Positions 1 to 62,876 of a stretch of DNA of 62,876 nucleotides are shown piece by piece. The stretch is from assembly GCA_903907925.1 (NCBI GenBank), contig CAIVQB010000074.1:1-62876 (forward strand). The letters run 5' to 3'. Position numbers and translations under genes: made by a program. The stretch is from an uncultured Verrucomicrobiota bacterium (GTDB lineage Bacteria; Verrucomicrobiota; Verrucomicrobiia; Limisphaerales; UBA9464). The notes below the pieces were generated by a model. The model saw only the letters and a list, made by a program, of their open reading frames with translations. It did not search any database and was not told the origin of the DNA. Positions within the stretch are counted from its first letter, which is position 1; every line of letters starts with the position of its first letter.

Positions 1-230
1 CGGTATTTCTCGGGATCCTTGTTCCACTGGTCGAGGACGTCGAGTTCCTCGGGGGTGGCCTCGGTGAGATTCTCCATGCCGCTGACCACCTCGGCGACGC
101 AGGTGCCGCAGGAACAATTGAAACAGCCGGCTTCCATTTCCACGCCCGCCTTTTCACCGGCTTCGATGAGATTTTCGCCGTCGGGCACTTCGGCGGTGGC
201 TTGGGCGGGGAGCAGGGTGATTCGGGCCAT
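1..230 (-). CDS. 2Fe-2S ferredoxin, partial (C-terminus beyond window)
   Basis: The reverse strand reads from an ATG at 230 through 76 codons to the window edge with no stop, so only the N-terminal part is present. The protein starts MARITLLP and carries C36-x4-C41-x2-C44, the first three cysteines of a plant/adrenodoxin-type 2Fe-2S ferredoxin. The fourth ligand would lie beyond position 1. Acidic stretches follow the cluster loop (EELDVLDQWNKDPEKY), as in small soluble electron carriers that act in the cytoplasm. It is divergent from the hybrid kinase, with about 80 bp between the two starts. The partner enzyme cannot be told from the visible part. It could also be the N-terminal domain of a longer protein. 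Confidence 0.8.
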   Translation of the reverse strand, partial: MARITLLPAQATAEVPDGENLIEAGEKAGVEMEAGCFNCSCGTCVAEVVSGMENLTEATPEELDVLDQWNKDPEKY

Positions 231-312
231 GTTGAGACAGCGGCAAGAGCCGTCGCCTGAGAGATAGCGGTGGGAACGTCGATGTCAACGATCCCGACCG
301 GGCGGAGCGCGA

Positions 313-3300
313 GTGCGTCGGAAAGAAACCCTCCCGCGGAACGGTTGCGACCAGTTGAAGCTTGGGTTTTTCCGCGGACGGGTTTTATTGGCCGCCGGCA
401 TGACGCATCCGGCTCCGACCGCCCCCCCTTCTGTGGGTGGACCGTTCGATGACCTGGCCAATCTCGCGGCCCAGGTGGGCTTTGTGCCGATGGCGATGGT
501 GGTCCTGGGCACCGGCGCTGAGGCCAGCATCGAGGGCCAGTTCGGGCTTCAGGCGGCCGAGGGCGAGGTCGCGCTGGAATTATGCCGCAAGGCGTTGGGT
601 CAGCGGACCTGGGTGGAATTGCGCGACGCTCCGGAAGGAAAGGCGGCCGGCATCCGTTGGTTTGCTGGAATTCCCCTCTCGAATCCCGAGGGCGAAATCG
701 TCGGGATCCTGGCGGCGTTGGATCGAACCCCGCGCAAGCTCACCACCCGTCAGCGGGCCGGCCTGCAGACCGTCGGGCATGAAGTCGTCATTCACCTCGA
801 TCTCCGGCGGCATGCCAAGAGTCTGTCGCGGGTCACCGAGGAGCGGCGTCGAACCGAAGCGGCGTTGCGCGACAGTGAGACGTTTTTCGAAGCACTGGTC
901 GAAAGCCTTCCGCAGAACATTTTCCGCAAAGATCTCTCCGGCCGCTTCACCTTCGTCAACCGCCGGTTCTGTCAGACCGTCGGCCGGACCCGCAGCGAGT
1001 TGATCGGCCTGACCGACTACGACCTGTTTCCGCGTGAGTTGGCGGCCAAGTACCAGCGGGATGACGAAAAGGTGCATCAAACCGGCGAAACCCTGGAAAC
1101 CACCGAGGTCAATGTCACGCCGGACGGAACGACCCATTGGTTTCACGTCATCAAGACGACGCTGGTCGATGCCACGGGCCAGCCGATCGGGTTGCAGGGC
1201 ATTTTTTGGGACGTCACCACCGAATACCGGGCGCAGGCCGATCTCGCCCACGAGCGGGACCTCCTGCGATCCCTGCTCGATTCCGCGCCGGACGCCATCT
1301 ACTTCAAGGACCGCGACTCCAAGATCATCCGGGCGAGCCGGGCGCTGGCGATGAAGCTGGGACTGAACGATGCGCGGCTTCTTGAGGGGCGCGGGGATCA
1401 TGATTTCTTCAGCCAGGAACACGCGGATGCCGCGTTGGCGGACGAGCGCCGGGTTTTGGAAACGGGCAAGCCGCTGCTTGGCTACACCGAAAAGGAAACA
1501 TGGTCCGACGGGCGGGTGACGTGGGCGTTGACCAGCAAACTGCCGTTGCACGACGAGCGGGGCGTGGTGATCGGGACCTTCGGCATCAGCAAGGACATCA
1601 CCGAGCTCAAGGCCGCCCAGGAACGGTTGGAACAGGCGGAGGCGAACTACCGGGGCATCGTCGAAAATGCCGTGGAAGGCATCTTCCAAACGACTCCCGA
1701 CGGACATTACCGCAGCGCGAACCTCGCCCTGGCAAAGATCTATGGCTTCGATTCGACCCAGGAACTGATCACAAAACGGACGGACATCGAACATCAGTTG
1801 TACGTTGATTCGAGCCGGCGCGAGGCCTTTGCCCAGGCGCTCCAGCAATCCGACAAACTCGATAAATTCGAGAGCCAGGTTTACCGCAAGGACGGGAGCG
1901 TCATCTGGATCTCTGAGAATGCCCGTGCAGTGCGGGATCCGCAGGCACGGCTGCTGTACTACGAGGGAACGGTGGAGGACGTCACCGCCCGGAAATGCGC
2001 CGAGGAAGGTTTGAGCCAGGCGAATGCCGATCTGGCGGCCGCGCGCGATGCGGCGCTGGCCAGCGCCCATGCGAAATCGCAGTTCCTCGCCAACACGAGT
2101 CATGAAATCCGGACGCCGATGAACGCGGTGATGGGCATGACCCGGCTCCTGCTCGACACGCCACTGACCCCCGAGCAGCGCGACTACGCGGAGACCGTCC
2201 GCGACGCCGCGCAGTCGTTGCTTACCATCATCAACGACATTCTGGATTTCTCGAAACTGGAGGCCGGCAAGGTCAGCTTTTCAGCGCGTGACTTCGAATT
2301 ACGGGAGACGCTGGAAGACACGGCGGAATTGCTCGCCGAGCGCGCCTACAGTCATCCGCTCGAGTTCTCCGCCTGGATCGATCACCGCATTCCGCGGCGC
2401 GTTCGCGGGGATGCCGACCGTCTCCGGCAGGTCCTCACCAATCTGCTCGGCAACGCGATCAAATTCACACCGGCGGGTGAGGTCACGTTGAAGGCCATGG
2501 TATCGGCCGAGACGGCGACGGACATCACCATCCGCTGTGAGGTCCGCGACACCGGCATCGGCATTCGCAAGGAGGCGCAATCGAAGATTTTTGAGGCTTT
2601 TGAACAGGCGGATGGTTCGACCACCCGTCGGTTTGGCGGCACCGGTCTCGGACTCGCCATCAGCAAACAACTGGTGGAGCGGATGGGTGGAACGATCGGC
2701 CTCGAAAGCGCCGAGGGACAGGGCAGCACCTTCTGGTTCACCGCCACCTTCGGTCGATCGGTGGAACCGGAGCCGATTGTGTTGCCGGACGAAGCGATTC
2801 CCGAGGGAGTCCCGCGGGCCCGGTTGCTGGTGGTGGATGATCATGCCGGCACCCGCGAATCTCTGCGGCACGAACTGGAGCTGTTGCCGGTGCAGGCGGA
2901 GTTCGCCGCTTCGGCGGCCGAAGCGCTCGATCGGTTGCGAGCCGGAATGGACGGCGGCCTACCGTACCTGGCAGCGCTGGTGGACCTGCAATTGCCGGAC
3001 ATGGACGGATTGACCTTCGCGCATGAAGCGCATTCGTTGCCCGGCCTCGACACCTTGAAAATCGTGCTTCTGGCGCCGCTCGGTCAACGGCTGGACCCCG
3101 GCCTGTTGCGCACCGTCGGCGTCTCCGGTCACCTGGTGAAACCGGTCAAGCAAGCTCGTCTGGGCGAAGTCATCGGACGGTTGATCCGCGGCGAAGATTT
3201 GTTGTCCGAATCGGAAACCCGATCCTTCAGTCGGGACGGAATCCGATCGGCACCGGCCAGCGCCAAATCCCTCCGTCTCGTGCTTGCCGAGGACAATGTC

Positions 3301-4059
3301 GTCAATCAACGCGTCGCGCTCGCCCTGCTCAAAAAGCTCGGCTACGCCCCGGCGGAGCTGGCTTCCAACGGTCTGGTGGCACTGGAGCTCATCGCGCGGA
3401 AACCGGCGGATGTGGTTCTGATGGATTGTCAGATGCCCGAGTTGGACGGCTACGAAACCACCCGGCGCATCCGGCGGGCCGAGGCGGACGGCGACTACGG
3501 CAATCGACCGGCCCACTACATCATCGCCTTGACGGCCAATGCCATGGCGGGCGATCGCGAGCGTTGTCTCGCTGCGGGAATGGACGATTTTCTCACCAAG
3601 CCGTTGGATGAACAGGCGCTGGCCGCGGCCTTGAACCGCGGTTCGAAACGGTTGACCGGACTCGGCCCGGCACCTGCCTGCGTCTCGGTTGTCGCTCCAC
3701 CACCGTCGATCGCCAACGAGTTGCCGGTCCTCAATGAACAATTGTTGGATGCGTACCGGATTCCGGACGATCCCACGGTTTTGACCGAATTGGTGGATTT
3801 GATTCTCCGCGATCTGCCACCAAGGATCGAGGCCATCGCCTCCGCGGTTGGGCGTCGGGATGCGGTCGAACTCAAGAATGCCGCCCACACGGTGAAGGGC
3901 AGTGCCAGCAACATGGGCGGCGTGCGATTGGCCGCGGTTTGCGCCGAGCTGGAACTGGTGGCGCGCGGCGGGGATTGGGCCGTCGTGGACGGGTTGTTGG
4001 CGCGGATCCGTGAAGAGGCCGCGGCGTTTCAGGCGGCGCTTGAGCGGCATCGGGCCTGA
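313..4059 (+). CDS. Hybrid sensor histidine kinase (GAF-PAS-PAS-PAS-HisKA-HATPase-REC-REC-Hpt)
   Basis: A 1248-residue multistep phosphorelay protein. Order seen: a GAF-like N-terminal region (about 40-165), three PAS domains (about 186-310, 315-435, 440-560), a HisKA dimerisation helix with the H-box SHEIRTPMNAVMGM (H597), an HATPase_c domain with NAIKFTP, DTGIGI and GTGLGLAI boxes, two receiver domains with phospho-acceptor aspartates at about D891 (VDLQLPDMDG) and D1038 (MDCQMPELDG), and a C-terminal Hpt domain with NAAHTVKGSA (H1192). No transmembrane segment is evident, so it is probably a cytoplasmic sensor. All phosphorelay residues are intact. The GTG at 313 has GGAG five bases upstream; the ATG at 400 is a possible alternative start (1219 aa). 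There is no adjacent response regulator, so the output partner is unknown. Confidence 0.93.
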   Translation: MRRKETLPRNGCDQLKLGFFRGRVLLAAGMTHPAPTAPPSVGGPFDDLANLAAQVGFVPMAMVVLGTGAEASIEGQFGLQAAEGEVALELCRKALGQRTWVELRDAPEGKAAGIRWFAGIPLSNPEGEIVGILAALDRTPRKLTTRQRAGLQTVGHEVVIHLDLRRHAKSLSRVTEERRRTEAALRDSETFFEALVESLPQNIFRKDLSGRFTFVNRRFCQTVGRTRSELIGLTDYDLFPRELAAKYQRDDEKVHQTGETLETTEVNVTPDGTTHWFHVIKTTLVDATGQPIGLQGIFWDVTTEYRAQADLAHERDLLRSLLDSAPDAIYFKDRDSKIIRASRALAMKLGLNDARLLEGRGDHDFFSQEHADAALADERRVLETGKPLLGYTEKETWSDGRVTWALTSKLPLHDERGVVIGTFGISKDITELKAAQERLEQAEANYRGIVENAVEGIFQTTPDGHYRSANLALAKIYGFDSTQELITKRTDIEHQLYVDSSRREAFAQALQQSDKLDKFESQVYRKDGSVIWISENARAVRDPQARLLYYEGTVEDVTARKCAEEGLSQANADLAAARDAALASAHAKSQFLANTSHEIRTPMNAVMGMTRLLLDTPLTPEQRDYAETVRDAAQSLLTIINDILDFSKLEAGKVSFSARDFELRETLEDTAELLAERAYSHPLEFSAWIDHRIPRRVRGDADRLRQVLTNLLGNAIKFTPAGEVTLKAMVSAETATDITIRCEVRDTGIGIRKEAQSKIFEAFEQADGSTTRRFGGTGLGLAISKQLVERMGGTIGLESAEGQGSTFWFTATFGRSVEPEPIVLPDEAIPEGVPRARLLVVDDHAGTRESLRHELELLPVQAEFAASAAEALDRLRAGMDGGLPYLAALVDLQLPDMDGLTFAHEAHSLPGLDTLKIVLLAPLGQRLDPGLLRTVGVSGHLVKPVKQARLGEVIGRLIRGEDLLSESETRSFSRDGIRSAPASAKSLRLVLAEDNVVNQRVALALLKKLGYAPAELASNGLVALELIARKPADVVLMDCQMPELDGYETTRRIRRAEADGDYGNRPAHYIIALTANAMAGDRERCLAAGMDDFLTKPLDEQALAAALNRGSKRLTGLGPAPACVSVVAPPPSIANELPVLNEQLLDAYRIPDDPTVLTELVDLILRDLPPRIEAIASAVGRRDAVELKNAAHTVKGSASNMGGVRLAAVCAELELVARGGDWAVVDGLLARIREEAAAFQAALERHRA

Positions 4060-4074
4060 TGGCACGAATGGATA

Positions 4075-4111
4075 CGGATTCCGACAGGATGAACCGAATG
4101 AACGGAATCCG
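4075..4111. repeat. Imperfectly spaced inverted repeat after the hybrid kinase
   Basis: CGGATTCCG (4075-4083) is the exact reverse complement of CGGAATCCG (4103-4111), with a 19-base loop. There is no T-tract on either side, so this is not a classical intrinsic terminator, though it lies 16 bases after the kinase stop codon. The bases after it (to about 4160) hold the words AATCCGTGTGAATTCGTG and AAATCCGTGTCC, a phrase-like direct repetition of ATCCGTG. Confidence 0.5.
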
Positions 4112-4218
4112 ATCGAGTCTTCAAGAATCCGTGTGAATTCGTGAAATCCGTGTCCAGTTTTCTGCGCGGCCTGGTGGAGCGAATTTCGCAGTGCGCTCAG
4201 TGAATGTGGCTCCCTGAG

Positions 4219-4238
4219 CCGCGTAAACGCGGGACTCC
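4219..4238 (-). repeat. Palindromic repeat family A, copy 1
   Basis: CCGCGTAAACGCGGGACTCC. The inner part CCGCGT..ACGCGG is self-complementary, and the 20-mer is identical to the copy at 27103-27122. It matches, in reverse complement, the copy at 15904-15923 with two differences. It sits between the converging kinase and phosphorylase genes. Confidence 0.75.
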
Positions 4239-4260
4239 AGTTCCGGGCGAATCTCGCGGG

Positions 4261-5094
4261 TTAGACTTGCTGCCGGACGAATTCGCCGACCATCCGCGTG
4301 GCAACGTCCTCGCGCTGGCGGGCGAGTTCCAGGACGTCGAGGTGGGACACGACCTGTCCTTTTCCACCGAGGCCGGCGGCGGCGTTGGTGATGCAACTGA
4401 CTGCGGCGACCTTTAGACCGCACTGCCGGGCGACGATGGTTTCGGGAACCGTGCTCATGCCAACAGCGTCGGCGCCGAGGGTCCGGAAGGCGCGAATTTC
4501 GGCCGGGGTTTCGAAACTGGGTCCGCTCACGGCGATGTAAACGCCTTCATGGCATTTCACCCCGGCCTTCCGCGCCGCTGTTTTGAGCTGTTTCCGCAAC
4601 GGTGCGTCGTAGGCCGCGGTGAGATCGACGAACCGGTTCAATCCCTCGGGCTCGGGGCCGCGCAGCGGATTTGTTCCGATGAGATTGATGTGATCGGTGA
4701 GGGCCATGAAATCGCCCACGTGAAACCGGGCGTTGATACCACCGGCGGCGTTGGTGAGTAGGAGGGTGTCGACTCCGAGTGCGGCGAGGACCCGGGTCGG
4801 GAAGGTGGATTCCGCGAGTTCAAATCCCTCGTAGTAGTGGGCGCGTCCGGCGAGCAGGGCCACCGCGACGCCGTGCCATTCACCGATGATGAGCCGTCCC
4901 GCGTGTCCGGGAACGGTGCCGACCGGAAAGCCCGGGAGATCGCGGTAGGCAAACTCGTGTTCAACGGAAATGGCGCGGGCGACGGCGCCGAATCCGCTGC
5001 CCAGGACGATACCGAGTCGCGGTCGGAGCTTGGTGCGCTTGAGGATCAATGCGGCGGTGACGCTGGGGAGAGGAAGGCGATTTTTGGTGGGCAT
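4261..5094 (-). CDS. Purine nucleoside phosphorylase (class I, trimeric type)
   Basis: Cleaves purine ribonucleosides with phosphate to the base and ribose 1-phosphate in purine salvage; cytoplasmic. The 277-residue product shows the family landmarks in order: phosphate-site LGSGFG, GRAHYYEG, LLLTNAAGGI, the base-site segment SGPSFETPAEIR, GADAVGMSTVPE, and ITNAAAG near the end. Length fits the PNP/MTAP family. The ATG at 5094 (MPTKNRLPLPS) is preferred because it starts just before the conserved domain; an in-frame ATG at 5175 would add 27 residues of low-quality N-terminus. It is divergent from the MoeB-like gene. Whether guanosine/inosine or methylthioadenosine is preferred cannot be settled by eye, though the SGPSFETPAEI and VGMSTVPE segments favour a PNP. 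Confidence 0.93.
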   Translation of the reverse strand: MPTKNRLPLPSVTAALILKRTKLRPRLGIVLGSGFGAVARAISVEHEFAYRDLPGFPVGTVPGHAGRLIIGEWHGVAVALLAGRAHYYEGFELAESTFPTRVLAALGVDTLLLTNAAGGINARFHVGDFMALTDHINLIGTNPLRGPEPEGLNRFVDLTAAYDAPLRKQLKTAARKAGVKCHEGVYIAVSGPSFETPAEIRAFRTLGADAVGMSTVPETIVARQCGLKVAAVSCITNAAAGLGGKGQVVSHLDVLELARQREDVATRMVGEFVRQQV

Positions 5095-5269
5095 GGGAAA
5101 GGGTGGAGGAGGTCGGAGCGATGGGGTTTCGTGGGTCACCGAGTTTGAGTGCGACGTTTCGCGCGGTGCGGACATTTTGCGGCTTCCACCAGATCACGTT
5201 CCACTGCCGAACAAACTTCCCTTGCCCGTCGCGGCGTGCCGCCTACGCTGTTCCCTCATTTATCGAGCT

Positions 5270-6421
5270 ATGATCGACCTGTCGAATGAGGAAATCCGTC
5301 GTTACTCACGCCACCTGATCCTTCCGGAAGTCGGCCTCGCCGGCCAAAAGAAAATCCGAAATACCAGCGTGCTTTGCATCGGTGCTGGCGGACTCGGTTC
5401 GCCGATCGCCATGTATCTCGCCGCCGCGGGCATCGGGCGCATCGGCATCGTTGACTTCGACACCGTCGACTATTCCAACCTTCAGCGGCAAATCCTGCAC
5501 GCCGACGCCGATGTTGGGGTGTCCAAGGCGGAATCGGCGAAGGCCACGCTCCAAGGGTTGAATCCCAACGTGGAAGTGGAGTTGTACAAGACCCGGATCG
5601 CCTCGGACAACGCCCTCGACATCATCCGCCCCTACGACATCGTCGTCGACGGCACGGACAATTTCCCGACCCGCTACCTGACCAACGACGCCTGTGTCCT
5701 GTTGAAGAAGCCCAATGTCTACGGGTCCATCTTCCGGTTCGAAGGACAGGCCAGCGTGTTTGCACCGCATCTCGGCGGACCGTGCTATCGCTGCCTGTAT
5801 CCGGAACCGCCCCCGCCGGGGATGGTCCCGAGTTGTGCCGAGGGCGGTGTCCTCGGGGTGTTGCCGGGCATCATCGGCTGCATCCAGGCCACCGAAATTC
5901 TCAAGCTCGCCCTGGGCCGCGGAACCACGCTGATAGGCCGGCTGCTGCTGTTCAACGCGCTGGACATGAAGTTCCGCGAACTGAAGTTGCGCCGGGATCC
6001 GAAATGCCCGGTTTGCGGCGACCACCCCACGGTCACCGAGCTGATTGATTACGAACAGTTCTGCGGTGTGGTCCCCGAACCCACCACGCCTGGACACAAT
6101 CCGGATGAGGTCACCGTGCAGGACATGAAGAAGGCCCTCGATGATCCGTCGTTGGGAATCCGGGTGATCGATGTTCGCGATCCGGATGAATACGAGATCG
6201 CCCATGTCGCCGGCGTGCCGCAGATCCCGCTCGGAACGCTGCCACAACGATTCACCGAACTGGATCCCAACACTCAGATCTACCTGCACTGCAAATCGGG
6301 TAAACGCTCGATGAAGGCGTTGGAGTTTTTGCGCCAACAGGGATTCAAGTACGTCAAATCCGTCAAGGGCGGCATCAGCGCCTGGAGCGACGAAATCGAC
6401 CACAGCGTGCCGAAGTATTGA
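5270..6421 (+). CDS. moeB: MoeB/MoeZ-type adenylyltransferase with C-terminal rhodanese domain
   Basis: A 383-residue E1-like enzyme that adenylates the C-terminal glycine of a ubiquitin-like sulfur carrier (MoaD or ThiS class) and can pass on sulfur through its rhodanese domain, for molybdopterin, thiamine or thiocarboxylate chemistry. Seen: N-terminal ERYSRH-like EEIRRYSRHLILPEVG, nucleotide loop GAGGLGSP, a zinc site formed by CYRC (about 176-179) and CPVCGDHP, then a rhodanese domain (about 290-383) with the active-site loop HCKSGKRS. The ATG at 5270 gives the classical start MIDLSNEEI; longer in-frame extension upstream is not homologous-looking. No carrier protein gene is adjacent, so the pathway is not fixed by context. 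Confidence 0.93.
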   Translation: MIDLSNEEIRRYSRHLILPEVGLAGQKKIRNTSVLCIGAGGLGSPIAMYLAAAGIGRIGIVDFDTVDYSNLQRQILHADADVGVSKAESAKATLQGLNPNVEVELYKTRIASDNALDIIRPYDIVVDGTDNFPTRYLTNDACVLLKKPNVYGSIFRFEGQASVFAPHLGGPCYRCLYPEPPPPGMVPSCAEGGVLGVLPGIIGCIQATEILKLALGRGTTLIGRLLLFNALDMKFRELKLRRDPKCPVCGDHPTVTELIDYEQFCGVVPEPTTPGHNPDEVTVQDMKKALDDPSLGIRVIDVRDPDEYEIAHVAGVPQIPLGTLPQRFTELDPNTQIYLHCKSGKRSMKALEFLRQQGFKYVKSVKGGISAWSDEIDHSVPKY

Positions 6422-6439
6422 CGGGGCGGAGGAAGACAG

Positions 6440-6600
6440 AATTAAAAATTAAAAATGAAAAAGGGAAAAGGCGGAGAGTGAGCCGTGTCACGTCGGGCTA
6501 AGCTGCAGTGGGACAAGTTCTCACCTACTTGCTCACTCGCCCATTCGCTCACTCCCGTCCTCCCGTTTTCTCGTTTTCCAAGCTAACCGGCCGAGGCCTC
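6440..6600. repeat. Intergenic A/T-word and GAGTGAGC-type repeat tract
   Basis: The 206 bp between the MoeB-like gene and the converging propeller gene hold two odd blocks. 6440-6465 is AATTAAAAATTAAAAATG followed by AAAAAGGG, an A-rich tract in a GC-rich genome, similar in wording to the tract at 32192-32225 on the opposite strand. 6527-6600, read on the minus strand, is a chain of near-repeats of GAGTGAGCGAAT, GGGCGAGTGAGCAAGT and AACGAGAAAACGGGAGGA. No open frame uses them. Confidence 0.5.
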
Positions 6601-6627
6601 GCTTCCGCGCCGCGCGTCCCCTCCACC

Positions 6628-8793
6628 TCACGGCGGACTGACGGTCTGGAAAAACTGGGCGGCGTTGTTGGTGCCGTCGTCGAGGAGCAGCAGGGTACCG
6701 CTGGGATCGGTGATTTCGAGCGGTGAACCTGGCAGCCAACTGCGTAGATCGCTCGACCGCCGCAACTGGAACGTTTGATCGGGTGATCCCGAAAAGAGGA
6801 ACAGATGCGCGTCGGGAGTGGTGGGCCATTGCACGATGTCGACCGGGTTCGGGAAGGGACCGGTCTGCGCCCGAAGAATGGCACCTTCGACTCCGACCAC
6901 CACGAGTTGTCCATCGATGGAGGCGGCTCCATAGAGCGATTTGCCGGTGATCAGTGAGGTGTCGATCGTCCAGTCGATGGCATTGGTGCTGATCAAGAGA
7001 ACGCCGCCTGTTCCGGGGGCGTACCACGTTCCGTTGATGGCGATCACGTCGTTAATCCATTCGGTGGTGCCGGTGGTTCGGGCGGTCCATTGAAGTCCGT
7101 TGGTGCTGGTCAGGAGGGTTCCGTTTTCTCCGGTGGCGACCAGCAGGCCTCCGGTCCATCGCACCCGCGAAACCCAGGAGGCACCGCCGATCGAATGATT
7201 CGACCAGATGATGCCGTCGCTGGAGGTCAGGATCGCTCCGGCATCGCCGACCGCGATGAACCCACCCGGCCAGGCGGTAAGGCCGCTGAGGAAATTGGTG
7301 ATGCCGGTGGTCCTCTGTGTCCAGTTGGCTCCATCGGGACTCGTCGCGAGGACACCGCGATCTCCGGCGATCAGGTACAGATTTTCCGTGGCGCAGACCG
7401 TCTGCAACACGTTGGTGGTGGGACTGGCGACTCCGTACCAAGCGAGGCCCATCAGATTGACCTGATTGGTGACCACCACCGTGACCGAATTGGTGCCGCT
7501 GGTGAGGACATTGGTGCTGGCCAGTGAAGTGTAGGCGACCGGCGAAAACGCGAGCGTCCCCTGGGATCCGGCAGCCAGGAGTCCCCGACTGTTGCCGGCG
7601 ACGCCGAGGAAGATTTGGTTGCTGGAGCTTTGCGGCGACAACGCGGTGCTCCAGCCGACGCCATTGTCGCTGGTCAACAGCGTGGCGAAATCTCCGGCAG
7701 CCACATAAAAGGTGTTGGTCGTTCGGTTCGTCGACCACTGGACCGCGCCCTTGATCAGTGCGGCACTGATGTTCGTTCCGGTCGAGACCGCGGGCGTGAT
7801 GTCGAACAGCCAGTTGCGGGTCGGGCTGGAATAGAGGGACCAGTCAAAACCGCTGCCCGTGGTCCGGGTCCCGGTGACGAGGAGGCCGGTGCGCCCGGCG
7901 GTCACAAAGTTGGTGCCGTCCCAGAGTGAAGCGAGGTAGTTCAACGCCGGGGCGGGCGCGGTCTTGGAGGTGGCGGTTTCGCTGGTCCAGACGGAGGTTC
8001 CGATAAGGCCGACCGCGTTCAGGAGCAATTCCTTGGCACCGCCCACCAAACGGACCGAGGTCGAGGCGACCGCGATCGTGTTGAGATCGCCGGTGGCACC
8101 GACATTCGATTGAACCTGCCACACCGTTCCCGATGCGTTTCCAAACAGCACGACGCCACCGTCGCCCACCGCAACGAAACCGGTGCCCGTCCAAATGACT
8201 CGATTCAGACTCGCGGTCGTTCCGCTGGTGCGGGGGGTCCATCGGATCGAATCGGAACTGGTGAGGATCCGGCCATTCTCGCCGACCACCACCCACACCG
8301 AGCTGCCTGTTCCACCCAACGTCACTCCATACAGCCAGTCCGTCACCGCGAGGGAGACCTTCGTCCAGGACACCGCGTCCGTGCTGGTGTAGAGCGCGGC
8401 ATTGTCGCCCACCGCCACCAGTTGGGTTGTGGAAGCGGCCACACCCTCCAGCCAGTTGGTTGTCCCGAGATGGACGGTGTTGAAGGTGCCGGGTTGATCG
8501 GACCACAGGACCAGTCCGGACTCACCGACCACCACCAGGCGGGTTCCCTTGAAGGTCAATGAACGCAAGGCCTGGCGGGTGCCGGCATCGGTGCGTTGCC
8601 ACGACGACAGATCGGGACTGGTGTAGATTTGTCCGAAATCGGTGATTTCAATGTAGCCCCAGGCCGAATTGTAAGTCAGGTCGGCGACATTGTTTCCGTG
8701 CGGCAACGGATTCGACCAACGCCAGGGAAGGGCGACGGCCGGTCGGGACAACAAGACAAGGAGGAATGCGACGACGCAGCCCTGGATACTCAT
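6628..8793 (-). CDS. Secreted beta-propeller-like protein (YCF48/BNR-type repeats)
   Basis: A 721-residue exported protein. The ATG at 8793 gives a good signal peptide (MSIQGCVVAFLLVLLSRPAVA, cut near residue 22); an upstream ATG at 8832 would only lengthen the n-region. The body is a series of about 40-50-residue repeats of the kind GTxxWLxGVAWxGxxxVAVGDNGxLLTSTDGxxWT, seen at least ten times, which is the pattern of YCF48/BNR-type propeller blades. The C-terminus (FQLRRSSDLRSW through AAQFFQTVSP) resembles the tail module on many verrucomicrobial extracellular proteins. Function is unknown; a cell-surface binding role is a guess. It lies alone between repeat DNA and the sensor-kinase operon. 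Confidence 0.8.
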   Translation of the reverse strand: MSIQGCVVAFLLVLLSRPAVALPWRWSNPLPHGNNVADLTYNSAWGYIEITDFGQIYTSPDLSSWQRTDAGTRQALRSLTFKGTRLVVVGESGLVLWSDQPGTFNTVHLGTTNWLEGVAASTTQLVAVGDNAALYTSTDAVSWTKVSLAVTDWLYGVTLGGTGSSVWVVVGENGRILTSSDSIRWTPRTSGTTASLNRVIWTGTGFVAVGDGGVVLFGNASGTVWQVQSNVGATGDLNTIAVASTSVRLVGGAKELLLNAVGLIGTSVWTSETATSKTAPAPALNYLASLWDGTNFVTAGRTGLLVTGTRTTGSGFDWSLYSSPTRNWLFDITPAVSTGTNISAALIKGAVQWSTNRTTNTFYVAAGDFATLLTSDNGVGWSTALSPQSSSNQIFLGVAGNSRGLLAAGSQGTLAFSPVAYTSLASTNVLTSGTNSVTVVVTNQVNLMGLAWYGVASPTTNVLQTVCATENLYLIAGDRGVLATSPDGANWTQRTTGITNFLSGLTAWPGGFIAVGDAGAILTSSDGIIWSNHSIGGASWVSRVRWTGGLLVATGENGTLLTSTNGLQWTARTTGTTEWINDVIAINGTWYAPGTGGVLLISTNAIDWTIDTSLITGKSLYGAASIDGQLVVVGVEGAILRAQTGPFPNPVDIVQWPTTPDAHLFLFSGSPDQTFQLRRSSDLRSWLPGSPLEITDPSGTLLLLDDGTNNAAQFFQTVSPP

Positions 8794-8937
8794 GCAGTGC
8801 AGCAGGGTAGCAATCCTGCTGCCATGAAGCAAAGCTGAGAGAAGTATAGGAAAGGGCAGCGCCGGGATTCGGTGTCTGCATCTCCGCCCAACTCGTGAAC
8901 CGCTTTTTCCACTTCAACCCTTCAACTCATTTACATT

Positions 8938-10335
8938 TCAACCCGGCGGCTTTTGAAACGTCCCAGCTCCGACGGAATCTGTCGGGCCGCCGAGCGGGAG
9001 TGTCAGGGCAAATTCGGTGCCCGAGGTTCCGGTGCGGACCAGATGAAGATCCGCGCCCATGTGGCGGGCGAGTTGACGGCTGAGCGCCAGACCGATTCCC
9101 GTGCCGCCGGGCTTGGTGGAAACCACCGGGGAAAACAATCGTTCCCGAACGGACTCCGGCAGCCCGCTGCCCGAATCGGTCACCGTGAAGTTCGCGTGGG
9201 CTGGACCACCGGTGAGGCGGATCCAGATCGAGGAACCGTTGGGCGAGGCCTGCATGGCGTTGCTCGCGAGGTTCTCAAGGATGAGGAGGGTGAGATTCGC
9301 GTCCCGATTGGGAAGTTTCAGTTCGAATGCCGTTTCGGTCTCGATCCGCTGCCGGCGTTCGGTCGCCGCGGGTCCAAGGCGTTGCGCCACGACTCCCAGC
9401 ACTTCGTCGCCCGGAATTTCGTAGTCCACAAATCCGGAATCTTCCCGCAACACCCGGGCGACGTCGTCGATCATTCCCTTCATGCGTTGAGTGATCGCGG
9501 CGGCGTCGCTCCAGTCGTCCGGGCCTCCACCGGTTTTTGCTGGATCGCGCAGAAGCAGTTGAAGGCCGGCCAGCGGATTCTTAAGGCCATGAATCAGGTG
9601 CGATGCGACGGCACCGACCGCGGACGTTTTCGCCGCGAGCGTCAATTCATGGTTGGCGCGTTCCAGTCGTTGATTGGCGCGGTTGAGCCGGCGGAAGGCG
9701 AGCGCGAGAACGAACGTCATGACGCCACCGGTGATCCCGAAGGCGAGAATGGCCTGGTGCCACAGGCTGCGTTCGAGTTGCGCGTACTCGCCGGCCAGAC
9801 CCGATCCATCGAGCAGGAACCGCGCGAATCCGGCGAGTCCGGTCTTGAGCGGATCCGGCACCACCACCACCACTTCGAGCAACGGTTGTGGTGTGGTCGA
9901 TGTGTTCCCGAAACTGTCGAACTCTGCGTCCAGTCGGGCGGCGGGATGGAACCGGATTCCAGGTCGCCCAACGGCGGCTTCGGCGCGAAGTTCCGGATCG
10001 AGCGGAACGGCCATGGCGCTGAGGGGCCAGGCATGGACGAATCGACCTTCAGGGGAATAGACGATGACCGATCGGACTCCGGGCAGCTGGGGAAGTCGCG
10101 TGGTTTCCAGAACCGCGCTCAGGGGATCGCCCGCGCTGTCGTCGCCGCTTTCGCGGAGTTGTTGACGCAACAATCCCTCGAGCAACGTGGCGTCCCGGCG
10201 GGCGATCTGGGTCTGGAGTTCGCCCCGAAGCTGTTGTTGGGTGAAAACGATTGCCGCGCCCAACAGCAGCAGCGGCACCACGAGCCCGGCCGCGAGCAGG
10301 GCGAGGGAGCGGTTCAGATGGGGTGCGGCGGACAT
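8938..10335 (-). CDS. Membrane sensor histidine kinase (NtrB-like catalytic core)
   Basis: A 465-residue kinase with two transmembrane helices (about 10-31 and 190-212) enclosing an extracytoplasmic sensor region of about 155 residues with no recognisable domain. The cytoplasmic part has the H-box SHLIHGLKNPLAGLQ, typical of kinases that pair with NtrC-type regulators, then N-box ENLASNAMQASP, DSGSGLP and GTGIGLALSRQ ATP-binding boxes. No HAMP domain is clear. It is the second gene of a two-gene operon, 14 bp after the beta-barrel gene. The NtrC-type regulator encoded at 12471-13928 on the same strand is the obvious candidate partner. Confidence 0.9.
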   Translation of the reverse strand: MSAAPHLNRSLALLAAGLVVPLLLLGAAIVFTQQQLRGELQTQIARRDATLLEGLLRQQLRESGDDSAGDPLSAVLETTRLPQLPGVRSVIVYSPEGRFVHAWPLSAMAVPLDPELRAEAAVGRPGIRFHPAARLDAEFDSFGNTSTTPQPLLEVVVVVPDPLKTGLAGFARFLLDGSGLAGEYAQLERSLWHQAILAFGITGGVMTFVLALAFRRLNRANQRLERANHELTLAAKTSAVGAVASHLIHGLKNPLAGLQLLLRDPAKTGGGPDDWSDAAAITQRMKGMIDDVARVLREDSGFVDYEIPGDEVLGVVAQRLGPAATERRQRIETETAFELKLPNRDANLTLLILENLASNAMQASPNGSSIWIRLTGGPAHANFTVTDSGSGLPESVRERLFSPVVSTKPGGTGIGLALSRQLARHMGADLHLVRTGTSGTEFALTLPLGGPTDSVGAGTFQKPPG

Positions 10336-10349
10336 CGCGGAAACGACCC

Positions 10350-11507
10350 TCAGAATTCCAGTTCCAGGCCGGTTTGCACCGTTTTGACGGAGAAATCGTC
10401 ATAGCTGGTGTTGGCCGCCGATCGTTGCCATTCGGCGGCGGCGACGGATTTGAGATGGCGGGTCCAGCGGAATTCCAGGCGCAGTTCAGCACCGAATTCG
10501 TCGCGGCGACGGTGACCACTGGTTGTGGTGTCCGCGGTCTGGACCGGGTAGTCATAGCGCGAGACACGACCGATGGCCTCCGCCAGCCAGCGTCCGGCGG
10601 TGTATCGCAGCTGGGCCGACGCGGCCAGTTTGTCGTGATCGAAATAGCCGCTGCCGTTGTCCTCGCTGCGCGCGAATTGCGCCTTCAACGTCGTTCGCCA
10701 ATGATGGGCGGATCCCCACATCTGACGCCAGAGCGCCTCCGCAAACCGGGTCGTCAGTTGTTCGTTCGTCCCGACCAGTGCAGTCCCATCCGCGGTCAGC
10801 AGCCGCGTGGTGTCGTAGAGGCGATAACTTTCGCCAAGGGCCAGTTCGAAGGACGATTTGTACCCATAGGCGCGGGTGAGTTTGAGTTTCGGAGCGAACT
10901 CGCGGTAGTTGTCGAGCGGCTCGCCGTAGTATTGCAACGAGGCGCCCGGTTCGAATTCCAGACTCCAGCCGCCCCATTCCCGGCGAAGGGATGGACGCAG
11001 GATCAGCGAATGGCCACGCGCCCGCGCCGTGCCGAATCCGTTGTTGTCGCTGGAAAGATCGAACACCTGGTCGGCATAGAAATGCTGCAGTCCCAGGCCG
11101 GTCACCCATCCCGAATTCCCGGTGTGGGTGAACTGCGCGCTGGTGATGAAGGTTTCCTCCATCGGCACGTCCGGGGCATGGAGATACCGCCGGTCCTCAC
11201 CCGAGAAGAAAATGTAGAACAGGTTGCCGTCGGTCGGAGGTCGGATCACCAGCCATTCCACGCCGAGGGTTTCGAACGGACTGGGTTCACGAAAGCTGTG
11301 GGCAAGGGAGGGATTGTCCCGGTAGCCCATGCTGCTGCGGAGGGTCACCGTCGAATCCCAGAGCAGCATCGGGCTCGGTTCGAGCATGGGTTCGGCAAAC
11401 GAAATCGGACCTGCCACGACCGCCGTCGCTGCCAACATCGTGAGCACTGCGACGGCGCGGTGCCTCCACGTTTGCGGTTGGGACGGTGACCGGGGGTGGA
11501 AATACAT
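10350..11507 (-). CDS. Outer-membrane beta-barrel protein, unknown function
   Basis: 385 residues. An N-terminal signal segment (HRAVAVLTMLAATAVVAGPISFA, cleaved near residue 39) is followed by alternating hydrophobic/polar strands rich in Tyr, Trp and Arg (for example GWSLEFEPGASLQYYG, RWLAEAIGRVSRYDY, EFGAELRLEFRWTRHL). The chain ends VQTGLELEF, with the C-terminal phenylalanine that the BAM machinery recognises. No named family is recognised; the layout resembles outer-membrane proteins of 14-18 strands. It is the promoter-proximal gene of an operon with the sensor kinase, which suggests the kinase responds to something linked to this barrel. That link is inferred. Confidence 0.75.
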   Translation of the reverse strand: MYFHPRSPSQPQTWRHRAVAVLTMLAATAVVAGPISFAEPMLEPSPMLLWDSTVTLRSSMGYRDNPSLAHSFREPSPFETLGVEWLVIRPPTDGNLFYIFFSGEDRRYLHAPDVPMEETFITSAQFTHTGNSGWVTGLGLQHFYADQVFDLSSDNNGFGTARARGHSLILRPSLRREWGGWSLEFEPGASLQYYGEPLDNYREFAPKLKLTRAYGYKSSFELALGESYRLYDTTRLLTADGTALVGTNEQLTTRFAEALWRQMWGSAHHWRTTLKAQFARSEDNGSGYFDHDKLAASAQLRYTAGRWLAEAIGRVSRYDYPVQTADTTTSGHRRRDEFGAELRLEFRWTRHLKSVAAAEWQRSAANTSYDDFSVKTVQTGLELEF

Positions 11508-11524
11508 GAATCCGAGACAGGAGA

Positions 11525-11560
11525 TAAAAAAGCCGACGAGCTTTTAGACCCGTCGGCTTT
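11525..11560 (-). terminator. Rho-independent terminator after the proline-rich gene
   Basis: AAAGCCGACG (11529-11538) pairs perfectly with CGTCGGCTTT (11551-11560) around a 12-base loop. On the minus strand the right arm is followed by a run of T (TTTTTTATC). It lies between the end of the 11618-12181 gene and the start of the barrel gene, so it separates two minus-strand transcription units. Confidence 0.9.
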
Positions 11561-11617
11561 GGCGTCAACCACCACCTCTGGCTGCCACACCAGAGGGGCC
11601 CAAATTGTGTGTGAGAA

Positions 11618-12181
11618 TTACTGTCCCGGACGCTTGTGCTGGCCGCCTTCCTTGCCGCCGGCGGTGATACCGCGCGTCTTCAGGTCAACTCCCAGTTCCT
11701 TGAGGCGATCAGCAATGTCCGCCCGCAGTTGCTTGGTGTCGTCGAGGAACTTCTGCTGATTGGCTTTCAACTGTTCCTTGATCGCCGCCTTCTCGTCGGC
11801 AGTGGCACCCTTGATCTTGGACAGGAGATCCTTCTGGGACACGATGAAGGCGTCCTTCTGCTTCTCCGCTTCCGCCAGGAGAGCCTGGAGTTGGGCGTCG
11901 TTCTTGACCGAGTCCGGAAGCTGCTGGCCTTTGGAATCCACTGGGCCACCGCGATCGGGCTTGCCCGGGCCTTTTCCAGCGGCATCAGCCGGAGGAGTTG
12001 CCGGACTGCCGGTCGGGTCCGTCGGCGGAGTGCCGGTGGGATCGGTCGGAGGTTGAACCACCGGCGGCAGGGGTTTCTTGGGGTCGGAACCGTCCTTGCC
12101 ATCGGGACGGGCCTGGACGGCCGGGATGGCCGTGGCAAACGCCACGATCAAGGCGGCGATGGAGAGTTTGTTGAGTTTCAT
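11618..12181 (-). CDS. Small exported proline-rich protein with helical C-terminus
   Basis: 187 residues: signal peptide (MKLNKLSIAALIVAFATAIPAVQA, cleaved near residue 24), a proline/threonine-rich linker (about 30-80, PPTDPTGTPPTDPTGSP), then a charged, probably alpha-helical domain (90-170, KQKDAFIVSQKDLLSKIKG and EEKAAIKEQLKANQQKF-like stretches). No enzyme motif. It is a single-gene unit with its own terminator and lies between the beta-barrel/kinase operon and the NtrC-type regulator. It may be a target of that system, comparable in build to periplasmic stress-linked helical proteins, but no homologue is recognised. Confidence 0.75.
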   Translation of the reverse strand: MKLNKLSIAALIVAFATAIPAVQARPDGKDGSDPKKPLPPVVQPPTDPTGTPPTDPTGSPATPPADAAGKGPGKPDRGGPVDSKGQQLPDSVKNDAQLQALLAEAEKQKDAFIVSQKDLLSKIKGATADEKAAIKEQLKANQQKFLDDTKQLRADIADRLKELGVDLKTRGITAGGKEGGQHKRPGQ

Positions 12182-12449
12182 GGTGAGAGTCTGGTTTGCG
12201 ATGCGGAACCGGCGAACGGCGTCGTGCTGAGAGAAACGGCTTCCGGCAATCTGGTTTCAGCGATTGTTCTTATTGGATCGGACTTAGGCCCTTGGAATTC
12301 GGATCATCCACCGGCCGACTACGGGTCCGTTCCAGCGGGACGCATGCCAACCGCCGGGGACTGTTCAAGCGCACAAAATCCAATGAATACAGGGTCTTTT
12401 CGGTGGGTTCCGTGAGAACTTATGATGACGGACCTGTGAACCGTGCGGG

Positions 12450-12472
12450 AATCCCCACTTCGGATGGGGATT
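12450..12472 (-). terminator. Hairpin at the end of the NtrC-type regulator gene
   Basis: AATCCCCA (12450-12457) and TGGGGATT (12465-12472) form a perfect 8-bp stem with a 7-base loop, and the stem overlaps the TAA stop of the regulator. There is no T-tract beyond it (CCCGCACGG follows), so termination activity is uncertain. Confidence 0.4.
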
Positions 12473-13928
12473 ATTCCCCAGCCGTGGCTTCCGGGGGCTT
12501 CGCTCCCTTGCCGCCGTCCTTCCATCCGCCGAGACGGTAGCGCAGATAGTCCCGCGACACTCCCAGACGTCGTGCGGCGGCCGAAACGTTGCCACCGGTC
12601 TGGTTCATCGCCTGCCGGATGAGCCGCAGGATGGCATCCTCCAGTGAAAAGCCCGTATCTGGAAACCGGAATCCCGAATTGAACCAGGCGTCCTGTGGCG
12701 CGTTGTTGGACGGCGTCGAACTCTCCGTTCGCGGTTCTGGTCCGACGGCACCCATGAGGCTGTCGAGGTTCAGGGCGTCTCCTTCTTCGAACACCAACGC
12801 GCGTTGCAGTTCATGGGACAATTCCCGGACGTTACCCGGCCAGCCGTACGCCGAGAGACGCCGTCGACCGGTGGCGGAAAGCGTCCGGTGCGGCACGTGA
12901 TGACGCCGGGAGAGCCGGGTCAACAATGCTTCGGCCAGGGCGATAACGTCGTCGCCACGGTCCCGCAGCGGTGGAATCGACACCCGGAACAGGTCGAGTC
13001 GGTGAAACAAGTCCTCCCGAAAAATCCGGGCGTTGACCATGTCCCGCAGGTCGCGATTCGCCGCGGCGATCACCCGGGTGTCCACCGGGATGTCGCGCGA
13101 GCCACCCACGCGCCGGATCCGTCCGTCCTCGATCGTGGTCAGCAGCTTGGCCTGCAGGGCGGGGGACAGGCTGGTGATCTCATCGAGAAACAAGGTTCCC
13201 CCGCTGGCGGCTTCGAACAAGCCCAGTCGGGTCGCCCGGGCGTCGGTGAAGGATCCTTTTTCATGACCGAACAATTCCGACTCCGCCAGGCTGTCCGGGA
13301 TCGCCGCGCAATTCGCCTCCACCAGCGGGCCGCTGGATCTCGGGCCGTTGGAATGAATCCAGCGGGCCAGGGTGGTTTTTCCGGTGCCGGTTTCTCCCTG
13401 GATCAGGACTGGCGGAAGGTGACTTCCCATCCGCTGATCGGCGGAGACGATTTTCCGCAACTGCGCTTCGAGCGGCAGGAGGGCGTGGCCGAAAAAGAAA
13501 CTCTGCTCGGGAGAATCGGCCTTGCGATGTTCGGCCGCGCGCGCGCCCTGACGCGTGCGGCGGGCGCGGGCCAGCACGAGGGCCAGCAGTTCCGGTTCGA
13601 ACGGTTTGGTCAGAAAATCAATCGCCCCCAGCTTCATCGCCTCGACCGCCGACGCGATGCCGCCCTCCGCGGTCATCATCACCACGCCGGTGGAGTCCGA
13701 AAACGTGTGGTCGCGGAGGAGATCAATCCCCGTGCCGTCGGGAAGGTTCAGATCCAGCAGGGCGAAATCGAAGCTCATTTCCCGGGCCAGCGGGCGCGCC
13801 ACCTTGAGCGATTCGGCCGCGGTGACGTCCGCCCCGAGACGTTCGAGGGTTGCCGTCAATTGCCGTCGGAGCATCGGTTCATCGTCGAGCAGCAGGATGT
13901 TGAGACCCGACAGGGGTGCGAGCGACAT
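12471..13928 (-). CDS. Sigma-54-dependent NtrC-family response regulator
   Basis: 485 residues: receiver domain (1-125) with acidic pocket D15-D16 and phospho-acceptor D59 (ALLDLNLPDG), then an AAA+ domain (about 150-390) with Walker A GETGTGKTT, Walker B GGTLFLDEI and R-finger region, then a Fis-type helix-turn-helix (about 435-475, GGNVSAAARRLGVSRDYLRYRL). The sigma-54 contact loop reads GSFTDA where the usual motif is GAFTGA; GAFTDA-type variants are known in the family. It is divergent from the FG-GAP gene. The likely kinase partner is the NtrB-like sensor at 8938-10335. Confidence 0.93.
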   Translation of the reverse strand: MSLAPLSGLNILLLDDEPMLRRQLTATLERLGADVTAAESLKVARPLAREMSFDFALLDLNLPDGTGIDLLRDHTFSDSTGVVMMTAEGGIASAVEAMKLGAIDFLTKPFEPELLALVLARARRTRQGARAAEHRKADSPEQSFFFGHALLPLEAQLRKIVSADQRMGSHLPPVLIQGETGTGKTTLARWIHSNGPRSSGPLVEANCAAIPDSLAESELFGHEKGSFTDARATRLGLFEAASGGTLFLDEITSLSPALQAKLLTTIEDGRIRRVGGSRDIPVDTRVIAAANRDLRDMVNARIFREDLFHRLDLFRVSIPPLRDRGDDVIALAEALLTRLSRRHHVPHRTLSATGRRRLSAYGWPGNVRELSHELQRALVFEEGDALNLDSLMGAVGPEPRTESSTPSNNAPQDAWFNSGFRFPDTGFSLEDAILRLIRQAMNQTGGNVSAAARRLGVSRDYLRYRLGGWKDGGKGAKPPEATAGE

Positions 13929-14038
13929 GCGTCGATGGTGGCGGAAATTCGGAAGTGAGGCGAGGGCTGTCCGGTGGAGTTTGAAAACCGCTGCTCGCGG
14001 CTCTGTGGCTTGCCTCTCCGGCGCTTGTCCCGCACCGT

Positions 14039-15889
14039 TTGCCGGTGCCAGTCGAATCCCCGGAGCCGCTCCGCGACGCCGCGTCCACGTCGCGTTCGCT
14101 CTGGGCCTTGCTCGGAATCCTTGCCCTGCTGGCGGTGCTCGCCGGCGGCACCGTATGGTTCCTGACCCGATTCGCCGCCGGCGGGACCGAAGGATCGCGC
14201 GGGCCGGTGACCGCCGCCGGTGCGGCAGCGCGGATTCCGTTTGCGGGTTTTGCCGACGTGACCCGCACCGCCGGAATCACCTTCCGTCACGTCAACGGTG
14301 CGGCCGGTGGAAAGTACCTTCCCGAAACCATGGGCGGCGGTGTGGCCTTCTTCGATTTTAATGCCGACGGTCGACCCGACCTGCTGTTCATCAATTCGAC
14401 CTGGTGGCCGGAAGATCCCCGGTCCCGCGAAGGTTCGCAGCCGACGCTCGCCTTGTATCGCAACGAAACCGTGCCGGGTGGTGAACCGCGCTTCACCGAT
14501 GTCACGGCGGGTTCCGGCCTGGACATTCCGTTCTACGGCATGGGTGTGGCGATCGGCGACTATGACAACGATGGGCTGCCGGATGTCTATGTCACCGCGG
14601 TGGGGTTGAACCATCTGTTTCACAATCTGGGCAACGGCCGGTTCGAAGATGTCACCGCCCGCGCCGGTGTTGGCGGTTCGCCCGGGCAATGGAGCACCGC
14701 GGCCTGTTGGATCGATATCGACAACGACGGCGATCTCGACCTGTTGGTGGCGAATTATGTCGAATGGTCGCCCGCACTGGATCGCGCGGTGAACAATCAA
14801 CTCGCCGGCGTCGGCCACGCCTACGGCCGTCCGTGGAGCTATCCCGGAACCTTGCCGCGCCTCTACCGGAACGACGGTGGCGGACACTTTACCGATGTCT
14901 CCCGGACCAGCGGACTGGAGGTTCGCAATCCCGCCACCGGCCTGCCGATGGCGAAGAGTCTGGCAGTCGCACCCATTGATCTGAACAACGATGGCTACAT
15001 TGATTTCGTGGTCGCGAATGACACGGTGCAGAACTTCGTCTTCACCAATCGCCACGATGGCACCTTCGCCGAGGTCGGCGTGGCCAGCGGCGTGGCCTTC
15101 GACCCGTACGGTCAGGCCCGCGGCGCGATGGGCATCGACGCCGCCCGCTTCCGCAATGACAGTACCCTCGGCATCGCCATCGGCAATTTCGCCAACGAAA
15201 TGAACGCGTTGTACGTGCTCCGCCCGGCGACCCGCGATCTGCTGTTCACCGACGAGGCGGTCAGCGAGGGACTAGGTCCGGCCAGCAGTCACTTGTTGAA
15301 GTTCGGCCTGTTTTTCTTCGACTACGATCTCGACGGCCGTCTCGACGTGCTCACTGCCAATGGGCATCTGGCCGAGGAGATCGAAAGCATCCAACCCGGC
15401 GTCCACTATCGCCAGCCCGCCCAGCTCTTTTGGAATGCTGGGGGCGCCGCCGGTCCGACTTTCGTTCCAGTGGACGCCGCCCATTCCGGAGCCGATCTGG
15501 CCCGCCCGCTGGTGGGTCGTGGCAGCGCCTACGCCGACATCGACGGCGACGGCGATCCCGACGTTGTGATCACCCAGGTCAACGGTCCGCCGGTTCTGTT
15601 TCGCAACGATCAAAAACTCGGGAATCACTGGATTCGGTTTCAATTGATCGGTCACCGGTCGAATCGCGACGCGATCGGCGCGTGGGTCAATGTTCGGGCG
15701 AACGGAATGACCCTTTCCCGGCAGGTGATGCCGACGCGAAGTTATCTGTCGCAAAGCGAACTTCCCATCACGTTCGGCCTCGGAAAGGCGACCCGTGTCG
15801 ACGAAGTGACCATCACCTGGCCCGGTGGACGAACGCAGTCCGTCGTCGGCGCCAAGATCGACGCGCTGAACCGAATCGACGAACGCTGA
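14039..15889 (+). CDS. Membrane-anchored FG-GAP/VCBS repeat protein with UnbV/ASPIC domain (CRTAC1-like)
   Basis: 616 residues. A hydrophobic helix near the N-terminus (LWALLGILALLAVLAGGTVWFL) acts as an uncleaved anchor or signal. The body has repeated calcium-binding loops of FG-GAP type: DYDNDGLPDVYV, DIDNDGDLDLLVANY, LNNDGYIDFVVAND, DYDLDGRLDVLTANGH and DIDGDGDPDVVIT. The last 110 residues match the ASPIC/UnbV domain, ending with the FGLGKATRVDEVTITWPGG signature. The predicted product is an extracytoplasmic integrin-alpha-like propeller. The TTG at 14039 is uncertain; a GTG two codons later would give nearly the same protein. It is divergent from the regulator gene. Confidence 0.88.
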   Translation: MPVPVESPEPLRDAASTSRSLWALLGILALLAVLAGGTVWFLTRFAAGGTEGSRGPVTAAGAAARIPFAGFADVTRTAGITFRHVNGAAGGKYLPETMGGGVAFFDFNADGRPDLLFINSTWWPEDPRSREGSQPTLALYRNETVPGGEPRFTDVTAGSGLDIPFYGMGVAIGDYDNDGLPDVYVTAVGLNHLFHNLGNGRFEDVTARAGVGGSPGQWSTAACWIDIDNDGDLDLLVANYVEWSPALDRAVNNQLAGVGHAYGRPWSYPGTLPRLYRNDGGGHFTDVSRTSGLEVRNPATGLPMAKSLAVAPIDLNNDGYIDFVVANDTVQNFVFTNRHDGTFAEVGVASGVAFDPYGQARGAMGIDAARFRNDSTLGIAIGNFANEMNALYVLRPATRDLLFTDEAVSEGLGPASSHLLKFGLFFFDYDLDGRLDVLTANGHLAEEIESIQPGVHYRQPAQLFWNAGGAAGPTFVPVDAAHSGADLARPLVGRGSAYADIDGDGDPDVVITQVNGPPVLFRNDQKLGNHWIRFQLIGHRSNRDAIGAWVNVRANGMTLSRQVMPTRSYLSQSELPITFGLGKATRVDEVTITWPGGRTQSVVGAKIDALNRIDER

Positions 15890-15903
15890 CCTGAGTTCGG
15901 TCC

Positions 15904-15923
15904 GGAGTTCCGCGTTCACGCGG
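15904..15923 (+). repeat. Palindromic repeat family A, copy 2
   Basis: GGAGTTCCGCGTTCACGCGG, the reverse complement of the 4219 and 27103 copies apart from two positions. It lies 15 bases after the FG-GAP protein stop codon. Confidence 0.75.
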
Positions 15924-15951
15924 CTTCGGAGTCCCGACCTCAGGGGGCGCT

Positions 15952-16045
15952 GGAGTTCCGCCTGCAGGCGGTTCACACCGGATCGGAAACGCCCCCGCCG
16001 CACGCGGGTTGCGAGCGACCCCGAGCCGCCTGAAGGCGGAACTCC
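15952..16045. repeat. Inverted pair of family-A-like repeats
   Basis: GGAGTTCCGCCTGCAGGCGG (15952-15971) and CCGCCTGAAGGCGGAACTCC (16026-16045) are inverted copies with one mismatch, 54 bases apart. Each is also internally palindromic (CCGCCT..AGGCGG). The pair can fold into one long cruciform between the FG-GAP gene and tatD. It is a variant of the CCGCGT..ACGCGG family. Confidence 0.8.
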
Positions 16046-16096
16046 GGCCGCTTTTACATTTTCCCGCGTGGGGTCGACCGGCATTCTTGCGGCAGC

Positions 16097-16903
16097 ATGC
16101 CGACCTTCATCGACACCCACGCCCACCTGACGTTTCCCGATTTTACCGGGGACCTGCCCGAGGTGGTGGAACGGGCGGCGGCGGCCGGCGTGGATCGCAT
16201 CATTTCGATTGGCACCGATCTCGACAGCAGCCGCCAGGCGATCGAACTGGCCGAGCGATTCCCCGGTGTGTTTGCGGCCGTCGGCTGGCATCCAGGTCAT
16301 GCCGAGGAGGCACCCGACACCATCCGTGAACCGCTGCTGGAACTGGCGCGGCATCCCAAGGTGGTGGCGATCGGTGAATGCGGGATCGACTACTACCGGT
16401 TGCCTTCCAAGAACGGAGGCACGGCGGACAACGACGCCCGGCTGAAGGAAAAGCAACGGCGGTTATTCGTGGAACAGTTGGAAGTTGCCGCCGAGACCGG
16501 GCTCAACGTGGTGGTTCATACTCGCGACTCCTTCGAGGATGCGGTGGCCATTCTGGAGCCGTTCTCCACGCGTCTGCGTGCGGTGTTCCATTGCTTCGTC
16601 GGCACGCCGGCCGAGGTGAAACGGGTCCTCGATTTGGGCTCGCTGGTCAGCTTCACCGGCATCGCCACCTTCAAAAATGCCGCTACCGTGCGGGAATCAC
16701 TGGCTTCAACGCCGCTCGACCGCTTCATGCTGGAGACCGATTGCCCGTATCTGGCGCCGGTCCCCTTCCGCGGCAAACGCTGCGAACCCGCCTACGTCCG
16801 CGACCTCGCCGCCATGGTGGCCGGCGTCCACGGCTGCTCAATTGAAACCCTGAGCGAAGCCACAAACCAAACCGCACGATTGTTTTTTCCGAGACTCAGA
16901 TGA
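16097..16903 (+). CDS. tatD: TatD-family metal-dependent hydrolase (DNase)
   Basis: 268 residues, the usual TatD length. Two-metal site residues are visible in order: DTHAHL (N-terminal HxH), GECGIDYY (bridging Glu), VVHTRDSFED, VFHCFVG and the C-terminal LETDCPYLAP aspartate. These enzymes are cytoplasmic 3'-5' DNases or related phosphoesterases linked to DNA repair and quality control. The ATG at 16097 starts MPTFIDTHAHL. It is a single gene between repeat DNA and the converging LRR gene. Confidence 0.95.
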   Translation: MPTFIDTHAHLTFPDFTGDLPEVVERAAAAGVDRIISIGTDLDSSRQAIELAERFPGVFAAVGWHPGHAEEAPDTIREPLLELARHPKVVAIGECGIDYYRLPSKNGGTADNDARLKEKQRRLFVEQLEVAAETGLNVVVHTRDSFEDAVAILEPFSTRLRAVFHCFVGTPAEVKRVLDLGSLVSFTGIATFKNAATVRESLASTPLDRFMLETDCPYLAPVPFRGKRCEPAYVRDLAAMVAGVHGCSIETLSEATNQTARLFFPRLR

Positions 16904-16972
16904 TTGCGCGTCCGTCGACCGGGGCCGCGAAGCTTCGGATGCACACCTTTGATCGAGGAATTTTTGGGTTTT

Positions 16973-18505
16973 TTAGGGCGAACGAACTCGATAGATCCGG
17001 GTGGGGTGATTCGTCCACTGCGGATCGTTGAAGGAGGCAATGCCGTCGGTGAGGGTGTTGGTGCTCACCGGTGACCACACCGCCTGCGCCAAATCCGTGG
17101 TGGCCTCCACCACGACCGGAACGTTGGTTGCCCAAGAGATCCGGAAGCCGAATCCGTTGGTTTGCCGGCCAAAGTCAGACTGGCCGGTGAGGATGATCGG
17201 ATTCGGAAGCGACCAGACTGCAGTCGGAAGTTTGCTGAACGAACTCCAGCCTGTAGTTCCTGGCAGGTAATAGATGGTGGGAGTGCTGGAGCCGTCGTAG
17301 CCGTCGAAAATTGACAAGTCTTCTTGGGGTGGGCGGGGCGCGTTTCCCCGAAAGTAGATTCTCTTGAGGCCGGTGCAGCCAGAGAACGTTCCGGCTCCGA
17401 TAGTGATGACGGTATCGGGGATCGTGAGGTCGGTCAGGTTGGAGCAGCCCGCGAACACGTAGAGCCCAATTGTGGTGACGCCGTTGCCAAACGTGACATT
17501 GGTCAGGCTGGAGGAGAAAAAGAACGCCGCGTCCGCAATCGTGATGACGCTGTTAGGGATCGTGTAGCTTCCAGTTTTTCCGCCGGGGAATTCGATGAGA
17601 GTCGTCTGTGCCTTGTCGAACAAAACTCCATTCAAACTGCTATAATTTGGATTGGCTACATCCACCGAGATGTTCCTTAAGGCTTGGCAGTATTCGAACG
17701 CAGCGGAACCAATCGCGATTACGCTTTTGGGGATCGTGACCGCGGTTAGACTGGAGCAGCTCAGAAACGCACCGGGTTCAATCGTAGTGACGCCGTTCGG
17801 GATCGTGACGCCGGTCAGGCTGGAGCAGCCGCTAAATGCACCGTCCCCGATGGTGGTGACGCTGTTCGGGATTGTGACGTTGGTCAGACGGGAGCACTCA
17901 GCAAATACTTCGTACCCGATCATGGCGACGCTGTTGGGAATCGTGACGGCGGTCAGCTGCGAGCAGCCGTAGAACGCACGGGGCCCAATCGTACTGACAC
18001 TGTCTGGGATCGTGACGCTGGTCAGGTTGGAGCAGCTAATGAACGCATCGCCCCCGATTGCTGTGACGGTGTTGGGGATCGTGACGCCGGTTAAGCTGAA
18101 GCAGTTCTCGAACGTACCATCCCCAATCGTGGTGATACCGTTGGGGATCATAACGTCGATAAGCCGGGCGCAGTTCAAGAACGCGCCGATCCCGATCGTG
18201 GCGACGCTGTTGGGGATCGTGACGCTGGTCATCAGGGCGTCATCGATGAACGCCTGGTCTGCAATTGCTGTGACGGGTAGGCCGCCAATCGAAGCCGGAA
18301 TGTTGACTGTGGGGGCGGTTCCGGTGCGGCCGGTGATTGTAATTGTCCCGGCTGCGGTGGTGAAACGGAAATCCTGCGCCGATACCCAATTCGGAAGCAT
18401 TAGCCCGAGAAACGCGGTGAGCAGCCAGAAATGAGGCAGTGTTTGACCCAACGCCGTGAAACGGCTCAAGCGTCTGTTCAGGGGGGCCACCGAGCGAGTA
18501 CTCAT
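16973..18505 (-). CDS. Secreted BspA-like leucine-rich repeat protein (LRR_5)
   Basis: 510 residues: signal segment (FWLLTAFLGLMLPNWVSAQ, cut near residue 44), then about twelve 23-residue repeats of the form LTSVTIPNSVTTIGDGAFSGCSS, interrupted once by a GVLFDKAQTTLIEFPGG segment, then a C-terminal module ending RIYRVRSP. These repeats are the Treponema/BspA type found on surface-exposed adhesion proteins. The DNA shows the matching 69-base periodicity at about 17390-18260. A role in surface binding is likely by family; the ligand is unknown. Convergent with tatD. Confidence 0.9.
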   Translation of the reverse strand: MSTRSVAPLNRRLSRFTALGQTLPHFWLLTAFLGLMLPNWVSAQDFRFTTAAGTITITGRTGTAPTVNIPASIGGLPVTAIADQAFIDDALMTSVTIPNSVATIGIGAFLNCARLIDVMIPNGITTIGDGTFENCFSLTGVTIPNTVTAIGGDAFISCSNLTSVTIPDSVSTIGPRAFYGCSQLTAVTIPNSVAMIGYEVFAECSRLTNVTIPNSVTTIGDGAFSGCSSLTGVTIPNGVTTIEPGAFLSCSSLTAVTIPKSVIAIGSAAFEYCQALRNISVDVANPNYSSLNGVLFDKAQTTLIEFPGGKTGSYTIPNSVITIADAAFFFSSSLTNVTFGNGVTTIGLYVFAGCSNLTDLTIPDTVITIGAGTFSGCTGLKRIYFRGNAPRPPQEDLSIFDGYDGSSTPTIYYLPGTTGWSSFSKLPTAVWSLPNPIILTGQSDFGRQTNGFGFRISWATNVPVVVEATTDLAQAVWSPVSTNTLTDGIASFNDPQWTNHPTRIYRVRSP

Positions 18506-18808
18506 GTGTGAAATTGGCTAATTCCTCCTCCGCTTTTCGGGGGGCCAAAGCCCGAACAGCGTCGACCCCATTCAAAAGCGGGGAACGGCTGAATTCAACC
18601 TTTGATACGGCGCAGTTGACGAGCGGAAAGCGCATTCCGAAAGAGGTGCGCCAACGCTTTCGAGGAATTCGGCGCTGAACCTTTTGGTCCTCCACGGATG
18701 CCGCCACACCGCCCGCTATGGCCATTTCGGTGGGCGCGTGGGCCGGTTTTCTCGCAACGCGCCATCGCAACAATTGTTGCCTGCTTCTGGAGCCTGAATT
18801 TCACTCGT

Positions 18809-18830
18809 CTGAGTGACGCCTGAGTGACGC
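18809..18830. repeat. 11-bp direct tandem repeat
   Basis: CTGAGTGACGC occurs twice with no spacer (18809-18819, 18820-18830), about 100 bp downstream of the 3' end of tRNA-Tyr. Two exact adjacent copies of an 11-mer could be a binding site or a slippage product. Confidence 0.7.
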
Positions 18831-18896
18831 TAAGAATGCGGCAAGGCGGGTTTTTGGGGCGATTCGTGGAACAGGCCCAAAAACGCGAAAACTCTC

Positions 18897-18914
18897 CGGA
18901 ATCCCGTGATTCCG
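18897..18914 (-). terminator. Hairpin downstream of tRNA-Tyr, possible terminator
   Basis: CGGAATC (18897-18903) pairs with GATTCCG (18908-18914) around a 4-base loop. Read on the minus strand it starts 13 bases after the tRNA CCA end and is followed by GAGAGTTTTCGCGTTTTTGG, a broken T-rich tract. This fits a weak intrinsic terminator for the tRNA. Confidence 0.55.
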
Positions 18915-18926
18915 AAGAGGTTAAAG

Positions 18927-19012
18927 TGGTGGTAGGAACTGGATTCGAACCAGTGAAGGCGTAAGCCAGCAGATTTACAGTCTGCCCCCGTTGGCCACTT
19001 GGGTATCCTACC
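18927..19012 (-). tRNA. tRNA-Tyr (anticodon GTA)
   Basis: On the minus strand the acceptor arm GGTAGGA (19012-19006) pairs with TCCTACC (18937-18931), followed by discriminator A and an encoded CCA (18929-18927). The anticodon stem-loop CAGACTGTAAATCTG carries GTA (18978-18976). The variable arm is long, as expected of class II tRNA-Tyr, and the T loop GGTTCGAATCC is present. About 86 nt including CCA. Confidence 0.97.
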
Positions 19013-19122
19013 ACAGCCGGACCGCCACGTGACGCGGCGGGCCGGAATGAATGCAAACGGATGGCACCGGGCTCAAGCGGTTTTTTCCTGAAACGGTGGC
19101 TGTCTCACCCTAGGATGACCCC

Positions 19123-20094
19123 ATGACCGAAGGGGAAACACCGTCGCAATCGCCTGATTTGGCGGTGGAACGGTTCCTTCGGCACCTCGGCGCGGAGCGT
19201 GGATTGTCGGAGTACACGGTACGGAATTATCGGCAGGCCCTCGTCGAATTTGCCGCCTGGCGCCACGGTCGGGGCGGTGATGCGCGTCGTTGGGACGGGA
19301 TCGAGCGGGACGAATTCCGTCAGTATCTTCGCCAATTGGGCCGTGACGGTCTGGGACGTTCCTCGATCCGGGTTCGCTTCAGTGCGCTGCGGACCTTCCA
19401 TCGGTTTTTGTTGCGGGATGGGATGGCGTCACCCTGGTCCATCCGCGGTTTGTCGCTTCCGCGTCAGACCCGGCTCCTGCCGCGATTTCTGACCGAGGAA
19501 CAGGCGGAACAGTTGCTCGCGGCGCCGGTGGAGGAATGGCGGCGCGCCAAGACCGCAGGTGGAGAACCGCCGGACCCGGTTCCGTTCCTGCGCGATGCCG
19601 CCCTGCTGGAGGTGCTGTATTCCTCGGGACTCCGCATCAGCGAAGCCTGCGGATTGCGGGTCGGGGATTTCGAGGAGGCTGAACTGCGGCTGCGGGTCCG
19701 CGGCAAGGGACGCAAGGAGCGGTTGGTTCCGATCGGCACTCCGGCGGTGACAGCGTTGCGGGCGTACGCGGAGGCAATCGGGCGTCCGTCCGATCCGCAA
19801 CTGCCCCTGATGCCGGACGGTCGGGCACCGTTCGCTCCGGTGACTCCGCAGACGATTCAACGCCGGCTCAAGCGCTACCTCGCGGCTGCTGGATTGGACC
19901 CGGGCCTGACTCCGCACAAATTGCGCCACAGTTTTGCCACCCACCTGCTCAATCGCGGCGCGGATCTCCGGGGCGTTCAGGAAATGCTGGGGCACGCGCG
20001 CCTCGCCAGCACCGAGGTCTACACCCATCTCACGCTGGATCGCTTGAGACGCGTTTACGAAGATGCTCATCCGCGAGCGAAGGCGGCGGATTGA
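19123..20094 (+). CDS. xerC: Tyrosine recombinase XerC
   Basis: 323 residues. Resolves chromosome dimers at the dif site with XerD and FtsK. Seen: N-terminal SAM-like core-binding domain (about 10-100, FLRHLGAERGLSEYTVRNYRQAL), catalytic domain with R in YSSGLRISEACGL, K in GKGRKERLVPIG, H-L-R-H in HKLRHSFATHLLNRG, LGHARLASTEVYTHL with the nucleophile Tyr. The chain has the classical Xer length and ends soon after the Tyr, which favours Xer over a phage integrase. AGGA lies 7 bases before the ATG. It is divergent from tRNA-Tyr. Confidence 0.93.
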   Translation: MTEGETPSQSPDLAVERFLRHLGAERGLSEYTVRNYRQALVEFAAWRHGRGGDARRWDGIERDEFRQYLRQLGRDGLGRSSIRVRFSALRTFHRFLLRDGMASPWSIRGLSLPRQTRLLPRFLTEEQAEQLLAAPVEEWRRAKTAGGEPPDPVPFLRDAALLEVLYSSGLRISEACGLRVGDFEEAELRLRVRGKGRKERLVPIGTPAVTALRAYAEAIGRPSDPQLPLMPDGRAPFAPVTPQTIQRRLKRYLAAAGLDPGLTPHKLRHSFATHLLNRGADLRGVQEMLGHARLASTEVYTHLTLDRLRRVYEDAHPRAKAAD

Positions 20095-20511
20095 GTGTGG
20101 CGTCTGGGATTTGTTTCCGACGCGCTCTGAGCCGAATCCATGCAGTTGAAACCGGGGCTGAAGCCGGTGCGACTGTGGCGTTGCCTCACCGTTTCGCACC
20201 ACCTCTCCCGCCCTCCGGGCACCCTCCCCTCCATTCCGAATGGCGGGGAGGGGCGGGGGTGGGGCGGCATTTTCTGCTCCGGAGGAAGTGCCAATCGAAT
20301 CGTCCGGGCTCCGGACATGATCAGGCTTTGAACTGAACAACATCGGCGGTGTTTCCGGCAAACAGCGGGCTGGCGCGCGGACCGAATCTGTGCCAAGGTG
20401 TCAGTAGAGAAAGTGAGACTGCTTTCTCGCGAATCGCGGTGCCGGCGGTGGACGATCCCGGCCCGGATCGAATGACCTCTGTTGTTTCGTCTGACCGACC
20501 GTTTTCCATCA
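20095..20511. other. 417-bp gene-free stretch between xerC and desaturase gene
   Basis: No gene is supported. The middle is occupied by a C/G-asymmetric palindromic element (20196-20266). The rest is featureless; the promoter for the desaturase gene should lie at about 20380-20500. Confidence 0.6.
20196..20266. repeat. C-rich/G-rich palindromic intergenic element
   Basis: A C-rich arm (CACCTCTCCCGCCC to CCCTCCCCTCC) is followed by ATTCCGAAT and a G-rich arm (GGCGGGGAGGGGCGGGGG to TGGGGCGG). CCCCTCCATTCCGAAT pairs imperfectly with its partner to form a long hairpin. Elements of this look are widespread non-coding repeats in several bacterial groups. Confidence 0.6.
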
Positions 20512-21510
20512 ATGCCTGCTCCCGTCGCTGCCCGTCCGGTTTCCCGGCTTCGATCCGCCGTCATTTCCCTGGTCCATTGGTTCGACTCCGACTTCGGGGC
20601 CGAAGACATCGACCGTCTCCAGGAAAAACCGAATCGCGTGGATTGGGTCCGAACCCTTCCGTTCATCATCCTCCACCTCGGTTGCCTTGGAATTCTCTGG
20701 GCCGGTTGGAGCCCGTTCGCCGTCGCGGTGGCGGTGTTCCTTTATTTCATCCGGATGTTTGCGGTGACCGGCTTCTATCACCGGTATTTCTCGCACCGCA
20801 CCTTTTCAACCTCCCGTCCGTGGCAGTTCGTCCTCGCGCTCTGGGGAGGCATCTGTGTCCAGCGGGGTGCGCTGTGGTGGGCGGCGACCCACCGGCATCA
20901 TCACCAGCATTCGGACGAGGTGGAGGACAAGCATTCACCGCGGCAACAGGGGTTCCTCTGGTCGCACATCGGCTGGATCACCTGCTCGAAGAATTTTCCG
21001 ACCGATTACCGTCGGGTGAAGGATCTCGCCCGGTATCCGGAACTCGTGTTCCTGAACCGGTTCGACACCCTGGTGCCGGCCGCCTTCGGTTTCGGGATCT
21101 TCGGATTGGGAAAACTGCTCCAACAGATCGCGCCGGGACTTCACACCAGTGGCTGGCAGATGCTGGTCTGGGGATTTTTCATCAGCACCACGGCGTTGTT
21201 TCACGGAACGTCCTGCATCAATTCGCTGTCGCACGTGTTTGGCCGGAAGCGCTACTCCACCGGTGATGATTCGCGAAACAGCTTCGTCCTCTCCCTCATC
21301 ACCCTCGGCGAGGGCTGGCATAACAACCACCATCAACACATGAGCTGTGTCCGGCAGGGTTTCTATTGGTGGGAAGTGGACATCACCTACTACCTGCTGC
21401 GCGCGATGTCGTGGACCGGTTTGATCTGGGATCTCCGACCGGTGCCGGTCGTCGCCTACGATCGCAATCGGCAACTGGCGGCATCCCGGCATTCCAGGGC
21501 CTCGCACTGA
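20512..21510 (+). CDS. Acyl-CoA/acyl-lipid delta-9-type fatty acid desaturase
   Basis: 332 residues from the ATG at 20512 (a TTG ten codons upstream is less likely). An integral membrane di-iron enzyme that puts a double bond into fatty acyl chains. The three histidine boxes are intact: HRYFSH (box 1), HRHHH (box 2) and HNNHH (box 3). Two hydrophobic hairpins are seen (about 50-90 and 180-225). Family members need an electron donor such as cytochrome b5 or ferredoxin; none is adjacent. Followed after 23 bp by the converging PVC haem-binding gene. Confidence 0.93.
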   Translation: MPAPVAARPVSRLRSAVISLVHWFDSDFGAEDIDRLQEKPNRVDWVRTLPFIILHLGCLGILWAGWSPFAVAVAVFLYFIRMFAVTGFYHRYFSHRTFSTSRPWQFVLALWGGICVQRGALWWAATHRHHHQHSDEVEDKHSPRQQGFLWSHIGWITCSKNFPTDYRRVKDLARYPELVFLNRFDTLVPAAFGFGIFGLGKLLQQIAPGLHTSGWQMLVWGFFISTTALFHGTSCINSLSHVFGRKRYSTGDDSRNSFVLSLITLGEGWHNNHHQHMSCVRQGFYWWEVDITYYLLRAMSWTGLIWDLRPVPVVAYDRNRQLAASRHSRASH

Positions 21511-21533
21511 AACCCGCGTTGCTGAAGCAGTGC

Positions 21534-24500
21534 CTACTTCGGTGATGTCGATTCCAGGAAGGCCAGCAACGAGCCCAGCTCAGCCGGTGTCAGATTCGCC
21601 ACCAGGCCTTCGGGCATGATGGATTCGGTGAGCTTGCGCCGTTCGGCGATATCGCCCTTTTCGATAACGGTCGAAGTCCCAACCAGATTCCGGACCTCCA
21701 CCGTGTCGCCTCCTTCTTTCACAACGAAGCCGTCCACCTGATCCCCATTTTTCAGGGTGAAGCTTTGCGACTCGAATCCCTGACTGATCTTGGCGCTCGG
21801 TTTGAGGATGGATTCGCACAACTCAGTCCGGCTGTAGCGCGTGGCGATTCCACCCAGCATCGGGCCCTTGGGTGGTTCCTTCGCGGATAATGTATGGCAG
21901 ACCACGCATCCCTGTTTCAGGAACAATCCCTGGCCGACCTTGGCGTCGCCCCGGGTCGCGATGGCCAGCCGCACGGCCTCGTCATAGGACAGCGCCGCGA
22001 TCGTCTGGGTTCCGCCGCCTGAAGCCGGATTCAGGTCGAGTTGCGTCTGCGCATACTTGGCGGCGAGCGCGACGTTGGGATCGGCGTCGTTCAACCGCTC
22101 GGCGACCTGACTGGCAAACGCCGTGGCGCGCGTGCGGCCGATGACCCCGAGCAGTGTGGCGGCCGAATCGGGCTGCGCCCAAAGCTTGCTGATGGCGTTG
22201 GTGGCTTCCTGCCGGCGTTTGAGATCCTTCAGCACCGGGCTGGTGGCCAGGTTGACCAGGACGGTGGCACCAACGACCTGTCGGGCCTTGTCCTTGTCCT
22301 GGGCGAGTCGCGCGAAGCTGCCGATATTGCCCGCGTGGCGAAGATCTCGGGCAAACTCCTCCCACGCCGCCGCGAGCGGGCCCTCGGGTTGTGGCGCGTC
22401 CTTCCGGTACGGCTCGACGACGGCCAATGCGGCAAACGCGTCAATCACCGCCGACCGATTCTTTTCGATCAATCCGCTGAGCATTCGCAGCGCTCGCACC
22501 CGCGCGGCGGGCAGCTCGGTCGTGGCGGTGGCGATGGTGGACAGCACTTTGACGAGGTCTGGCGATGCCGGTGCCTTGGGCGAAAGGAGCGAGGCCACGA
22601 CGTCGAGCCGGGCTGAGGAATCGTTGCCGGCCTTGGCGAGGACCACGTCTGTCAGTCCGGGGAACGAAACCTTGGTGCGAAGCAAGGCGGCGACCTCTTG
22701 TCGCGCTTCGTCGCCGGAGGTTGCACTGAGGCGTTCCTTCAATGCGGCTTCGATGGTGTCGCTTTCGGCCCACCGTTCGGGCTGGTAGATCGGGCCGCTG
22801 GTATCCGGGCGCGTGCCCCACCACTGCTTGATGCCGGTATAAACGGCTTCGCGGGTGTCGAGCCGGCACAACGCTTTGAAGATACCGAGGCGCAGGGTCG
22901 GAGAATCGGTCGCCAGGCGGGACATCAGCCCACGAACCACCGCGGGTTCGTAGAGCGCCTGCAAAACTCGAAGGGCTCCTGCCTGGACGCGGGGCGCCTC
23001 GGGGGTGTCGAGATGGCCATCCAGGGCGGCGAGGCAAACCTCCGACGCGTTGAGCGTTCGGAGGGCCTGAACCGCGATGTGTGACACGGTGAAATCGGCG
23101 TCGGCGGTGTGGGGAAGAATGGCAACTGCGGCTTCCCGTTTGCCCAGGCGACCCAGTCCGGTCACGGCCTGCAACCGGACCCGTGGATCGGGATCGTTCA
23201 ACGCCGTCACGAAGGGTTTCGCGGGAACTTGGTCGGCGACGCGGATGTCGTCGGCAAACGCTTTCAGAACTGTTTCGCGTACCCCGGCGTTTTCCAGCAG
23301 CGGGGTGAGAAGCGGATGGGCGTTGAGTCCCAGCAATTGTTTGAGAGTGAAGATGGCGGTTACCCGCACGCCGGCGTTGTCGCTGGTGGAGGCCAGGGCG
23401 ACGAGTTTCTCCGCCACGCCGGGGCTGGGTCCGCGCTTGAGCAATTCGCGCTGGGCTGCCAGACGCCAGACGCCGCTGGCGGAACCGATCCTGTCGGCGA
23501 GTTGCGGCGCGCTCAGTTTTCCAAAATCGGGAACTGCCGGTGCTGTGGATCCCTTCGGTGTCAAACGGACAACGTAACCTGCATTGGGGCCGTTGTAGGT
23601 GAAGGTCGCGCCCTCCCAACTGGCGACGAAGAGATGCCCCGCGCCATCAGTCTCAAGGTCGGTCGGCCGGTTCATCGTCATGAACTTTCGTGTGTCGGCC
23701 TTCCAGGTGGCGCCATCGCGGGTCAAGGGGTGGAGATCGATTTCCCCGCGGCCCCATTCCACCGAATAGAATCCGCGACCCCAGGGCTCGGGTAGGATGG
23801 GTTCGTCGAGAAAGATCGCCCCGACTGGTGACCCACCGCCGTAGTCGATCATCGTGGGAATGATTTCATCGGCGAAATTGCGGAACAGCGAGGGATAGCC
23901 CATCTGCGCTCCCACCGGATTGAAGCTCAGGCGATCGTTCCAATCGTCGCCGTCATTAGTGTTGTCGCGGGTGAAGAGATCCAGCGTGGGGCTGATCGCC
24001 ACCGCGAGAATGTTGCGCGTGCCGGTGACCACCTTTTCCAGGCCGCTGCCATCGGGTCGAATGCGGAGAATCCCGCCGCCACGAAGCGACAACGAACGCC
24101 CGTCCTTGCCGGTCGCCAGCGGCGCGCCGTAGTCGCCGCATGCGATGTAGATCCATCCATCGATGCCGAGCCGGATGCCGTTGATGGTGTGGTCCGCTCC
24201 ACGGGCGTTGAGATCGAAACCGAGCCCGGTGATCAGATCCTCCTGCCGGGTCGAAACCCCGGTGTTACCCTCATCGTGATACGCCGTGAGAATGGGCGGG
24301 TGCATTACGTACAGGGTTCGCGTGCTGCCATCCCAGGCCACGCCGCGTGGACTGTCCATCTGGGCGAAGGTGGTAAATTTGTCCGCCTTCCCGGTCCCGC
24401 GGGTGTCCTCGCACAGGATGACCCGACCCCGGCCGGGCTTTTGATCCAGGGAACCGTTCTCGTCGCACCCGACGAACAGGGATCCGTCCGGAGTGGCAGT

Positions 24501-24677
24501 CAGGAAGATGGGATAGGAGATGTTGGGTGGCGATGCAAAGACGGTGGCCTCGAACTCCGGCGGATGGGTGAAACGCTTGAGGATATCGGCGTCGGTCCAT
24601 GGCGCGCCGTTGTCGGCGGCGAGAATGCCGGGCAGGAGAATGCTGTATAGGCCGGCGAGCAGGCGTTGGCGATTCAT
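21534..24677 (-). CDS. PVC-type membrane-bound dehydrogenase / haem-binding protein with HEAT repeats
   Basis: 1047 residues. Signal peptide (MNRQRLLAGLYSILLPGILA), then a beta-propeller region of the Pirellula/Verrucomicrobium dehydrogenase family (about 25-370; FEATVFASPPNISYPIFLTATPDGSLFVGCDENGSL), a long HEAT-like helical repeat region (about 390-870), and a C-terminal cytochrome domain with one CVVCH site (about 920) followed by the conserved SILKPSAKISQGFES and ESIMPEGLVANLTPAELGSLLAFL tail. The family is abundant in Planctomycetes and Verrucomicrobia and is thought to oxidise sugars or related compounds in the periplasm; the substrate is not known. Single gene. Confidence 0.9.
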   Translation of the reverse strand: MNRQRLLAGLYSILLPGILAADNGAPWTDADILKRFTHPPEFEATVFASPPNISYPIFLTATPDGSLFVGCDENGSLDQKPGRGRVILCEDTRGTGKADKFTTFAQMDSPRGVAWDGSTRTLYVMHPPILTAYHDEGNTGVSTRQEDLITGLGFDLNARGADHTINGIRLGIDGWIYIACGDYGAPLATGKDGRSLSLRGGGILRIRPDGSGLEKVVTGTRNILAVAISPTLDLFTRDNTNDGDDWNDRLSFNPVGAQMGYPSLFRNFADEIIPTMIDYGGGSPVGAIFLDEPILPEPWGRGFYSVEWGRGEIDLHPLTRDGATWKADTRKFMTMNRPTDLETDGAGHLFVASWEGATFTYNGPNAGYVVRLTPKGSTAPAVPDFGKLSAPQLADRIGSASGVWRLAAQRELLKRGPSPGVAEKLVALASTSDNAGVRVTAIFTLKQLLGLNAHPLLTPLLENAGVRETVLKAFADDIRVADQVPAKPFVTALNDPDPRVRLQAVTGLGRLGKREAAVAILPHTADADFTVSHIAVQALRTLNASEVCLAALDGHLDTPEAPRVQAGALRVLQALYEPAVVRGLMSRLATDSPTLRLGIFKALCRLDTREAVYTGIKQWWGTRPDTSGPIYQPERWAESDTIEAALKERLSATSGDEARQEVAALLRTKVSFPGLTDVVLAKAGNDSSARLDVVASLLSPKAPASPDLVKVLSTIATATTELPAARVRALRMLSGLIEKNRSAVIDAFAALAVVEPYRKDAPQPEGPLAAAWEEFARDLRHAGNIGSFARLAQDKDKARQVVGATVLVNLATSPVLKDLKRRQEATNAISKLWAQPDSAATLLGVIGRTRATAFASQVAERLNDADPNVALAAKYAQTQLDLNPASGGGTQTIAALSYDEAVRLAIATRGDAKVGQGLFLKQGCVVCHTLSAKEPPKGPMLGGIATRYSRTELCESILKPSAKISQGFESQSFTLKNGDQVDGFVVKEGGDTVEVRNLVGTSTVIEKGDIAERRKLTESIMPEGLVANLTPAELGSLLAFLESTSPK

Positions 24678-24719
24678 GTCGGGGCAGGTTGAGTCTGCTG
24701 CCGGATCGGGTTGAAGGCG

Positions 24720-24751
24720 CTCCCAGGTCGGACTCGCCAGATTCCTGGGAG
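24720..24751. repeat. 8-bp inverted repeat between anti-sigma-like and haem-binding genes
   Basis: CTCCCAGG (24720-24727) and CCTGGGAG (24744-24751), 16-base loop that itself holds GGACTCGCCAGATT. It lies downstream of the anti-sigma-like gene on the minus strand, without a T-tract. It could be a terminator-like element or part of a dispersed repeat. Confidence 0.4.
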
Positions 24752-24832
24752 TCCCGGGATTTTAGGAACCGCACTTCAATTCAATCCAGCGGGGCAGGGC
24801 GCAAGGCTTGTCGTTGGCCCCGACTTTGTCCA

Positions 24833-25303
24833 TCACCGCGGCGGGGGAACGTCCGCGAGGAAGAGTTCCACCCGGCCGTCGATTCGGACCAAGCCCACGC
24901 CGTTGCCACCGGCGAGCTCCAAGAGTTCTGCGTCGGTCGCCAGGATGGCGTGCGTGCGTTCGGAGTGAACAAGCGTCCAACCGCCCACGGAAACCGGTGT
25001 CGACATAGACTCCGCACCGGTCAATGGAAGACTGGCGATGTGGACCAATTTCGGCACGACCGGGTTGAGGTGTTGGGCTGCCACTGTGGGCGCAGAAGGA
25101 ATGGTTTCCGGTTCCCGCCGCCAGGGATTTAGCACCGCAAAACTGAGCAGGACGACGGCCGAAAGGATGGCCGCGGGGGCCATACGACGCCGGCTGCGGC
25201 GAGCGCGGACGGCGGACAGAATAGCGTCCAGCGGGGCGGACGCGCCGGCGTCCTCGGCGAGCACGGCGTCGATCAGGCGATCGGGTTCAGGTGCTTTGTT
25301 CAT
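24833..25303 (-). CDS. Anti-sigma-factor-like single-pass membrane protein
   Basis: 156 residues with a basic cytoplasmic N-terminus (RLIDAVLAEDAGASAPLDAILSAVRARRSRRR), one transmembrane helix (about 41-58, MAPAAILSAVVLLSFAVL) and an extracytoplasmic domain of about 95 residues. Its start overlaps the end of the ECF sigma gene by 17 bases, which implies translational coupling. There is no HxxxCxxC zinc motif, so it is not a standard ZAS anti-sigma factor. The role is inferred from position and topology. The gene ends the operon. Confidence 0.7.
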   Translation of the reverse strand: MNKAPEPDRLIDAVLAEDAGASAPLDAILSAVRARRSRRRMAPAAILSAVVLLSFAVLNPWRREPETIPSAPTVAAQHLNPVVPKLVHIASLPLTGAESMSTPVSVGGWTLVHSERTHAILATDAELLELAGGNGVGLVRIDGRVELFLADVPPPR

Positions 25304-25907
25304 GACGCAGTCGGGCGAGGATTCCGGATTTGAGACGCTGGCGTGCCCGGGTCAGCCGGGACTCGATTGCCTTTTCCGAAGTGCCGAACGACTCCGCGAG
25401 GACGTGGACGGCATCGCCATCGAGGTATTTTCGTTCGAGCAAATCGCGTTCGGCACTGGGAAGTGTTTCCAGCTCGAAACTCAGCGCCGTTTCCAGCGCC
25501 ACTTCGGCGTCGATCGAAGCCGCCGGGCTGGGGATGCGGCTTTGAAACCAGCGGTCGAGGAACCGGAGGTAGCGTCGATCTCGTCGGACGGCATCGACGG
25601 CCGAACTGCGGGCCAGCACCGTCAGCCAGCTCCAGAGTTCGGCTTCCGTGGAGATGACCCGGATATGACGCACGCACCGGAGAAACGTGGTCTGCAACGC
25701 TTCACGGGCCGCGGACTCGTCTCCGCCGCAGACGACGAGGAGATAGCGGAGAAGGCGTGCCGAATACGCGGCGTAAAACTCGCGCCACGCCGCCTCGTCA
25801 CCCTCGCGCAACGCCCGGGTCAAGACCGCCGTGGGCGAGGGCGTATCGGAAGCCCCCGCCGCAACGGCAGTAGTCGGAATCACGGGCATGAATGCAACGG
25901 ACGCCAC
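25287..25907 (-). CDS. ECF-subfamily RNA polymerase sigma factor
   Basis: 206 residues. Region 2 (about 30-100) is seen as EAAWREFYAAYSARLLRYLL followed by REALQTTFLRCVRH and WLTVLARSSAVDAVRR; region 4 (about 140-195) as LPSAERDLLERKYLDG and ESFGTSEKAIESRLTRARQRLK. It should direct polymerase to a small regulon, controlled by the anti-sigma-like protein encoded downstream with a 17-base overlap. It starts 9 bases after the upstream exported-protein gene, so three genes form one unit. MASVAFMP start used; Met7 is an alternative. Confidence 0.92.
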   Translation of the reverse strand: MASVAFMPVIPTTAVAAGASDTPSPTAVLTRALREGDEAAWREFYAAYSARLLRYLLVVCGGDESAAREALQTTFLRCVRHIRVISTEAELWSWLTVLARSSAVDAVRRDRRYLRFLDRWFQSRIPSPAASIDAEVALETALSFELETLPSAERDLLERKYLDGDAVHVLAESFGTSEKAIESRLTRARQRLKSGILARLRHEQST

Positions 25908-25916
25908 GGTGGAAGG

Positions 25917-26822
25917 CTAGGGCTTCGCGGGGTCGGCGGGAAGAGCGGGAATGCGTTCGGAAGCGGGCTGGGTGTTGGAACGACCCGGCGCGCGCAGCGG
26001 CATGCCAGGCTGGGGCCGCCCTTTCCCGGTGCCGAGTTGACTGAGCACCTCTTCCACCAATTGCAGACTGTATTGGTCGCCGGAGACCGCGAGGAGCTTG
26101 GTCTCGTCGTGGAATCGCAGCGTCGGCAACGGTTTGATTCCCGCCAGTTCCCAGCCTGTTTTCACCGCGGTGACGACGTCTTCAATTTTGAATCGTTCCA
26201 GAAACGGTTCGAGTTGGAAAAATTTCACCAACTGTCGGGTTTCCTTGGGTGCGGCACCGCCTCCCGAACCAATTCCGGAGCCGGGTACCTCCGGTGCGCT
26301 CGTTGGAAAGTCACTCTGGAGGAGATAGGTCGGATTGGCGCCCGTAGAGGGGACGTGGGTGAAGTGATACCCTCCCTTGGCTTGCGAGAATTGCGGAAGC
26401 GGGGCGCCACCGGTGTATTGAAACCCGTTGACGTAGCGAATCGTCCGTTCACTCGCCAGGCCGATCAAATTGAACAGTTCTCCGACCGTCACTTGTTTGA
26501 CCTCCAGGGTGAGAGTGTTGGTTTCTGAGAGTTCGCGGAGATGCTCGGGGATGACGACGTTCAGGTGGCCCTTGTCCGCGGCCTTCTCGTGGTAGCGCGA
26601 TTGGACGCCTTTGATCGCTTCGGCCAGGGGAATTCCGTTGAACGCGAAATCCAGTCGCGGACCGGAATCATCGGGAACTGCAGGACCCAATGACACCCCC
26701 ACCCCCATCGGAGTGCCTCGTGGGAGGGCGGGTGGGGGTGTCTGCGCCTGAAGAAGGTGAAAACCCAGGGCTAGGGTGGTGACGCAAGCCAATACCGGTC
26801 GGACAATCGGGGAAAGTTTCAT
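25917..26822 (-). CDS. Exported protein of unknown function, first gene of the sigma-factor operon
   Basis: 301 residues: signal peptide (VLACVTTLALGFHLLQAQ, cut near residue 27), a Pro/Gly-rich segment, then two regions with a secretin/STN-like feel. About 50-120 holds LDFAFNGIPLAEAIKGVQ and NTLTLEVKQVTVGELFNLI, the pattern of STN/TonB-short N-terminal folds; about 190-265 holds TRQLVKFFQLEPFLERFKIEDVVTAVKTG and LLAVSGDQYSLQLVEEVLSQL, as in secretin N1-like domains. No pore-forming secretin domain follows. A gene for a periplasmic STN-like protein in front of ECF sigma and anti-sigma genes suggests a sensor role, which is inference. A 13-bp perfect inverted repeat lies within its early codons. 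Confidence 0.7.
   Translation of the reverse strand: MKLSPIVRPVLACVTTLALGFHLLQAQTPPPALPRGTPMGVGVSLGPAVPDDSGPRLDFAFNGIPLAEAIKGVQSRYHEKAADKGHLNVVIPEHLRELSETNTLTLEVKQVTVGELFNLIGLASERTIRYVNGFQYTGGAPLPQFSQAKGGYHFTHVPSTGANPTYLLQSDFPTSAPEVPGSGIGSGGGAAPKETRQLVKFFQLEPFLERFKIEDVVTAVKTGWELAGIKPLPTLRFHDETKLLAVSGDQYSLQLVEEVLSQLGTGKGRPQPGMPLRAPGRSNTQPASERIPALPADPAKP
26692..26742 (-). promoter_or_regulatory. Long GC-rich hairpin inside the first codons of the exported-protein gene
   Basis: GACACCCCCACCC (26692-26704) is the exact reverse complement of GGGTGGGGGTGTC (26730-26742), with a 25-base loop. On the mRNA it would form a very stable 13-bp stem just after the signal-peptide codons. It may slow translation or simply reflect a low-complexity linker. 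Confidence 0.5.
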
Positions 26823-26997
26823 AAACGATTCGTATTCACTTCAGACACACGCCGGCCGGGCCAAAATCCTTCGAAGAAAATGCGGTATCGGATCCCGGCG
26901 GGATTCGTTGGGCGCATCTGTATGGAAGCACGTCGGAAATACGTTGGGCATGCCTCCGACCCGCGGCGGCCGATCCTTCGCGTACCAAAACGAAGAT

Positions 26998-27023
26998 GGG
27001 GCTCGGGTGGAACCGAGCCCTCC
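26998..27023 (-). repeat. Palindromic repeat family B, copy 1
   Basis: Stem GGGCTCGG (26999-27006) / CCGAGCCC (27013-27020), loop GTGGAA, flanked by CTCC. The sequence 26998-27023 is identical to 50473-50498. Confidence 0.8.
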
Positions 27024-27102
27024 ACCTTGGGCGGTGCCCAAGGCCGGTATGGGGCGGGCGGTTGGCCCTGAGAGCAGCGCTCCGGGCTTGGGCGCGCGCT
27101 GA

Positions 27103-27122
27103 CCGCGTAAACGCGGGACTCC
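27103..27122 (-). repeat. Palindromic repeat family A, copy 3
   Basis: CCGCGTAAACGCGGGACTCC, identical over 20 bases to 4219-4238, preceded in both cases by TGA-like flanking bases. Confidence 0.8.
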
Positions 27123-27182
27123 AAACCTTCGGGCCGCGGCGTTTGGGGACTGTGTCAAGATGTGTCCGGATTCGTCGGGGAA

Positions 27183-27225
27183 GTGGAAGAAATGGATTGC
27201 AGAGGCTCTGCAGTCGTCTTCCACT
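27183..27225. repeat. Nested hairpin upstream of pseudopilin gene
   Basis: Outer arms GTGGAAGA (27183-27190) and TCTTCCAC (27217-27224) enclose a perfect inner stem TGCAGAG (27198-27204) / CTCTGCA (27206-27212) with a one-base centre. The element ends just before the ATG at 27233, so in RNA it could cover the ribosome-binding region. Confidence 0.6.
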
Positions 27226-27232
27226 GCCGACA

Positions 27233-27976
27233 ATGAGCCCCCGAATTCAACCGCGGCGCGTACGGGCCTTCACCTTGATCGAACTGCTGGTCGTGATCGC
27301 CATCATCGCCATTCTGGCCGGCATGCTCCTACCGGCCCTGTCGCGGGCGAAGTCCAAGGCGAATGACATCTACTGCCTCAACAGCGAGAAGCAGATCGGC
27401 CTTGCCAGCAGCCTCTACAGCGCCGATTTCAGCGGGCGGTTTCCGCTGGTGAAGAACTGGGGCCGCGCCTGGGGTTCCGACCATGCCCTGCGCACCGACG
27501 ACAAATGGCTCCCCGAATTGCTGGAGACCTACCTCACTCGCAATGGAAACAAGCCGACCAATTACACCGCCAAGGTGACTTCGCTGCCCGCCACCGGCAT
27601 CTTTACCTGCCCATCGGGCATCAAGGCCAAGGATCCATCGGTCGCGATTCTGGGAAACCTTCTGAGGGACAACGATCACGTCACCTACATCTGGAATCAC
27701 ATCTACCTCAAGAAAGACGGAACCTACGAGACGGCCAAGCCGGTCAGTGGGCGACGCGATTCGGAGGTGGAGAGCCCAACCCGCGCCGTCCTGGTCTGGG
27801 AGATGCCGTATTGGAATTGGGACAAGTCGGCGCATGGAACCAAACTGAATCTCGTTTTCGCCGACAACCACGCCGCCTCGGAGAAACGCCAGAAAGACGA
27901 GTATGATTGGTGGTCGTATCACAGCCGACGCGGGTGGGACGACGCGGACCTGACCGGTAAAACCGTGTTGCAGTAG
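27233..27976 (+). CDS. H-X9-DG-type pseudopilin (prepilin-type leader)
   Basis: 247 residues. A short basic leader ([11 protein letters not shown]) is followed by [20 protein letters not shown], the type IV prepilin peptidase site with Glu at +5 and the polymerisation helix, then [12 protein letters not shown]. The C-terminal part has the H-X9-DN variant of the H-X9-DG motif ([13 protein letters not shown]). These proteins are abundant in the PVC group and are assumed to be minor pseudopilins of type II secretion-like machines, but their role is unproven. The ATG at 27233 gives the standard leader length. Followed by a second pseudopilin after 144 bp. Confidence 0.9.
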
Positions 27977-28120
27977 AAATGGGTGTGAACCTCGGATGAC
28001 CTGCTGGCTCCGTGAGACCCCAGACGCGCTCGAACTCTTCGCCCGATAGTTTTGGCTGGTGCAACGCCACGGCAGTGGTAGAGACAGCTTAGTCCCGCAC
28101 TCGACTCCATTCAAAAGGCC

Positions 28121-28912
28121 ATGAATCCCTCCCCAACCGCTGGTTCCAAGCGGGCGTTCACCCTGATTGAACTGCTCGTCGTCATCGCCATCATCGCGAT
28201 CCTCGCCGGGATGCTGCTTCCCTCACTCGCCCGGGCGAAGGCGAAGGCGCAGAAAACGTTGTGCGTCAGCAACGGCAAACAGTGGGGGGTCGCCATCAAC
28301 ATGTACGCCGGCGACAACAACAATTCGTTTCCCGACAATTCGGCCGGGGCGGGTTTCTCCTGGATGATGCCCTCGATGAGCAATTTCTGGAGCAACTACC
28401 TCATCAAGAACCGGCGCACAACGGCCAGTAACGTCCGAGCGGCCAATGATGTTCTTTTCTGTCCGACCGACCTCTGGCACCGGGATGCGGAGCGGGGCAT
28501 GATTACTTCGGACACCGGTGAGCAGTTGATCGGTTATTTTTATCTTCCCGGACGCAAACGCGGCGACAGCGATGTCACGGCCGGGGCTCAGGGGACGTCG
28601 GAATGGTTCTTCCGGACCAAATTGAACGGAGACGTGGGCTCGGCACCGATCCTGATCGACCGTCTCCAAGGCGTGGGATCCAAGACCACGAACATCTACG
28701 ATCCCAAGCTGTCGTGGACCACCACGTCGACGTACAGCGGCAAGAGCGTGCCGACCTCCGTGCATCGGGGACCCAAGGGCGCGCCTGAAGGTGGAAACTT
28801 CACCTACGAGGATGGTCACGTGGAATGGTTCACCGGCCGGCGGGTGTCGCTGGGCTCCGACTACAGCGGCTGGCAGATTTTCTTCAAGGTGCCGACGGCC
28901 GATCTGCCCTGA
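28121..28912 (+). CDS. H-X9-DG-family pseudopilin (second copy)
   Basis: 263 residues with leader [11 protein letters not shown], the prepilin site and helix [20 protein letters not shown], and [13 protein letters not shown]. The C-terminus has [15 protein letters not shown], the usual end motif of this family, with His further upstream than the strict H-X9-DG spacing. AAAGG lies just before the ATG. It is paralogous to the preceding gene in the N-terminal 45 residues only; the bodies differ. It precedes the PSD1 cytochrome gene by about 100 bp. Confidence 0.9.
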
Positions 28913-29014
28913 GTGCGCGTCGTTTGCAGCCGGCGGTGCGGAAGGAAAGGGATCCCGCCAGTCCGGAATTCCTGCTGAATTTTCGGAGCGCCCTCCGCAT
29001 CGTATCCGGAAGCA

Positions 29015-32000
29015 ATGCCTTCCCCGCGTATCATCCTGAAGTCCTGTCTGCGGCCACTTCGACTGGCCGTCGTCGGTTGGGCTCTCTGGAAGATGGCAGT
29101 GCCGGCCTTTGCGGCACCCCGTGTGGATTTTAATCGCGAGGTTCGGCCCATTCTTTCGGACAATTGTTTCGCCTGTCACGGACCGGACTCCCAAAAGGTG
29201 AAGGGCAAGCTGCGCCTCGATCTGCGGGCGAACGCGATTGCGCCCGCAAAGTCGGGCAAGCCCGCCATTGTTGCCGGCAAACCCGACCAAAGTGAATTGG
29301 TCCGCCGTCTGGAAACCAGCGATCCCGACGATCAGATGCCGCCACCGGAATCGCACAAGACGCTGACTCCGGTTCAACGCGAGCTGCTGACCCGTTGGAT
29401 CCGCGAAGGGGCCGAATACCAGGGGCATTGGGCGTATCAACCTCCGGTCCGTCCGTCCGCTCCCGCCGGCCCCGCCGCGATCGATTTCCTGATCCGGCAG
29501 CATCTGAAGGCGACCGGACTGCGACCGGCACCGGAGGCGGATCGCCGAACCCTGGCCCGCCGGCTGAAGTTCGATCTCCTCGGGTTGCCCGCCCGACCGG
29601 AGGAGGTGGAAGCCTTCGTCAACGACCCGGCCCCGGACGCCTACGAGCGCCTGGTCGAGCGCTTCCTGGCCTCGCCCCATTATGGTGAGCGAATGGCTAT
29701 CGGGTGGCTCGACGTGGTCCGGTTCGCCGACACCATCGGCTATCACTCCGACACGCCGCGCAACATCTGGCCCTATCGCGATTACGTGATCCAGGCCTTT
29801 AACCGCAACAAGCCCTTCGACGTGTTCACCCGGGAACAACTCGCGGGCGACCTGCTGCCCGGGGCCGGCCAGGAGCAGAAAGTTGGATCCGCGTTCAATC
29901 GACTGTTGCTGACCACCGAGGAAGGTGGAGCCCAGTCGAAGGATTACGAAGCTCGATATCTCACCGATCGGGTCCGCGCAGTCGGGGCTGTCTGGATGGG
30001 GCAGACGATCGGATGCGCACAGTGCCACGATCACAAATTCGATCCGATCGGCACCCGGGATTTTTATGCCATGGGCGCGTTTTTCGCCGACGTGAAGGAA
30101 GCGATCATCGGACGTCGCGAAGACGGAATGTTGGTGCCCGACGAGGAACAGGCGAAAGAACTGGCCCGGCGACGCGAGGGACTAACCACGTTGGAGAAGC
30201 GATTTGAGGGCCCGATGCCTGAGATGAACGCTGCCTACGACTCTTGGCAACGAGACCTCACCGCGGCGTTGGCTTCGGATGAACGGTGGACCCGCCTGGC
30301 GCCCGAAACCGCGGAATCAGCCGGCGGTGCCACACTCAAGATTCGCGACGATCGTTCGGTGCTGGCCTCTGGGAAAAATCCGGACGTCGACACCTACACG
30401 CTGCGGTTCCGTCGGGGGACAAATTCCAGCCCGGTTCAACTCGCCGGGCTTCGCATTGAGGCGTTGCCTGATGACGCGTTGCCGTCGAAAGGGCCGGGTC
30501 GCGCCGACAATGGAAATTTTGTCCTGACTGAAGTGGTCGCGCGGATCGAACGGGATGGCGCTGAATCCAGGCCCGTTCATTTTATGGTCGCGCGCGCGAC
30601 GCACGAACAGACCACTCTCGCGGAAAATAATCCGTATAAGGCGTGGACCGCCGCATCGGCCATCGATGGCGATTCCAAAGGTTCATCCCCGGGTTGGGCT
30701 ATCCTTCCGCAGGTCGGAAAACCCCAGCAATTGCTCCTCGGAACCGATGGGACTTCAGGCTGGCAACCTGGCGAAGTCCTCGTAGGCCAACTCCAGCAAC
30801 GGCACGGAAACGGTCATCACACCCTGGGTCGGTTCCGGATTGCCATGACGACCGATTCCACCGCAGTCACTTCACCGATCGCACTGCCGCCAGCGCCGGA
30901 ACTGGCCGAGGTACTGAGATTCCCGGTGGATCAACGGAATGACGAGCAGCGGCGTCGCCTGGTGACCGCGTTCCGAAGCAGCACTCCGTTGCTGGAAGAT
31001 CTTCGGAATCGAATCGAGGTCGCCCGGAACTCCCTGTCCGGCTACGAAGCCGCCCTGCCGCACTGCCTCGTCACCGAACGCGGTGATCCCCGGACGGTCC
31101 GGGTGCTGCCGCGCGGCAATTGGATGGTGGAAACAGGTGATGTGATGGAGCCGGCCTTGCCCGTGAAGTTGTCGGAAGGGTATCGAAAGCCAACCGGCCG
31201 GCTGACCCGACTCGATCTGGCCGAGTGGCTCGTGGCCCGCGACAACCCGTTGACCAGTCGGGTGGTGATGAACCGACTTTGGAAACAATTCTTCGGGATC
31301 GGGCTTTCGAAAGTGCTCGACGATCTCGGAGCGCAGGGCGAGACACCGATCCATCAACCCGTGCTGGACTGGCTCGCCTGCGAATTTCGTGAAAGCGGCT
31401 GGGACGTGAAACACATGGTCCGGACGATCGTGTTGAGCGAGACCTATCGTCAGTCGTCCACGGCTTCCCGGGAGATGCTCACCCGCGATCCCGACAATCG
31501 GGAGCTCGCGCGACAAGGCCGTTGGCGGGTCGAGGCGGAACTGGTGCGCGACCTGGCATTGACCGTTTCCGGCCGGTTGGTGCCGTCGATCGGAGGTCCG
31601 AGTGCGTTGCCTTACCAACCGGAAGGTTATTGGGAGAACCTCAATTTCCCGCAGCGCACCTACGCCGCAAGTGCCGGTGGAGATCAATACCGTCGCGGCC
31701 TCTACACTTGGTGGCAACGATCCTATGTCCATCCCGCCATGCTGGCCTTCGACGCTCCGACCCGCGAGGAATGCGCTGCCGAACGGTCGCGTTCGAACAT
31801 CCCTCAGCAGGCGTTGGTCCTGCTGAACGATCCGTCCTTTGTTGAATCGGCCCGCGCCTTCGCCGTCCGCATCCTGCGCGAGGCGCCGCCCGGCACCGGA
31901 AAACGTCTGGCCTGGGCCTGGCTGCAGACGCTGGCCCGTTCCGCGGACGCCGCCGAACTGGCGACGCTCGAACACCTGCTCGAACGCCAACGTTCCGACT

Positions 32001-32146
32001 ACCGGGCCGACCCCGCCGCTGCCCAGGCCTATCTGTCCAACGGAACCAGCGTGACGCCGCAGGACATCGATCCCGCCGAACTCGCCGCCTGGACCGACAT
32101 CGCCCGCGCCCTGCTCAACCTCCACGAAACCATCACGCGTTCGTAA
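29015..32146 (+). CDS. PSD1-type cytochrome (PSCyt1-DUF1549-DUF1553)
   Basis: 1043 residues. Signal peptide (about 1-33), PSCyt1 domain with haem site CFACHGPDS (about 50) and the typical VKGKLRLD, DUF1549 (about 150-360) with SPHYGERMAIGWLDVVRFADT and a second haem-type site CAQCHDHKFDPI (about 335), a middle region with a beta-sandwich look (about 420-610, YTLRFRRGTNSSPVQLAGLRIEAL), and DUF1553 (about 720-1010; LARWLVA-like LAEWLVARDNPLTSRVVMNRLWKQFFG). Typical of Planctomycetes and Verrucomicrobia and coded with a DUF1501 protein, as here; presumed periplasmic redox or polysaccharide-linked function, not demonstrated. Confidence 0.95.
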   Translation: MPSPRIILKSCLRPLRLAVVGWALWKMAVPAFAAPRVDFNREVRPILSDNCFACHGPDSQKVKGKLRLDLRANAIAPAKSGKPAIVAGKPDQSELVRRLETSDPDDQMPPPESHKTLTPVQRELLTRWIREGAEYQGHWAYQPPVRPSAPAGPAAIDFLIRQHLKATGLRPAPEADRRTLARRLKFDLLGLPARPEEVEAFVNDPAPDAYERLVERFLASPHYGERMAIGWLDVVRFADTIGYHSDTPRNIWPYRDYVIQAFNRNKPFDVFTREQLAGDLLPGAGQEQKVGSAFNRLLLTTEEGGAQSKDYEARYLTDRVRAVGAVWMGQTIGCAQCHDHKFDPIGTRDFYAMGAFFADVKEAIIGRREDGMLVPDEEQAKELARRREGLTTLEKRFEGPMPEMNAAYDSWQRDLTAALASDERWTRLAPETAESAGGATLKIRDDRSVLASGKNPDVDTYTLRFRRGTNSSPVQLAGLRIEALPDDALPSKGPGRADNGNFVLTEVVARIERDGAESRPVHFMVARATHEQTTLAENNPYKAWTAASAIDGDSKGSSPGWAILPQVGKPQQLLLGTDGTSGWQPGEVLVGQLQQRHGNGHHTLGRFRIAMTTDSTAVTSPIALPPAPELAEVLRFPVDQRNDEQRRRLVTAFRSSTPLLEDLRNRIEVARNSLSGYEAALPHCLVTERGDPRTVRVLPRGNWMVETGDVMEPALPVKLSEGYRKPTGRLTRLDLAEWLVARDNPLTSRVVMNRLWKQFFGIGLSKVLDDLGAQGETPIHQPVLDWLACEFRESGWDVKHMVRTIVLSETYRQSSTASREMLTRDPDNRELARQGRWRVEAELVRDLALTVSGRLVPSIGGPSALPYQPEGYWENLNFPQRTYAASAGGDQYRRGLYTWWQRSYVHPAMLAFDAPTREECAAERSRSNIPQQALVLLNDPSFVESARAFAVRILREAPPGTGKRLAWAWLQTLARSADAAELATLEHLLERQRSDYRADPAAAQAYLSNGTSVTPQDIDPAELAAWTDIARALLNLHETITRS

Positions 32147-32153
32147 TCACGGA

Positions 32154-32225
32154 GTTCAAAGTCCCAAGTTCAAAGTTCAAAGCCGGCGGCTCAATTTTTA
32201 ATTTTGCCTTTTTAATTTTTCCCTT
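32154..32225. repeat. Intergenic phrase repeat between PSD1 and DUF1501 genes
   Basis: Starts with three near-copies of AAGTTCAAAG (32154-32182), followed by a T-rich tract TCAATTTTTAATTTTGCC and TTTTTAATTTTTCCC (32191-32225). On the opposite strand the latter resembles the A-rich tract at 6440-6465. Confidence 0.6.
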
Positions 32226-32230
32226 CCCCC

Positions 32231-33679
32231 ATGTTTCCGTTTCAAGAATTCCTCCAGCACCAGGGTCAACAGCAGACCCGCCGGGTGTTTCTCGGTCGGG
32301 CGTCGCAGGGTGTTGGAGCGCTCGCGTTGGCGTCGTTGTTGCGGCCGGGAGTGATTTCGGCGGCGGCGACGGTGGGGCGTGATCGTTGGCCGGGCGTGGT
32401 GAATCCGCCGCATTTTCCGGCCAGGGCGAAGCGGGTCATCTGGCTGACCATGGCCGGCGGTCCGTCGCATCTGGAGACCTTTGATCCGAAACCGAAGTTG
32501 GCGGCGATGCACGGGCAGCCGATGCCTGAATCGTTCACCAAGGGCAAACAAATCGCCCAGCTTCAGGGACAAAAACTCACCTGCTTTGGACCGCAGGCAA
32601 AGTTCAAACGGTTCGGCGCGACCGGTGCTGAAATCAGCGAGTTGTTCCCGCACATCGGATCCGTCCTGGACCGCATCTGTCTGATTCGTTCGATGACCAG
32701 CGAGGCGATCAATCATGATCCGGCCCACATGTTCATGAACACCGGTTCGCAGATCGCCGGCCGTCCCTCGATGGGTGCCTGGTTGACCTACGGACTGGGT
32801 TCGGAAGCGGAGGAATTGCCGGGTTTTGTCGTGTTGACCTCGCTCGGTCGGGGCGGACAAAATCAGCCGATCGCCGCCCGTCAGTGGGCCGCCGGGTTTC
32901 TTCCCAGCCGATTCCAGGGTGTCCATCTTCGCGGCAAGGGTGATCCGGTCCTTTACCTCGGGAATCCGCCGGGAGTCACTCGCGATGGCCAGCATCGGGT
33001 GATCGAAACCGTCAACAGCCTGAATGCGCGGCACGATGCCGTCGTGGACGATCCGGAGATTGCCACACGCATCGCGCAATACGAGATGGCCTTTCAAATG
33101 CAGGCCAGTGTTCCGGAGTTGATGGACATCTCCAAAGAACCGGCGACGGTGCTCGAACAGTACGGCTGCAAATCCGGGGACGGATCCTTCGCCTCCAACT
33201 GTCTCCTCGCGCGACGCCTGGCCGAGCGAGGGGTCCGGTTCATCCAGCTCTATCACAAGGATTGGGACCATCACGGCGGCGTGAAGCAGGGGATCGAATT
33301 CAAGGCGCAGGAGATCGACCGGGCGTGCATGGCCTTGATCACAGATCTCGAACAACGCGACATGTTGCGCGACACGTTGATCGTCTGGGCCGGCGAATTC
33401 GGACGCACCCCGATGAGCCAGGGCGACGGCCGCGACCATCACAACGCCGGATTCAGCATCTGGATGGCCGGCGGCGGCATCCGGCCGGGAATCGTCTACG
33501 GAGTCACCGACGAACTGGGCTATTCCGCGGTGGAGAACCCGATCGACGTCCACGACCTCCACGCCACCATGCTGCGGACCCTCGGCATCGAACACACCCG
33601 GCTCGCCGTGAAATTCCAAGGCCTCGACGCCCGCCTCACCGGCATCGCCGGCAATGTGATTCCAGGAATATTGGCGTAG
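32231..33679 (+). CDS. DUF1501 domain-containing protein (Tat-exported sulfatase-like fold)
   Basis: 482 residues. The N-terminus has a twin-arginine signal (QTRRVFLGRASQGVGALALASLL). The body matches DUF1501, an alkaline-phosphatase/sulfatase-fold family: WLTMAGGPSHLETFDPKP, LFPHIGSVLDRICLIRSM, FIQLYHKDWDHHGG, DTLIVWAGEFGRTPMSQGDGRDHH and the closing DLHATMLRTLGIEH. Metal-like ligands D, H and E are visible in those blocks. It is the partner gene of the PSD1 cytochrome and very likely cotranscribed with it across the 84-bp gap. Substrate unknown. Confidence 0.94.
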   Translation: MFPFQEFLQHQGQQQTRRVFLGRASQGVGALALASLLRPGVISAAATVGRDRWPGVVNPPHFPARAKRVIWLTMAGGPSHLETFDPKPKLAAMHGQPMPESFTKGKQIAQLQGQKLTCFGPQAKFKRFGATGAEISELFPHIGSVLDRICLIRSMTSEAINHDPAHMFMNTGSQIAGRPSMGAWLTYGLGSEAEELPGFVVLTSLGRGGQNQPIAARQWAAGFLPSRFQGVHLRGKGDPVLYLGNPPGVTRDGQHRVIETVNSLNARHDAVVDDPEIATRIAQYEMAFQMQASVPELMDISKEPATVLEQYGCKSGDGSFASNCLLARRLAERGVRFIQLYHKDWDHHGGVKQGIEFKAQEIDRACMALITDLEQRDMLRDTLIVWAGEFGRTPMSQGDGRDHHNAGFSIWMAGGGIRPGIVYGVTDELGYSAVENPIDVHDLHATMLRTLGIEHTRLAVKFQGLDARLTGIAGNVIPGILA

Positions 33680-33697
33680 TTTATCGACGGGCCGGGT

Positions 33698-33870
33698 GGT
33701 GCCACCCTGTGGAGTGCGCCGGCAGAGCGAAGCGTCGACGGCGCTATGGATCCGGACGTGGATGGTAACCGTCGGAACTCTTGGAACAAGGGCTTGGAGT
33801 GGCACCTCAGCTTCGCTTCCAAGTGACGGGTTACAAAGCGGCGTGGCGCTTCGCTTCCCGCCGCAGTCCA
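33698..33870. repeat. Inverted pair of MDCGGKRSATPL-type repeats
   Basis: 33832-33870 on the minus strand reads TGGACTGCGGCGGGAAGCGA and continues AGCGCCACGCCGCTTTGTA; translated it gives MDCGGKRSATPL, a phrase met as a spurious protein start in many PVC genomes. 33710-33750 on the plus strand is a degraded copy (TGGAGTGCGCCGGCAGAGCG and on), so the two are in inverted order around about 80 bp. The layout resembles a non-autonomous mobile element. Confidence 0.7.
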
Positions 33871-33910
33871 TAGGGGGGTGGCGATTGCTTCAGCGGGCGT
33901 TTCCTGCCGC

Positions 33911-35587
33911 CTAATTCCCCCGCAGCAGGTGGTCGGTGTGGCAGGTGGAGCATCCGGCGGGGGCACCGCCGCCGGGGCGATGACAGACCGCGCACGAAAC
34001 CTGGGAAGGGAGATTGATGTCCGCGGAGGTCTGGCTGGCGCGCACGGCATGACAGCTTTCGCAATTCTGCTGGCTGTGCTTGCGGTGATCGAACCGCCCC
34101 TTGAGCAACCAGCGATCGGGGATCACCGGATGAGTGATCGTGGCCAATCGTTCGCGGTCGAGAATCACTTCGTGGCAATAGGCGCAACCGGCGTAGTGCG
34201 CGCGGCGTTCGGCACTGATCCCGGGCTGGCGTTGGCGTGGATCGGCGGTGAACAACACCAGTTTTTCCAGGGATTCACCGCTGCCGAAGGTCTGGCGCAT
34301 CCGGGCCAGATTCTGTTGGGCGAACGTGTCGAGCTCATCCCTCCGTGGCGGACGGCCTGCCGCTGCCAGTTCCGTCGCTCGCAGTTCTGTATAGAGCACC
34401 GGGAGTCCCCGGAGCTTGGCCCGGACGGCGGCGACATCGCCGTGCGGCAGCTTCAACTCGGGATGAACCGGATCGAACTGAAGATCGTGGCAGCGCGCGC
34501 ACTGCTGATTGTATCGAATCCGCGCCATGTAGGCACCGGTGGAGTCGGGGACATGGCAGGCCGCACAGGTCAGTGATTTTCCGTCCAGACGGACCGTGTC
34601 GCCTAGGTGAAGCGCGTGATTGAACCGGAGGGTGTCCGGATCCTTGAGTCCGGGAGTTCGAACGCCGAAATCCGGATGACCCTGCCAGAATCCGGTGAAG
34701 AGATTGGTTCGACCGCCGGGAGGACGCGGCGTGTGGAAGGCGACAAGGCCAGCCGGCAGGGGGGGATCGAACTGTTCCGACGGGATATCGCGGCCCCGTT
34801 TGGAAGAGGCCTTCATCACCGCGGAATCCGCGTGGCACTGCGCGCATTGAAGGTCGGCGGGTGCCGGCATTTTGGAGCCGCGATGTTCGGTGTGACAGAC
34901 CGAGCACGAATGGGCCTGCACCACGTTGGGCTGATGCAGTTCGTGCCGGTCGTGACAGACGGCGCAGGATTCGCTGTCCATGGTGGTCATCGGAATCACG
35001 CCGGCCGCGACCTGCTGGAATTGGTGGGCGCTCAACATTCCCGGGTTGGCATCCAGTGCCGTCTGGGTCCACCCGGAGATGCCGGTGTTGGCGGCTTCAT
35101 GACAGGCACCGCAGTCATTCACGGCGGCGAGACGGTCACGGGCCAGTCGGGCAAAGGCCTCGCCCTGGTGGGGCTGGGAGACCGAGCGTGGAGTGATGAA
35201 CCGCCAGCGCCAGGAACCGCCGATGGCCAGCAGCAGGAAGGCGATTGTCAGGGTGACGACGGCGAGCGTGAAGCGTCCGCGGATGTTGCGCAGGCTGCGC
35301 TGTGGCGCGCAACGGACCACGGGGCATCCGCAGCAGCCATCCGGTGCCGGGCCATCAGGGCAGGGACCGCCGTGCTCCTTGGGACGCGTGCAACGCCAGC
35401 GCCCCTTTTCCTCGCCAGGGCCTTTGTCGAGAATCGGCTGACACTCGGGCGCCGCGCGACAGGCTCCGCCCGGGGTTGGGCCCGCGCGACAAGGTTTTCC
35501 GTCACAGGCCTGGCCGCAGACCCAGGCGTCGTTGGGCCGCTCGTAGCGGGTCCGGTCAAATTCGGGCGATGGCAATGGGGCGGCCAT
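33911..35587 (-). CDS. Membrane-anchored decahaem cytochrome c with cysteine-rich N-terminus
   Basis: 558 residues. An unusual N-terminal region (1-95) has eleven cysteines (WVCGQACDGKPC through GCCGCPVVRC) and no signal peptide, so it should face the cytoplasm. One transmembrane helix follows (about 105-125, FTLAVVTLTIAFLLLAIGG), and then a periplasmic domain with ten CxxCH sites: CGACH, CAVCH, CSVCH, CAQCH, CAACH, CARCH, CAYCH, CESCH, CAVCH, CSTCH. The start codon overlaps the stop of the cytochrome b gene (TGATG). It is the last gene of the four-gene redox operon and the likely periplasmic outlet for electrons from cytochrome b. The cysteine-rich part could bind zinc or Fe-S; not recognised. 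Confidence 0.88.
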   Translation of the reverse strand: MAAPLPSPEFDRTRYERPNDAWVCGQACDGKPCRAGPTPGGACRAAPECQPILDKGPGEEKGRWRCTRPKEHGGPCPDGPAPDGCCGCPVVRCAPQRSLRNIRGRFTLAVVTLTIAFLLLAIGGSWRWRFITPRSVSQPHQGEAFARLARDRLAAVNDCGACHEAANTGISGWTQTALDANPGMLSAHQFQQVAAGVIPMTTMDSESCAVCHDRHELHQPNVVQAHSCSVCHTEHRGSKMPAPADLQCAQCHADSAVMKASSKRGRDIPSEQFDPPLPAGLVAFHTPRPPGGRTNLFTGFWQGHPDFGVRTPGLKDPDTLRFNHALHLGDTVRLDGKSLTCAACHVPDSTGAYMARIRYNQQCARCHDLQFDPVHPELKLPHGDVAAVRAKLRGLPVLYTELRATELAAAGRPPRRDELDTFAQQNLARMRQTFGSGESLEKLVLFTADPRQRQPGISAERRAHYAGCAYCHEVILDRERLATITHPVIPDRWLLKGRFDHRKHSQQNCESCHAVRASQTSADINLPSQVSCAVCHRPGGGAPAGCSTCHTDHLLRGN

Positions 35588-36417
35588 CAGTGGAAGCCGA
35601 CGCCGGCGGAGAATCCGAAGACCAGCACCACGTGGAGCGCGGTGAAGATCAGCAGGCTGTAGGTAAGGGGGATGTGGACGAACAACCAGAGTCGGAGGCT
35701 CAACTGGAGCGCGTGTTGATAGTCGAGGCCGTCTTTTTGGCGGACCAGTTCCGCGATCTGGGCGAGCACCACCCGCTGATCGGGGGTGAGGAAACGGTTG
35801 AGATCGTCCATCCGGTTTTGCAGACGGTCGGTCGGTCGTTCAACATCGATCAGATGCCGCCAGAGATCTCCCGGACCGACAAAAAAGGCTGCCAGATCGT
35901 GGTTGTAGAAATCGGCGATGGCGACGGATTGCGTCGACTCCACCGAATTCAAGGCCAGCGCCTCGGCGCGTTCGGCGAGCTGCCGGCGGACCGTGGGAAT
36001 GCGTTCGTACAGCACTTCGCCGCCCTGCGCGGTGAGACGGCGGGGAACCACCCGCGACCAGAGGAGTCCGAAGACACCGCTGGCGGCGACGGCGAGGTAG
36101 AGCGCGGCCAGAATGCCCTCGAACCAGCCTTCCGGCCATCGCCACCCGGTGTGGGCGAAAAAGAGCGCCACCGAAAGATAGCCGACGTAGGCGTGGATCT
36201 GGAGCCAGGTCCGCGAATTGCCAAGGGGCAGGAACGGAAGTTTCTTCCGCGCGTTGTAAGCGGTCAAAAACAGGCAGACCGCCAGGAGAATCCAGCCCGT
36301 CAGATAGGCGATGTGGCGCATGACGGGCGCGAGGCGCGCGTGTCCCCACGCGACTGCGAGGATCGCCGCGATCAGCAGGAATATTCCGATGACACGGCGC
36401 TGGACGAACGTTTGCAT
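35587..36417 (-). CDS. Cytochrome b-type membrane protein (bis-histidine, four-helix)
   Basis: 276 residues from the ATG at 36417, which overlaps the previous stop in a TGATG junction; an in-frame GTG-like longer start to 36432 is possible. Four main hydrophobic helices are seen (about 8-28, 35-55, 70-98, 110-130) plus one near the C-terminus (about 235-265). Histidine pairs spaced for b-haem binding are visible: H-AYVGYLSVALFFA-H in the third helix and H-IPLTYSLLIFTAL-H in the last. A large loop (about 135-225) lies between them. It resembles cytochrome b561/ferric reductase-like electron carriers. By position it passes electrons from the Fe-S protein to the decahaem cytochrome. Confidence 0.8.
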   Translation of the reverse strand: MQTFVQRRVIGIFLLIAAILAVAWGHARLAPVMRHIAYLTGWILLAVCLFLTAYNARKKLPFLPLGNSRTWLQIHAYVGYLSVALFFAHTGWRWPEGWFEGILAALYLAVAASGVFGLLWSRVVPRRLTAQGGEVLYERIPTVRRQLAERAEALALNSVESTQSVAIADFYNHDLAAFFVGPGDLWRHLIDVERPTDRLQNRMDDLNRFLTPDQRVVLAQIAELVRQKDGLDYQHALQLSLRLWLFVHIPLTYSLLIFTALHVVLVFGFSAGVGFH

Positions 36418-38147
36418 CAGCGGTGCAACCATTCCGCGAGATGATCCAGTCGGGTGAGATTCATCCGCGTCAGGGCGTCGTGCGGACAGGCGCGTTCACA
36501 GGCCGGTCCGCCGTATTGATCCAGACACAGGTCACACTTGGTGGCCTTGAGGATGGGCTTGAGTTCAGCGTCGACCACGAAGGCACCACCGGTGTCACGC
36601 GCCTCGACCATGCGGATTGCCTCGTACGGACAATTGTTGGCGCAACTGGTGCACCCGATGCAGGTCGCCTGGTTGATCACCACACTGCCGCCGGCGGCGT
36701 CGCGGTGAATGGCACCGGTCGGGCAGCCAATCATGCAGACCGGATCGACGCAATGCATGCAGGCCTGGGCGACCTGGATGCCGGCGCTCACCGGACCGTG
36801 GCGCAGGAAACGCGGATTGTTGTCGTGGGTGGAGGCGCAGGCGCGAACGCAGTCGTCACACCGCGTGCAACGTTCCAGGTTGATCACCATGGTGGCCGTG
36901 CCATTGAAGAACCTGCGGCCGGTGAGGAACTCCATCAATTCGGGCCCGATCCGTTCGGCAAATCCACCCTGATCCTTCAACGGATCGACCGCGTCCGAGT
37001 CGTCCACCGGCGCGGTCAGCGGTTCGGGCAACAGATGCTTCGGCGCACCCGGGAGGACGATCTCCTCCATCACCTGGGTGGGGACAAACAGCGTATGGGT
37101 GTAGCCGATGACGCGGAGTGAGAATTGGAACGGGCGCGGATTTTCGGGATTGCGCCAGTTGTGGGCGATTTCCTTGAGACCGAAGGAGCGGCCGGCGCCC
37201 AGGTAGTTCAAAGTGCGCTGACCGCTGGCGAAGCGTTTGGTCAATCGCGCAAATCCGGACCGCACAAAGACGACACCGTCCGGGTAGTCGCCTTCCTGGG
37301 CGATGAGGGTTTCCTTTTCCGGCGAGTTGGTTCCGGACTGCGCCAGTTTCTTGTAGTCGCCCGACCAATCGTAGTCGCCGAAGGTTCCGAACTGGGTTTG
37401 TGCCGCCACCCGGGACAATTGGTCCTCGCTGAGATGCTGGAAGAGTGGAAACGAGCGGAGCGCGTTGGACAGGGTGTTCTTCCGATATAACACGTCGATG
37501 TGAGCCCGCAGCGCAGGATCGAACTTCAGCAAATCGCGAAGCCCCTGCCAGCGGATCTCCAGCAATTCGGTCCCGTCGGTGTCGCAGAAAATCGTGGCGG
37601 TACGGGGCATCCGGCTGAGCGCTGCGATTTCGCCGAAGAATTCGCCGGACCCGATGGTCACCGTCTTGTTTTGATCCAGAAGCCGGGGCACGTCCTGCAG
37701 GAAAACGCGGGCCTCGGTGCCTTCGCCCACCAGGTTGCGGTTTCCCATGCCGAGTTCCTCGGGGGTCCGTACCTCCGGATTTCGATGATTGCCCCACAAC
37801 TGGGCGATGACGCGGAAGATGGACTTCTTAGCCGAGTCACGGCGGCCCAGCACCCGGTCGGGAAGCCCTGGTGGCAGCACTACCCGCACCGTGCCAGACA
37901 CGATCATGAACGCGGACGAACCATAATCGCCGGCGCGGACGATCAATTCGCCGCGCTTGAATCGGCGAATCCGGGAATCGTTTTGCAGGATCGCCCGGAG
38001 CGGCTGCTTGCGTGAGAAGCTCTCCGGGTTCATCTCGCTGAACGGAGCCAATTGCAGCAACCGGTCGAGATCCGCGTCGGAAAACTCCGGGTCGAGCGGG
38101 CTGTCCCACCGGCCCGGCCGTTCCACCTTCAAGATCGTTGCATCCAT
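36417..38147 (-). CDS. Fusion of two cyclic-nucleotide-binding-like domains with a four-cluster 4Fe-4S ferredoxin
   Basis: 576 residues. Two CRP-type cNMP-binding domains: about 30-215 (FKRGELIVRAGDYGSSAFMIVSG then GSGEFFGEIAALSRMPRTAT) and about 220-365 (ETLIAQEGDYPDGVVFVRSG, AGRSFGLKEIA). The first has the FGEIAALSxxPRTAT phosphate-cassette pattern with Arg; the second is degenerate. The C-terminal 170 residues are a DmsB/HybA-type ferredoxin with sixteen cysteines in four sets: CTRCDDCVRAC, CMHCVDPVCMIGC, CIGCTSCANNC, CDLCLDQYGGPACERAC. There is no Tat signal, so it is cytoplasmic, facing the NAD(P)H reductase encoded upstream (19 bp gap). A ligand-gated electron relay is an attractive inference. 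Confidence 0.9.
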   Translation of the reverse strand: MDATILKVERPGRWDSPLDPEFSDADLDRLLQLAPFSEMNPESFSRKQPLRAILQNDSRIRRFKRGELIVRAGDYGSSAFMIVSGTVRVVLPPGLPDRVLGRRDSAKKSIFRVIAQLWGNHRNPEVRTPEELGMGNRNLVGEGTEARVFLQDVPRLLDQNKTVTIGSGEFFGEIAALSRMPRTATIFCDTDGTELLEIRWQGLRDLLKFDPALRAHIDVLYRKNTLSNALRSFPLFQHLSEDQLSRVAAQTQFGTFGDYDWSGDYKKLAQSGTNSPEKETLIAQEGDYPDGVVFVRSGFARLTKRFASGQRTLNYLGAGRSFGLKEIAHNWRNPENPRPFQFSLRVIGYTHTLFVPTQVMEEIVLPGAPKHLLPEPLTAPVDDSDAVDPLKDQGGFAERIGPELMEFLTGRRFFNGTATMVINLERCTRCDDCVRACASTHDNNPRFLRHGPVSAGIQVAQACMHCVDPVCMIGCPTGAIHRDAAGGSVVINQATCIGCTSCANNCPYEAIRMVEARDTGGAFVVDAELKPILKATKCDLCLDQYGGPACERACPHDALTRMNLTRLDHLAEWLHR

Positions 38148-38166
38148 GGGGGCGGTGGGGCGGGGC

Positions 38167-39477
38167 TCAGGCGTCGAGGACGAGATCGGTTTTCGGGCGG
38201 CAAACGCAGGTCAGACAGGAACCTTCCTCACCGGCATCCACCTGGGAGAGGTATTCGACCGCGCCCTGTTTCACGGCCACGGAACAGGAACCACAGCTCC
38301 CGGCCCGGCAGCCGGAATCAATCCGGACATCGTGGGCCTTGGCAAAATCCAGGAGGTTGAGGAGAGCAGGATCCCACGCAACGACCCGGCCAGATTTGCC
38401 GAACGTGATGCTGAACTTCTTGGCGGTTCCGGCACCATCGACCGGGATGGGCGGGGCTGTCTCCGTCGTCTTCTTGATTGTGGCGGGTCCGAAGGCTTCG
38501 TAGTGGATTTTGCCATCCGGCACGCCCCAGTCGGTCAGGCCTTCGTACATGGACTTCATGAACGAGCCGTTGCCGCAGAGGTAGTAGTCGTAGTTGTTCG
38601 AGGGAAGAACGGATTTGAGAACGTCCGGAGTGAGCCGCCCTGCGGTGTGGTAGTCCTTTCCCTGAACATCCTCGGCCGATGGTTTCGAATAGCAGACCAC
38701 CACCCTGATGTTATCGCTGCCGGCGGTGAGGCGTTCGACCTCCGCCTTGAGCATGTGGTCCGCGCGATTGCGGCAGACGAAGAAAAACCAGGTCTCGCGG
38801 CGCGAACCGGTGGCCGCGATGTCCAGGGCCATCGACAGGACGGGTGTGATGCCCACGCCGGCACTGATCAGGACGACCGGCGTCTGTTTTTGGGTCTCGA
38901 GATGGAAATGTCCGGAGGGTGCCTTGACGTTGAGGATGTCGCCCTCCTGGACGGCATCGACGAAGAAACTGGAGCCCACTCCGTGCGGGACCCCGGGTTT
39001 GTCCGGCGGTGCCTTCTCCTTCTTGATGGTCACCCGGTAGGCTGAATTGTCGCTGCCCGCCGAACTGAGTGAGTAGCAGCGAACCACCTGTTTGTCGCGA
39101 CCGGGAATATCGAGGCCAAACGTGAGGTACTGGCCGGGCTTGAAGGCGGGAATGGGTTTTCCGTCGTGGGGCTTGAGAACGAACGAGAAGACATCCTCGC
39201 ACTCGAAGCGCTTCTGGAAGACCTGGAATTTACGCCATCCGTTCCAGGAAGACTTTTCGTGCTCCATCTGCGTCCAGCGGCTTTTGGCCAGGCGGACCTC
39301 GTAGGAAAGCCGTTCCCGCTCCAGATGGAATTGATGGCGTTGCTGCGCCATGCGCCGGACCGAACCGAAGAGCGCGAGGACCGTCTGTACCGTCACCGTC
39401 GCCAACAGAGCGAAGCCGATGACCAGGCCCGGGCTCGTTCGCCATTCGTCCGGGAAGGAAGTGAGAAGGCTTTGCAT
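38167..39477 (-). CDS. Membrane-bound NAD(P)H:FAD oxidoreductase with C-terminal 2Fe-2S ferredoxin domain
   Basis: 436 residues. One N-terminal transmembrane helix (about 15-38, GLVIGFALLATVTVQTVLALFG), a charged coiled segment (45-75), an FAD domain of the ferredoxin reductase family (about 80-190) with RCYSLSSAG, an NAD-binding domain (about 195-330) with LISAGVGITPVLSM and YYLCGNGSFM, and a plant-type 2Fe-2S domain with C-x4-C-x2-C (CRAGSCGSC) and a fourth Cys in CLTCVC. It should take hydride from NAD(P)H and release single electrons. It is the first gene of the redox operon and divergent from the tetrahaem gene. Confidence 0.93.
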   Translation of the reverse strand: MQSLLTSFPDEWRTSPGLVIGFALLATVTVQTVLALFGSVRRMAQQRHQFHLERERLSYEVRLAKSRWTQMEHEKSSWNGWRKFQVFQKRFECEDVFSFVLKPHDGKPIPAFKPGQYLTFGLDIPGRDKQVVRCYSLSSAGSDNSAYRVTIKKEKAPPDKPGVPHGVGSSFFVDAVQEGDILNVKAPSGHFHLETQKQTPVVLISAGVGITPVLSMALDIAATGSRRETWFFFVCRNRADHMLKAEVERLTAGSDNIRVVVCYSKPSAEDVQGKDYHTAGRLTPDVLKSVLPSNNYDYYLCGNGSFMKSMYEGLTDWGVPDGKIHYEAFGPATIKKTTETAPPIPVDGAGTAKKFSITFGKSGRVVAWDPALLNLLDFAKAHDVRIDSGCRAGSCGSCSVAVKQGAVEYLSQVDAGEEGSCLTCVCRPKTDLVLDA

Positions 39478-39507
39478 CGGACCTGATCAGTCATTATCAA
39501 TCGCGGT

Positions 39508-40686
39508 GTGCGAAGTAAACCCCTTTGCTGGGATGTTGAGCGGTTCCCGGTGTGGATTCGCACGGTGATCGTGACCGTCGTCCTGATGGTTCTTCCCGCG
39601 ACCACGCTTTGCGCCGACCCGGCGCTTGCACGTTACCTTGGGGCGCAGTCGTGTTCCGCCTCGTCCTGCCACGGCGGGGCCGGCGAACGGCGGGATCAGT
39701 GGATTCAATGGAATTCCGGGGATGTCCACCGCCGCTCTGCATCGACGCTCACCCTGGCGCGTTCGGTTCAGATCGCCGCCGCGGCGGGGCTGACTGATCC
39801 CGCCACTCATTCCCGCTGCGTCGTTTGTCACGCACCGTTTGCGGCGGTTCCGGTTGCTGAACGTCTTGGGGACCTGGACCGCGGCGAGGGGGTTTCCTGC
39901 GAAAGTTGCCACGCGCCGGCTGAGGGTTGGATCCGTTCGCATACTCGCACCGAACGGGACGGATTCACCTATCGCGACAAAGTGGCCGCCGGACTTCGTG
40001 ATCTGAGGAATCCCTATGTCCGCGCCAACGCCTGCGTGGCGTGTCACGAGAACGTCGATCGCGATCTGCTCCAGGCCGGTCATCCCGAGCTGATCTTTGA
40101 ACTCGATGGCCAGACCCGCGGCGAACCGCGGCATTGGAAGGAACCCGCCGGTTTTTCCGGAGCCCGCGCCTGGTGGGTGGGCCAGGCGGTGGCCTTGCGG
40201 GAGGTGAGTTGGCAATTGACGCGGTCCGGCCAGACCGACGAGCGGTTGAAGGCACGACAGGCCGGGTTGCGATGGATCGTGGAACGGACGGAATCCATCG
40301 TGAATCCGGACGGAACGTCGCTTGGAGGGGTGACCGAATCGGCCCGGATTCAGGCGGCTGCGGACGAACGGGCCCGCGCGGGTGCCGCGACCGATTGGCC
40401 GGCGGCGAAGACTGTCGCCCTGCTCCAACGTCTGGCCGGGACGGCCGCTGAATTTCGGGACGCCGGTGTGGCGAAGGAAATCCAGGCCCGGCGTGGGGAA
40501 CGGCTGGTTCTGGCATTGGATCGTCTGCTGGCGGCCTCCAATCCGGCCTTGGAGAACAAACTGGAACCGGCACTCAAGGAATTGTTCCACCTGGCTCAAT
40601 CATTGCCCAACTTTGATCCCACCCAATTCGCCGCCGCATTGGAGCGTTTCGGCACAGAGTTCCGCGTTCACGCGCTCCGTGAGTAG
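39508..40686 (+). CDS. Exported tetrahaem cytochrome c (c554-like)
   Basis: 392 residues; GTG start at 39508, or possibly the in-frame GTG at 39550, which leaves a compact signal peptide (WIRTVIVTVVLMVLPATTLCA). Four c-haem sites: an unusual CX4CH (CSASSCH), then CVVCH, CESCH and CVACH, all in the first 180 residues. The CX4CH first site and overall look fit the cytochrome c554/c-prime-like family in Planctomycetes. The C-terminal half is helical without haem sites. It lies between the two minus-strand redox operons and likely works as a soluble or membrane-peripheral periplasmic carrier. Its last codons overlap a family-A repeat. Confidence 0.85.
   Translation: MRSKPLCWDVERFPVWIRTVIVTVVLMVLPATTLCADPALARYLGAQSCSASSCHGGAGERRDQWIQWNSGDVHRRSASTLTLARSVQIAAAAGLTDPATHSRCVVCHAPFAAVPVAERLGDLDRGEGVSCESCHAPAEGWIRSHTRTERDGFTYRDKVAAGLRDLRNPYVRANACVACHENVDRDLLQAGHPELIFELDGQTRGEPRHWKEPAGFSGARAWWVGQAVALREVSWQLTRSGQTDERLKARQAGLRWIVERTESIVNPDGTSLGGVTESARIQAAADERARAGAATDWPAAKTVALLQRLAGTAAEFRDAGVAKEIQARRGERLVLALDRLLAASNPALENKLEPALKELFHLAQSLPNFDPTQFAAALERFGTEFRVHALRE
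40657..40674 (+). repeat. Family-A repeat inside the end of a coding region
   Basis: GAGTTCCGCGTTCACGCG, matching 18 bases of copy 2 at 15904-15923. It encodes the residues EFRVHA near the C-terminus of the tetrahaem cytochrome. It is followed by CTCCGTGAGTAG, which supplies the stop. Confidence 0.75.
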
Positions 40687-40716
40687 CGCGCAAGCCGAGG
40701 CCGGGACTCCGGGTCG

Positions 40717-41988
40717 CTACGGAACTCGGTCCACTTGATAAAACCGGGTCGGTTGTGAGGCCGTGTCGCGAACCTCTGTGGTCGTCAAACTCGCGGTGAC
40801 GGGTGCCCCCATCGGAGTCCACGGCGCGGCGAGTGTGTCTCGTTGATAGACCTGATACCGCTGGCCCGGGACGCTTTCCCACTGGATGACCGGCGAATCC
40901 TTCCCGGCCGACCGCACGGAAAGTGCGAACGGAGCGACCACTTCCCGAACGGTTTCGTTGTAGGTGTCGGACAGGATCAGGGAGCCGGATGGGCTTGAGA
41001 CCAGTCCATATGGATTGAAGAATCGGGAGGCGGAATAGGCGCCGTCCATGTTTCCGTCCGCACCGGCCAATCCGGCGATCGTGGAAACCTGACCTGAGGG
41101 AGTGATTTTCCGAAGGGTGTGATAGAACGCGTCGGCCACGAAGAGATTCCCCCGCCGATCCAACGCCAGTTCCGCCGGCGTGCCGAATCGGGCCTCGCCG
41201 CCCGCTCCATCCAGGAACCCGTCTTCACCCAACTTCCCGGCAAAGGTGGTCACTGTTCCGTTCGGCGTGATCCGGCGGATCGCATGGTTGAACGAATCGG
41301 CGACAAAAAGGTTTCCAGCCGGGTCAAAGGCGAGTCCCACCGGTCCATTGAAACGGGCGGTGGATGCATTGCCGTCGGACGAACCCCAGCCTTCGAGATT
41401 TCCGGCAAACGTGGTGACGGTGCCCTTCGAATCGATTCGACGGATGGCATGATTGCCGGAATCCGCCACGAAGAGGGAACCATCGACAGCGATTGCCAAT
41501 CCCAGGGGTGAATTGAAGCGGGCCGTCGTGGCGGTGCCGTCGGTGGCACCGGCGCTTCCTGCACTTCCGGCAAAAGTGGTCACCCGACCGGAGAGATCCA
41601 ACCGGCGGACCGTGTGGTTCCCGGTATCGCTGATGAAGAGAGTTCCATCCGATGCCAGGGCCAGCGATGACGGAGTGTCAAAGCGTGCCGTTGCCGCGGT
41701 GCCGTCGGTTGCGCCGGGATCGCCCGCAATTCCGGCAAAGGTGCTGACGGTTCCGGACGGAGTGAGCATTCGGAGGCAATGATTGCCGGAATCGGCGATG
41801 AGGATGTTGCCTGCCGAATCCATGGCCAATCCGGCTGGATCGGCAAAGCGTGCAATTCCACCGACCCCGTCTTGCTGGCCGGAAATCCCGGGCGCGCCGG
41901 CGAGCGTGCGGACCGGCTCGGCAGCGTGGGCCGCGGTGAGGCCAGTGCTCGCGGTAAAAGCGAACACGAGTTTCGTCACCCACCTCAT
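40717..41988 (-). CDS. Secreted NHL-repeat six-bladed beta-propeller protein
   Basis: 423 residues: signal peptide (about 1-22, LVFAFTASTGLTAAHA), then six NHL repeats (about 25-345) of the form ARFNSPLGLAIAVDGSLFVADSGNHAIRRI with GTVTTFAG linkers, and a C-terminal module ending RFYQVDRVP. Its ATG overlaps the stop of the decahaem gene in an ATGA junction, and AGGAGG lies just upstream, so translation is coupled. It is the last gene of the barrel-decahaem operon. The propeller is likely extracellular or periplasmic; its partner is unknown. Confidence 0.9.
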   Translation of the reverse strand: MRWVTKLVFAFTASTGLTAAHAAEPVRTLAGAPGISGQQDGVGGIARFADPAGLAMDSAGNILIADSGNHCLRMLTPSGTVSTFAGIAGDPGATDGTAATARFDTPSSLALASDGTLFISDTGNHTVRRLDLSGRVTTFAGSAGSAGATDGTATTARFNSPLGLAIAVDGSLFVADSGNHAIRRIDSKGTVTTFAGNLEGWGSSDGNASTARFNGPVGLAFDPAGNLFVADSFNHAIRRITPNGTVTTFAGKLGEDGFLDGAGGEARFGTPAELALDRRGNLFVADAFYHTLRKITPSGQVSTIAGLAGADGNMDGAYSASRFFNPYGLVSSPSGSLILSDTYNETVREVVAPFALSVRSAGKDSPVIQWESVPGQRYQVYQRDTLAAPWTPMGAPVTASLTTTEVRDTASQPTRFYQVDRVP

Positions 41989-44900
41989 CGGCCCCTCCTG
42001 ACCAGCCGTTCCGTGGCGGCAGGCGTCACGGGAATCGTCCCGGATTCCCCTTTGAATTCACGGGTGGGGATGAGCTCGGTGCCGGACCGCGTCCGCGCTG
42101 AGGCTCCCTTGTTGCTGAGATCTTCGACGGTGTAAGTCGCACCGCTATGCTTGCCGCTGGCCGGATCGATGTGCCGCAGCAGGAGGCCGAATTCCTCCTC
42201 GTTGAAGGGACGGCTGCCGCGACGACCGAAGACGACCGTCTGACCGCCGCTCTCGTCCACGACTCGGTCGCGATCGAGCCCGCGGCTGACCGCCACCGCC
42301 GGGGAAGCGGTCGGGAAGGTGGCGATGAGCCGCGGTTCCGGCAGGGGGCTGAAGCCGTAGTGATCGGGTACATTTTCTGGTGAAATCATCTGCAGAATCC
42401 GGAGTCCGTTTCGGCCGTCGGCGACCATGGCGTACATCGATGCCGAGATGCTTCCGATTTGGACCGCACGCGCGTCGTTGAGAACACCGCCGGCGTTGAA
42501 GTGCCGGATCAGCTTCGGTTGCGCGGGGTTCTGGATGTCCACAATCGCGAGGCCTTCGGGACCGTTCGGCACATACAGATAGGTCCGGGCGGCGTAGAGG
42601 CGTCCGGCGTGGGCGAGCGGCAGGGTCGCGACGAGCTTCGGCCGGGTGGGTGTCGAGATGTCGACCACCTTGAGCCCGTCGTCGTCGCTGAGGAACGCGT
42701 AGCGAAACTGAACGGCGATGGCACGGGGATGGTTCAGGTCGGCGGTTAGTTCGCCCACAATCTCGGGTGCGGGTGCGCCGTCCTTGAGGATGCGCACCGT
42801 GAACAACCCGTTTTTTCCAACAACGTAGAGATGCTGCCCGGCCATGTAGCTGTGCATCGCTCCGGTGAGCTTGCCGTCGGGGTTGAAGCGGATCACCGGA
42901 TTCCTTCCATCGAGGAAATTGTTGTCCGGATTGCCGTCGACGAGGGTTCCGACCACCGGCATCACCAAGCCCTCCTCCAGATCGGTCACGTACACGAAGG
43001 CGTAGTTGAGACCGATCTTTTGTTCCTCGTTGCCGGAGTAAATCTCGCCGGCACGCGGATCGGTTTCGGTCCTGGGATAGGGCTGGCGAAGCGGGTCGAC
43101 GCCGAGGGTGGTGGGAAGGGTAACACTGGTGGCGTGCTTTGTTTTGACCCATAGACGCTGTCCCAGCGGGCTGACGGGTGCGCTGCTGATGCGTTCGCTG
43201 AAGCCCTTGTTGTCAACGTTGGCCACGTCGAATACCTGGAAACCGTCGGATCCATTGGCGGTGTAGAGGTATTCGCCGCGCAGGGTCAGATCGAGGATCT
43301 CGTGTCCTTCGTGATGGTGCGCTTCCTGGAGGATACCGTGGTGTTTTTCAACGTGTTCTCGGTGGTTGTCGGGATAGGCGAGGCGCTGCAGATGGCTGCC
43401 ATACGCGGCCTGGGGCTCTTCGCGCTCGGTCCAGACGACAGCGTCAAGGCCACCGCTTCCCGAGCCGACATAGGCGTGGCGGCCGAAGAAATTGACCGTG
43501 CCGGTTCCGAAGCCGAGTAGGGAGGTTATCCAGGCGTTGTTGTCGTTGTCCTGTGAGAGGTGGCATTCGGTGCAGTTCTTGGTCGTGCCAACCGAACTGG
43601 TCGTGTGTGGGAAGTGGGGATTATACGCCTGCCCACTGTAGCCTTCCGCACTCACCGTCTGCTGTTGGGAATAAACCCATTCGCGATTGGAATTCTGAGA
43701 ACCCACAATGACCGCGCTGGACGAGCGCAACACGCCGAGCCGATGGCCCTTGTAGGTGGCGTCGATGCCGAGTTGGAAGACGTCGTCCCGGACAACCTGC
43801 GGATTGTACGTCGTGTAATTCCGGGTCATCACGCCCTCGAACTTGTTGTTGGCGACCCGCTGATTGGCCCGCATCGGCAAATGACAACCAAAGCAGCTCG
43901 TGGCCCACGAGGTGTGGCAGACCTGGCAACTGACGTTGGAATTGTCGTGGGCCAGATCGCGGGCGCACTCGCTCCCGCGATCCTCTTTCAATGGCAGCCG
44001 ATGACTGACATCCAGATCTTTTACCCCGCCCGGCACGTCGCCCCAATCGCGGCCATTGCGCCGAAGCGTCTTCGCATAGGCGCTCTTCGCGTTGTACCGG
44101 GGTGACTTGGGATCGATGGTGTCGACCACCTGCGGCACCTCCCATTCACGGTCGGGGGCGAGCGAGCTGCGCTGGATCAGTTTCTTTCCCTCCCAACGGA
44201 ACCGCGGTCCCCACGCCGTGTTGCTGGTCTTCAACAGGTCGATGCCGTGCTGTTGTTTTGTCGCCGGATCGAAGGTGCCGCCCGATCCACTGGTGATCAG
44301 TGTCGGCCGCGAATTCACCGTGCCGTGGCAATCGACACACTCCACCGAAGTGACCGCCCTGGGTTCACCGTACAACAGGCCATTCCCGTGCATGTCGTGC
44401 AGGAAATGGCAGTCCACGCAGTGCATGCCGCGGGCGAGGTGAACGTCCTTCAGATGGACCGCCTTCTCCCACTTGTGGTCGTCGTCGTGGGGGATGACGG
44501 TGTCTTCGAGATCCAGCAGGCGACCCTGTTTGTCGCGTTTGAAGACGGCGCGGAAAATCCAGCCGTGGCCGTGGTAATCGGCGAATTGCGTGTGTTTCAA
44601 CTGCGGATTCAACTCCGCCACCTTCTCCAGGAAATCCTTGTCGCCCCAGAGTCCACGAACGGCGGCGGCCTCCGGATTCTCAAGATTGCCGGCGGCAATT
44701 TCCGCCTCGGTCGGATTCTTCTGCTCCTTGGGATACATCACCTCGCCGTCGGTTTCCTGATCCCACCACGTGTAGCCGAGGAAGGGATTCACGAAGAGAT
44801 TCCCTTGGTGCATGTGGCAGTTCATGCACTGCGAAGTGGGGATGGCCCGGGTGAAGACGTGTCGGATCGGGTGGCCTTTTTCGTTCTTGGGAATCGTCGG

Positions 44901-45977
44901 ATCGGAACTGAAAGAAAGGCCCTGATGACCGTACTTGGCGTAGTAATCGGAATGGGTTGGAGAACGGTCGTTGGCGTAGACGACGTGGCAGGCGGAACAT
45001 CCGCTGGACCGGTAATCCCCCGGATGATTGTTGCTGCCCATGAAGTCGAGCAGGGGGTCGTGGAGGCGAGTTTTCTGAAGATTAAGGAAGACGGGGTCGG
45101 TGCGGAGTTGGGTGCCGAGTCCGCGTTCGCTCAGGCGTCGGCCGGGTTTCCCGGGAGGTTCTTCAATGTTGGGCAGGCCGAGGGAATTGGGTTTCTCACC
45201 GCCCTTCTCGAAGATGCGGAGGATGTTGCTGGGCTGTCCGACGGTGAACCGGGGCAGGGGATCGAGATAGGGCAGGATGCCGTACAAGCGGGTCATTTCC
45301 GGTTCCACCGGGACCGGGCTTTCCAGGCGCAACGGGACGCCGTCGATGCCGTACGCCTGCCCATAGCGGTAGTTGCGCTGCGAATACGCCCCGTTGTTGT
45401 ACAGCGCCGCACCCCAGAGCATCGCACCATGCCGCATGATGCTGTGACGGACATGGGCGACACTGTCACCGTGACACAGTCCGCAGGCGCGGTCGGCCAC
45501 CCGCAAATCGCCCGGATTCACGAACTGGATGAACTCGGCGGATTCGTGGTTCAGCAACACCGAGGATTCATTGGGATTCGCCGAGGATTCCCAGAAGGTG
45601 GGGTTGCGGGGCTGGACGTGCGCCTTGCGTTGGGTGAGGCCCGGTGCCGGGTTGCCGCCGTGGCAATCCGTGCAGCCCAGAACGACGAACGGTGAGGTAT
45701 GCATCGAATGGGAATCGGTCGTCCGATGACATTCAAGACAGCCCTGCGACTTGGCCAACGCCTCGTCTTTGGATTGGTCGATCCGATTGCGCGCGGGCTT
45801 TGTCGCGGTCGACGGAACATCGGTGGGCACGGAAATCCGCGGTCCGTTGGCCGAGAGATACGCCAGCAGGGGCGAATCCGCACGGACGGCGATCGTCGCC
45901 GTCAGCAGCGCAGGAAGGATCAGGGCGGCGGTCCACCCGCGCCTGATCCACCACCCAATGGAGATTCGGGTTTTCAC
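41985..45977 (-). CDS. Large decahaem cytochrome c fused to an LVIVD-repeat propeller
   Basis: 1330 residues. Signal peptide (about 1-33, WTAALILPALLTATIAVRA) without a lipobox. The N-terminal two thirds hold ten CxxCH sites: CLECH, CTDCH, CGLCH, CSACH, CMNCH, CVDCH, CVDCH, CQVCH, CFGCH, CTECH, with many additional histidines that can act as distal ligands. From about 860 a run of LVIVD-type blades follows (GEYLYTANGSDGFQVFDVAN, FAFLSDDDGLKVVDISTPTRPKLV-like, LYVPNGPEGLAIVDIQNP). It begins 3 bp after the beta-barrel gene and overlaps the NHL gene by 4 bp. Likely located at the outer membrane or cell surface. Confidence 0.92.
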   Translation of the reverse strand: MKTRISIGWWIRRGWTAALILPALLTATIAVRADSPLLAYLSANGPRISVPTDVPSTATKPARNRIDQSKDEALAKSQGCLECHRTTDSHSMHTSPFVVLGCTDCHGGNPAPGLTQRKAHVQPRNPTFWESSANPNESSVLLNHESAEFIQFVNPGDLRVADRACGLCHGDSVAHVRHSIMRHGAMLWGAALYNNGAYSQRNYRYGQAYGIDGVPLRLESPVPVEPEMTRLYGILPYLDPLPRFTVGQPSNILRIFEKGGEKPNSLGLPNIEEPPGKPGRRLSERGLGTQLRTDPVFLNLQKTRLHDPLLDFMGSNNHPGDYRSSGCSACHVVYANDRSPTHSDYYAKYGHQGLSFSSDPTIPKNEKGHPIRHVFTRAIPTSQCMNCHMHQGNLFVNPFLGYTWWDQETDGEVMYPKEQKNPTEAEIAAGNLENPEAAAVRGLWGDKDFLEKVAELNPQLKHTQFADYHGHGWIFRAVFKRDKQGRLLDLEDTVIPHDDDHKWEKAVHLKDVHLARGMHCVDCHFLHDMHGNGLLYGEPRAVTSVECVDCHGTVNSRPTLITSGSGGTFDPATKQQHGIDLLKTSNTAWGPRFRWEGKKLIQRSSLAPDREWEVPQVVDTIDPKSPRYNAKSAYAKTLRRNGRDWGDVPGGVKDLDVSHRLPLKEDRGSECARDLAHDNSNVSCQVCHTSWATSCFGCHLPMRANQRVANNKFEGVMTRNYTTYNPQVVRDDVFQLGIDATYKGHRLGVLRSSSAVIVGSQNSNREWVYSQQQTVSAEGYSGQAYNPHFPHTTSSVGTTKNCTECHLSQDNDNNAWITSLLGFGTGTVNFFGRHAYVGSGSGGLDAVVWTEREEPQAAYGSHLQRLAYPDNHREHVEKHHGILQEAHHHEGHEILDLTLRGEYLYTANGSDGFQVFDVANVDNKGFSERISSAPVSPLGQRLWVKTKHATSVTLPTTLGVDPLRQPYPRTETDPRAGEIYSGNEEQKIGLNYAFVYVTDLEEGLVMPVVGTLVDGNPDNNFLDGRNPVIRFNPDGKLTGAMHSYMAGQHLYVVGKNGLFTVRILKDGAPAPEIVGELTADLNHPRAIAVQFRYAFLSDDDGLKVVDISTPTRPKLVATLPLAHAGRLYAARTYLYVPNGPEGLAIVDIQNPAQPKLIRHFNAGGVLNDARAVQIGSISASMYAMVADGRNGLRILQMISPENVPDHYGFSPLPEPRLIATFPTASPAVAVSRGLDRDRVVDESGGQTVVFGRRGSRPFNEEEFGLLLRHIDPASGKHSGATYTVEDLSNKGASARTRSGTELIPTREFKGESGTIPVTPAATERLVRRGR

Positions 45978-45980
45978 GTT

Positions 45981-48488
45981 TCAGTAGGTGAAGTTGATGG
46001 CGACCACTCCGCTGTAGAGGAAATCGTCCACCTTGCCAATCCGGCTGGGTTGGGAGTCGTCGAATCCGGGCACCGGATCCGTGTTGTGGCGATAGATGTC
46101 CCGATAACCGCTCCCCGGGATCAACACCCCGATGCCGGCGGTGAGGATGATGTTGTCGGTCAGAAACGGCCGGTACTGAAACCCGAGACTGAAATCGAAT
46201 CCCAGTTCGCCGCGGATGTTGTCCTGAAGATCCGCTGTTTGGAGCGAATCGGTTTCCGCGAAGCGCAGGTAGTTGAAATTCAAAAACGTCCTGAGCTTGG
46301 GCGTGGTGTCGATGTCGACGCCGACGCTGTAAATGAAAATGCCAGGATTGACGAAATTGGCCTGTCCCTGGGTTTTACTGGTTCGGAGATTGGGGAACAG
46401 CGAATTGGGCTGTTTGAGGGCGACGCTCGTGCCGCCGAAATTGAGTCCCTGATGAACGTAATAACTGAAGGCGCCTCCGGTGAAGTTGGGATTGTCGAGG
46501 ATTCCGTCGAATCCTCCGCCGGTGTTGTCCGAGGCATTGTGATCGCCGCTCGCGTAGACGAATGACGCCTTGTAGCGCAGCCAGTCGCGGTCGTAGCTGA
46601 CCTCCAGCGCGGCCATCTGGGCGTTGATATCCACCCGGTGACCGGAGATCGGATTCAGATCATCTTTGCCGACCGCCTGGTAGAATTGGTGGCTGACGTT
46701 CCATCGCCCGATGTGTCCGTCGCCGGCCCAACCGAGATAGAAGGCCTGGATCCCGTGCGGTTGGGCGGCTCCGATGGGCGCGGGCCGGACAAGCGATCCG
46801 GTGCGATCGTAATGAACACCGGGTTCATCGAGGTTGGCGGCGAAGGAAAGCTGCGAGGTGTAACCACTCCAGAGAAAATCCTGCCGGTAGACATTGGCGA
46901 AAAACACCTTTTGATTGCGCTGATCGAAGGTGTTCAGCCCGGAGAAGGTGTCTTTTTCGCGGAGGTCAAATCCGGCGAGATTATATTGCCACCGGTTATT
47001 GTCCCAATTGCCGAACAGGCGACCGCCGAGATTGGTGTCATTGAACAAAAACCCGCGGAAATCCTGATTGAAACCCTGATTCCCGGCTTTCACCGCGAAG
47101 AAGTCGTAGTTATCGGACAGATCACCGAGATGGTATTCGGCGAAATATTCCTGGAGGGCGAAAAAGGAACGGGTGCGGTCAGTGTAGTGGGTGCCCGACA
47201 GGGAATCTGGCGGGTGCCCGAGTTGCCCGTTGAGCAGCTTTCCGATGTCGCCTGGATTGGAAACCCAGCCGTTCGGTGGCGGCGGGGTGTTGGGTCCGCC
47301 ATTGATGCCACGCGGATCTGGCGACAGGACGTTGTTCTCCTGAACCAGCACGTAGTTGACGTTGAACACCGGCATGACCTTGAGCGACCAGTGAGCCGGC
47401 TTGAAGGACGTTTCGCCTTCAAACAATTCCACTGCGAAACCGAAGTTTTGCTGCACGCCGATTTGTTCGCTCCGGCCAAAGACATCGGCGGAATCCGGTC
47501 GAGCGGAACTCACGGCCGAGGGCGTTGGAACCCGACGGAACTCCACCGCGGTGTCGCTGGTGGCGGTGAGATTGAGAAAAATGTCCTGACCGAGGACCGG
47601 CAGGTCGCCCTTGAGCTTTGATTGGTAGTACGGATGCCACAACCGGGGCGTGAGGCGGTCGTAGGGTTGTTCGCTCAACCCGCTGGTATAACGCCGCCAC
47701 GGTGTGAATCCAAAGCCGACCTGATACCGGTCTGGAACGGGAACGGTGTTCGGTGGAATCCCTTCGCCGCGTGCCGTCACCGGATACTCGGGTGAACCTT
47801 CCAGTTGGAATTCCCGCTTGTCGTTGGCTCGGACAGCGGCGCGTGGGAGGCGCAGTTCGGATGGCAACGGCTCGGTTCCGTAGCCGGGCTGTCCTGGGAG
47901 CGGTGCCGGTTTGGGTTGCGGGCGCAGTTCCAGCCGATCTTCACGCAACGGGCCACGCGGGACGGTCAATTCACTGGGAACGGGCTGGCCCTCGAACCGT
48001 GGCGGTTCCGCTGGCTCGGCTTGAAAGAACGGTTCCACGGACGTCGGCCTGCCACGGTGAATGCCAGGATCCGGATTGAACTCCGACGCGCTCCGGGGCG
48101 GTGCGTTGGTGTTGACGAACCGGTGACGGTCCCACACCGGTTCCGTCGGGATCGCCCGGCGCGGACGCATCGGGGGCGATCCGGAATCCACGTTGCGATC
48201 CGCCGGCGAAAGCGGTGGTGGCCGGGTGCTGACGGTTTGGTGCGGTCGCGGTGCCTCGGGACTCAGCGGTGCGGTTTCAGCGGGGGTGGTTTCGGATGAC
48301 GGGAGCTGGCGAACGGTCGCGCCGCGATGCCCGTACGGATCCTCGGCCGCCACGCCGGGGCAGTGGCCTAGAATTGCGGCGAGGCCCATCCATCGAACGG
48401 CTGCCGCCGTGGAAAAGCCGCAGGCCGATAAGGGCTCCCCGGAACCCCCGGCCGGCCCTTTTCGATCGTGTCGTTCGGGCGCGGGCAT
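45981..48488 (-). CDS. Large outer-membrane beta-barrel protein (porin-like) with proline-rich N-terminal region
   Basis: 835 residues. The N-terminus has a signal-like segment (VRWMGLAAILGHCPGVAAE, cut near residue 48); then a proline-rich disordered region (about 50-270) and a beta-strand-rich part to the end (FFALQEYFAEYHLGDLSDNYDFFAVKAGNQGFNQDF, LEVSYDRDWLRYKASFVYASGD, DFSLGFQYRPFLTDNIILTAGIGVLIPG), ending YSGVVAINFTY with terminal aromatic residue. Barrel size is comparable with large porin-cytochrome conduit barrels. It heads the operon with the decahaem and NHL genes. No named family is recognised; the conduit role is inferred from context. Confidence 0.75.
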   Translation of the reverse strand: MPAPERHDRKGPAGGSGEPLSACGFSTAAAVRWMGLAAILGHCPGVAAEDPYGHRGATVRQLPSSETTPAETAPLSPEAPRPHQTVSTRPPPLSPADRNVDSGSPPMRPRRAIPTEPVWDRHRFVNTNAPPRSASEFNPDPGIHRGRPTSVEPFFQAEPAEPPRFEGQPVPSELTVPRGPLREDRLELRPQPKPAPLPGQPGYGTEPLPSELRLPRAAVRANDKREFQLEGSPEYPVTARGEGIPPNTVPVPDRYQVGFGFTPWRRYTSGLSEQPYDRLTPRLWHPYYQSKLKGDLPVLGQDIFLNLTATSDTAVEFRRVPTPSAVSSARPDSADVFGRSEQIGVQQNFGFAVELFEGETSFKPAHWSLKVMPVFNVNYVLVQENNVLSPDPRGINGGPNTPPPPNGWVSNPGDIGKLLNGQLGHPPDSLSGTHYTDRTRSFFALQEYFAEYHLGDLSDNYDFFAVKAGNQGFNQDFRGFLFNDTNLGGRLFGNWDNNRWQYNLAGFDLREKDTFSGLNTFDQRNQKVFFANVYRQDFLWSGYTSQLSFAANLDEPGVHYDRTGSLVRPAPIGAAQPHGIQAFYLGWAGDGHIGRWNVSHQFYQAVGKDDLNPISGHRVDINAQMAALEVSYDRDWLRYKASFVYASGDHNASDNTGGGFDGILDNPNFTGGAFSYYVHQGLNFGGTSVALKQPNSLFPNLRTSKTQGQANFVNPGIFIYSVGVDIDTTPKLRTFLNFNYLRFAETDSLQTADLQDNIRGELGFDFSLGFQYRPFLTDNIILTAGIGVLIPGSGYRDIYRHNTDPVPGFDDSQPSRIGKVDDFLYSGVVAINFTY

Positions 48489-48531
48489 TTTCTGCTGGTG
48501 GTCCTAACAAGGAGGCTCCTACGGTGCGAGC

Positions 48532-50250
48532 GTGAAACGAGCAGTAACGGCACTTCTTTTTGCCGTGGCGTGGTCGGAGCTCTGCTCGCGGGTCCATGCC
48601 GAGCGATTGGTTCCCGCCGATATCGAACGAATTCTCGCGCAGGCGGCGAGCAAGACGCTCGAATACCCGTCCAACCCGATCCGAACCAACGCGGTCATCG
48701 CGGTGTCCGACCGCGAGGGTTACATCGTCGGCGTGTGGACCGTGGACCCGAATTACGCCGCCAATCCGAAGTTCCCCGCGTTCCTCCGTAATGCGATGGG
48801 GCGCGCTGGAACGGCGGCGTTTCTCAGCAGCTCCCAGCATGCGTTTTCGTCCCGCACCGCCGGATTCATCGTGCAACAACACTTCCCGCCCGGGATTGAA
48901 AACACCCCGCCCGGTCCGCTGGTCGGCGTGAATTTTTCCAACCTCAGTTTCAGCGATGTCAACCGGTTCAAGAATCCCGCAACCTACAATCCCGCCCTCA
49001 CCAATGGCATCAATGGCGGCGTGCTGCCGGCGTTGGTGACCGGTGGACTGACGGGCGCAGCCGGCGGCGTGCCGTTGTACAAGAACGGCCAGTTGGTCGG
49101 CGGTGTGGGCGTCGCAGGCGATGAAGAATTCGGCGCACCGCTGGGGCAGCAGCAGGTTCAATTCGGTGCGACGCGGACGTCGGTGGCCGGCTTGATCACC
49201 AACTCGTTTTTTTACGAACTCGCCATCTCGTCGGAATTGGTGCGGGCACCCGATGTCGACGAGGAAGTGGCGCTCGCCGGGCAGATCGGTTTTGCGCCCG
49301 ATCCGCGCCTGTGGGGCAGCAAGGTGTTCGTCGCCGGCATTTCCCTGGTCTATATCGCCAACCCACCGGTCGCCGCGCGGGTCGTCCTGCCGCTGGCTGC
49401 CACCGGGGTGCCCGTGGCCGCCTATCCCATCGTGGCGCCGCCGCCGGTGGACTATCCGCCCCTGACGCTCGGCGGCGTGACCGGTGAACTGCGACAACCG
49501 ATCCTCGACGATCCCGCGTTGCACGATGCGTCCACGTCCAATGACACCATCGCCGGACAGGCGCGTCTGACTGCCGCGGAGGTTCGATCCATCCTGGAAC
49601 TCGGTGCCCGACGGGCCCGAACGACGCGCGCCGGAATCCGGCTGCCGCGCGGCAGTCGGATGCAGTGCTTCATCTCGGTGGTTTCGAACCCAAACCGGGA
49701 CGATGCTCCGCCGCCCGTGTTGGGCAGCTTTTGCACCTCACCCGATGCCACGCGGTTTTCTTGGGATGTCTCGGTTCAGAAGGCCCGCACGGCGCTTTTC
49801 TTTTCCGATTCAACCCGTGCCTTCGGTGCGCGGACGGTTGGATTTCTGGCGGAGAAGTTTTATCCGCCGGGTATCCGGGATACCGAGCCCGGGATTTTTG
49901 CCGGTCTTCAGGAGCAGTTCAGCGGTTTCATTTACGATGTTCAGAATCCGTTGAACGATGTCGTGGTGTCGGCACCCGAGGGGCAGCCGGCTTTGTCGCT
50001 CACCGCGATTCCGGTGAACCTGAATCTGCCGAATGGAATCACCATTTTCCCGGGTGGATTCCCACTGTACAGGAACGGAGTTTTGATTGGCGCCGTTGGC
50101 GTGTCCGGCGATGGCATTGATCAGGACGATTTGGTGGCCGCCAGTGCTGCGCGTGATTTTCCGGCACCCCGTGAAATCCGCGCCGATCGCTTGAGCTATC
50201 GGGGAGCACGGCTGCCCTACGCCAAATTCCCTCGGAACCCGGCCTTATAA
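48532..50250 (+). CDS. Exported protein with two GlcG/HbpS-type haem-binding domains
   Basis: 572 residues, GTG start (signal peptide VTALLFAVAWSELCSRVHA, cut near residue 23). Domain 1 (about 26-235) begins RLVPADIERILAQAASK and has VAVSDREGYIVGVW and FSSRTAGFIVQQHFPPG; domain 2 (about 350-560) begins RLTAAEVRSILELGARRA and has FGARTVGFLAEKFYPPG. Both end with GGFPLYRNGVLIGAVGVSGDG-type loops, the GlcG/HbpS (haem-degrading) family signature. Each domain carries an insertion compared with the usual 130-150-residue GlcG. It is divergent, 43 bp from the outer-membrane barrel gene of the redox island, which suggests haem handling for the cytochromes. Confidence 0.85.
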   Translation: MKRAVTALLFAVAWSELCSRVHAERLVPADIERILAQAASKTLEYPSNPIRTNAVIAVSDREGYIVGVWTVDPNYAANPKFPAFLRNAMGRAGTAAFLSSSQHAFSSRTAGFIVQQHFPPGIENTPPGPLVGVNFSNLSFSDVNRFKNPATYNPALTNGINGGVLPALVTGGLTGAAGGVPLYKNGQLVGGVGVAGDEEFGAPLGQQQVQFGATRTSVAGLITNSFFYELAISSELVRAPDVDEEVALAGQIGFAPDPRLWGSKVFVAGISLVYIANPPVAARVVLPLAATGVPVAAYPIVAPPPVDYPPLTLGGVTGELRQPILDDPALHDASTSNDTIAGQARLTAAEVRSILELGARRARTTRAGIRLPRGSRMQCFISVVSNPNRDDAPPPVLGSFCTSPDATRFSWDVSVQKARTALFFSDSTRAFGARTVGFLAEKFYPPGIRDTEPGIFAGLQEQFSGFIYDVQNPLNDVVVSAPEGQPALSLTAIPVNLNLPNGITIFPGGFPLYRNGVLIGAVGVSGDGIDQDDLVAASAARDFPAPREIRADRLSYRGARLPYAKFPRNPAL

Positions 50251-50298
50251 CCGGTCCTGCCCGGCTGGGTTTGGAGGGCGTCGAAAGTGCGTCGGTCC

Positions 50299-50336
50299 GG
50301 AGGGCGTGCTTCCACGCGCGCCCCAATTAGTCGCGA
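50299..50336 (+). repeat. Palindromic repeat family B, copy 2
   Basis: Starts GGAGGGCGTGCTTCCACGCG and ends CCCCAATTAGTCGCGA. It aligns along all 38 bases with the inverted copy at 50461-50498; differences are mostly in the stem and look compensatory (GGGCGTG/CGCGCCC against GGGCTCGG/CCGAGCCC). Confidence 0.75.
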
Positions 50337-50460
50337 TCCTCGGTTGAGCAAAGATGTCGTTCCACGTGTCCCTGATCTTTCTTCCCGGTTCCGCCTGTTT
50401 TCCATCCGCTGTGATTCCCCAACTCGGCGGTCGGGAATTGCGGCGTTCCACGGTGCCTGT

Positions 50461-50498
50461 TCGCGATTGATTGGGGCTCGGGTGGAACCGAGCCCTCC
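50461..50498 (-). repeat. Palindromic repeat family B, copy 3
   Basis: Read on the minus strand: GGAGGGCTCGGTTCCACCCG, then AGCCCCAATCAATCGCGA. The hairpin part is identical to the copy at 26998-27023. Confidence 0.8.
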
Positions 50499-50622
50499 GA
50501 AGTAGAGGGGGCCGAATTCTCGCGGCTACACTTGCCGTCGCGACACAACCGGTAGCCTATGGACGAAGTCCCGATGAAGCGTTCGGTGGGTTGTGTCCTG
50601 CGTTCGTCCGGATTCCGTTGAA

Positions 50623-51651
50623 ATGTCCGCCGATCCTGCCCTCTGCGATACCGCCCCCGTGGCGGTGCTGATGCATCGCAGCCAGTTCCCTGCCGCGGTG
50701 GGCGATGCGTTACGCGCCTCCCTCCGTTCGCGGGAGATGAACCACAAGTTCCACTACGACACCACGCGCCAGACGCTTCGGTGGTTGCGGGTGCATGAGG
50801 CGTTTTCACCCGCACGAACGGACCCGGACTGCGGTCGGATCTATTCCCAAGCCTTTTCAGCCGCCGCGGTTCAATTGGCCACCGCATCGGCGATTGAAGT
50901 GGTCAGCCTGGGGTGTGGCGGTGGAAAAAAAGATGCGGCACTCCTGACCGAACTGCGCCGTGCGAACGCCGCCTGCCGCCTGCGGTATGTACCTGCGGAT
51001 GTCAGTGCCGGTCTGGTGTTGATCGCGCGCGACGAAGCCGTGGCGGCGGGGGTTGCACCGGAGGACTGCGCGCCGGTGGTGTTCGATCTCGCGCTGGCGC
51101 TGGATTGGGCGGCGACGTTGCCCACGGTGCTCGATTCGGCGTCGACCCGAATCGTCTGCTTCTTCGGAATGCTGCCCAACTTCACTCCAGGCGAAGTGCT
51201 GCCTCAATTGGCGGCGTTGCTGCGTCCGAGCGATCTCCTTCTGGTCAGCGCCAATCTCGCTCCGGGCGATGACTACGCTGCCGGTGTGACGCGGGTGATG
51301 CCGCTGTACGACAATCCATTGACCCGCGATTGGCTATGGTCGGTGCTGCAGGATCTGGGTGCCGAACCCGGCGACGGGAAGATGGAATTCCGAATTGTCG
51401 TCTGTCCCGAGAACACGGGATTGCTGCGGATCGAAGCGGTAGTCACGTTTCTCCGTGACTGTCGCCTTTCGTTTGAGGGTGAGGTGTTTGGATATCCGCC
51501 CGGCGCGGAATTCCGCCTGCTCTTTTCGTACCGTCACACACCGGAGCGTTTGACCGTCCTGTGTCGTCCCTACGATCTCATCTTCACCGACCACTGGCGA
51601 AATGGCGGAGGCGACGAAGGAGTCTTTTTGGGCGGAAGAAAAACTCGGTAG
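50623..51651 (+). CDS. EgtD-like SAM-dependent methyltransferase
   Basis: 342 residues. Resembles the histidine-specific methyltransferase (EgtD, Methyltransf_33) family: an N-terminal segment NHKFHYDTTRQTLRWLRVHEAFSPAR, the SAM-binding loop VVSLGCGGGKKD (about 98-109), the VPADVS motif 2, CFFGMLPNF where EgtD has FLGSTIGNF, and LLLVSANLAPG. It differs in several of these blocks, and no ergothioneine FGE-type synthase (EgtB) gene is near, so the substrate may not be histidine. The ATG at 50623 is preferred; an upstream in-frame start at 50593 is possible. Cytoplasmic. Confidence 0.8.
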   Translation: MSADPALCDTAPVAVLMHRSQFPAAVGDALRASLRSREMNHKFHYDTTRQTLRWLRVHEAFSPARTDPDCGRIYSQAFSAAAVQLATASAIEVVSLGCGGGKKDAALLTELRRANAACRLRYVPADVSAGLVLIARDEAVAAGVAPEDCAPVVFDLALALDWAATLPTVLDSASTRIVCFFGMLPNFTPGEVLPQLAALLRPSDLLLVSANLAPGDDYAAGVTRVMPLYDNPLTRDWLWSVLQDLGAEPGDGKMEFRIVVCPENTGLLRIEAVVTFLRDCRLSFEGEVFGYPPGAEFRLLFSYRHTPERLTVLCRPYDLIFTDHWRNGGGDEGVFLGGRKTR

Positions 51652-51820
51652 CCGTCGCGAACGATGGAAGGGGAGGGTTGGCACTGGGGATGCGCGATGA
51701 TTTCGATCGGGTTCCGGTTTGAAGTGGGCATGCACACCTTCGCTGCAAGTCATGTCGCGATTGGCATTCCTTCTGCGGACGGCTAGAGTGACCGGAATTC
51801 CGTTCGATTACCTTCACGAC

Positions 51821-52999
51821 ATGAGCGTCTCGTCTTCCAGAATTCGTGGCGGCGTGTCCCAAATCGGGGCCGCTGTGTTTCTCGCCGCGTGCCTTCTGTC
51901 GGTGCGTGCGAAGGAGGCTCCGACTCCGTTCACCACGGTCGGCCCCGGCATCGCCTATGTGAACCGCCGGATGCCCGAGGGGCCGTGGTCGATCCACATC
52001 GTGCAGGTGGATCGCAAGCGTCCGGATCTGAGCGTGGCGTCGCGTCATGCCGGACCCGGTGCGGTTGGCTTGAGTACGTTGTCGGAACAGATCGGGGCCG
52101 TTCCCGCCGGGATGGGATCGGTGGAGGTTGCGATCAATGGAGATTTCTATCAGCGTGATCGTGCCTACGCCGGCGATTCGCGTGAGCTGCAGATCGTGAA
52201 CGGGGAACTGGTGAGTGCGCCGACCGGTGGTGTGGCCTTCTGGATCGATTCCGCGGGAAACCCTGCGGTCGGACCGGTCGCTTCCCGGATTCAGGTGTCG
52301 TGGCCGGATGGTGCGTCGACACCTGTGGGGTTCAACGAGGATCGAAAGGTCGATGCCGTGGTGGTGTACACGTCCGCTGTGGGAACCGGCACCCGGACCA
52401 TCGGCGGACGCGAATGGATTCTGGAGCCCGAGGGAAGCAGCCCACCTCAACCGGTCGCGGTCGGGTCCGCGCTTCGCTTCCGTGTGCGTGAGGTTCGCGA
52501 GGCCGGCAATTCTTCGATTGCTTCCAACCAAGTGGTGCTGTCGATGGGGCCGGCATTGGTACGAAGGGCCATGCCGGTTCCGGTGGGATCGGTGATCACG
52601 CTGTCCCTGGCGACGACACCGCCGTTGAACGGCGTCCCCACGGCGATCGGCGGGGGACCGGTTTTGGTTCAGGGCGGCCGTCGTCAGAAGATCAAAGTTC
52701 CCTCCGCCGATTCCTATGAATTCAGTTCGATGATGGAGCGGCATCCGCGCTCGGCGATCGGATGGAATCGGGCCTTCTTCTACTTTGTGGAGGTGGACGG
52801 ACGGCAGAAGGAATTGTCCGTCGGCATGACCTTGGATGAATTGTCGGAGGTGCTGGTTTCTCTGGGATGCGAGGAGGCGATGAACCTGGATGGAGGTGGT
52901 TCCTCGACCTTGTGGTGCACTGGAAAGATCCGGAACAGTCCGTGCGACGGCCATGAACGCCCGATCGCCAACTCACTGATGATATTGCGTTCCAAATAG
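51821..52999 (+). CDS. Exported phosphodiester glycosidase family protein (NAGPA-like), copy 1
   Basis: 392 residues from the ATG at 51821 (signal segment GGVSQIGAAVFLAACLLSVRA). Matches the phosphodiester glycosidase domain of N-acetylglucosamine-1-phosphodiester alpha-N-acetylglucosaminidase: VAINGDFY, IGGGPVLVQGG, HPRSAIGWN, FVEVDGRQKELSVGMTLDEL and MNLDGGGSSTLW, with the closing NSPCDGHERPIANSL. The family removes sugar from phosphodiester-linked glycans or exopolysaccharide. It is the first of three paralogues in a plus-strand cluster; the second follows after about 105 bp. Confidence 0.92.
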   Translation: MSVSSSRIRGGVSQIGAAVFLAACLLSVRAKEAPTPFTTVGPGIAYVNRRMPEGPWSIHIVQVDRKRPDLSVASRHAGPGAVGLSTLSEQIGAVPAGMGSVEVAINGDFYQRDRAYAGDSRELQIVNGELVSAPTGGVAFWIDSAGNPAVGPVASRIQVSWPDGASTPVGFNEDRKVDAVVVYTSAVGTGTRTIGGREWILEPEGSSPPQPVAVGSALRFRVREVREAGNSSIASNQVVLSMGPALVRRAMPVPVGSVITLSLATTPPLNGVPTAIGGGPVLVQGGRRQKIKVPSADSYEFSSMMERHPRSAIGWNRAFFYFVEVDGRQKELSVGMTLDELSEVLVSLGCEEAMNLDGGGSSTLWCTGKIRNSPCDGHERPIANSLMILRSK

Positions 53000-53104
53000 A
53001 TGCATACGTAACGAGCCTTGCGGATTTCCCGCCCACCGCGACGTTGGAACCCCCGCCGCCTCAAGCCTTCAACTGGCATCGGTGTTGCTGTACCCTTGGA
53101 CCGA

Positions 53105-54349
53105 ATGAATCCCGACCCCCGCTCAAAACGGCCCGTGACGGGTCGTGGCGTTGCCTGGGGCGTTGCCTGGGGCGTTGCCTGGGGCGTTGCCTGGGGCGTT
53201 GTCGTCCAGATGTTCGTCTGGGGTTGCTGCGGTGGAATTCGAAGCGCCGTTGGGGCGGCTGCTGCGGACGAGATTTCGGCGATGCCGGCCGGGCCATCGG
53301 ATCGTGGATACAGCTACCGGCACGAGGAGGTCCCCGCGATTCCGTGGTCGATTCACATTTTCAAACTGTCGCGAGCGCACCGGGAGTTCACCTTTCAAAC
53401 GACACTCGGTGCCTCCAATCGACTCGGGATGAGCACCGTCAGCGAGCAGGTCCAACAACTCGACCCGGAACGCGGACAACCGATCGCGGCTGTAAACGGT
53501 GATTTCTACACGACTGACGCCCATGCACCCGGAGATCCGCGGGACTTGCAGATTTTTCAGGGCGAACTGGTCAGCGCACCGGCGGGGCACGCCTGTTTCT
53601 GGATCGATCCGTCGGGTCATCCCCAAATGACCAACGTTCAGTCACGTCTGCGATTCGTGCTCCCGGACGGATTGCGTCACGAGGTCGGGTTGAACGAGCT
53701 GCGCCCGGATAATGGCGCGGTTCTTTACACGTCGCGAATGGGCGGGACGACGCGAACCAGTCGCGGTGTCGAATGGGTGTTGGAGCCGGTCGGGCGGGAC
53801 GCCGGACTTCCATTGCGCCCGGAAACGGTGGTGAGCGCGCGGGTGCGATCGGTCCGCAACGCCGGCGATTCCGCGGTTCCGGCCGATGGGTGGGTGCTGT
53901 CGATCGGTCCCACGCTGGCGGCTCGGTTGAAGCCGGTCGTGGCCGGGGCGACGGTTCAACTGGAGATGCGAACGTTTCCCGCGCTGGCCGGCGTGCAATC
54001 CGCGATCGGAGGCGGACCGACCCTGGTGCGAAACGGGAAGGCGATGGAATGGTCGGGCATTTTGATGCGGCATCCGCGGACCGCGATCGGGTGGAACAAG
54101 GATTCGTATTTCCTCGTTGAGGTGGACGGACGTCAAAGCGGGTTGTCGGTGGGGATGACCTTTCCCGAGTTGGCGGACTACATGGTCAAACTCGGTTGCG
54201 AACAGGCGATGAATCTCGATGGCGGTGGATCCGCGACGCTCTGGGTTCGCGGCAATGTAATGAACAGTCCGTCGGAGGGACGCGAACGGCCGGGTGCCAA
54301 TTCCCTGGTCGTCCTGCAACCGCGGGTTCGGCATGCGCGCAACCGGTAA
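53105..54349 (+). CDS. Exported phosphodiester glycosidase family protein, copy 2, with repeat-built signal segment
   Basis: 414 residues. The N-terminus MNPDPRSKRPVTGR is followed by (GVAW)4-GVVVQMFVWGCCGG, so the hydrophobic core of the export signal comes from a 12-bp tandem repeat. The catalytic domain (about 60-405) closely parallels the upstream paralogue: VNGDFYTTDAHAPGDPRDLQI, IGGGPTLVRNG, HPRTAIGWNKDSYFLVEVDGRQSGLSVGMT, MNLDGGGSATLW and NSPSEGRERPGANSL. The ATG at 53105 is chosen because it starts just before the signal. It arose with the previous gene by duplication (same domain, same direction). A Tat-like RR is not seen. Confidence 0.92.
   Translation: MNPDPRSKRPVTGRGVAWGVAWGVAWGVAWGVVVQMFVWGCCGGIRSAVGAAAADEISAMPAGPSDRGYSYRHEEVPAIPWSIHIFKLSRAHREFTFQTTLGASNRLGMSTVSEQVQQLDPERGQPIAAVNGDFYTTDAHAPGDPRDLQIFQGELVSAPAGHACFWIDPSGHPQMTNVQSRLRFVLPDGLRHEVGLNELRPDNGAVLYTSRMGGTTRTSRGVEWVLEPVGRDAGLPLRPETVVSARVRSVRNAGDSAVPADGWVLSIGPTLAARLKPVVAGATVQLEMRTFPALAGVQSAIGGGPTLVRNGKAMEWSGILMRHPRTAIGWNKDSYFLVEVDGRQSGLSVGMTFPELADYMVKLGCEQAMNLDGGGSATLWVRGNVMNSPSEGRERPGANSLVVLQPRVRHARNR
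53147..53201 (+). repeat. Perfect 12-bp tandem repeat in a signal-peptide coding region
   Basis: Four exact copies of GGCGTTGCCTGG (53147-53194) followed by a 7-base partial copy. In frame it encodes Gly-Val-Ala-Trp per unit. A change of one unit would add or remove four residues without a frameshift. Confidence 0.95.
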
Positions 54350-54389
54350 CCGGATCGCCGTGGATCCAGTGCAGCGGATTGATCTGCCG

Positions 54390-55520
54390 ATGGACCGCAT
54401 GAGGTGGTCGGTCTTGGTTTCGGCCGCGGTCGCAGCGTGCTGGATTCTGTGGAGGGCGGCGGCGTCCGGCGTGCCGGTTCACGCGGCGAATGCGGTGGTC
54501 GTTCACGACATTCGCGTTGTGCTCGCGGCTTCGGATCTGGATCGACTGCGGGCGAACCCACGAACCGATGTGGATGCGGTCGTCACTGTGGACGGCCATT
54601 CTCTGACCGGTGTTACGGTGCATGTGAAGGGTTCAACTGGAAGTTTCCGTCCGGTGGAGGATCGGCCGGGATTGACCCTTCGTTTTGATCGGTCGGATTC
54701 GGATCAGCGCGGTCTTGGACATCGGACGCTGCACCTGAACAACTCGGTCGAGGACGCCAGCCTGTTGCAGGAGCAGTTGGGGGCGGCACTTTTCCGAATC
54801 GCGGGCGTGCCCGCCCCGGAGGTCGGCCACGCACGGGTCACGCTGAACGGAAAATCACGTGGTCTCTACGTGTGGGTGGCGGGACTCGATCCGGAGTTTT
54901 TGAAGGACGGTTTCGGTGGCACGACCGCGCGGTCGCTGGGAGAGGACGATCGGTTGCCGCGGCTTCAGGAAATCCTCACCGATGCGGATTTGAACCGGCG
55001 CTGGTTGAGGTTGCAGGACATCCTCGACATCGACCGTTGTGTTTCGTTCCTCGCGATGGAAGTGATCCTCGGGCATCGCGATGGCTATTATCTGGCCCGG
55101 AACAATTTCCGATTGATCGAGGAATCCACCGGAGGGCGTCTGGCATTTCTGCCCCATGGAATGGATCAATTGTTCGGGCCCGCGGATCTTCTGTGGATGC
55201 CGGTGGCGGGCGGTCCGGTGGCCCGGGCCCTTCTGGAGACGCCGGAAGGCCGGCAACTCTATGAACGGAGAGTTTGGCGGCTCTTTCAGGAATCGGGCGA
55301 CGAAGCGGCGTGGATTCACCGCCTGGATGTCGCGGGCGACCGACTGATTGCGGGTTTGAACCGGGGAGAGCGGAAGGTCGTTGTTCCGGCGATCGAAGAG
55401 GTGCGCGAGCGGATGCGACGGCGATACCGGAACCTGGCGCAACAACTGGCGGGAGCGAAGGTTGGTTCCGTTCAGGGAACTCATTCGAACATTCCACCCA
55501 ACCTCTCCGAATCCAAATGA
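54390..55520 (+). CDS. Exported CotH-kinase-family protein
   Basis: 376 residues from the ATG at 54390; earlier in-frame starts (54333) would overlap the previous gene. Signal segment WSVLVSAAVAACWILWRAAASG. The body shows the CotH pattern: an N-terminal domain with VTVHVKGSTGSFRPVEDRPGLTLRFDR, HLNNSVEDASLLQEQLGAALFRIAG, VTLNGKSRGLYVWVAGLD, LEVILGHRDGYYLARNNFRLI (kinase-like) and LAFLPHGMDQLFG (metal-binding DxD/DQ equivalent). CotH enzymes are secreted atypical kinases; this one lacks a dockerin or LTD domain. It lies between phosphodiester glycosidase and pseudopilin genes. Confidence 0.9.
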   Translation: MDRMRWSVLVSAAVAACWILWRAAASGVPVHAANAVVVHDIRVVLAASDLDRLRANPRTDVDAVVTVDGHSLTGVTVHVKGSTGSFRPVEDRPGLTLRFDRSDSDQRGLGHRTLHLNNSVEDASLLQEQLGAALFRIAGVPAPEVGHARVTLNGKSRGLYVWVAGLDPEFLKDGFGGTTARSLGEDDRLPRLQEILTDADLNRRWLRLQDILDIDRCVSFLAMEVILGHRDGYYLARNNFRLIEESTGGRLAFLPHGMDQLFGPADLLWMPVAGGPVARALLETPEGRQLYERRVWRLFQESGDEAAWIHRLDVAGDRLIAGLNRGERKVVVPAIEEVRERMRRRYRNLAQQLAGAKVGSVQGTHSNIPPNLSESK

Positions 55521-55596
55521 ATGGCCTGACTTCTGCTAGTTACGCTGACATTCTGCATCGGGTTTCGGCGGCCGGGGGGCCGGTCCATCCGGAACG

Positions 55597-56289
55597 ATGC
55601 GTGATCTTATGAGAGCCTGTCCGAGTTTGATTCCGTCCCGTCGATGGCGTGCCTTCACCTTGATCGAATTGCTGGTGGTCATCGCCATCATCGCGATTTT
55701 GGCGGGAATGCTGTTGCCAGCGTTGGCGCGGGCCAAGGCGAAGGCCAAACAGACTGCATGTTTGAACAACCTTCGCCAGACGTCGCTGGCCTTCCGGCTC
55801 TGGGCCACGGACAACCGCGAAAAGTATCCGTGGAACCTGTCCTTCACCAACGGCGGAAGCATGGATTCGCCGGACTGGACCGATCATTTCCGGCTGTGTT
55901 CCAACGAGCTGGGGTCGATGCGGATTCTCATTTGTCCGACCGATATTGCCCGGAAGCCGGGTACCAACTGGTCGTTCCTCGTGGGCGACGCCAACATTAG
56001 CTATTTCCTGGGTACGACGGCCACCGAGGCGCGGCCGCAGACCATCCTTGCGGGTGACGCCAATGTCCTCGGAGGTGGCGGCGGTTTGGATCCATCGTGG
56101 AGCGTGTTTTTGGGCACCTCGATTGATGCCGCCTGGGATCCGACCCTGCATGTCCGCAACGGCAATCTGGCGTTGTCGGACGGCAGCGTGAGAAACACCA
56201 AGACGGCGACCTTGCGCGAGCAGATTAGCAGTTGCCTGGCCATCGGTCAGACCAACGTGGTGTTTTCAAAGCCGCGGGGTGTGTTTTGA
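55597..56289 (+). CDS. H-X9-DG-type pseudopilin in the glycosidase cluster
   Basis: 230 residues. Leader [18 protein letters not shown], then [20 protein letters not shown] and [13 protein letters not shown]. The C-terminal part has the exact H-X9-DG motif ([12 protein letters not shown]). The N-terminal 45 residues almost match the pseudopilins at 27233 and 28121. A shorter start at Met5 is also possible. It sits between the CotH gene and the exported unknown gene. Confidence 0.9.
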
Positions 56290-56326
56290 ATCCGGTGACT
56301 GGCATTTCGGAACCGGTTTTCGAACG

Positions 56327-56998
56327 ATGAAACGGGAACGCATCAAAATTGCGTCGTCGATCCTCGCTCTCCTGGTTGCGGGTGCCGCGATCTGGCGGTC
56401 TTTGCACGACGGGCCACCATCGGGGCCCGCCGCGATCCACCGGGAGGTCGGACGGGTGCTCGCGGAGGAAGCGGGAAAACGGATTCAACCCGGTGGACGG
56501 ATTGTGGTGATTTACCGCGACACGGAATCGTTTCCCCAGCCGGCATTCGATGTCGCGTTGAAAGCGCTCCTGGGCGGATTGAAGGACGCCGGACTGCCGG
56601 CACCGATCACCCGTGCGATTCAATTGGATCCGCTCCGCCCGTTGCAGGTGCCGCCGGGCGACTTTCTCGAACTGATCCGCAAGGCGGGTGTCGCCGACGT
56701 CATTGTTTCCCTGATGGGGCCTCCGTTTCTTTCCGACGAACAACGGGCCACCGTCGGGATGGTGAAACCCCGGATCGTCGCCTTCTGGCCGGGAACAATC
56801 GCGGAATACGCCAACCTCAAGCCCTTGTTTGAACAACACCTGCTGTCGGCGGCAATCGTTCACCGGCCGGAAGCGCTGGGCTTCGCGGGAACGGCACGCG
56901 GCGGAAACCGGGCGGCGCTGCCCGAACGTTTCGACGCTCTTTACCAGGTGGTTTCCGGCAACGGAATTCCATCCGTTCCGATTCCGGGCCTCCCATGA
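56327..56998 (+). CDS. Membrane-anchored protein of unknown function
   Basis: 223 residues. One N-terminal transmembrane segment (about 8-24, SSILALLVAGAAIWRS) and an extracytoplasmic domain with a Rossmann-like feel (GGRIVVIYRDTESFPQPAFDVALKALLGGLKDAG, VADVIVSLMGPPFL, RIVAFWPGTIAEYANLKPLFEQHLLSAAIVHRP). It resembles periplasmic-binding or ABC-associated substrate-binding folds in strand order, but no family is recognised. The start at 56327 places MKRERIKIAS just before the helix. The stop overlaps the next start (ATGA), so it is coupled to the atypical pseudopilin gene. Confidence 0.75.
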   Translation: MKRERIKIASSILALLVAGAAIWRSLHDGPPSGPAAIHREVGRVLAEEAGKRIQPGGRIVVIYRDTESFPQPAFDVALKALLGGLKDAGLPAPITRAIQLDPLRPLQVPPGDFLELIRKAGVADVIVSLMGPPFLSDEQRATVGMVKPRIVAFWPGTIAEYANLKPLFEQHLLSAAIVHRPEALGFAGTARGGNRAALPERFDALYQVVSGNGIPSVPIPGLP

Positions 56999-57687
56999 TC
57001 CGGCAAATTTCAAACTCAACGCGTCGCGCGATGGGCTTCAGCGGCATTGATCTGCTGGCGGTCGTGGCCGCGGTGGCGGTTGTCGGCGCGGTGGTGGCCG
57101 TGCCGTGGATCCGGTCGAGCCGCGCGTCGCGCGTGACCCTCTGCACCGACCATCTGCGACAGATCGCTCAGGCCGTCAGCCTCTACGCGGAGGATCATCG
57201 GAAGACGTTGCCGGGGCCGGTGGCGGGGCAGGGCGGGGACTTCTGGTGGTGGTACAAGGAACAGATTCGCCCCTATCTGGCGCCGAAAAACGATCGCGCG
57301 GGTCAGGATTCACTCTTCGTGTGTCCCGACGATCGCGGTTATTCGGATCCCGCCCCGTTCTGCAGGACGCCCCGCTTCAACTTCAGCAGTTATGTGTTCA
57401 ACGGGGTCATTCTCCCGGGAATGCCCAACATCGCCGGATGGCAGCAGGGATCGCTGGTGGAACCGGGCCGGACCCTCCTGGTGATGGAATGGGCGGCCCA
57501 TGCCCCGCTCTCGTGGCACCGGAGTCGGACCGGCCTCCGCAATGCGCCATTTTACAAGGATGCGGAGTGTGTGGTTGCCTTTGCCGACGGTCATGCAGGA
57601 CTGATTCCCATCTATTACGACGGCTATAATGCGGCCTATACCCGCGACCCGATCCCTGGTTATGGCTACCGATTCTCGGGCAATTAA
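56995..57687 (+). CDS. Atypical pseudopilin with degenerate prepilin site
   Basis: 230 residues. The leader MIRQISNSTRRAMG is followed by FSGIDLLAVVAAVAVVGAVV where standard members have [19 protein letters not shown]; the +5 position is Asp instead of Glu. The body keeps family features: LCTDHLRQIAQAVSLYAEDHRK, CPDD, FNFSSYVFNGVI and VVAFADGHAGLIP (DGH motif). It overlaps the previous gene by 4 bp (ATGA), so both proteins probably act together. Tryptophan-rich GGDFWWWYKEQ is noticeable. Probably a minor, divergent pilin. Confidence 0.85.
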   Translation: MIRQISNSTRRAMGFSGIDLLAVVAAVAVVGAVVAVPWIRSSRASRVTLCTDHLRQIAQAVSLYAEDHRKTLPGPVAGQGGDFWWWYKEQIRPYLAPKNDRAGQDSLFVCPDDRGYSDPAPFCRTPRFNFSSYVFNGVILPGMPNIAGWQQGSLVEPGRTLLVMEWAAHAPLSWHRSRTGLRNAPFYKDAECVVAFADGHAGLIPIYYDGYNAAYTRDPIPGYGYRFSGN

Positions 57688-57724
57688 CAGGATGCTCCTC
57701 CAACCCGGATTTTCCGCTGACACC

Positions 57725-59662
57725 ATGTCCTCTCGTCCCCTCATTTTCGTTTCGATTCGCCCGCTGTGGCATGTTGTTCTGATCGCCCTGATGTGCGCGG
57801 GTGGATTTCGATCCGCCGCCGATCCCGTACTCGGTCCATGGGTTCCGTTGTTCAAGGGAATCGATCGCATTTCGGGAACCAACACGCCCAATGCCGCGAA
57901 TCCCGATCGCAGTGTCCTCAACGCCGTCCGGGTGGACTTGAATGATCCGGACATCCGCTTGATGAGCACTCCGCGGATCAGCAACTACGTGGCTGACTAC
58001 CACGAGACGGGCGGCATGACAGTCAGCCGATTTCTCCAGAGCCACAAGGCGCAGGTGGCCATCAACGGCAATTTCTTCGATCAAACGCAATACTACGTGC
58101 CGGAAGGGAGTCCGATGGATTTGTATGGATTGGCGATCAGCGACGGTGTCGTGGTTTCAGCCCAGGAAAGCGCGGCGAATTCAGCGGTCCTGACCGTCGA
58201 CGCCAGCAATGTAGCCGCCATCCTTCACACCAATTGGCCGGCCCACAGCACGACGGGTATCCACACCGCCCTGGCCGGCGGATATCCGGTGGTGATCAAG
58301 GGGGTCAACATCGGACGTCAGTATCTTAACCAGCCGAGCAATCTTCACGACGCCAATCCCCGCACCCTCTTCGGACTCTCCACGGACCGCCGCTTTCTCT
58401 ACCTCGTCGCGATCGACGGCAGGCAGGCCGGGTACAGTGACGGTGCCCTCGACTATGAGGCGGGAAACTGGTTGTTGAAGCTCGGTGTCGCCGACGGGAT
58501 CAACATGGATGGCGGGGGCTCCACCACGTTGGTCATGCAGGATTCGTTGGGAAATCCACTCCGACTCAACCGGTCCAGCGCCGTCGCTGACAGCGGAAAA
58601 GAAAGAACGGTTGGAAGCCATTTGGCGGTGTTCGCCAACCCTCTTCCTGGATTCATCAGCCAACCCCGGGTGATTCCGGATGACGTTGCGACGTCGGTGA
58701 CTTGGACGACCGCCGCATCCGCGATCTCGTGGGTGGAATACGGCCCCACCACCGATCTGGGATTGAAGTCGCCGGTTCCAACCACGCCGGGAACCGTTCA
58801 AGGCGTTGTTCTCGGTGGGCTGACTGAGGGAACGCAGTACTACTATCGGGTGGTTGCGACCAGTGGTGCTCAGACCTACACGACCGACATCTACACCTTC
58901 ACGACGACGAGTTTCGATACCGCGCAATCCTATATCGTGATGACGAATGACTGGCGCTACACCACTCTGGCGCAAACCGACTCGACCTGGACTGCACCGG
59001 GTTTCAACGAGGCATCCTGGGGCGGGCCGTCGCCGGCGTTGTTGTGGGTGGATGTCCGCGCTGCCGGCCCCGATGCCCTGGTGCAGCCGCGCAATACCCA
59101 ACTGGCGTCGGATCCCAGCAATGGCGGGTATCCGTTCATCACCTACTATTTCCGGACCCACTTTCAAGTGACCGACGTCGAATCCAACCGGGTCCTCAAG
59201 AGCGACGCCTTCATCGACGATGGTGCGGTCTTCTATCTCAATGGTGTGGAGGCCTATCGCCTGCGCATGGATCCCGGCGTTTCGATTTTGAGTTCCACCC
59301 TGGCCAATGGATATCCGTGCAGCGGCGACGCCACCTGTCTGGACAGTTTTGCGCTGGACGGCAGTGCCCTGGTCAACGGCGATAATGTTCTCGCGGTGGA
59401 GGTTCACAACTATAACGCCAGCAGCCCTGATATCACCTTTGGGATGACCCTTTCGGCGATTCACACGGCACCGCCCCCGCCGCGGGTTGAAATCGCCGGA
59501 TCCGGCGGCACCCTTCGGTTTGACTGGACCCGCGGGGGTTTTGTCCTCCAACAGGCGGATGCGCCGACGGGTCCCTGGGCCGATGTTCCCGGACCAATCG
59601 TGGCCGGTCCTTACACCAATTCGGTCACGGGTTCCGCACGCTTTTATCGGTTGAACAGGTAA
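57725..59662 (+). CDS. Exported multidomain phosphodiester glycosidase (NAGPA-FnIII-like-C-terminal beta domain), copy 3
   Basis: 645 residues from the ATG at 57725 (signal peptide PLWHVVLIALMCAGGFRSAA). NAGPA domain (about 40-330): VAINGNFFDQ, LAGGYPVVIKG, FLYLVAIDGRQAGYSDGALDYEAG and INMDGGGSTTLV. Next comes a fibronectin/purple-acid-phosphatase-like domain (about 340-430; VTWTTAASAISWVEYGPTTDLG, YYYRVVATSG), a galactose-binding-like domain (about 435-600; YFRTHFQVTDVESNRVLKSDAFIDDGAVFYLNGVEAYR) and a short tail ending ARFYRLNR. It is more divergent than copies 1 and 2, and its IGGGP motif is reduced to AGGYP. Confidence 0.9.
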   Translation: MSSRPLIFVSIRPLWHVVLIALMCAGGFRSAADPVLGPWVPLFKGIDRISGTNTPNAANPDRSVLNAVRVDLNDPDIRLMSTPRISNYVADYHETGGMTVSRFLQSHKAQVAINGNFFDQTQYYVPEGSPMDLYGLAISDGVVVSAQESAANSAVLTVDASNVAAILHTNWPAHSTTGIHTALAGGYPVVIKGVNIGRQYLNQPSNLHDANPRTLFGLSTDRRFLYLVAIDGRQAGYSDGALDYEAGNWLLKLGVADGINMDGGGSTTLVMQDSLGNPLRLNRSSAVADSGKERTVGSHLAVFANPLPGFISQPRVIPDDVATSVTWTTAASAISWVEYGPTTDLGLKSPVPTTPGTVQGVVLGGLTEGTQYYYRVVATSGAQTYTTDIYTFTTTSFDTAQSYIVMTNDWRYTTLAQTDSTWTAPGFNEASWGGPSPALLWVDVRAAGPDALVQPRNTQLASDPSNGGYPFITYYFRTHFQVTDVESNRVLKSDAFIDDGAVFYLNGVEAYRLRMDPGVSILSSTLANGYPCSGDATCLDSFALDGSALVNGDNVLAVEVHNYNASSPDITFGMTLSAIHTAPPPPRVEIAGSGGTLRFDWTRGGFVLQQADAPTGPWADVPGPIVAGPYTNSVTGSARFYRLNR

Positions 59663-59733
59663 ACCCGGACGGCGGCTGCATTTTTGATAACCGCACCATT
59701 GCGGCCGTTCATCGTCTTCCCTAGGGTCAGCCT

Positions 59734-60117
59734 ATGAATCTTGCCACACTTTCGTCCGCTGACTTTGTTAAGATCGCCCGCCTGCTGAAGGCCAAGGACG
59801 CTCTGCTCTCCAAGATCGCCGATCTGGATGCCGAGCTGTCCTCGTTTGGTACGGGAGCCCCGACCGGTGCCCGGCGTGGACGCCCCCGCAAGTCCGCCGC
59901 TGCCGGTCCGAAGCCCGGGCGCGCCAAGCGTGGTGCCCTGAAGGAATCCATCGTTGCCCTCCTGAAGGAAGCCGGACCGACCGGGCTCAGTGTCAAGGAA
60001 ATCGCTGCGAAAACCGGGGTGAAGGGTGCGAATATCCATGCCTGGTTCTTCACCACCGGAAAGAAGATCACCGAGATCAAGAAGGTCGGAAAATCCACCC
60101 ACGCCTGGGTGGCCTGA
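59734..60117 (+). CDS. Small DNA-binding protein with AT-hook and winged-helix-like C-terminus
   Basis: 127 residues. An N-terminal helical segment (FVKIARLLKAKDALLSKIADLDAEL), an AT-hook-like linker (RRGRPRKSAAAGPKPGRAKRG, about 48-68) and a C-terminal winged-helix-like domain (about 70-127, LKESIVALLKEAGPTGLSVKEIAAKTG then ANIHAWFFTTGKK). Lysine-rich and basic. The build resembles small nucleoid-associated regulators common in Verrucomicrobia. AGGG lies near the start. It is a single gene between the third glycosidase and trmO, with no clear operon. Confidence 0.8.
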   Translation: MNLATLSSADFVKIARLLKAKDALLSKIADLDAELSSFGTGAPTGARRGRPRKSAAAGPKPGRAKRGALKESIVALLKEAGPTGLSVKEIAAKTGVKGANIHAWFFTTGKKITEIKKVGKSTHAWVA

Positions 60118-60156
60118 TTCGGTGATGACGGAGCCGGGTGGCCGCATCCGCTTCGG

Positions 60157-60999
60157 ATGAAGACGTTTCCCAGTGGCCCGGACGAGGGATCGCCGGTGGG
60201 TGAAAGTCTGTCGCTGCGTCCGATCGGGTTTATCCGATCCGCGCAGCGTTTGAAATTCGACGCGCGACATCAGCCGCTGGAAACGGAGGCGGAGTCGCAC
60301 ATCCTAGAGATGGTTCCAGGCCGTGATCTCGAACTGGCGCTCCAGGATTTGGCGGGATTCTCGCGGGTCTGGCTGGTGTGGTGGTTTCATCGCAACGCCA
60401 ACTGGCGGCCGTTGGTTCTTCCACCGCAGGGACCGGCGATTCGCCGGGGCGTCTTCGCCACCCGGTCGCCGTATCGCCCGAATCCGCTGGGTTTGACCCC
60501 CGTTCAACTCCTCAAGGTCGAGCGCCGTCGACTGCTCCTCGGGCCGTGCGACCTCGTCGATGGCACGCCCGTCTTTGATATCAAACCGTATATCCCGGCC
60601 TACGACGCGTTTCCAGAGGCCGCCGCGGGTTGGTGGGATGCGGTTCAGACGACAGCCGCCATTCCACCCGCGTTTCAAGTGCGGCTTTCGGAAACGGCGC
60701 AGCGGCAAATTCGATGGCTCCGCTCGGAATGGGGCGTCGATTTCAGCGAGCGCATGGTGGAAATGCTGGGACGCGACCCCACACCGCATCGAACGAGACG
60801 GATTCGCCATACCCGGACCGGGCGCTGGGAAATTGGGTGTGGGGCCTGGCGCGGGATCTTTGAAGTGACCGGTTCAGAGGTGACCGTCACCTCCGTCGAA
60901 CCGGGCTATCCGCGACGCTCCCTTGACGACATGGGCCCTGCCGTGGTTCCCGATCGTGAGGCGCAATTGGCGTTTCTCGAATGGACATCGCGAGAATGA
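60157..60999 (+). CDS. trmO: tRNA (N6-threonylcarbamoyl-A37) methyltransferase TrmO
   Basis: 280 residues. Methylates the t6A37 nucleoside next to the anticodon of certain threonine tRNAs with SAM. The TsaA/YaeB signature is clear: PIGFIRS, FSRVWLVWWFHRN, GVFATRSPYRPNPLGLTPVQLL, LGPCDLVDGTPVFDIKPYIPAYD. After the N-terminal beta barrel (about 20-165) comes the C-terminal domain (about 180-280) with SERMVEMLGRDP. Two cytoplasmic domains as in the E. coli protein. The ATG at 60157 is used; Met-less N-terminal 20 residues are poorly conserved. Confidence 0.93.
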   Translation: MKTFPSGPDEGSPVGESLSLRPIGFIRSAQRLKFDARHQPLETEAESHILEMVPGRDLELALQDLAGFSRVWLVWWFHRNANWRPLVLPPQGPAIRRGVFATRSPYRPNPLGLTPVQLLKVERRRLLLGPCDLVDGTPVFDIKPYIPAYDAFPEAAAGWWDAVQTTAAIPPAFQVRLSETAQRQIRWLRSEWGVDFSERMVEMLGRDPTPHRTRRIRHTRTGRWEIGCGAWRGIFEVTGSEVTVTSVEPGYPRRSLDDMGPAVVPDREAQLAFLEWTSRE

Positions 61000-61183
61000 C
61001 AGCCCGTTTTTTCGACGGTCTTCGAGGAGAATTGGGACAAGCGATCCTTGTGGATCAGCCCTGAAGAATCTGTGCGCTGCCGGGAAAACACCGTGAGCAG
61101 GGAAACTGCCGCGGCACCAGTGATCCTGGGTTTACGCCGGACCTCCGGGAGGGTTACACGTCGGTGCAAGTCCTCGAGGGTCG

Positions 61184-61657
61184 TCAGTGCCCGGCCTTGT
61201 TGGTTTTGTAGTCCATCATGATCCATCGCACCCAATCGGCCGCAAATTGTTGCCCGATATTCGTGGTGCCGGTATCAAGATTGACGATCAGGTCGCCGCC
61301 GTAGGAATAGCGCATCGTCGGGCCAAAAAACGACGAGATCAACACGTCTCCATTGGTTCCGATTCGTTTCAGGTCTGAACCCCACCAAAATGGTTCTCTG
61401 AATCCCAGGTCATATAGGGCTCCTTCAGTGTTGGTTCGAAGAACATAGAGCTTCACGTTATAGTTGCCGAGGTCGAGGTCGTTGTTGCGAGCGAAACTGA
61501 GGCAGAACAAGTTTCCCCTTCCATCCTCGAGCGTTTGAACGACCCGTTGTTCGTGCCAGCGCCAATCCAGTGGGCCCCGGAATAGAAGGAATCCGCCCAC
61601 GCATACCAGACCGATCGAGAGCCCGATTCCGTTTAAGACCTTGTAGATTGGGTTCAT
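61184..61657 (-). CDS. Small membrane-anchored protein of unknown function
   Basis: 157 residues. One N-terminal transmembrane helix (about 9-27, LNGIGLSIGLVCVGGFLLF) and a beta-rich outer domain (RVVQTLEDGRGNLFCLSFARNND, VKLYVLRTNTEGALYDLG, RYSYGGDLIVNLDTGTT). The codon usage is less GC-biased than neighbours. No family is recognised. It is convergent with trmO, about 180 bp from its stop. Confidence 0.65.
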   Translation of the reverse strand: MNPIYKVLNGIGLSIGLVCVGGFLLFRGPLDWRWHEQRVVQTLEDGRGNLFCLSFARNNDLDLGNYNVKLYVLRTNTEGALYDLGFREPFWWGSDLKRIGTNGDVLISSFFGPTMRYSYGGDLIVNLDTGTTNIGQQFAADWVRWIMMDYKTNKAGH

Positions 61658-61785
61658 TTCACGCGGCCGGCTGCCGACAGTGGGGTACTGCGGACGAAGG
61701 TAGTGGCGTCAGCAAATTCGGTCATCAGAAAACCGGCGCGGGCGGGAGACCTTGGGACTCCAAATCGACCGCGACAAGAATCCGC

Positions 61786-61828
61786 TTGCGCGCCGTTTTT
61801 CGGCAGATATATTTAACCACATGGTTAA
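61786..61828 (+). promoter_or_regulatory. Promoter with overlapping ArsR-type operator; likely leaderless transcript
   Basis: A candidate promoter TTGCGC (61786-61791), 16-base spacer, TATATT (61808-61813). The palindrome TTAACCA-CA-TGGTTAA (61813-61828) overlaps the end of the -10 box, the expected start of transcription and the ATG at 61821. This is the layout expected for autorepression by the ArsR-type protein it encodes. Confidence 0.7.
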
Positions 61829-62165
61829 GTGTTCACCTCGGATTTTGAACCGCACATTTGCGGCGCTGGCCGATCCGACCCGGCGGCGCATTCTGGAACA
61901 CCTGGCCCAGGGCGATCGCTGTGTCACCGAGCTCGCGCGGCCGTATTCCATGTCGCTGCCGGCAGTCTCGAAACATCTGCGCATTTTGGAAAACGCAGGC
62001 CTGGTCAGCCGCCGCCGGAGCGGTCGGGTGCATTCCTTGAAGCTGGAAACCAAGCCCATGCAACAGGCGTCGCAATGGATCGAGGAGTATCGCCGGTTTT
62101 GGGAGGAGAGCTTTGATCGTCTGGACGAATACCTGAAACAACTGCAAGCCACGGAAGCAAAATGA
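61821..62165 (+). CDS. ArsR-family transcriptional repressor
   Basis: 114 residues from the ATG at 61821. Winged helix with RTFAALADPTRRRILEHLAQGD, VTELARPYSMSLPAVSKHLRILENAGLV and SRRRSGRVHSLKLE. The metal-binding ELCVC-type site of ArsR/SmtB is absent, which matches the subgroup encoded with SRPBCC proteins. It shares ATGA with the next gene. The start codon lies inside an operator-like palindrome, so autoregulation is likely. Confidence 0.92.
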   Translation: MVKCSPRILNRTFAALADPTRRRILEHLAQGDRCVTELARPYSMSLPAVSKHLRILENAGLVSRRRSGRVHSLKLETKPMQQASQWIEEYRRFWEESFDRLDEYLKQLQATEAK

Positions 62166-62647
62166 GCACAACCAAAATGACCGAACAAAACATCAAACTT
62201 CAACTCACCCGCGTTTTCGCCGCGCCGCGCGAACTGGTTTTCCAGGCGTGGACGGATGCGAACCATTTCAGCCAGTGGTTCGGTGCGGCGGCGTGCCATG
62301 GGGGATCGTTGCAATCCGTGAAGGTGGACGCGCGGACCGGCGGCAAGTACCGCATCCAGGTGCGGCGAGCCGACGGCGAGTACTACACGACCGTCGGTGT
62401 TTATCGTGAAGTAAAGCCGCCGGAACGTCTTGTTTTCACCTGGCAGTTTGAAAAGGACGGAAGCGGCGATGAATATGGCGAGGTCGAACCGCCCGAAACA
62501 CTCGTCACGCTGGAGTTCAATGCACGCGGCACGCAGACGGAATTGATTTTGACGCACGAGAGGTTTGCGTCCACGGACAGCCGCGACCGTCACGAGGAGG
62601 GTTGGACTCGTTGTCTGGATTCACTGGGTAACTTCGTGGGGAAATAA
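62162..62647 (+). CDS. SRPBCC/AHSA1-family protein
   Basis: 161 residues of the START-like SRPBCC fold (AHSA1 C-terminal domain family). Seen: LTRVFAAPRELVFQAWTDANHFSQWFG, DARTGGKYRIQV, YREVKPPERLVFTWQFE, VTLEFNARGTQTELILTHERF and the closing HEEGWTRCLDSLGNFV. Such proteins are encoded behind ArsR-type repressors and bind hydrophobic ligands; the ligand is not known. Four-base overlap with the repressor gene shows translational coupling. Confidence 0.92.
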   Translation: MSTTKMTEQNIKLQLTRVFAAPRELVFQAWTDANHFSQWFGAAACHGGSLQSVKVDARTGGKYRIQVRRADGEYYTTVGVYREVKPPERLVFTWQFEKDGSGDEYGEVEPPETLVTLEFNARGTQTELILTHERFASTDSRDRHEEGWTRCLDSLGNFVGK

Positions 62648-62651
62648 AAAC

Positions 62652-62742
62652 ATGACCCCACCAACTGAAGACAACGATCCGCTCGGAAGGGAATTCGTCA
62701 TCACGCGCGAGTTTGATGCGCCGCGTGAATTGGTTTTTAGCC
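62652..62742 (+). pseudogene. Truncated second SRPBCC gene, cut by an insertion sequence
   Basis: Starts MTPPTEDNDPLGREFVITRE and continues FDAPRELVF, the exact opening of an SRPBCC domain. After VF the expected KAWTDPE continuation is replaced by unrelated sequence and a stop (TAG at 62763-62765). The break at about 62737-62745 coincides with the end of the transposase frame on the other strand. The gene starts 4 bp after the preceding stop, so it was the third gene of the operon. Confidence 0.8.
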
Positions 62743-62876
62743 TCAATATGACTTTGTGTGGGTAGTTGGTAGCGGGTCTGGGAGGTTGAACTTCAGATGA
62801 GAGGCTACGAGGTAGATCATGGCGGTGAAGTACTCGACGGTACGAAAGCCACGGGCCTTGCGTTTGACGGTTTGGA
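62743..62876 (-). mobile_element. Transposase C-terminus of an insertion sequence (ISL3-like), partial
   Basis: The minus strand is open from the right edge to a TGA at 62745-62743. The visible 43 residues include VKRKARGFRTVEYFTAMIYL and end DPLPTTHTKSY. The KRKARGFR-x-EYF pattern with a following aromatic helix is typical of the C-terminal end of ISL3-type DDE transposases. The rest of the element is outside the window. The left end of the element is at about 62737-62745; terminal inverted repeats cannot be checked with one end. Confidence 0.7.

Follow-up and report, generated by a model that had tools for sequence, protein, structure and literature searches.

The window analyzed here, 62,876 nucleotides from an uncultured Verrucomicrobiota bacterium that make up one entire contig of a 4.6-Mb genome, carries two redox operons with a tetrahaem cytochrome gene between them. 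We consider it fairly probable that these genes encode one trans-envelope electron-transfer system, which would lead electrons from NAD(P)H to a decahaem cytochrome (OM10h) and on to an extracellular or surface acceptor, with gating by cyclic nucleotides. The observations are gene content, sequence motifs, conserved ligands, co-occurrence, and correlated divergence; the order of the carriers, the outward direction, the outer-membrane position of OM10h, the gating, and the acceptor are what we infer. In the proposed mechanism, NAD(P)H would reduce an FNR-type flavoprotein (FAD, [2Fe-2S]), whose electrons would pass to the [4Fe-4S] clusters of a cNMP-domain ferredoxin (cNMPFd), cross the inner membrane via two b haems of CytB, and continue through the membrane-anchored decahaem IM10h and a periplasmic tetrahaem c554-like protein to OM10h. 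The latter, accompanied by a porin of its own and by an HbpS-like protein, would sit at the outer membrane and hand electrons to the acceptor, while binding of a cyclic nucleotide would probably gate the cytoplasmic entry.

Gene layout and predicted electron carriers

The inner-membrane operon is encoded on the minus strand in the order FNR (38167-39477), cNMPFd (36417-38147), CytB (35587-36432), and IM10h (33911-35587). The outer-membrane operon, on the same strand, consists of the porin (45981-48488), OM10h (41985-45977), and an NHL β-propeller (40717-41988), its third gene, which holds no haem motif and is present in 20 of the order loci fetched. Between both operons lies the plus-strand tetrahaem gene (39508-40686), divergent from the inner-membrane operon and convergent with the outer-membrane one. 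This gene anatomy agrees with the side-by-side arrangement described in the earlier note, as does its figure of 24 c-type haem sites: IM10h and OM10h have 10 CXXCH motifs each, and the tetrahaem protein has three CXXCH and one CX4CH. The set extends beyond the range of that note, since an HbpS-like gene (48532-50250, plus strand), divergent from the porin gene, is a conserved member. Complete homologues within the order keep the motif counts (10 in 28/28 for OM10h, 10 in 24/24 for IM10h, and 3+1 in 18/18 for the tetrahaem protein), which argues that the haem pattern did not arise by chance. A minus-strand open reading frame at 39487-40599 was dropped because the haem motifs sit in the plus-strand frame. 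To the left of position 33911 lie a PSCyt1/PSCyt2/PSD1 gene and a DUF1501 gene (29015-33679); a minus-strand frame at 32198-33871, which has no Pfam match and overlaps the DUF1501 gene, was likewise rejected.

The flavoprotein, with a hydrophobic segment at its N terminus followed by FAD, NAD(P)-binding, and [2Fe-2S] domains, is probably the electron entry point. In cNMPFd, which combines two cNMP domains with a 4Fe-4S ferredoxin, 16 cysteines are invariant among 13 sequences, fitting four [4Fe-4S] clusters. CRP-type cNMP-binding domains have a phosphate-binding motif with a glutamate and an arginine, and the first cNMP domain of cNMPFd (PF00027) features G172, E173, A176, and R182, invariant in 13/13 sequences, as a predicted motif of this kind; no clear phosphate-binding motif was seen in the second domain. 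CytB has no Pfam family above cutoff. Its residues H80, H94, H253, and H267, found together with hydrophobic segments, are invariant in 18/18 sequences across phyla (H267 is kept in 96% of 26 sequences in a separate alignment), and two conserved histidine pairs in membrane helices are the pattern expected of a cytochrome with two b haems, so that CytB is probably the transmembrane relay. IM10h begins with an N-terminal part in which 8 cysteines are invariant among 23 order sequences, and a single hydrophobic segment (residues 106 to 124) precedes its 10 CXXCH motifs.

The N terminus of the tetrahaem protein indicates secretion; the gene has a GTG start, and a later start is possible. The protein scores above the Pfam cutoff of the cytochrome c554 family (PF13435) but far below the cutoff of the NCBIfam equivalog. 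Residues C49, C54, and H55 of the CX4CH motif are invariant among 19 sequences, and more distant relatives at three loci (L154, L157, and L163) have three CXXCH and no CX3-4CH. As for the host, the genome yields two matches to cytochrome c assembly, which favor the proposed system, and three to haem-copper oxidases, and from the latter it can probably respire oxygen.

Co-inheritance of the two operons

Among 146 genomes of the order, an OM10h orthologue was found in 33 and a ferredoxin orthologue in 27, all 27 lying inside the 33 (Fisher p = 6e-24 by genome; 13/13 families, p = 7e-11). Both groups were chosen by hand, at more than 60% identity for OM10h and at least 58% for the ferredoxin, leaving out propeller-only rows and ferredoxin rows at 45 to 52%. 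These figures come from the synteny and co-occurrence check suggested in the earlier note, and they rule against an unlinked occurrence of the two operons. Distances of cNMPFd correlate with those of OM10h (r = 0.91, n = 33), as do those of IM10h (0.85) and CytB (0.895), shared ancestry contributing to these values. The arrangement itself varies. OM10h and the ferredoxin lie on one contig within 16 kb of each other in 7/27 genomes (G000, G016, G017, G037, G050, G112, and G132); the chance probability calculated for this linkage presupposes random placement in 4.5 Mb. Genes split across contig ends place both operons together in G081, G088, and G124, and in G003 it is the porin, not OM10h, that adjoins the inner-membrane operon. 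In the window's own genus (G006, G064, and G137), the two operons are found on different contigs, and in G022, G064, G118, G137, and G143 they are at least 39 kb apart as judged from gene positions and the lengths of the contigs. The "one island" of the earlier note thus holds as a co-inherited set but not as a fixed arrangement.

Exceptions to the pairing fall on both sides. The ferredoxin orthologue is missing in 6/33 OM10h genomes, three of which instead show a diverged version of the set, next to c554 and HbpS; the other three (G009, G062, and G126) are 57%, 66%, and 95% complete. Conversely, ferredoxin paralogues (45 to 52%) occur without OM10h in G036, G048, G082, and G111, and a second ferredoxin at 51 to 52% is present in G017, G022, and G143. 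Diverged inner-membrane modules in G036 (L064:4669-8654) and G048 (L065:3984-10153) include 10-haem proteins and adjoin other multihaem genes, and the module may have other partners there. Of 240 genomes of the phylum searched at 1e-60, 7 gave a match to OM10h and 10 to the ferredoxin. All five ferredoxins of at least 60% identity (window included) share a contig with OM10h, which lies about 5 kb away in the class-sample genomes G190, G230, G285, and G305, while the five at 45 to 50% occur without it (G220, G266, G267, G271, and G300); G158 and G311 have OM10h and no ferredoxin match at this threshold.

Related sets are also found well outside the order. From the genome scan for OM10h we examined the best 80 of 578 confirmed relatives, which comprise 62 loci at 55 to 86% identity and 18 far loci at 47 to 51% over about 1,200 residues. 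Among near loci flanked by 9 kb on either side (n = 28), the porin is present in 25, IM10h in 12, and the ferredoxin in 10. The near loci L132, L143, and L147 show OM10h with neither the porin nor any other member nearby. By tblastn, the 18 far loci hold porin (17), HbpS (11), c554 (10), ferredoxin (6), CytB (5), and IM10h (5), with no match to FNR. A further reading frame with at least 8 CXXCH is found in 9 of the 18, many of which are cut by contig ends; L152 has none although its flanks are full. The CXXCH count is exactly 10 in both IM10h and OM10h at L153, L154, L156, L157, L161, and L163, and also in Sphingobium (L171). The window and near loci have the FNR type of flavoprotein. In the three far loci scanned for it (L153, L163, and L171), FNR gives way to a nonhomologous Pyr_redox flavoprotein, which in L153 and L171 forms one protein with cNMP and 4Fe-4S domains and in L163 comes with FHA and 2Fe-2S domains. 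Since unrelated flavoprotein types fill the same place, NAD(P)H is supported as the partner. L163 (18602-23537) and L153 (4019-5875) also show a PP2C phosphatase, a reading frame that is kinase-like by its start, and FHA domains that belong to IM10h or adjoin it; phosphoregulation of these sets is possible.

Loci labeled Nitrospira, Ignavibacteria, Zixibacteria, and Acidobacteria (labels are record titles, some of them doubtful) and Sphingobium plasmids contain the set in whole or in part. This recurrence in several bacterial groups suggests that the genes form one genuine system and did not come together by chance. Plasmid pMSHV of Sphingobium herbicidovorans carries c554 (4 CXXCH + 1), HbpS, porin, OM10h (10 CXXCH), a metallophosphoesterase, IM10h (10 CXXCH, with a weak FHA-like start below cutoff), CytB, and the Pyr_redox/cNMP/4Fe-4S protein; directly upstream of the Sphingobium set (L171:2458-10611) lie a gene annotated as a ShlB/FhaC/HecB secretion protein and a 2,092-aa gene. 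OM10h was found on thirteen sphingomonad plasmid records, two of which were examined for their neighborhood (L171 and L172); in L172, an annotated cpdA (cAMP phosphodiesterase) takes the position of the metallophosphoesterase. Matches on Gloeothece plasmids were discarded, as they cover 16% of OM10h, in the propeller only. A plasmid search for the ferredoxin at 1e-25 gave no match, a limit too strict that missed the diverged Sphingobium copy, and phages searched for OM10h gave none.

Outer-membrane step and known conduits

The haem motifs of OM10h span residues 80 to 806, and an LVIVD β-propeller forms its C terminus. Of 61 aligned sequences, 56 have 10 CXXCH and five far ones (L155, L160, L162, L164, and L165) have 9. 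Eleven histidines outside the motifs are invariant in all 61, a number sufficient to ligate all ten haems in the bis-His manner; one haem may nevertheless be catalytic. The structure model is of middling quality (pLDDT 72.5), and the Foldseek and VIA matches listed for it are propellers, which barely probe the haem region. By sequence, PDB chains gave weak matches only, the best being eight-haem nitrite reductases (E 0.033, 48 positions). The porin has a Pro-rich N-terminal part before its β-barrel. Its model (596 residues, pLDDT 83.6) contains 18 to 19 strands of at least 7 residues and has AlgE as its best solved match (Z 28.1, rmsd 2.9, 362 aligned), which suggests a fold like that of AlgE and OprD, with about 18 strands. 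A profile of 59 porins matched no PDB chain at E ≤ 1, and MtrB is absent among the structural matches listed for the model.

Mtr-type conduits consist of a 26-strand barrel sheathing a compact periplasmic decahaem cytochrome. The present set resembles them in its inner-membrane cytochrome, its periplasmic multihaem protein, and the pairing of a decahaem gene with a gene for an outer-membrane barrel. It differs in the modeled barrel, which falls short of a 26-strand sheath, in the spread of the OM10h haems over some 730 residues with a propeller at the end, and in its entry through an NAD(P)H flavoprotein and a ferredoxin. Passage of electrons across the outer membrane is the weakest step of the proposed path. 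The complete route from NAD(P)H to the cell surface envisaged in the earlier note is retained as far as the predicted NAD(P)H input, two probable b haems, and the decahaem, tetrahaem, and decahaem proteins are concerned, but an Mtr-like outer-membrane sheath is not predicted.

Closer in taxonomy are the porin-multihaem clusters of Verrucomicrobia (He et al. 2017, PMC5615132; He et al. 2019, PCC, PMC6344600), in which, according to the sections of these papers seen, a porin gene also stands beside multihaem genes. Their porin is described there with at least 20 transmembrane motifs, and the adjacent cytochrome of the 2017 cluster with eight conserved haem sites (PMC5615132), whereas OM10h of the window and of all 28 complete order homologues carries 10, which by description sets it apart. 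Neither an NAD(P)H nor a cNMP operon figures in the descriptions seen in both papers. The 2017 paper names IMCC26134 (PMC5615132), whose genome (L109) carries the present set. We found no description of this gene set in the open-license literature, including the parts seen of PMC5566968, PMC9040806, PMC6920513, PMC11475568, and PMC12977616.

Alternative readings and implications

Of 20 listed loci with OM10h, IM10h, and the ferredoxin, three duplicate the DNA of others; in each of the remaining 17, OM10h resembles its window counterpart more closely than any other component does. Measured against RpoB (reference of 1,078 residues, 22 genomes), OM10h reaches 66 to 76% in order genomes outside the genus, where RpoB has 83 to 88%, and 67% against 76% in G158; the values are nearly even in the class genomes G190, G285, and G305 (67 to 70% versus 69 to 72%). 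In the L153 and L163 genomes, OM10h stands at 49 and 48% and RpoB at 61 (partial) and 55%. OM10h thus evolves slowly, though not more slowly than RpoB. Multihaem cytochromes of Geobacter and Shewanella, by comparison, evolve fast according to the portion seen of PMC12977616. It is tempting to speculate from this difference that OM10h is a specific reductase rather than a generic wire to minerals, humics, or electrodes, that is, an NAD(P)H-fed enzyme for one substrate at the surface or facing the periplasm, a refinement of the favored reading that we regard as tenable but short of even odds. The invariant histidines would suit it, yet they also suffice for an all-bis-His wiring, and the near-even identities, which the order genomes and G158 do not share, could also stem from horizontal transfer. 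A broader version, namely an envelope-spanning NAD(P)H oxidoreductase that is gated by cyclic nucleotides, shared across phyla, sometimes carried on plasmids, and present also in aerobes, such as Sphingobium, with OM10h as its one-substrate surface reductase, is a shade more doubtful still.

Electrons could also run inward, from an outside reductant oxidized at OM10h to NAD(P)+ or ferredoxin. The carriers are reversible, and Nitrospira, the label of one locus with the set, is lithotrophic; however, many carrier lineages are heterotrophic as far as is generally known, and NAD(P)H formation would require a donor of very low potential, which makes this direction improbable. That two independent operons are neighbors by accident is scarcely credible: they are separate in the window's genus, and ferredoxin paralogues do occur without OM10h, but co-occurrence is complete in the 27 genomes and adjacency recurs in far loci.

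If the favored reading, a trans-envelope system leading from NAD(P)H to OM10h, is true, these bacteria, from soil and freshwater lineages so far not known for such a trait, would have a defined route for spending NAD(P)H at the cell surface, apparently with no need of quinones. Cultured hosts with the set exist in IMCC26134 and Sphingobium herbicidovorans MH. Should OM10h indeed serve one substrate, it would represent a kind of extracellular redox enzyme distinct from the mineral-respiring conduits.
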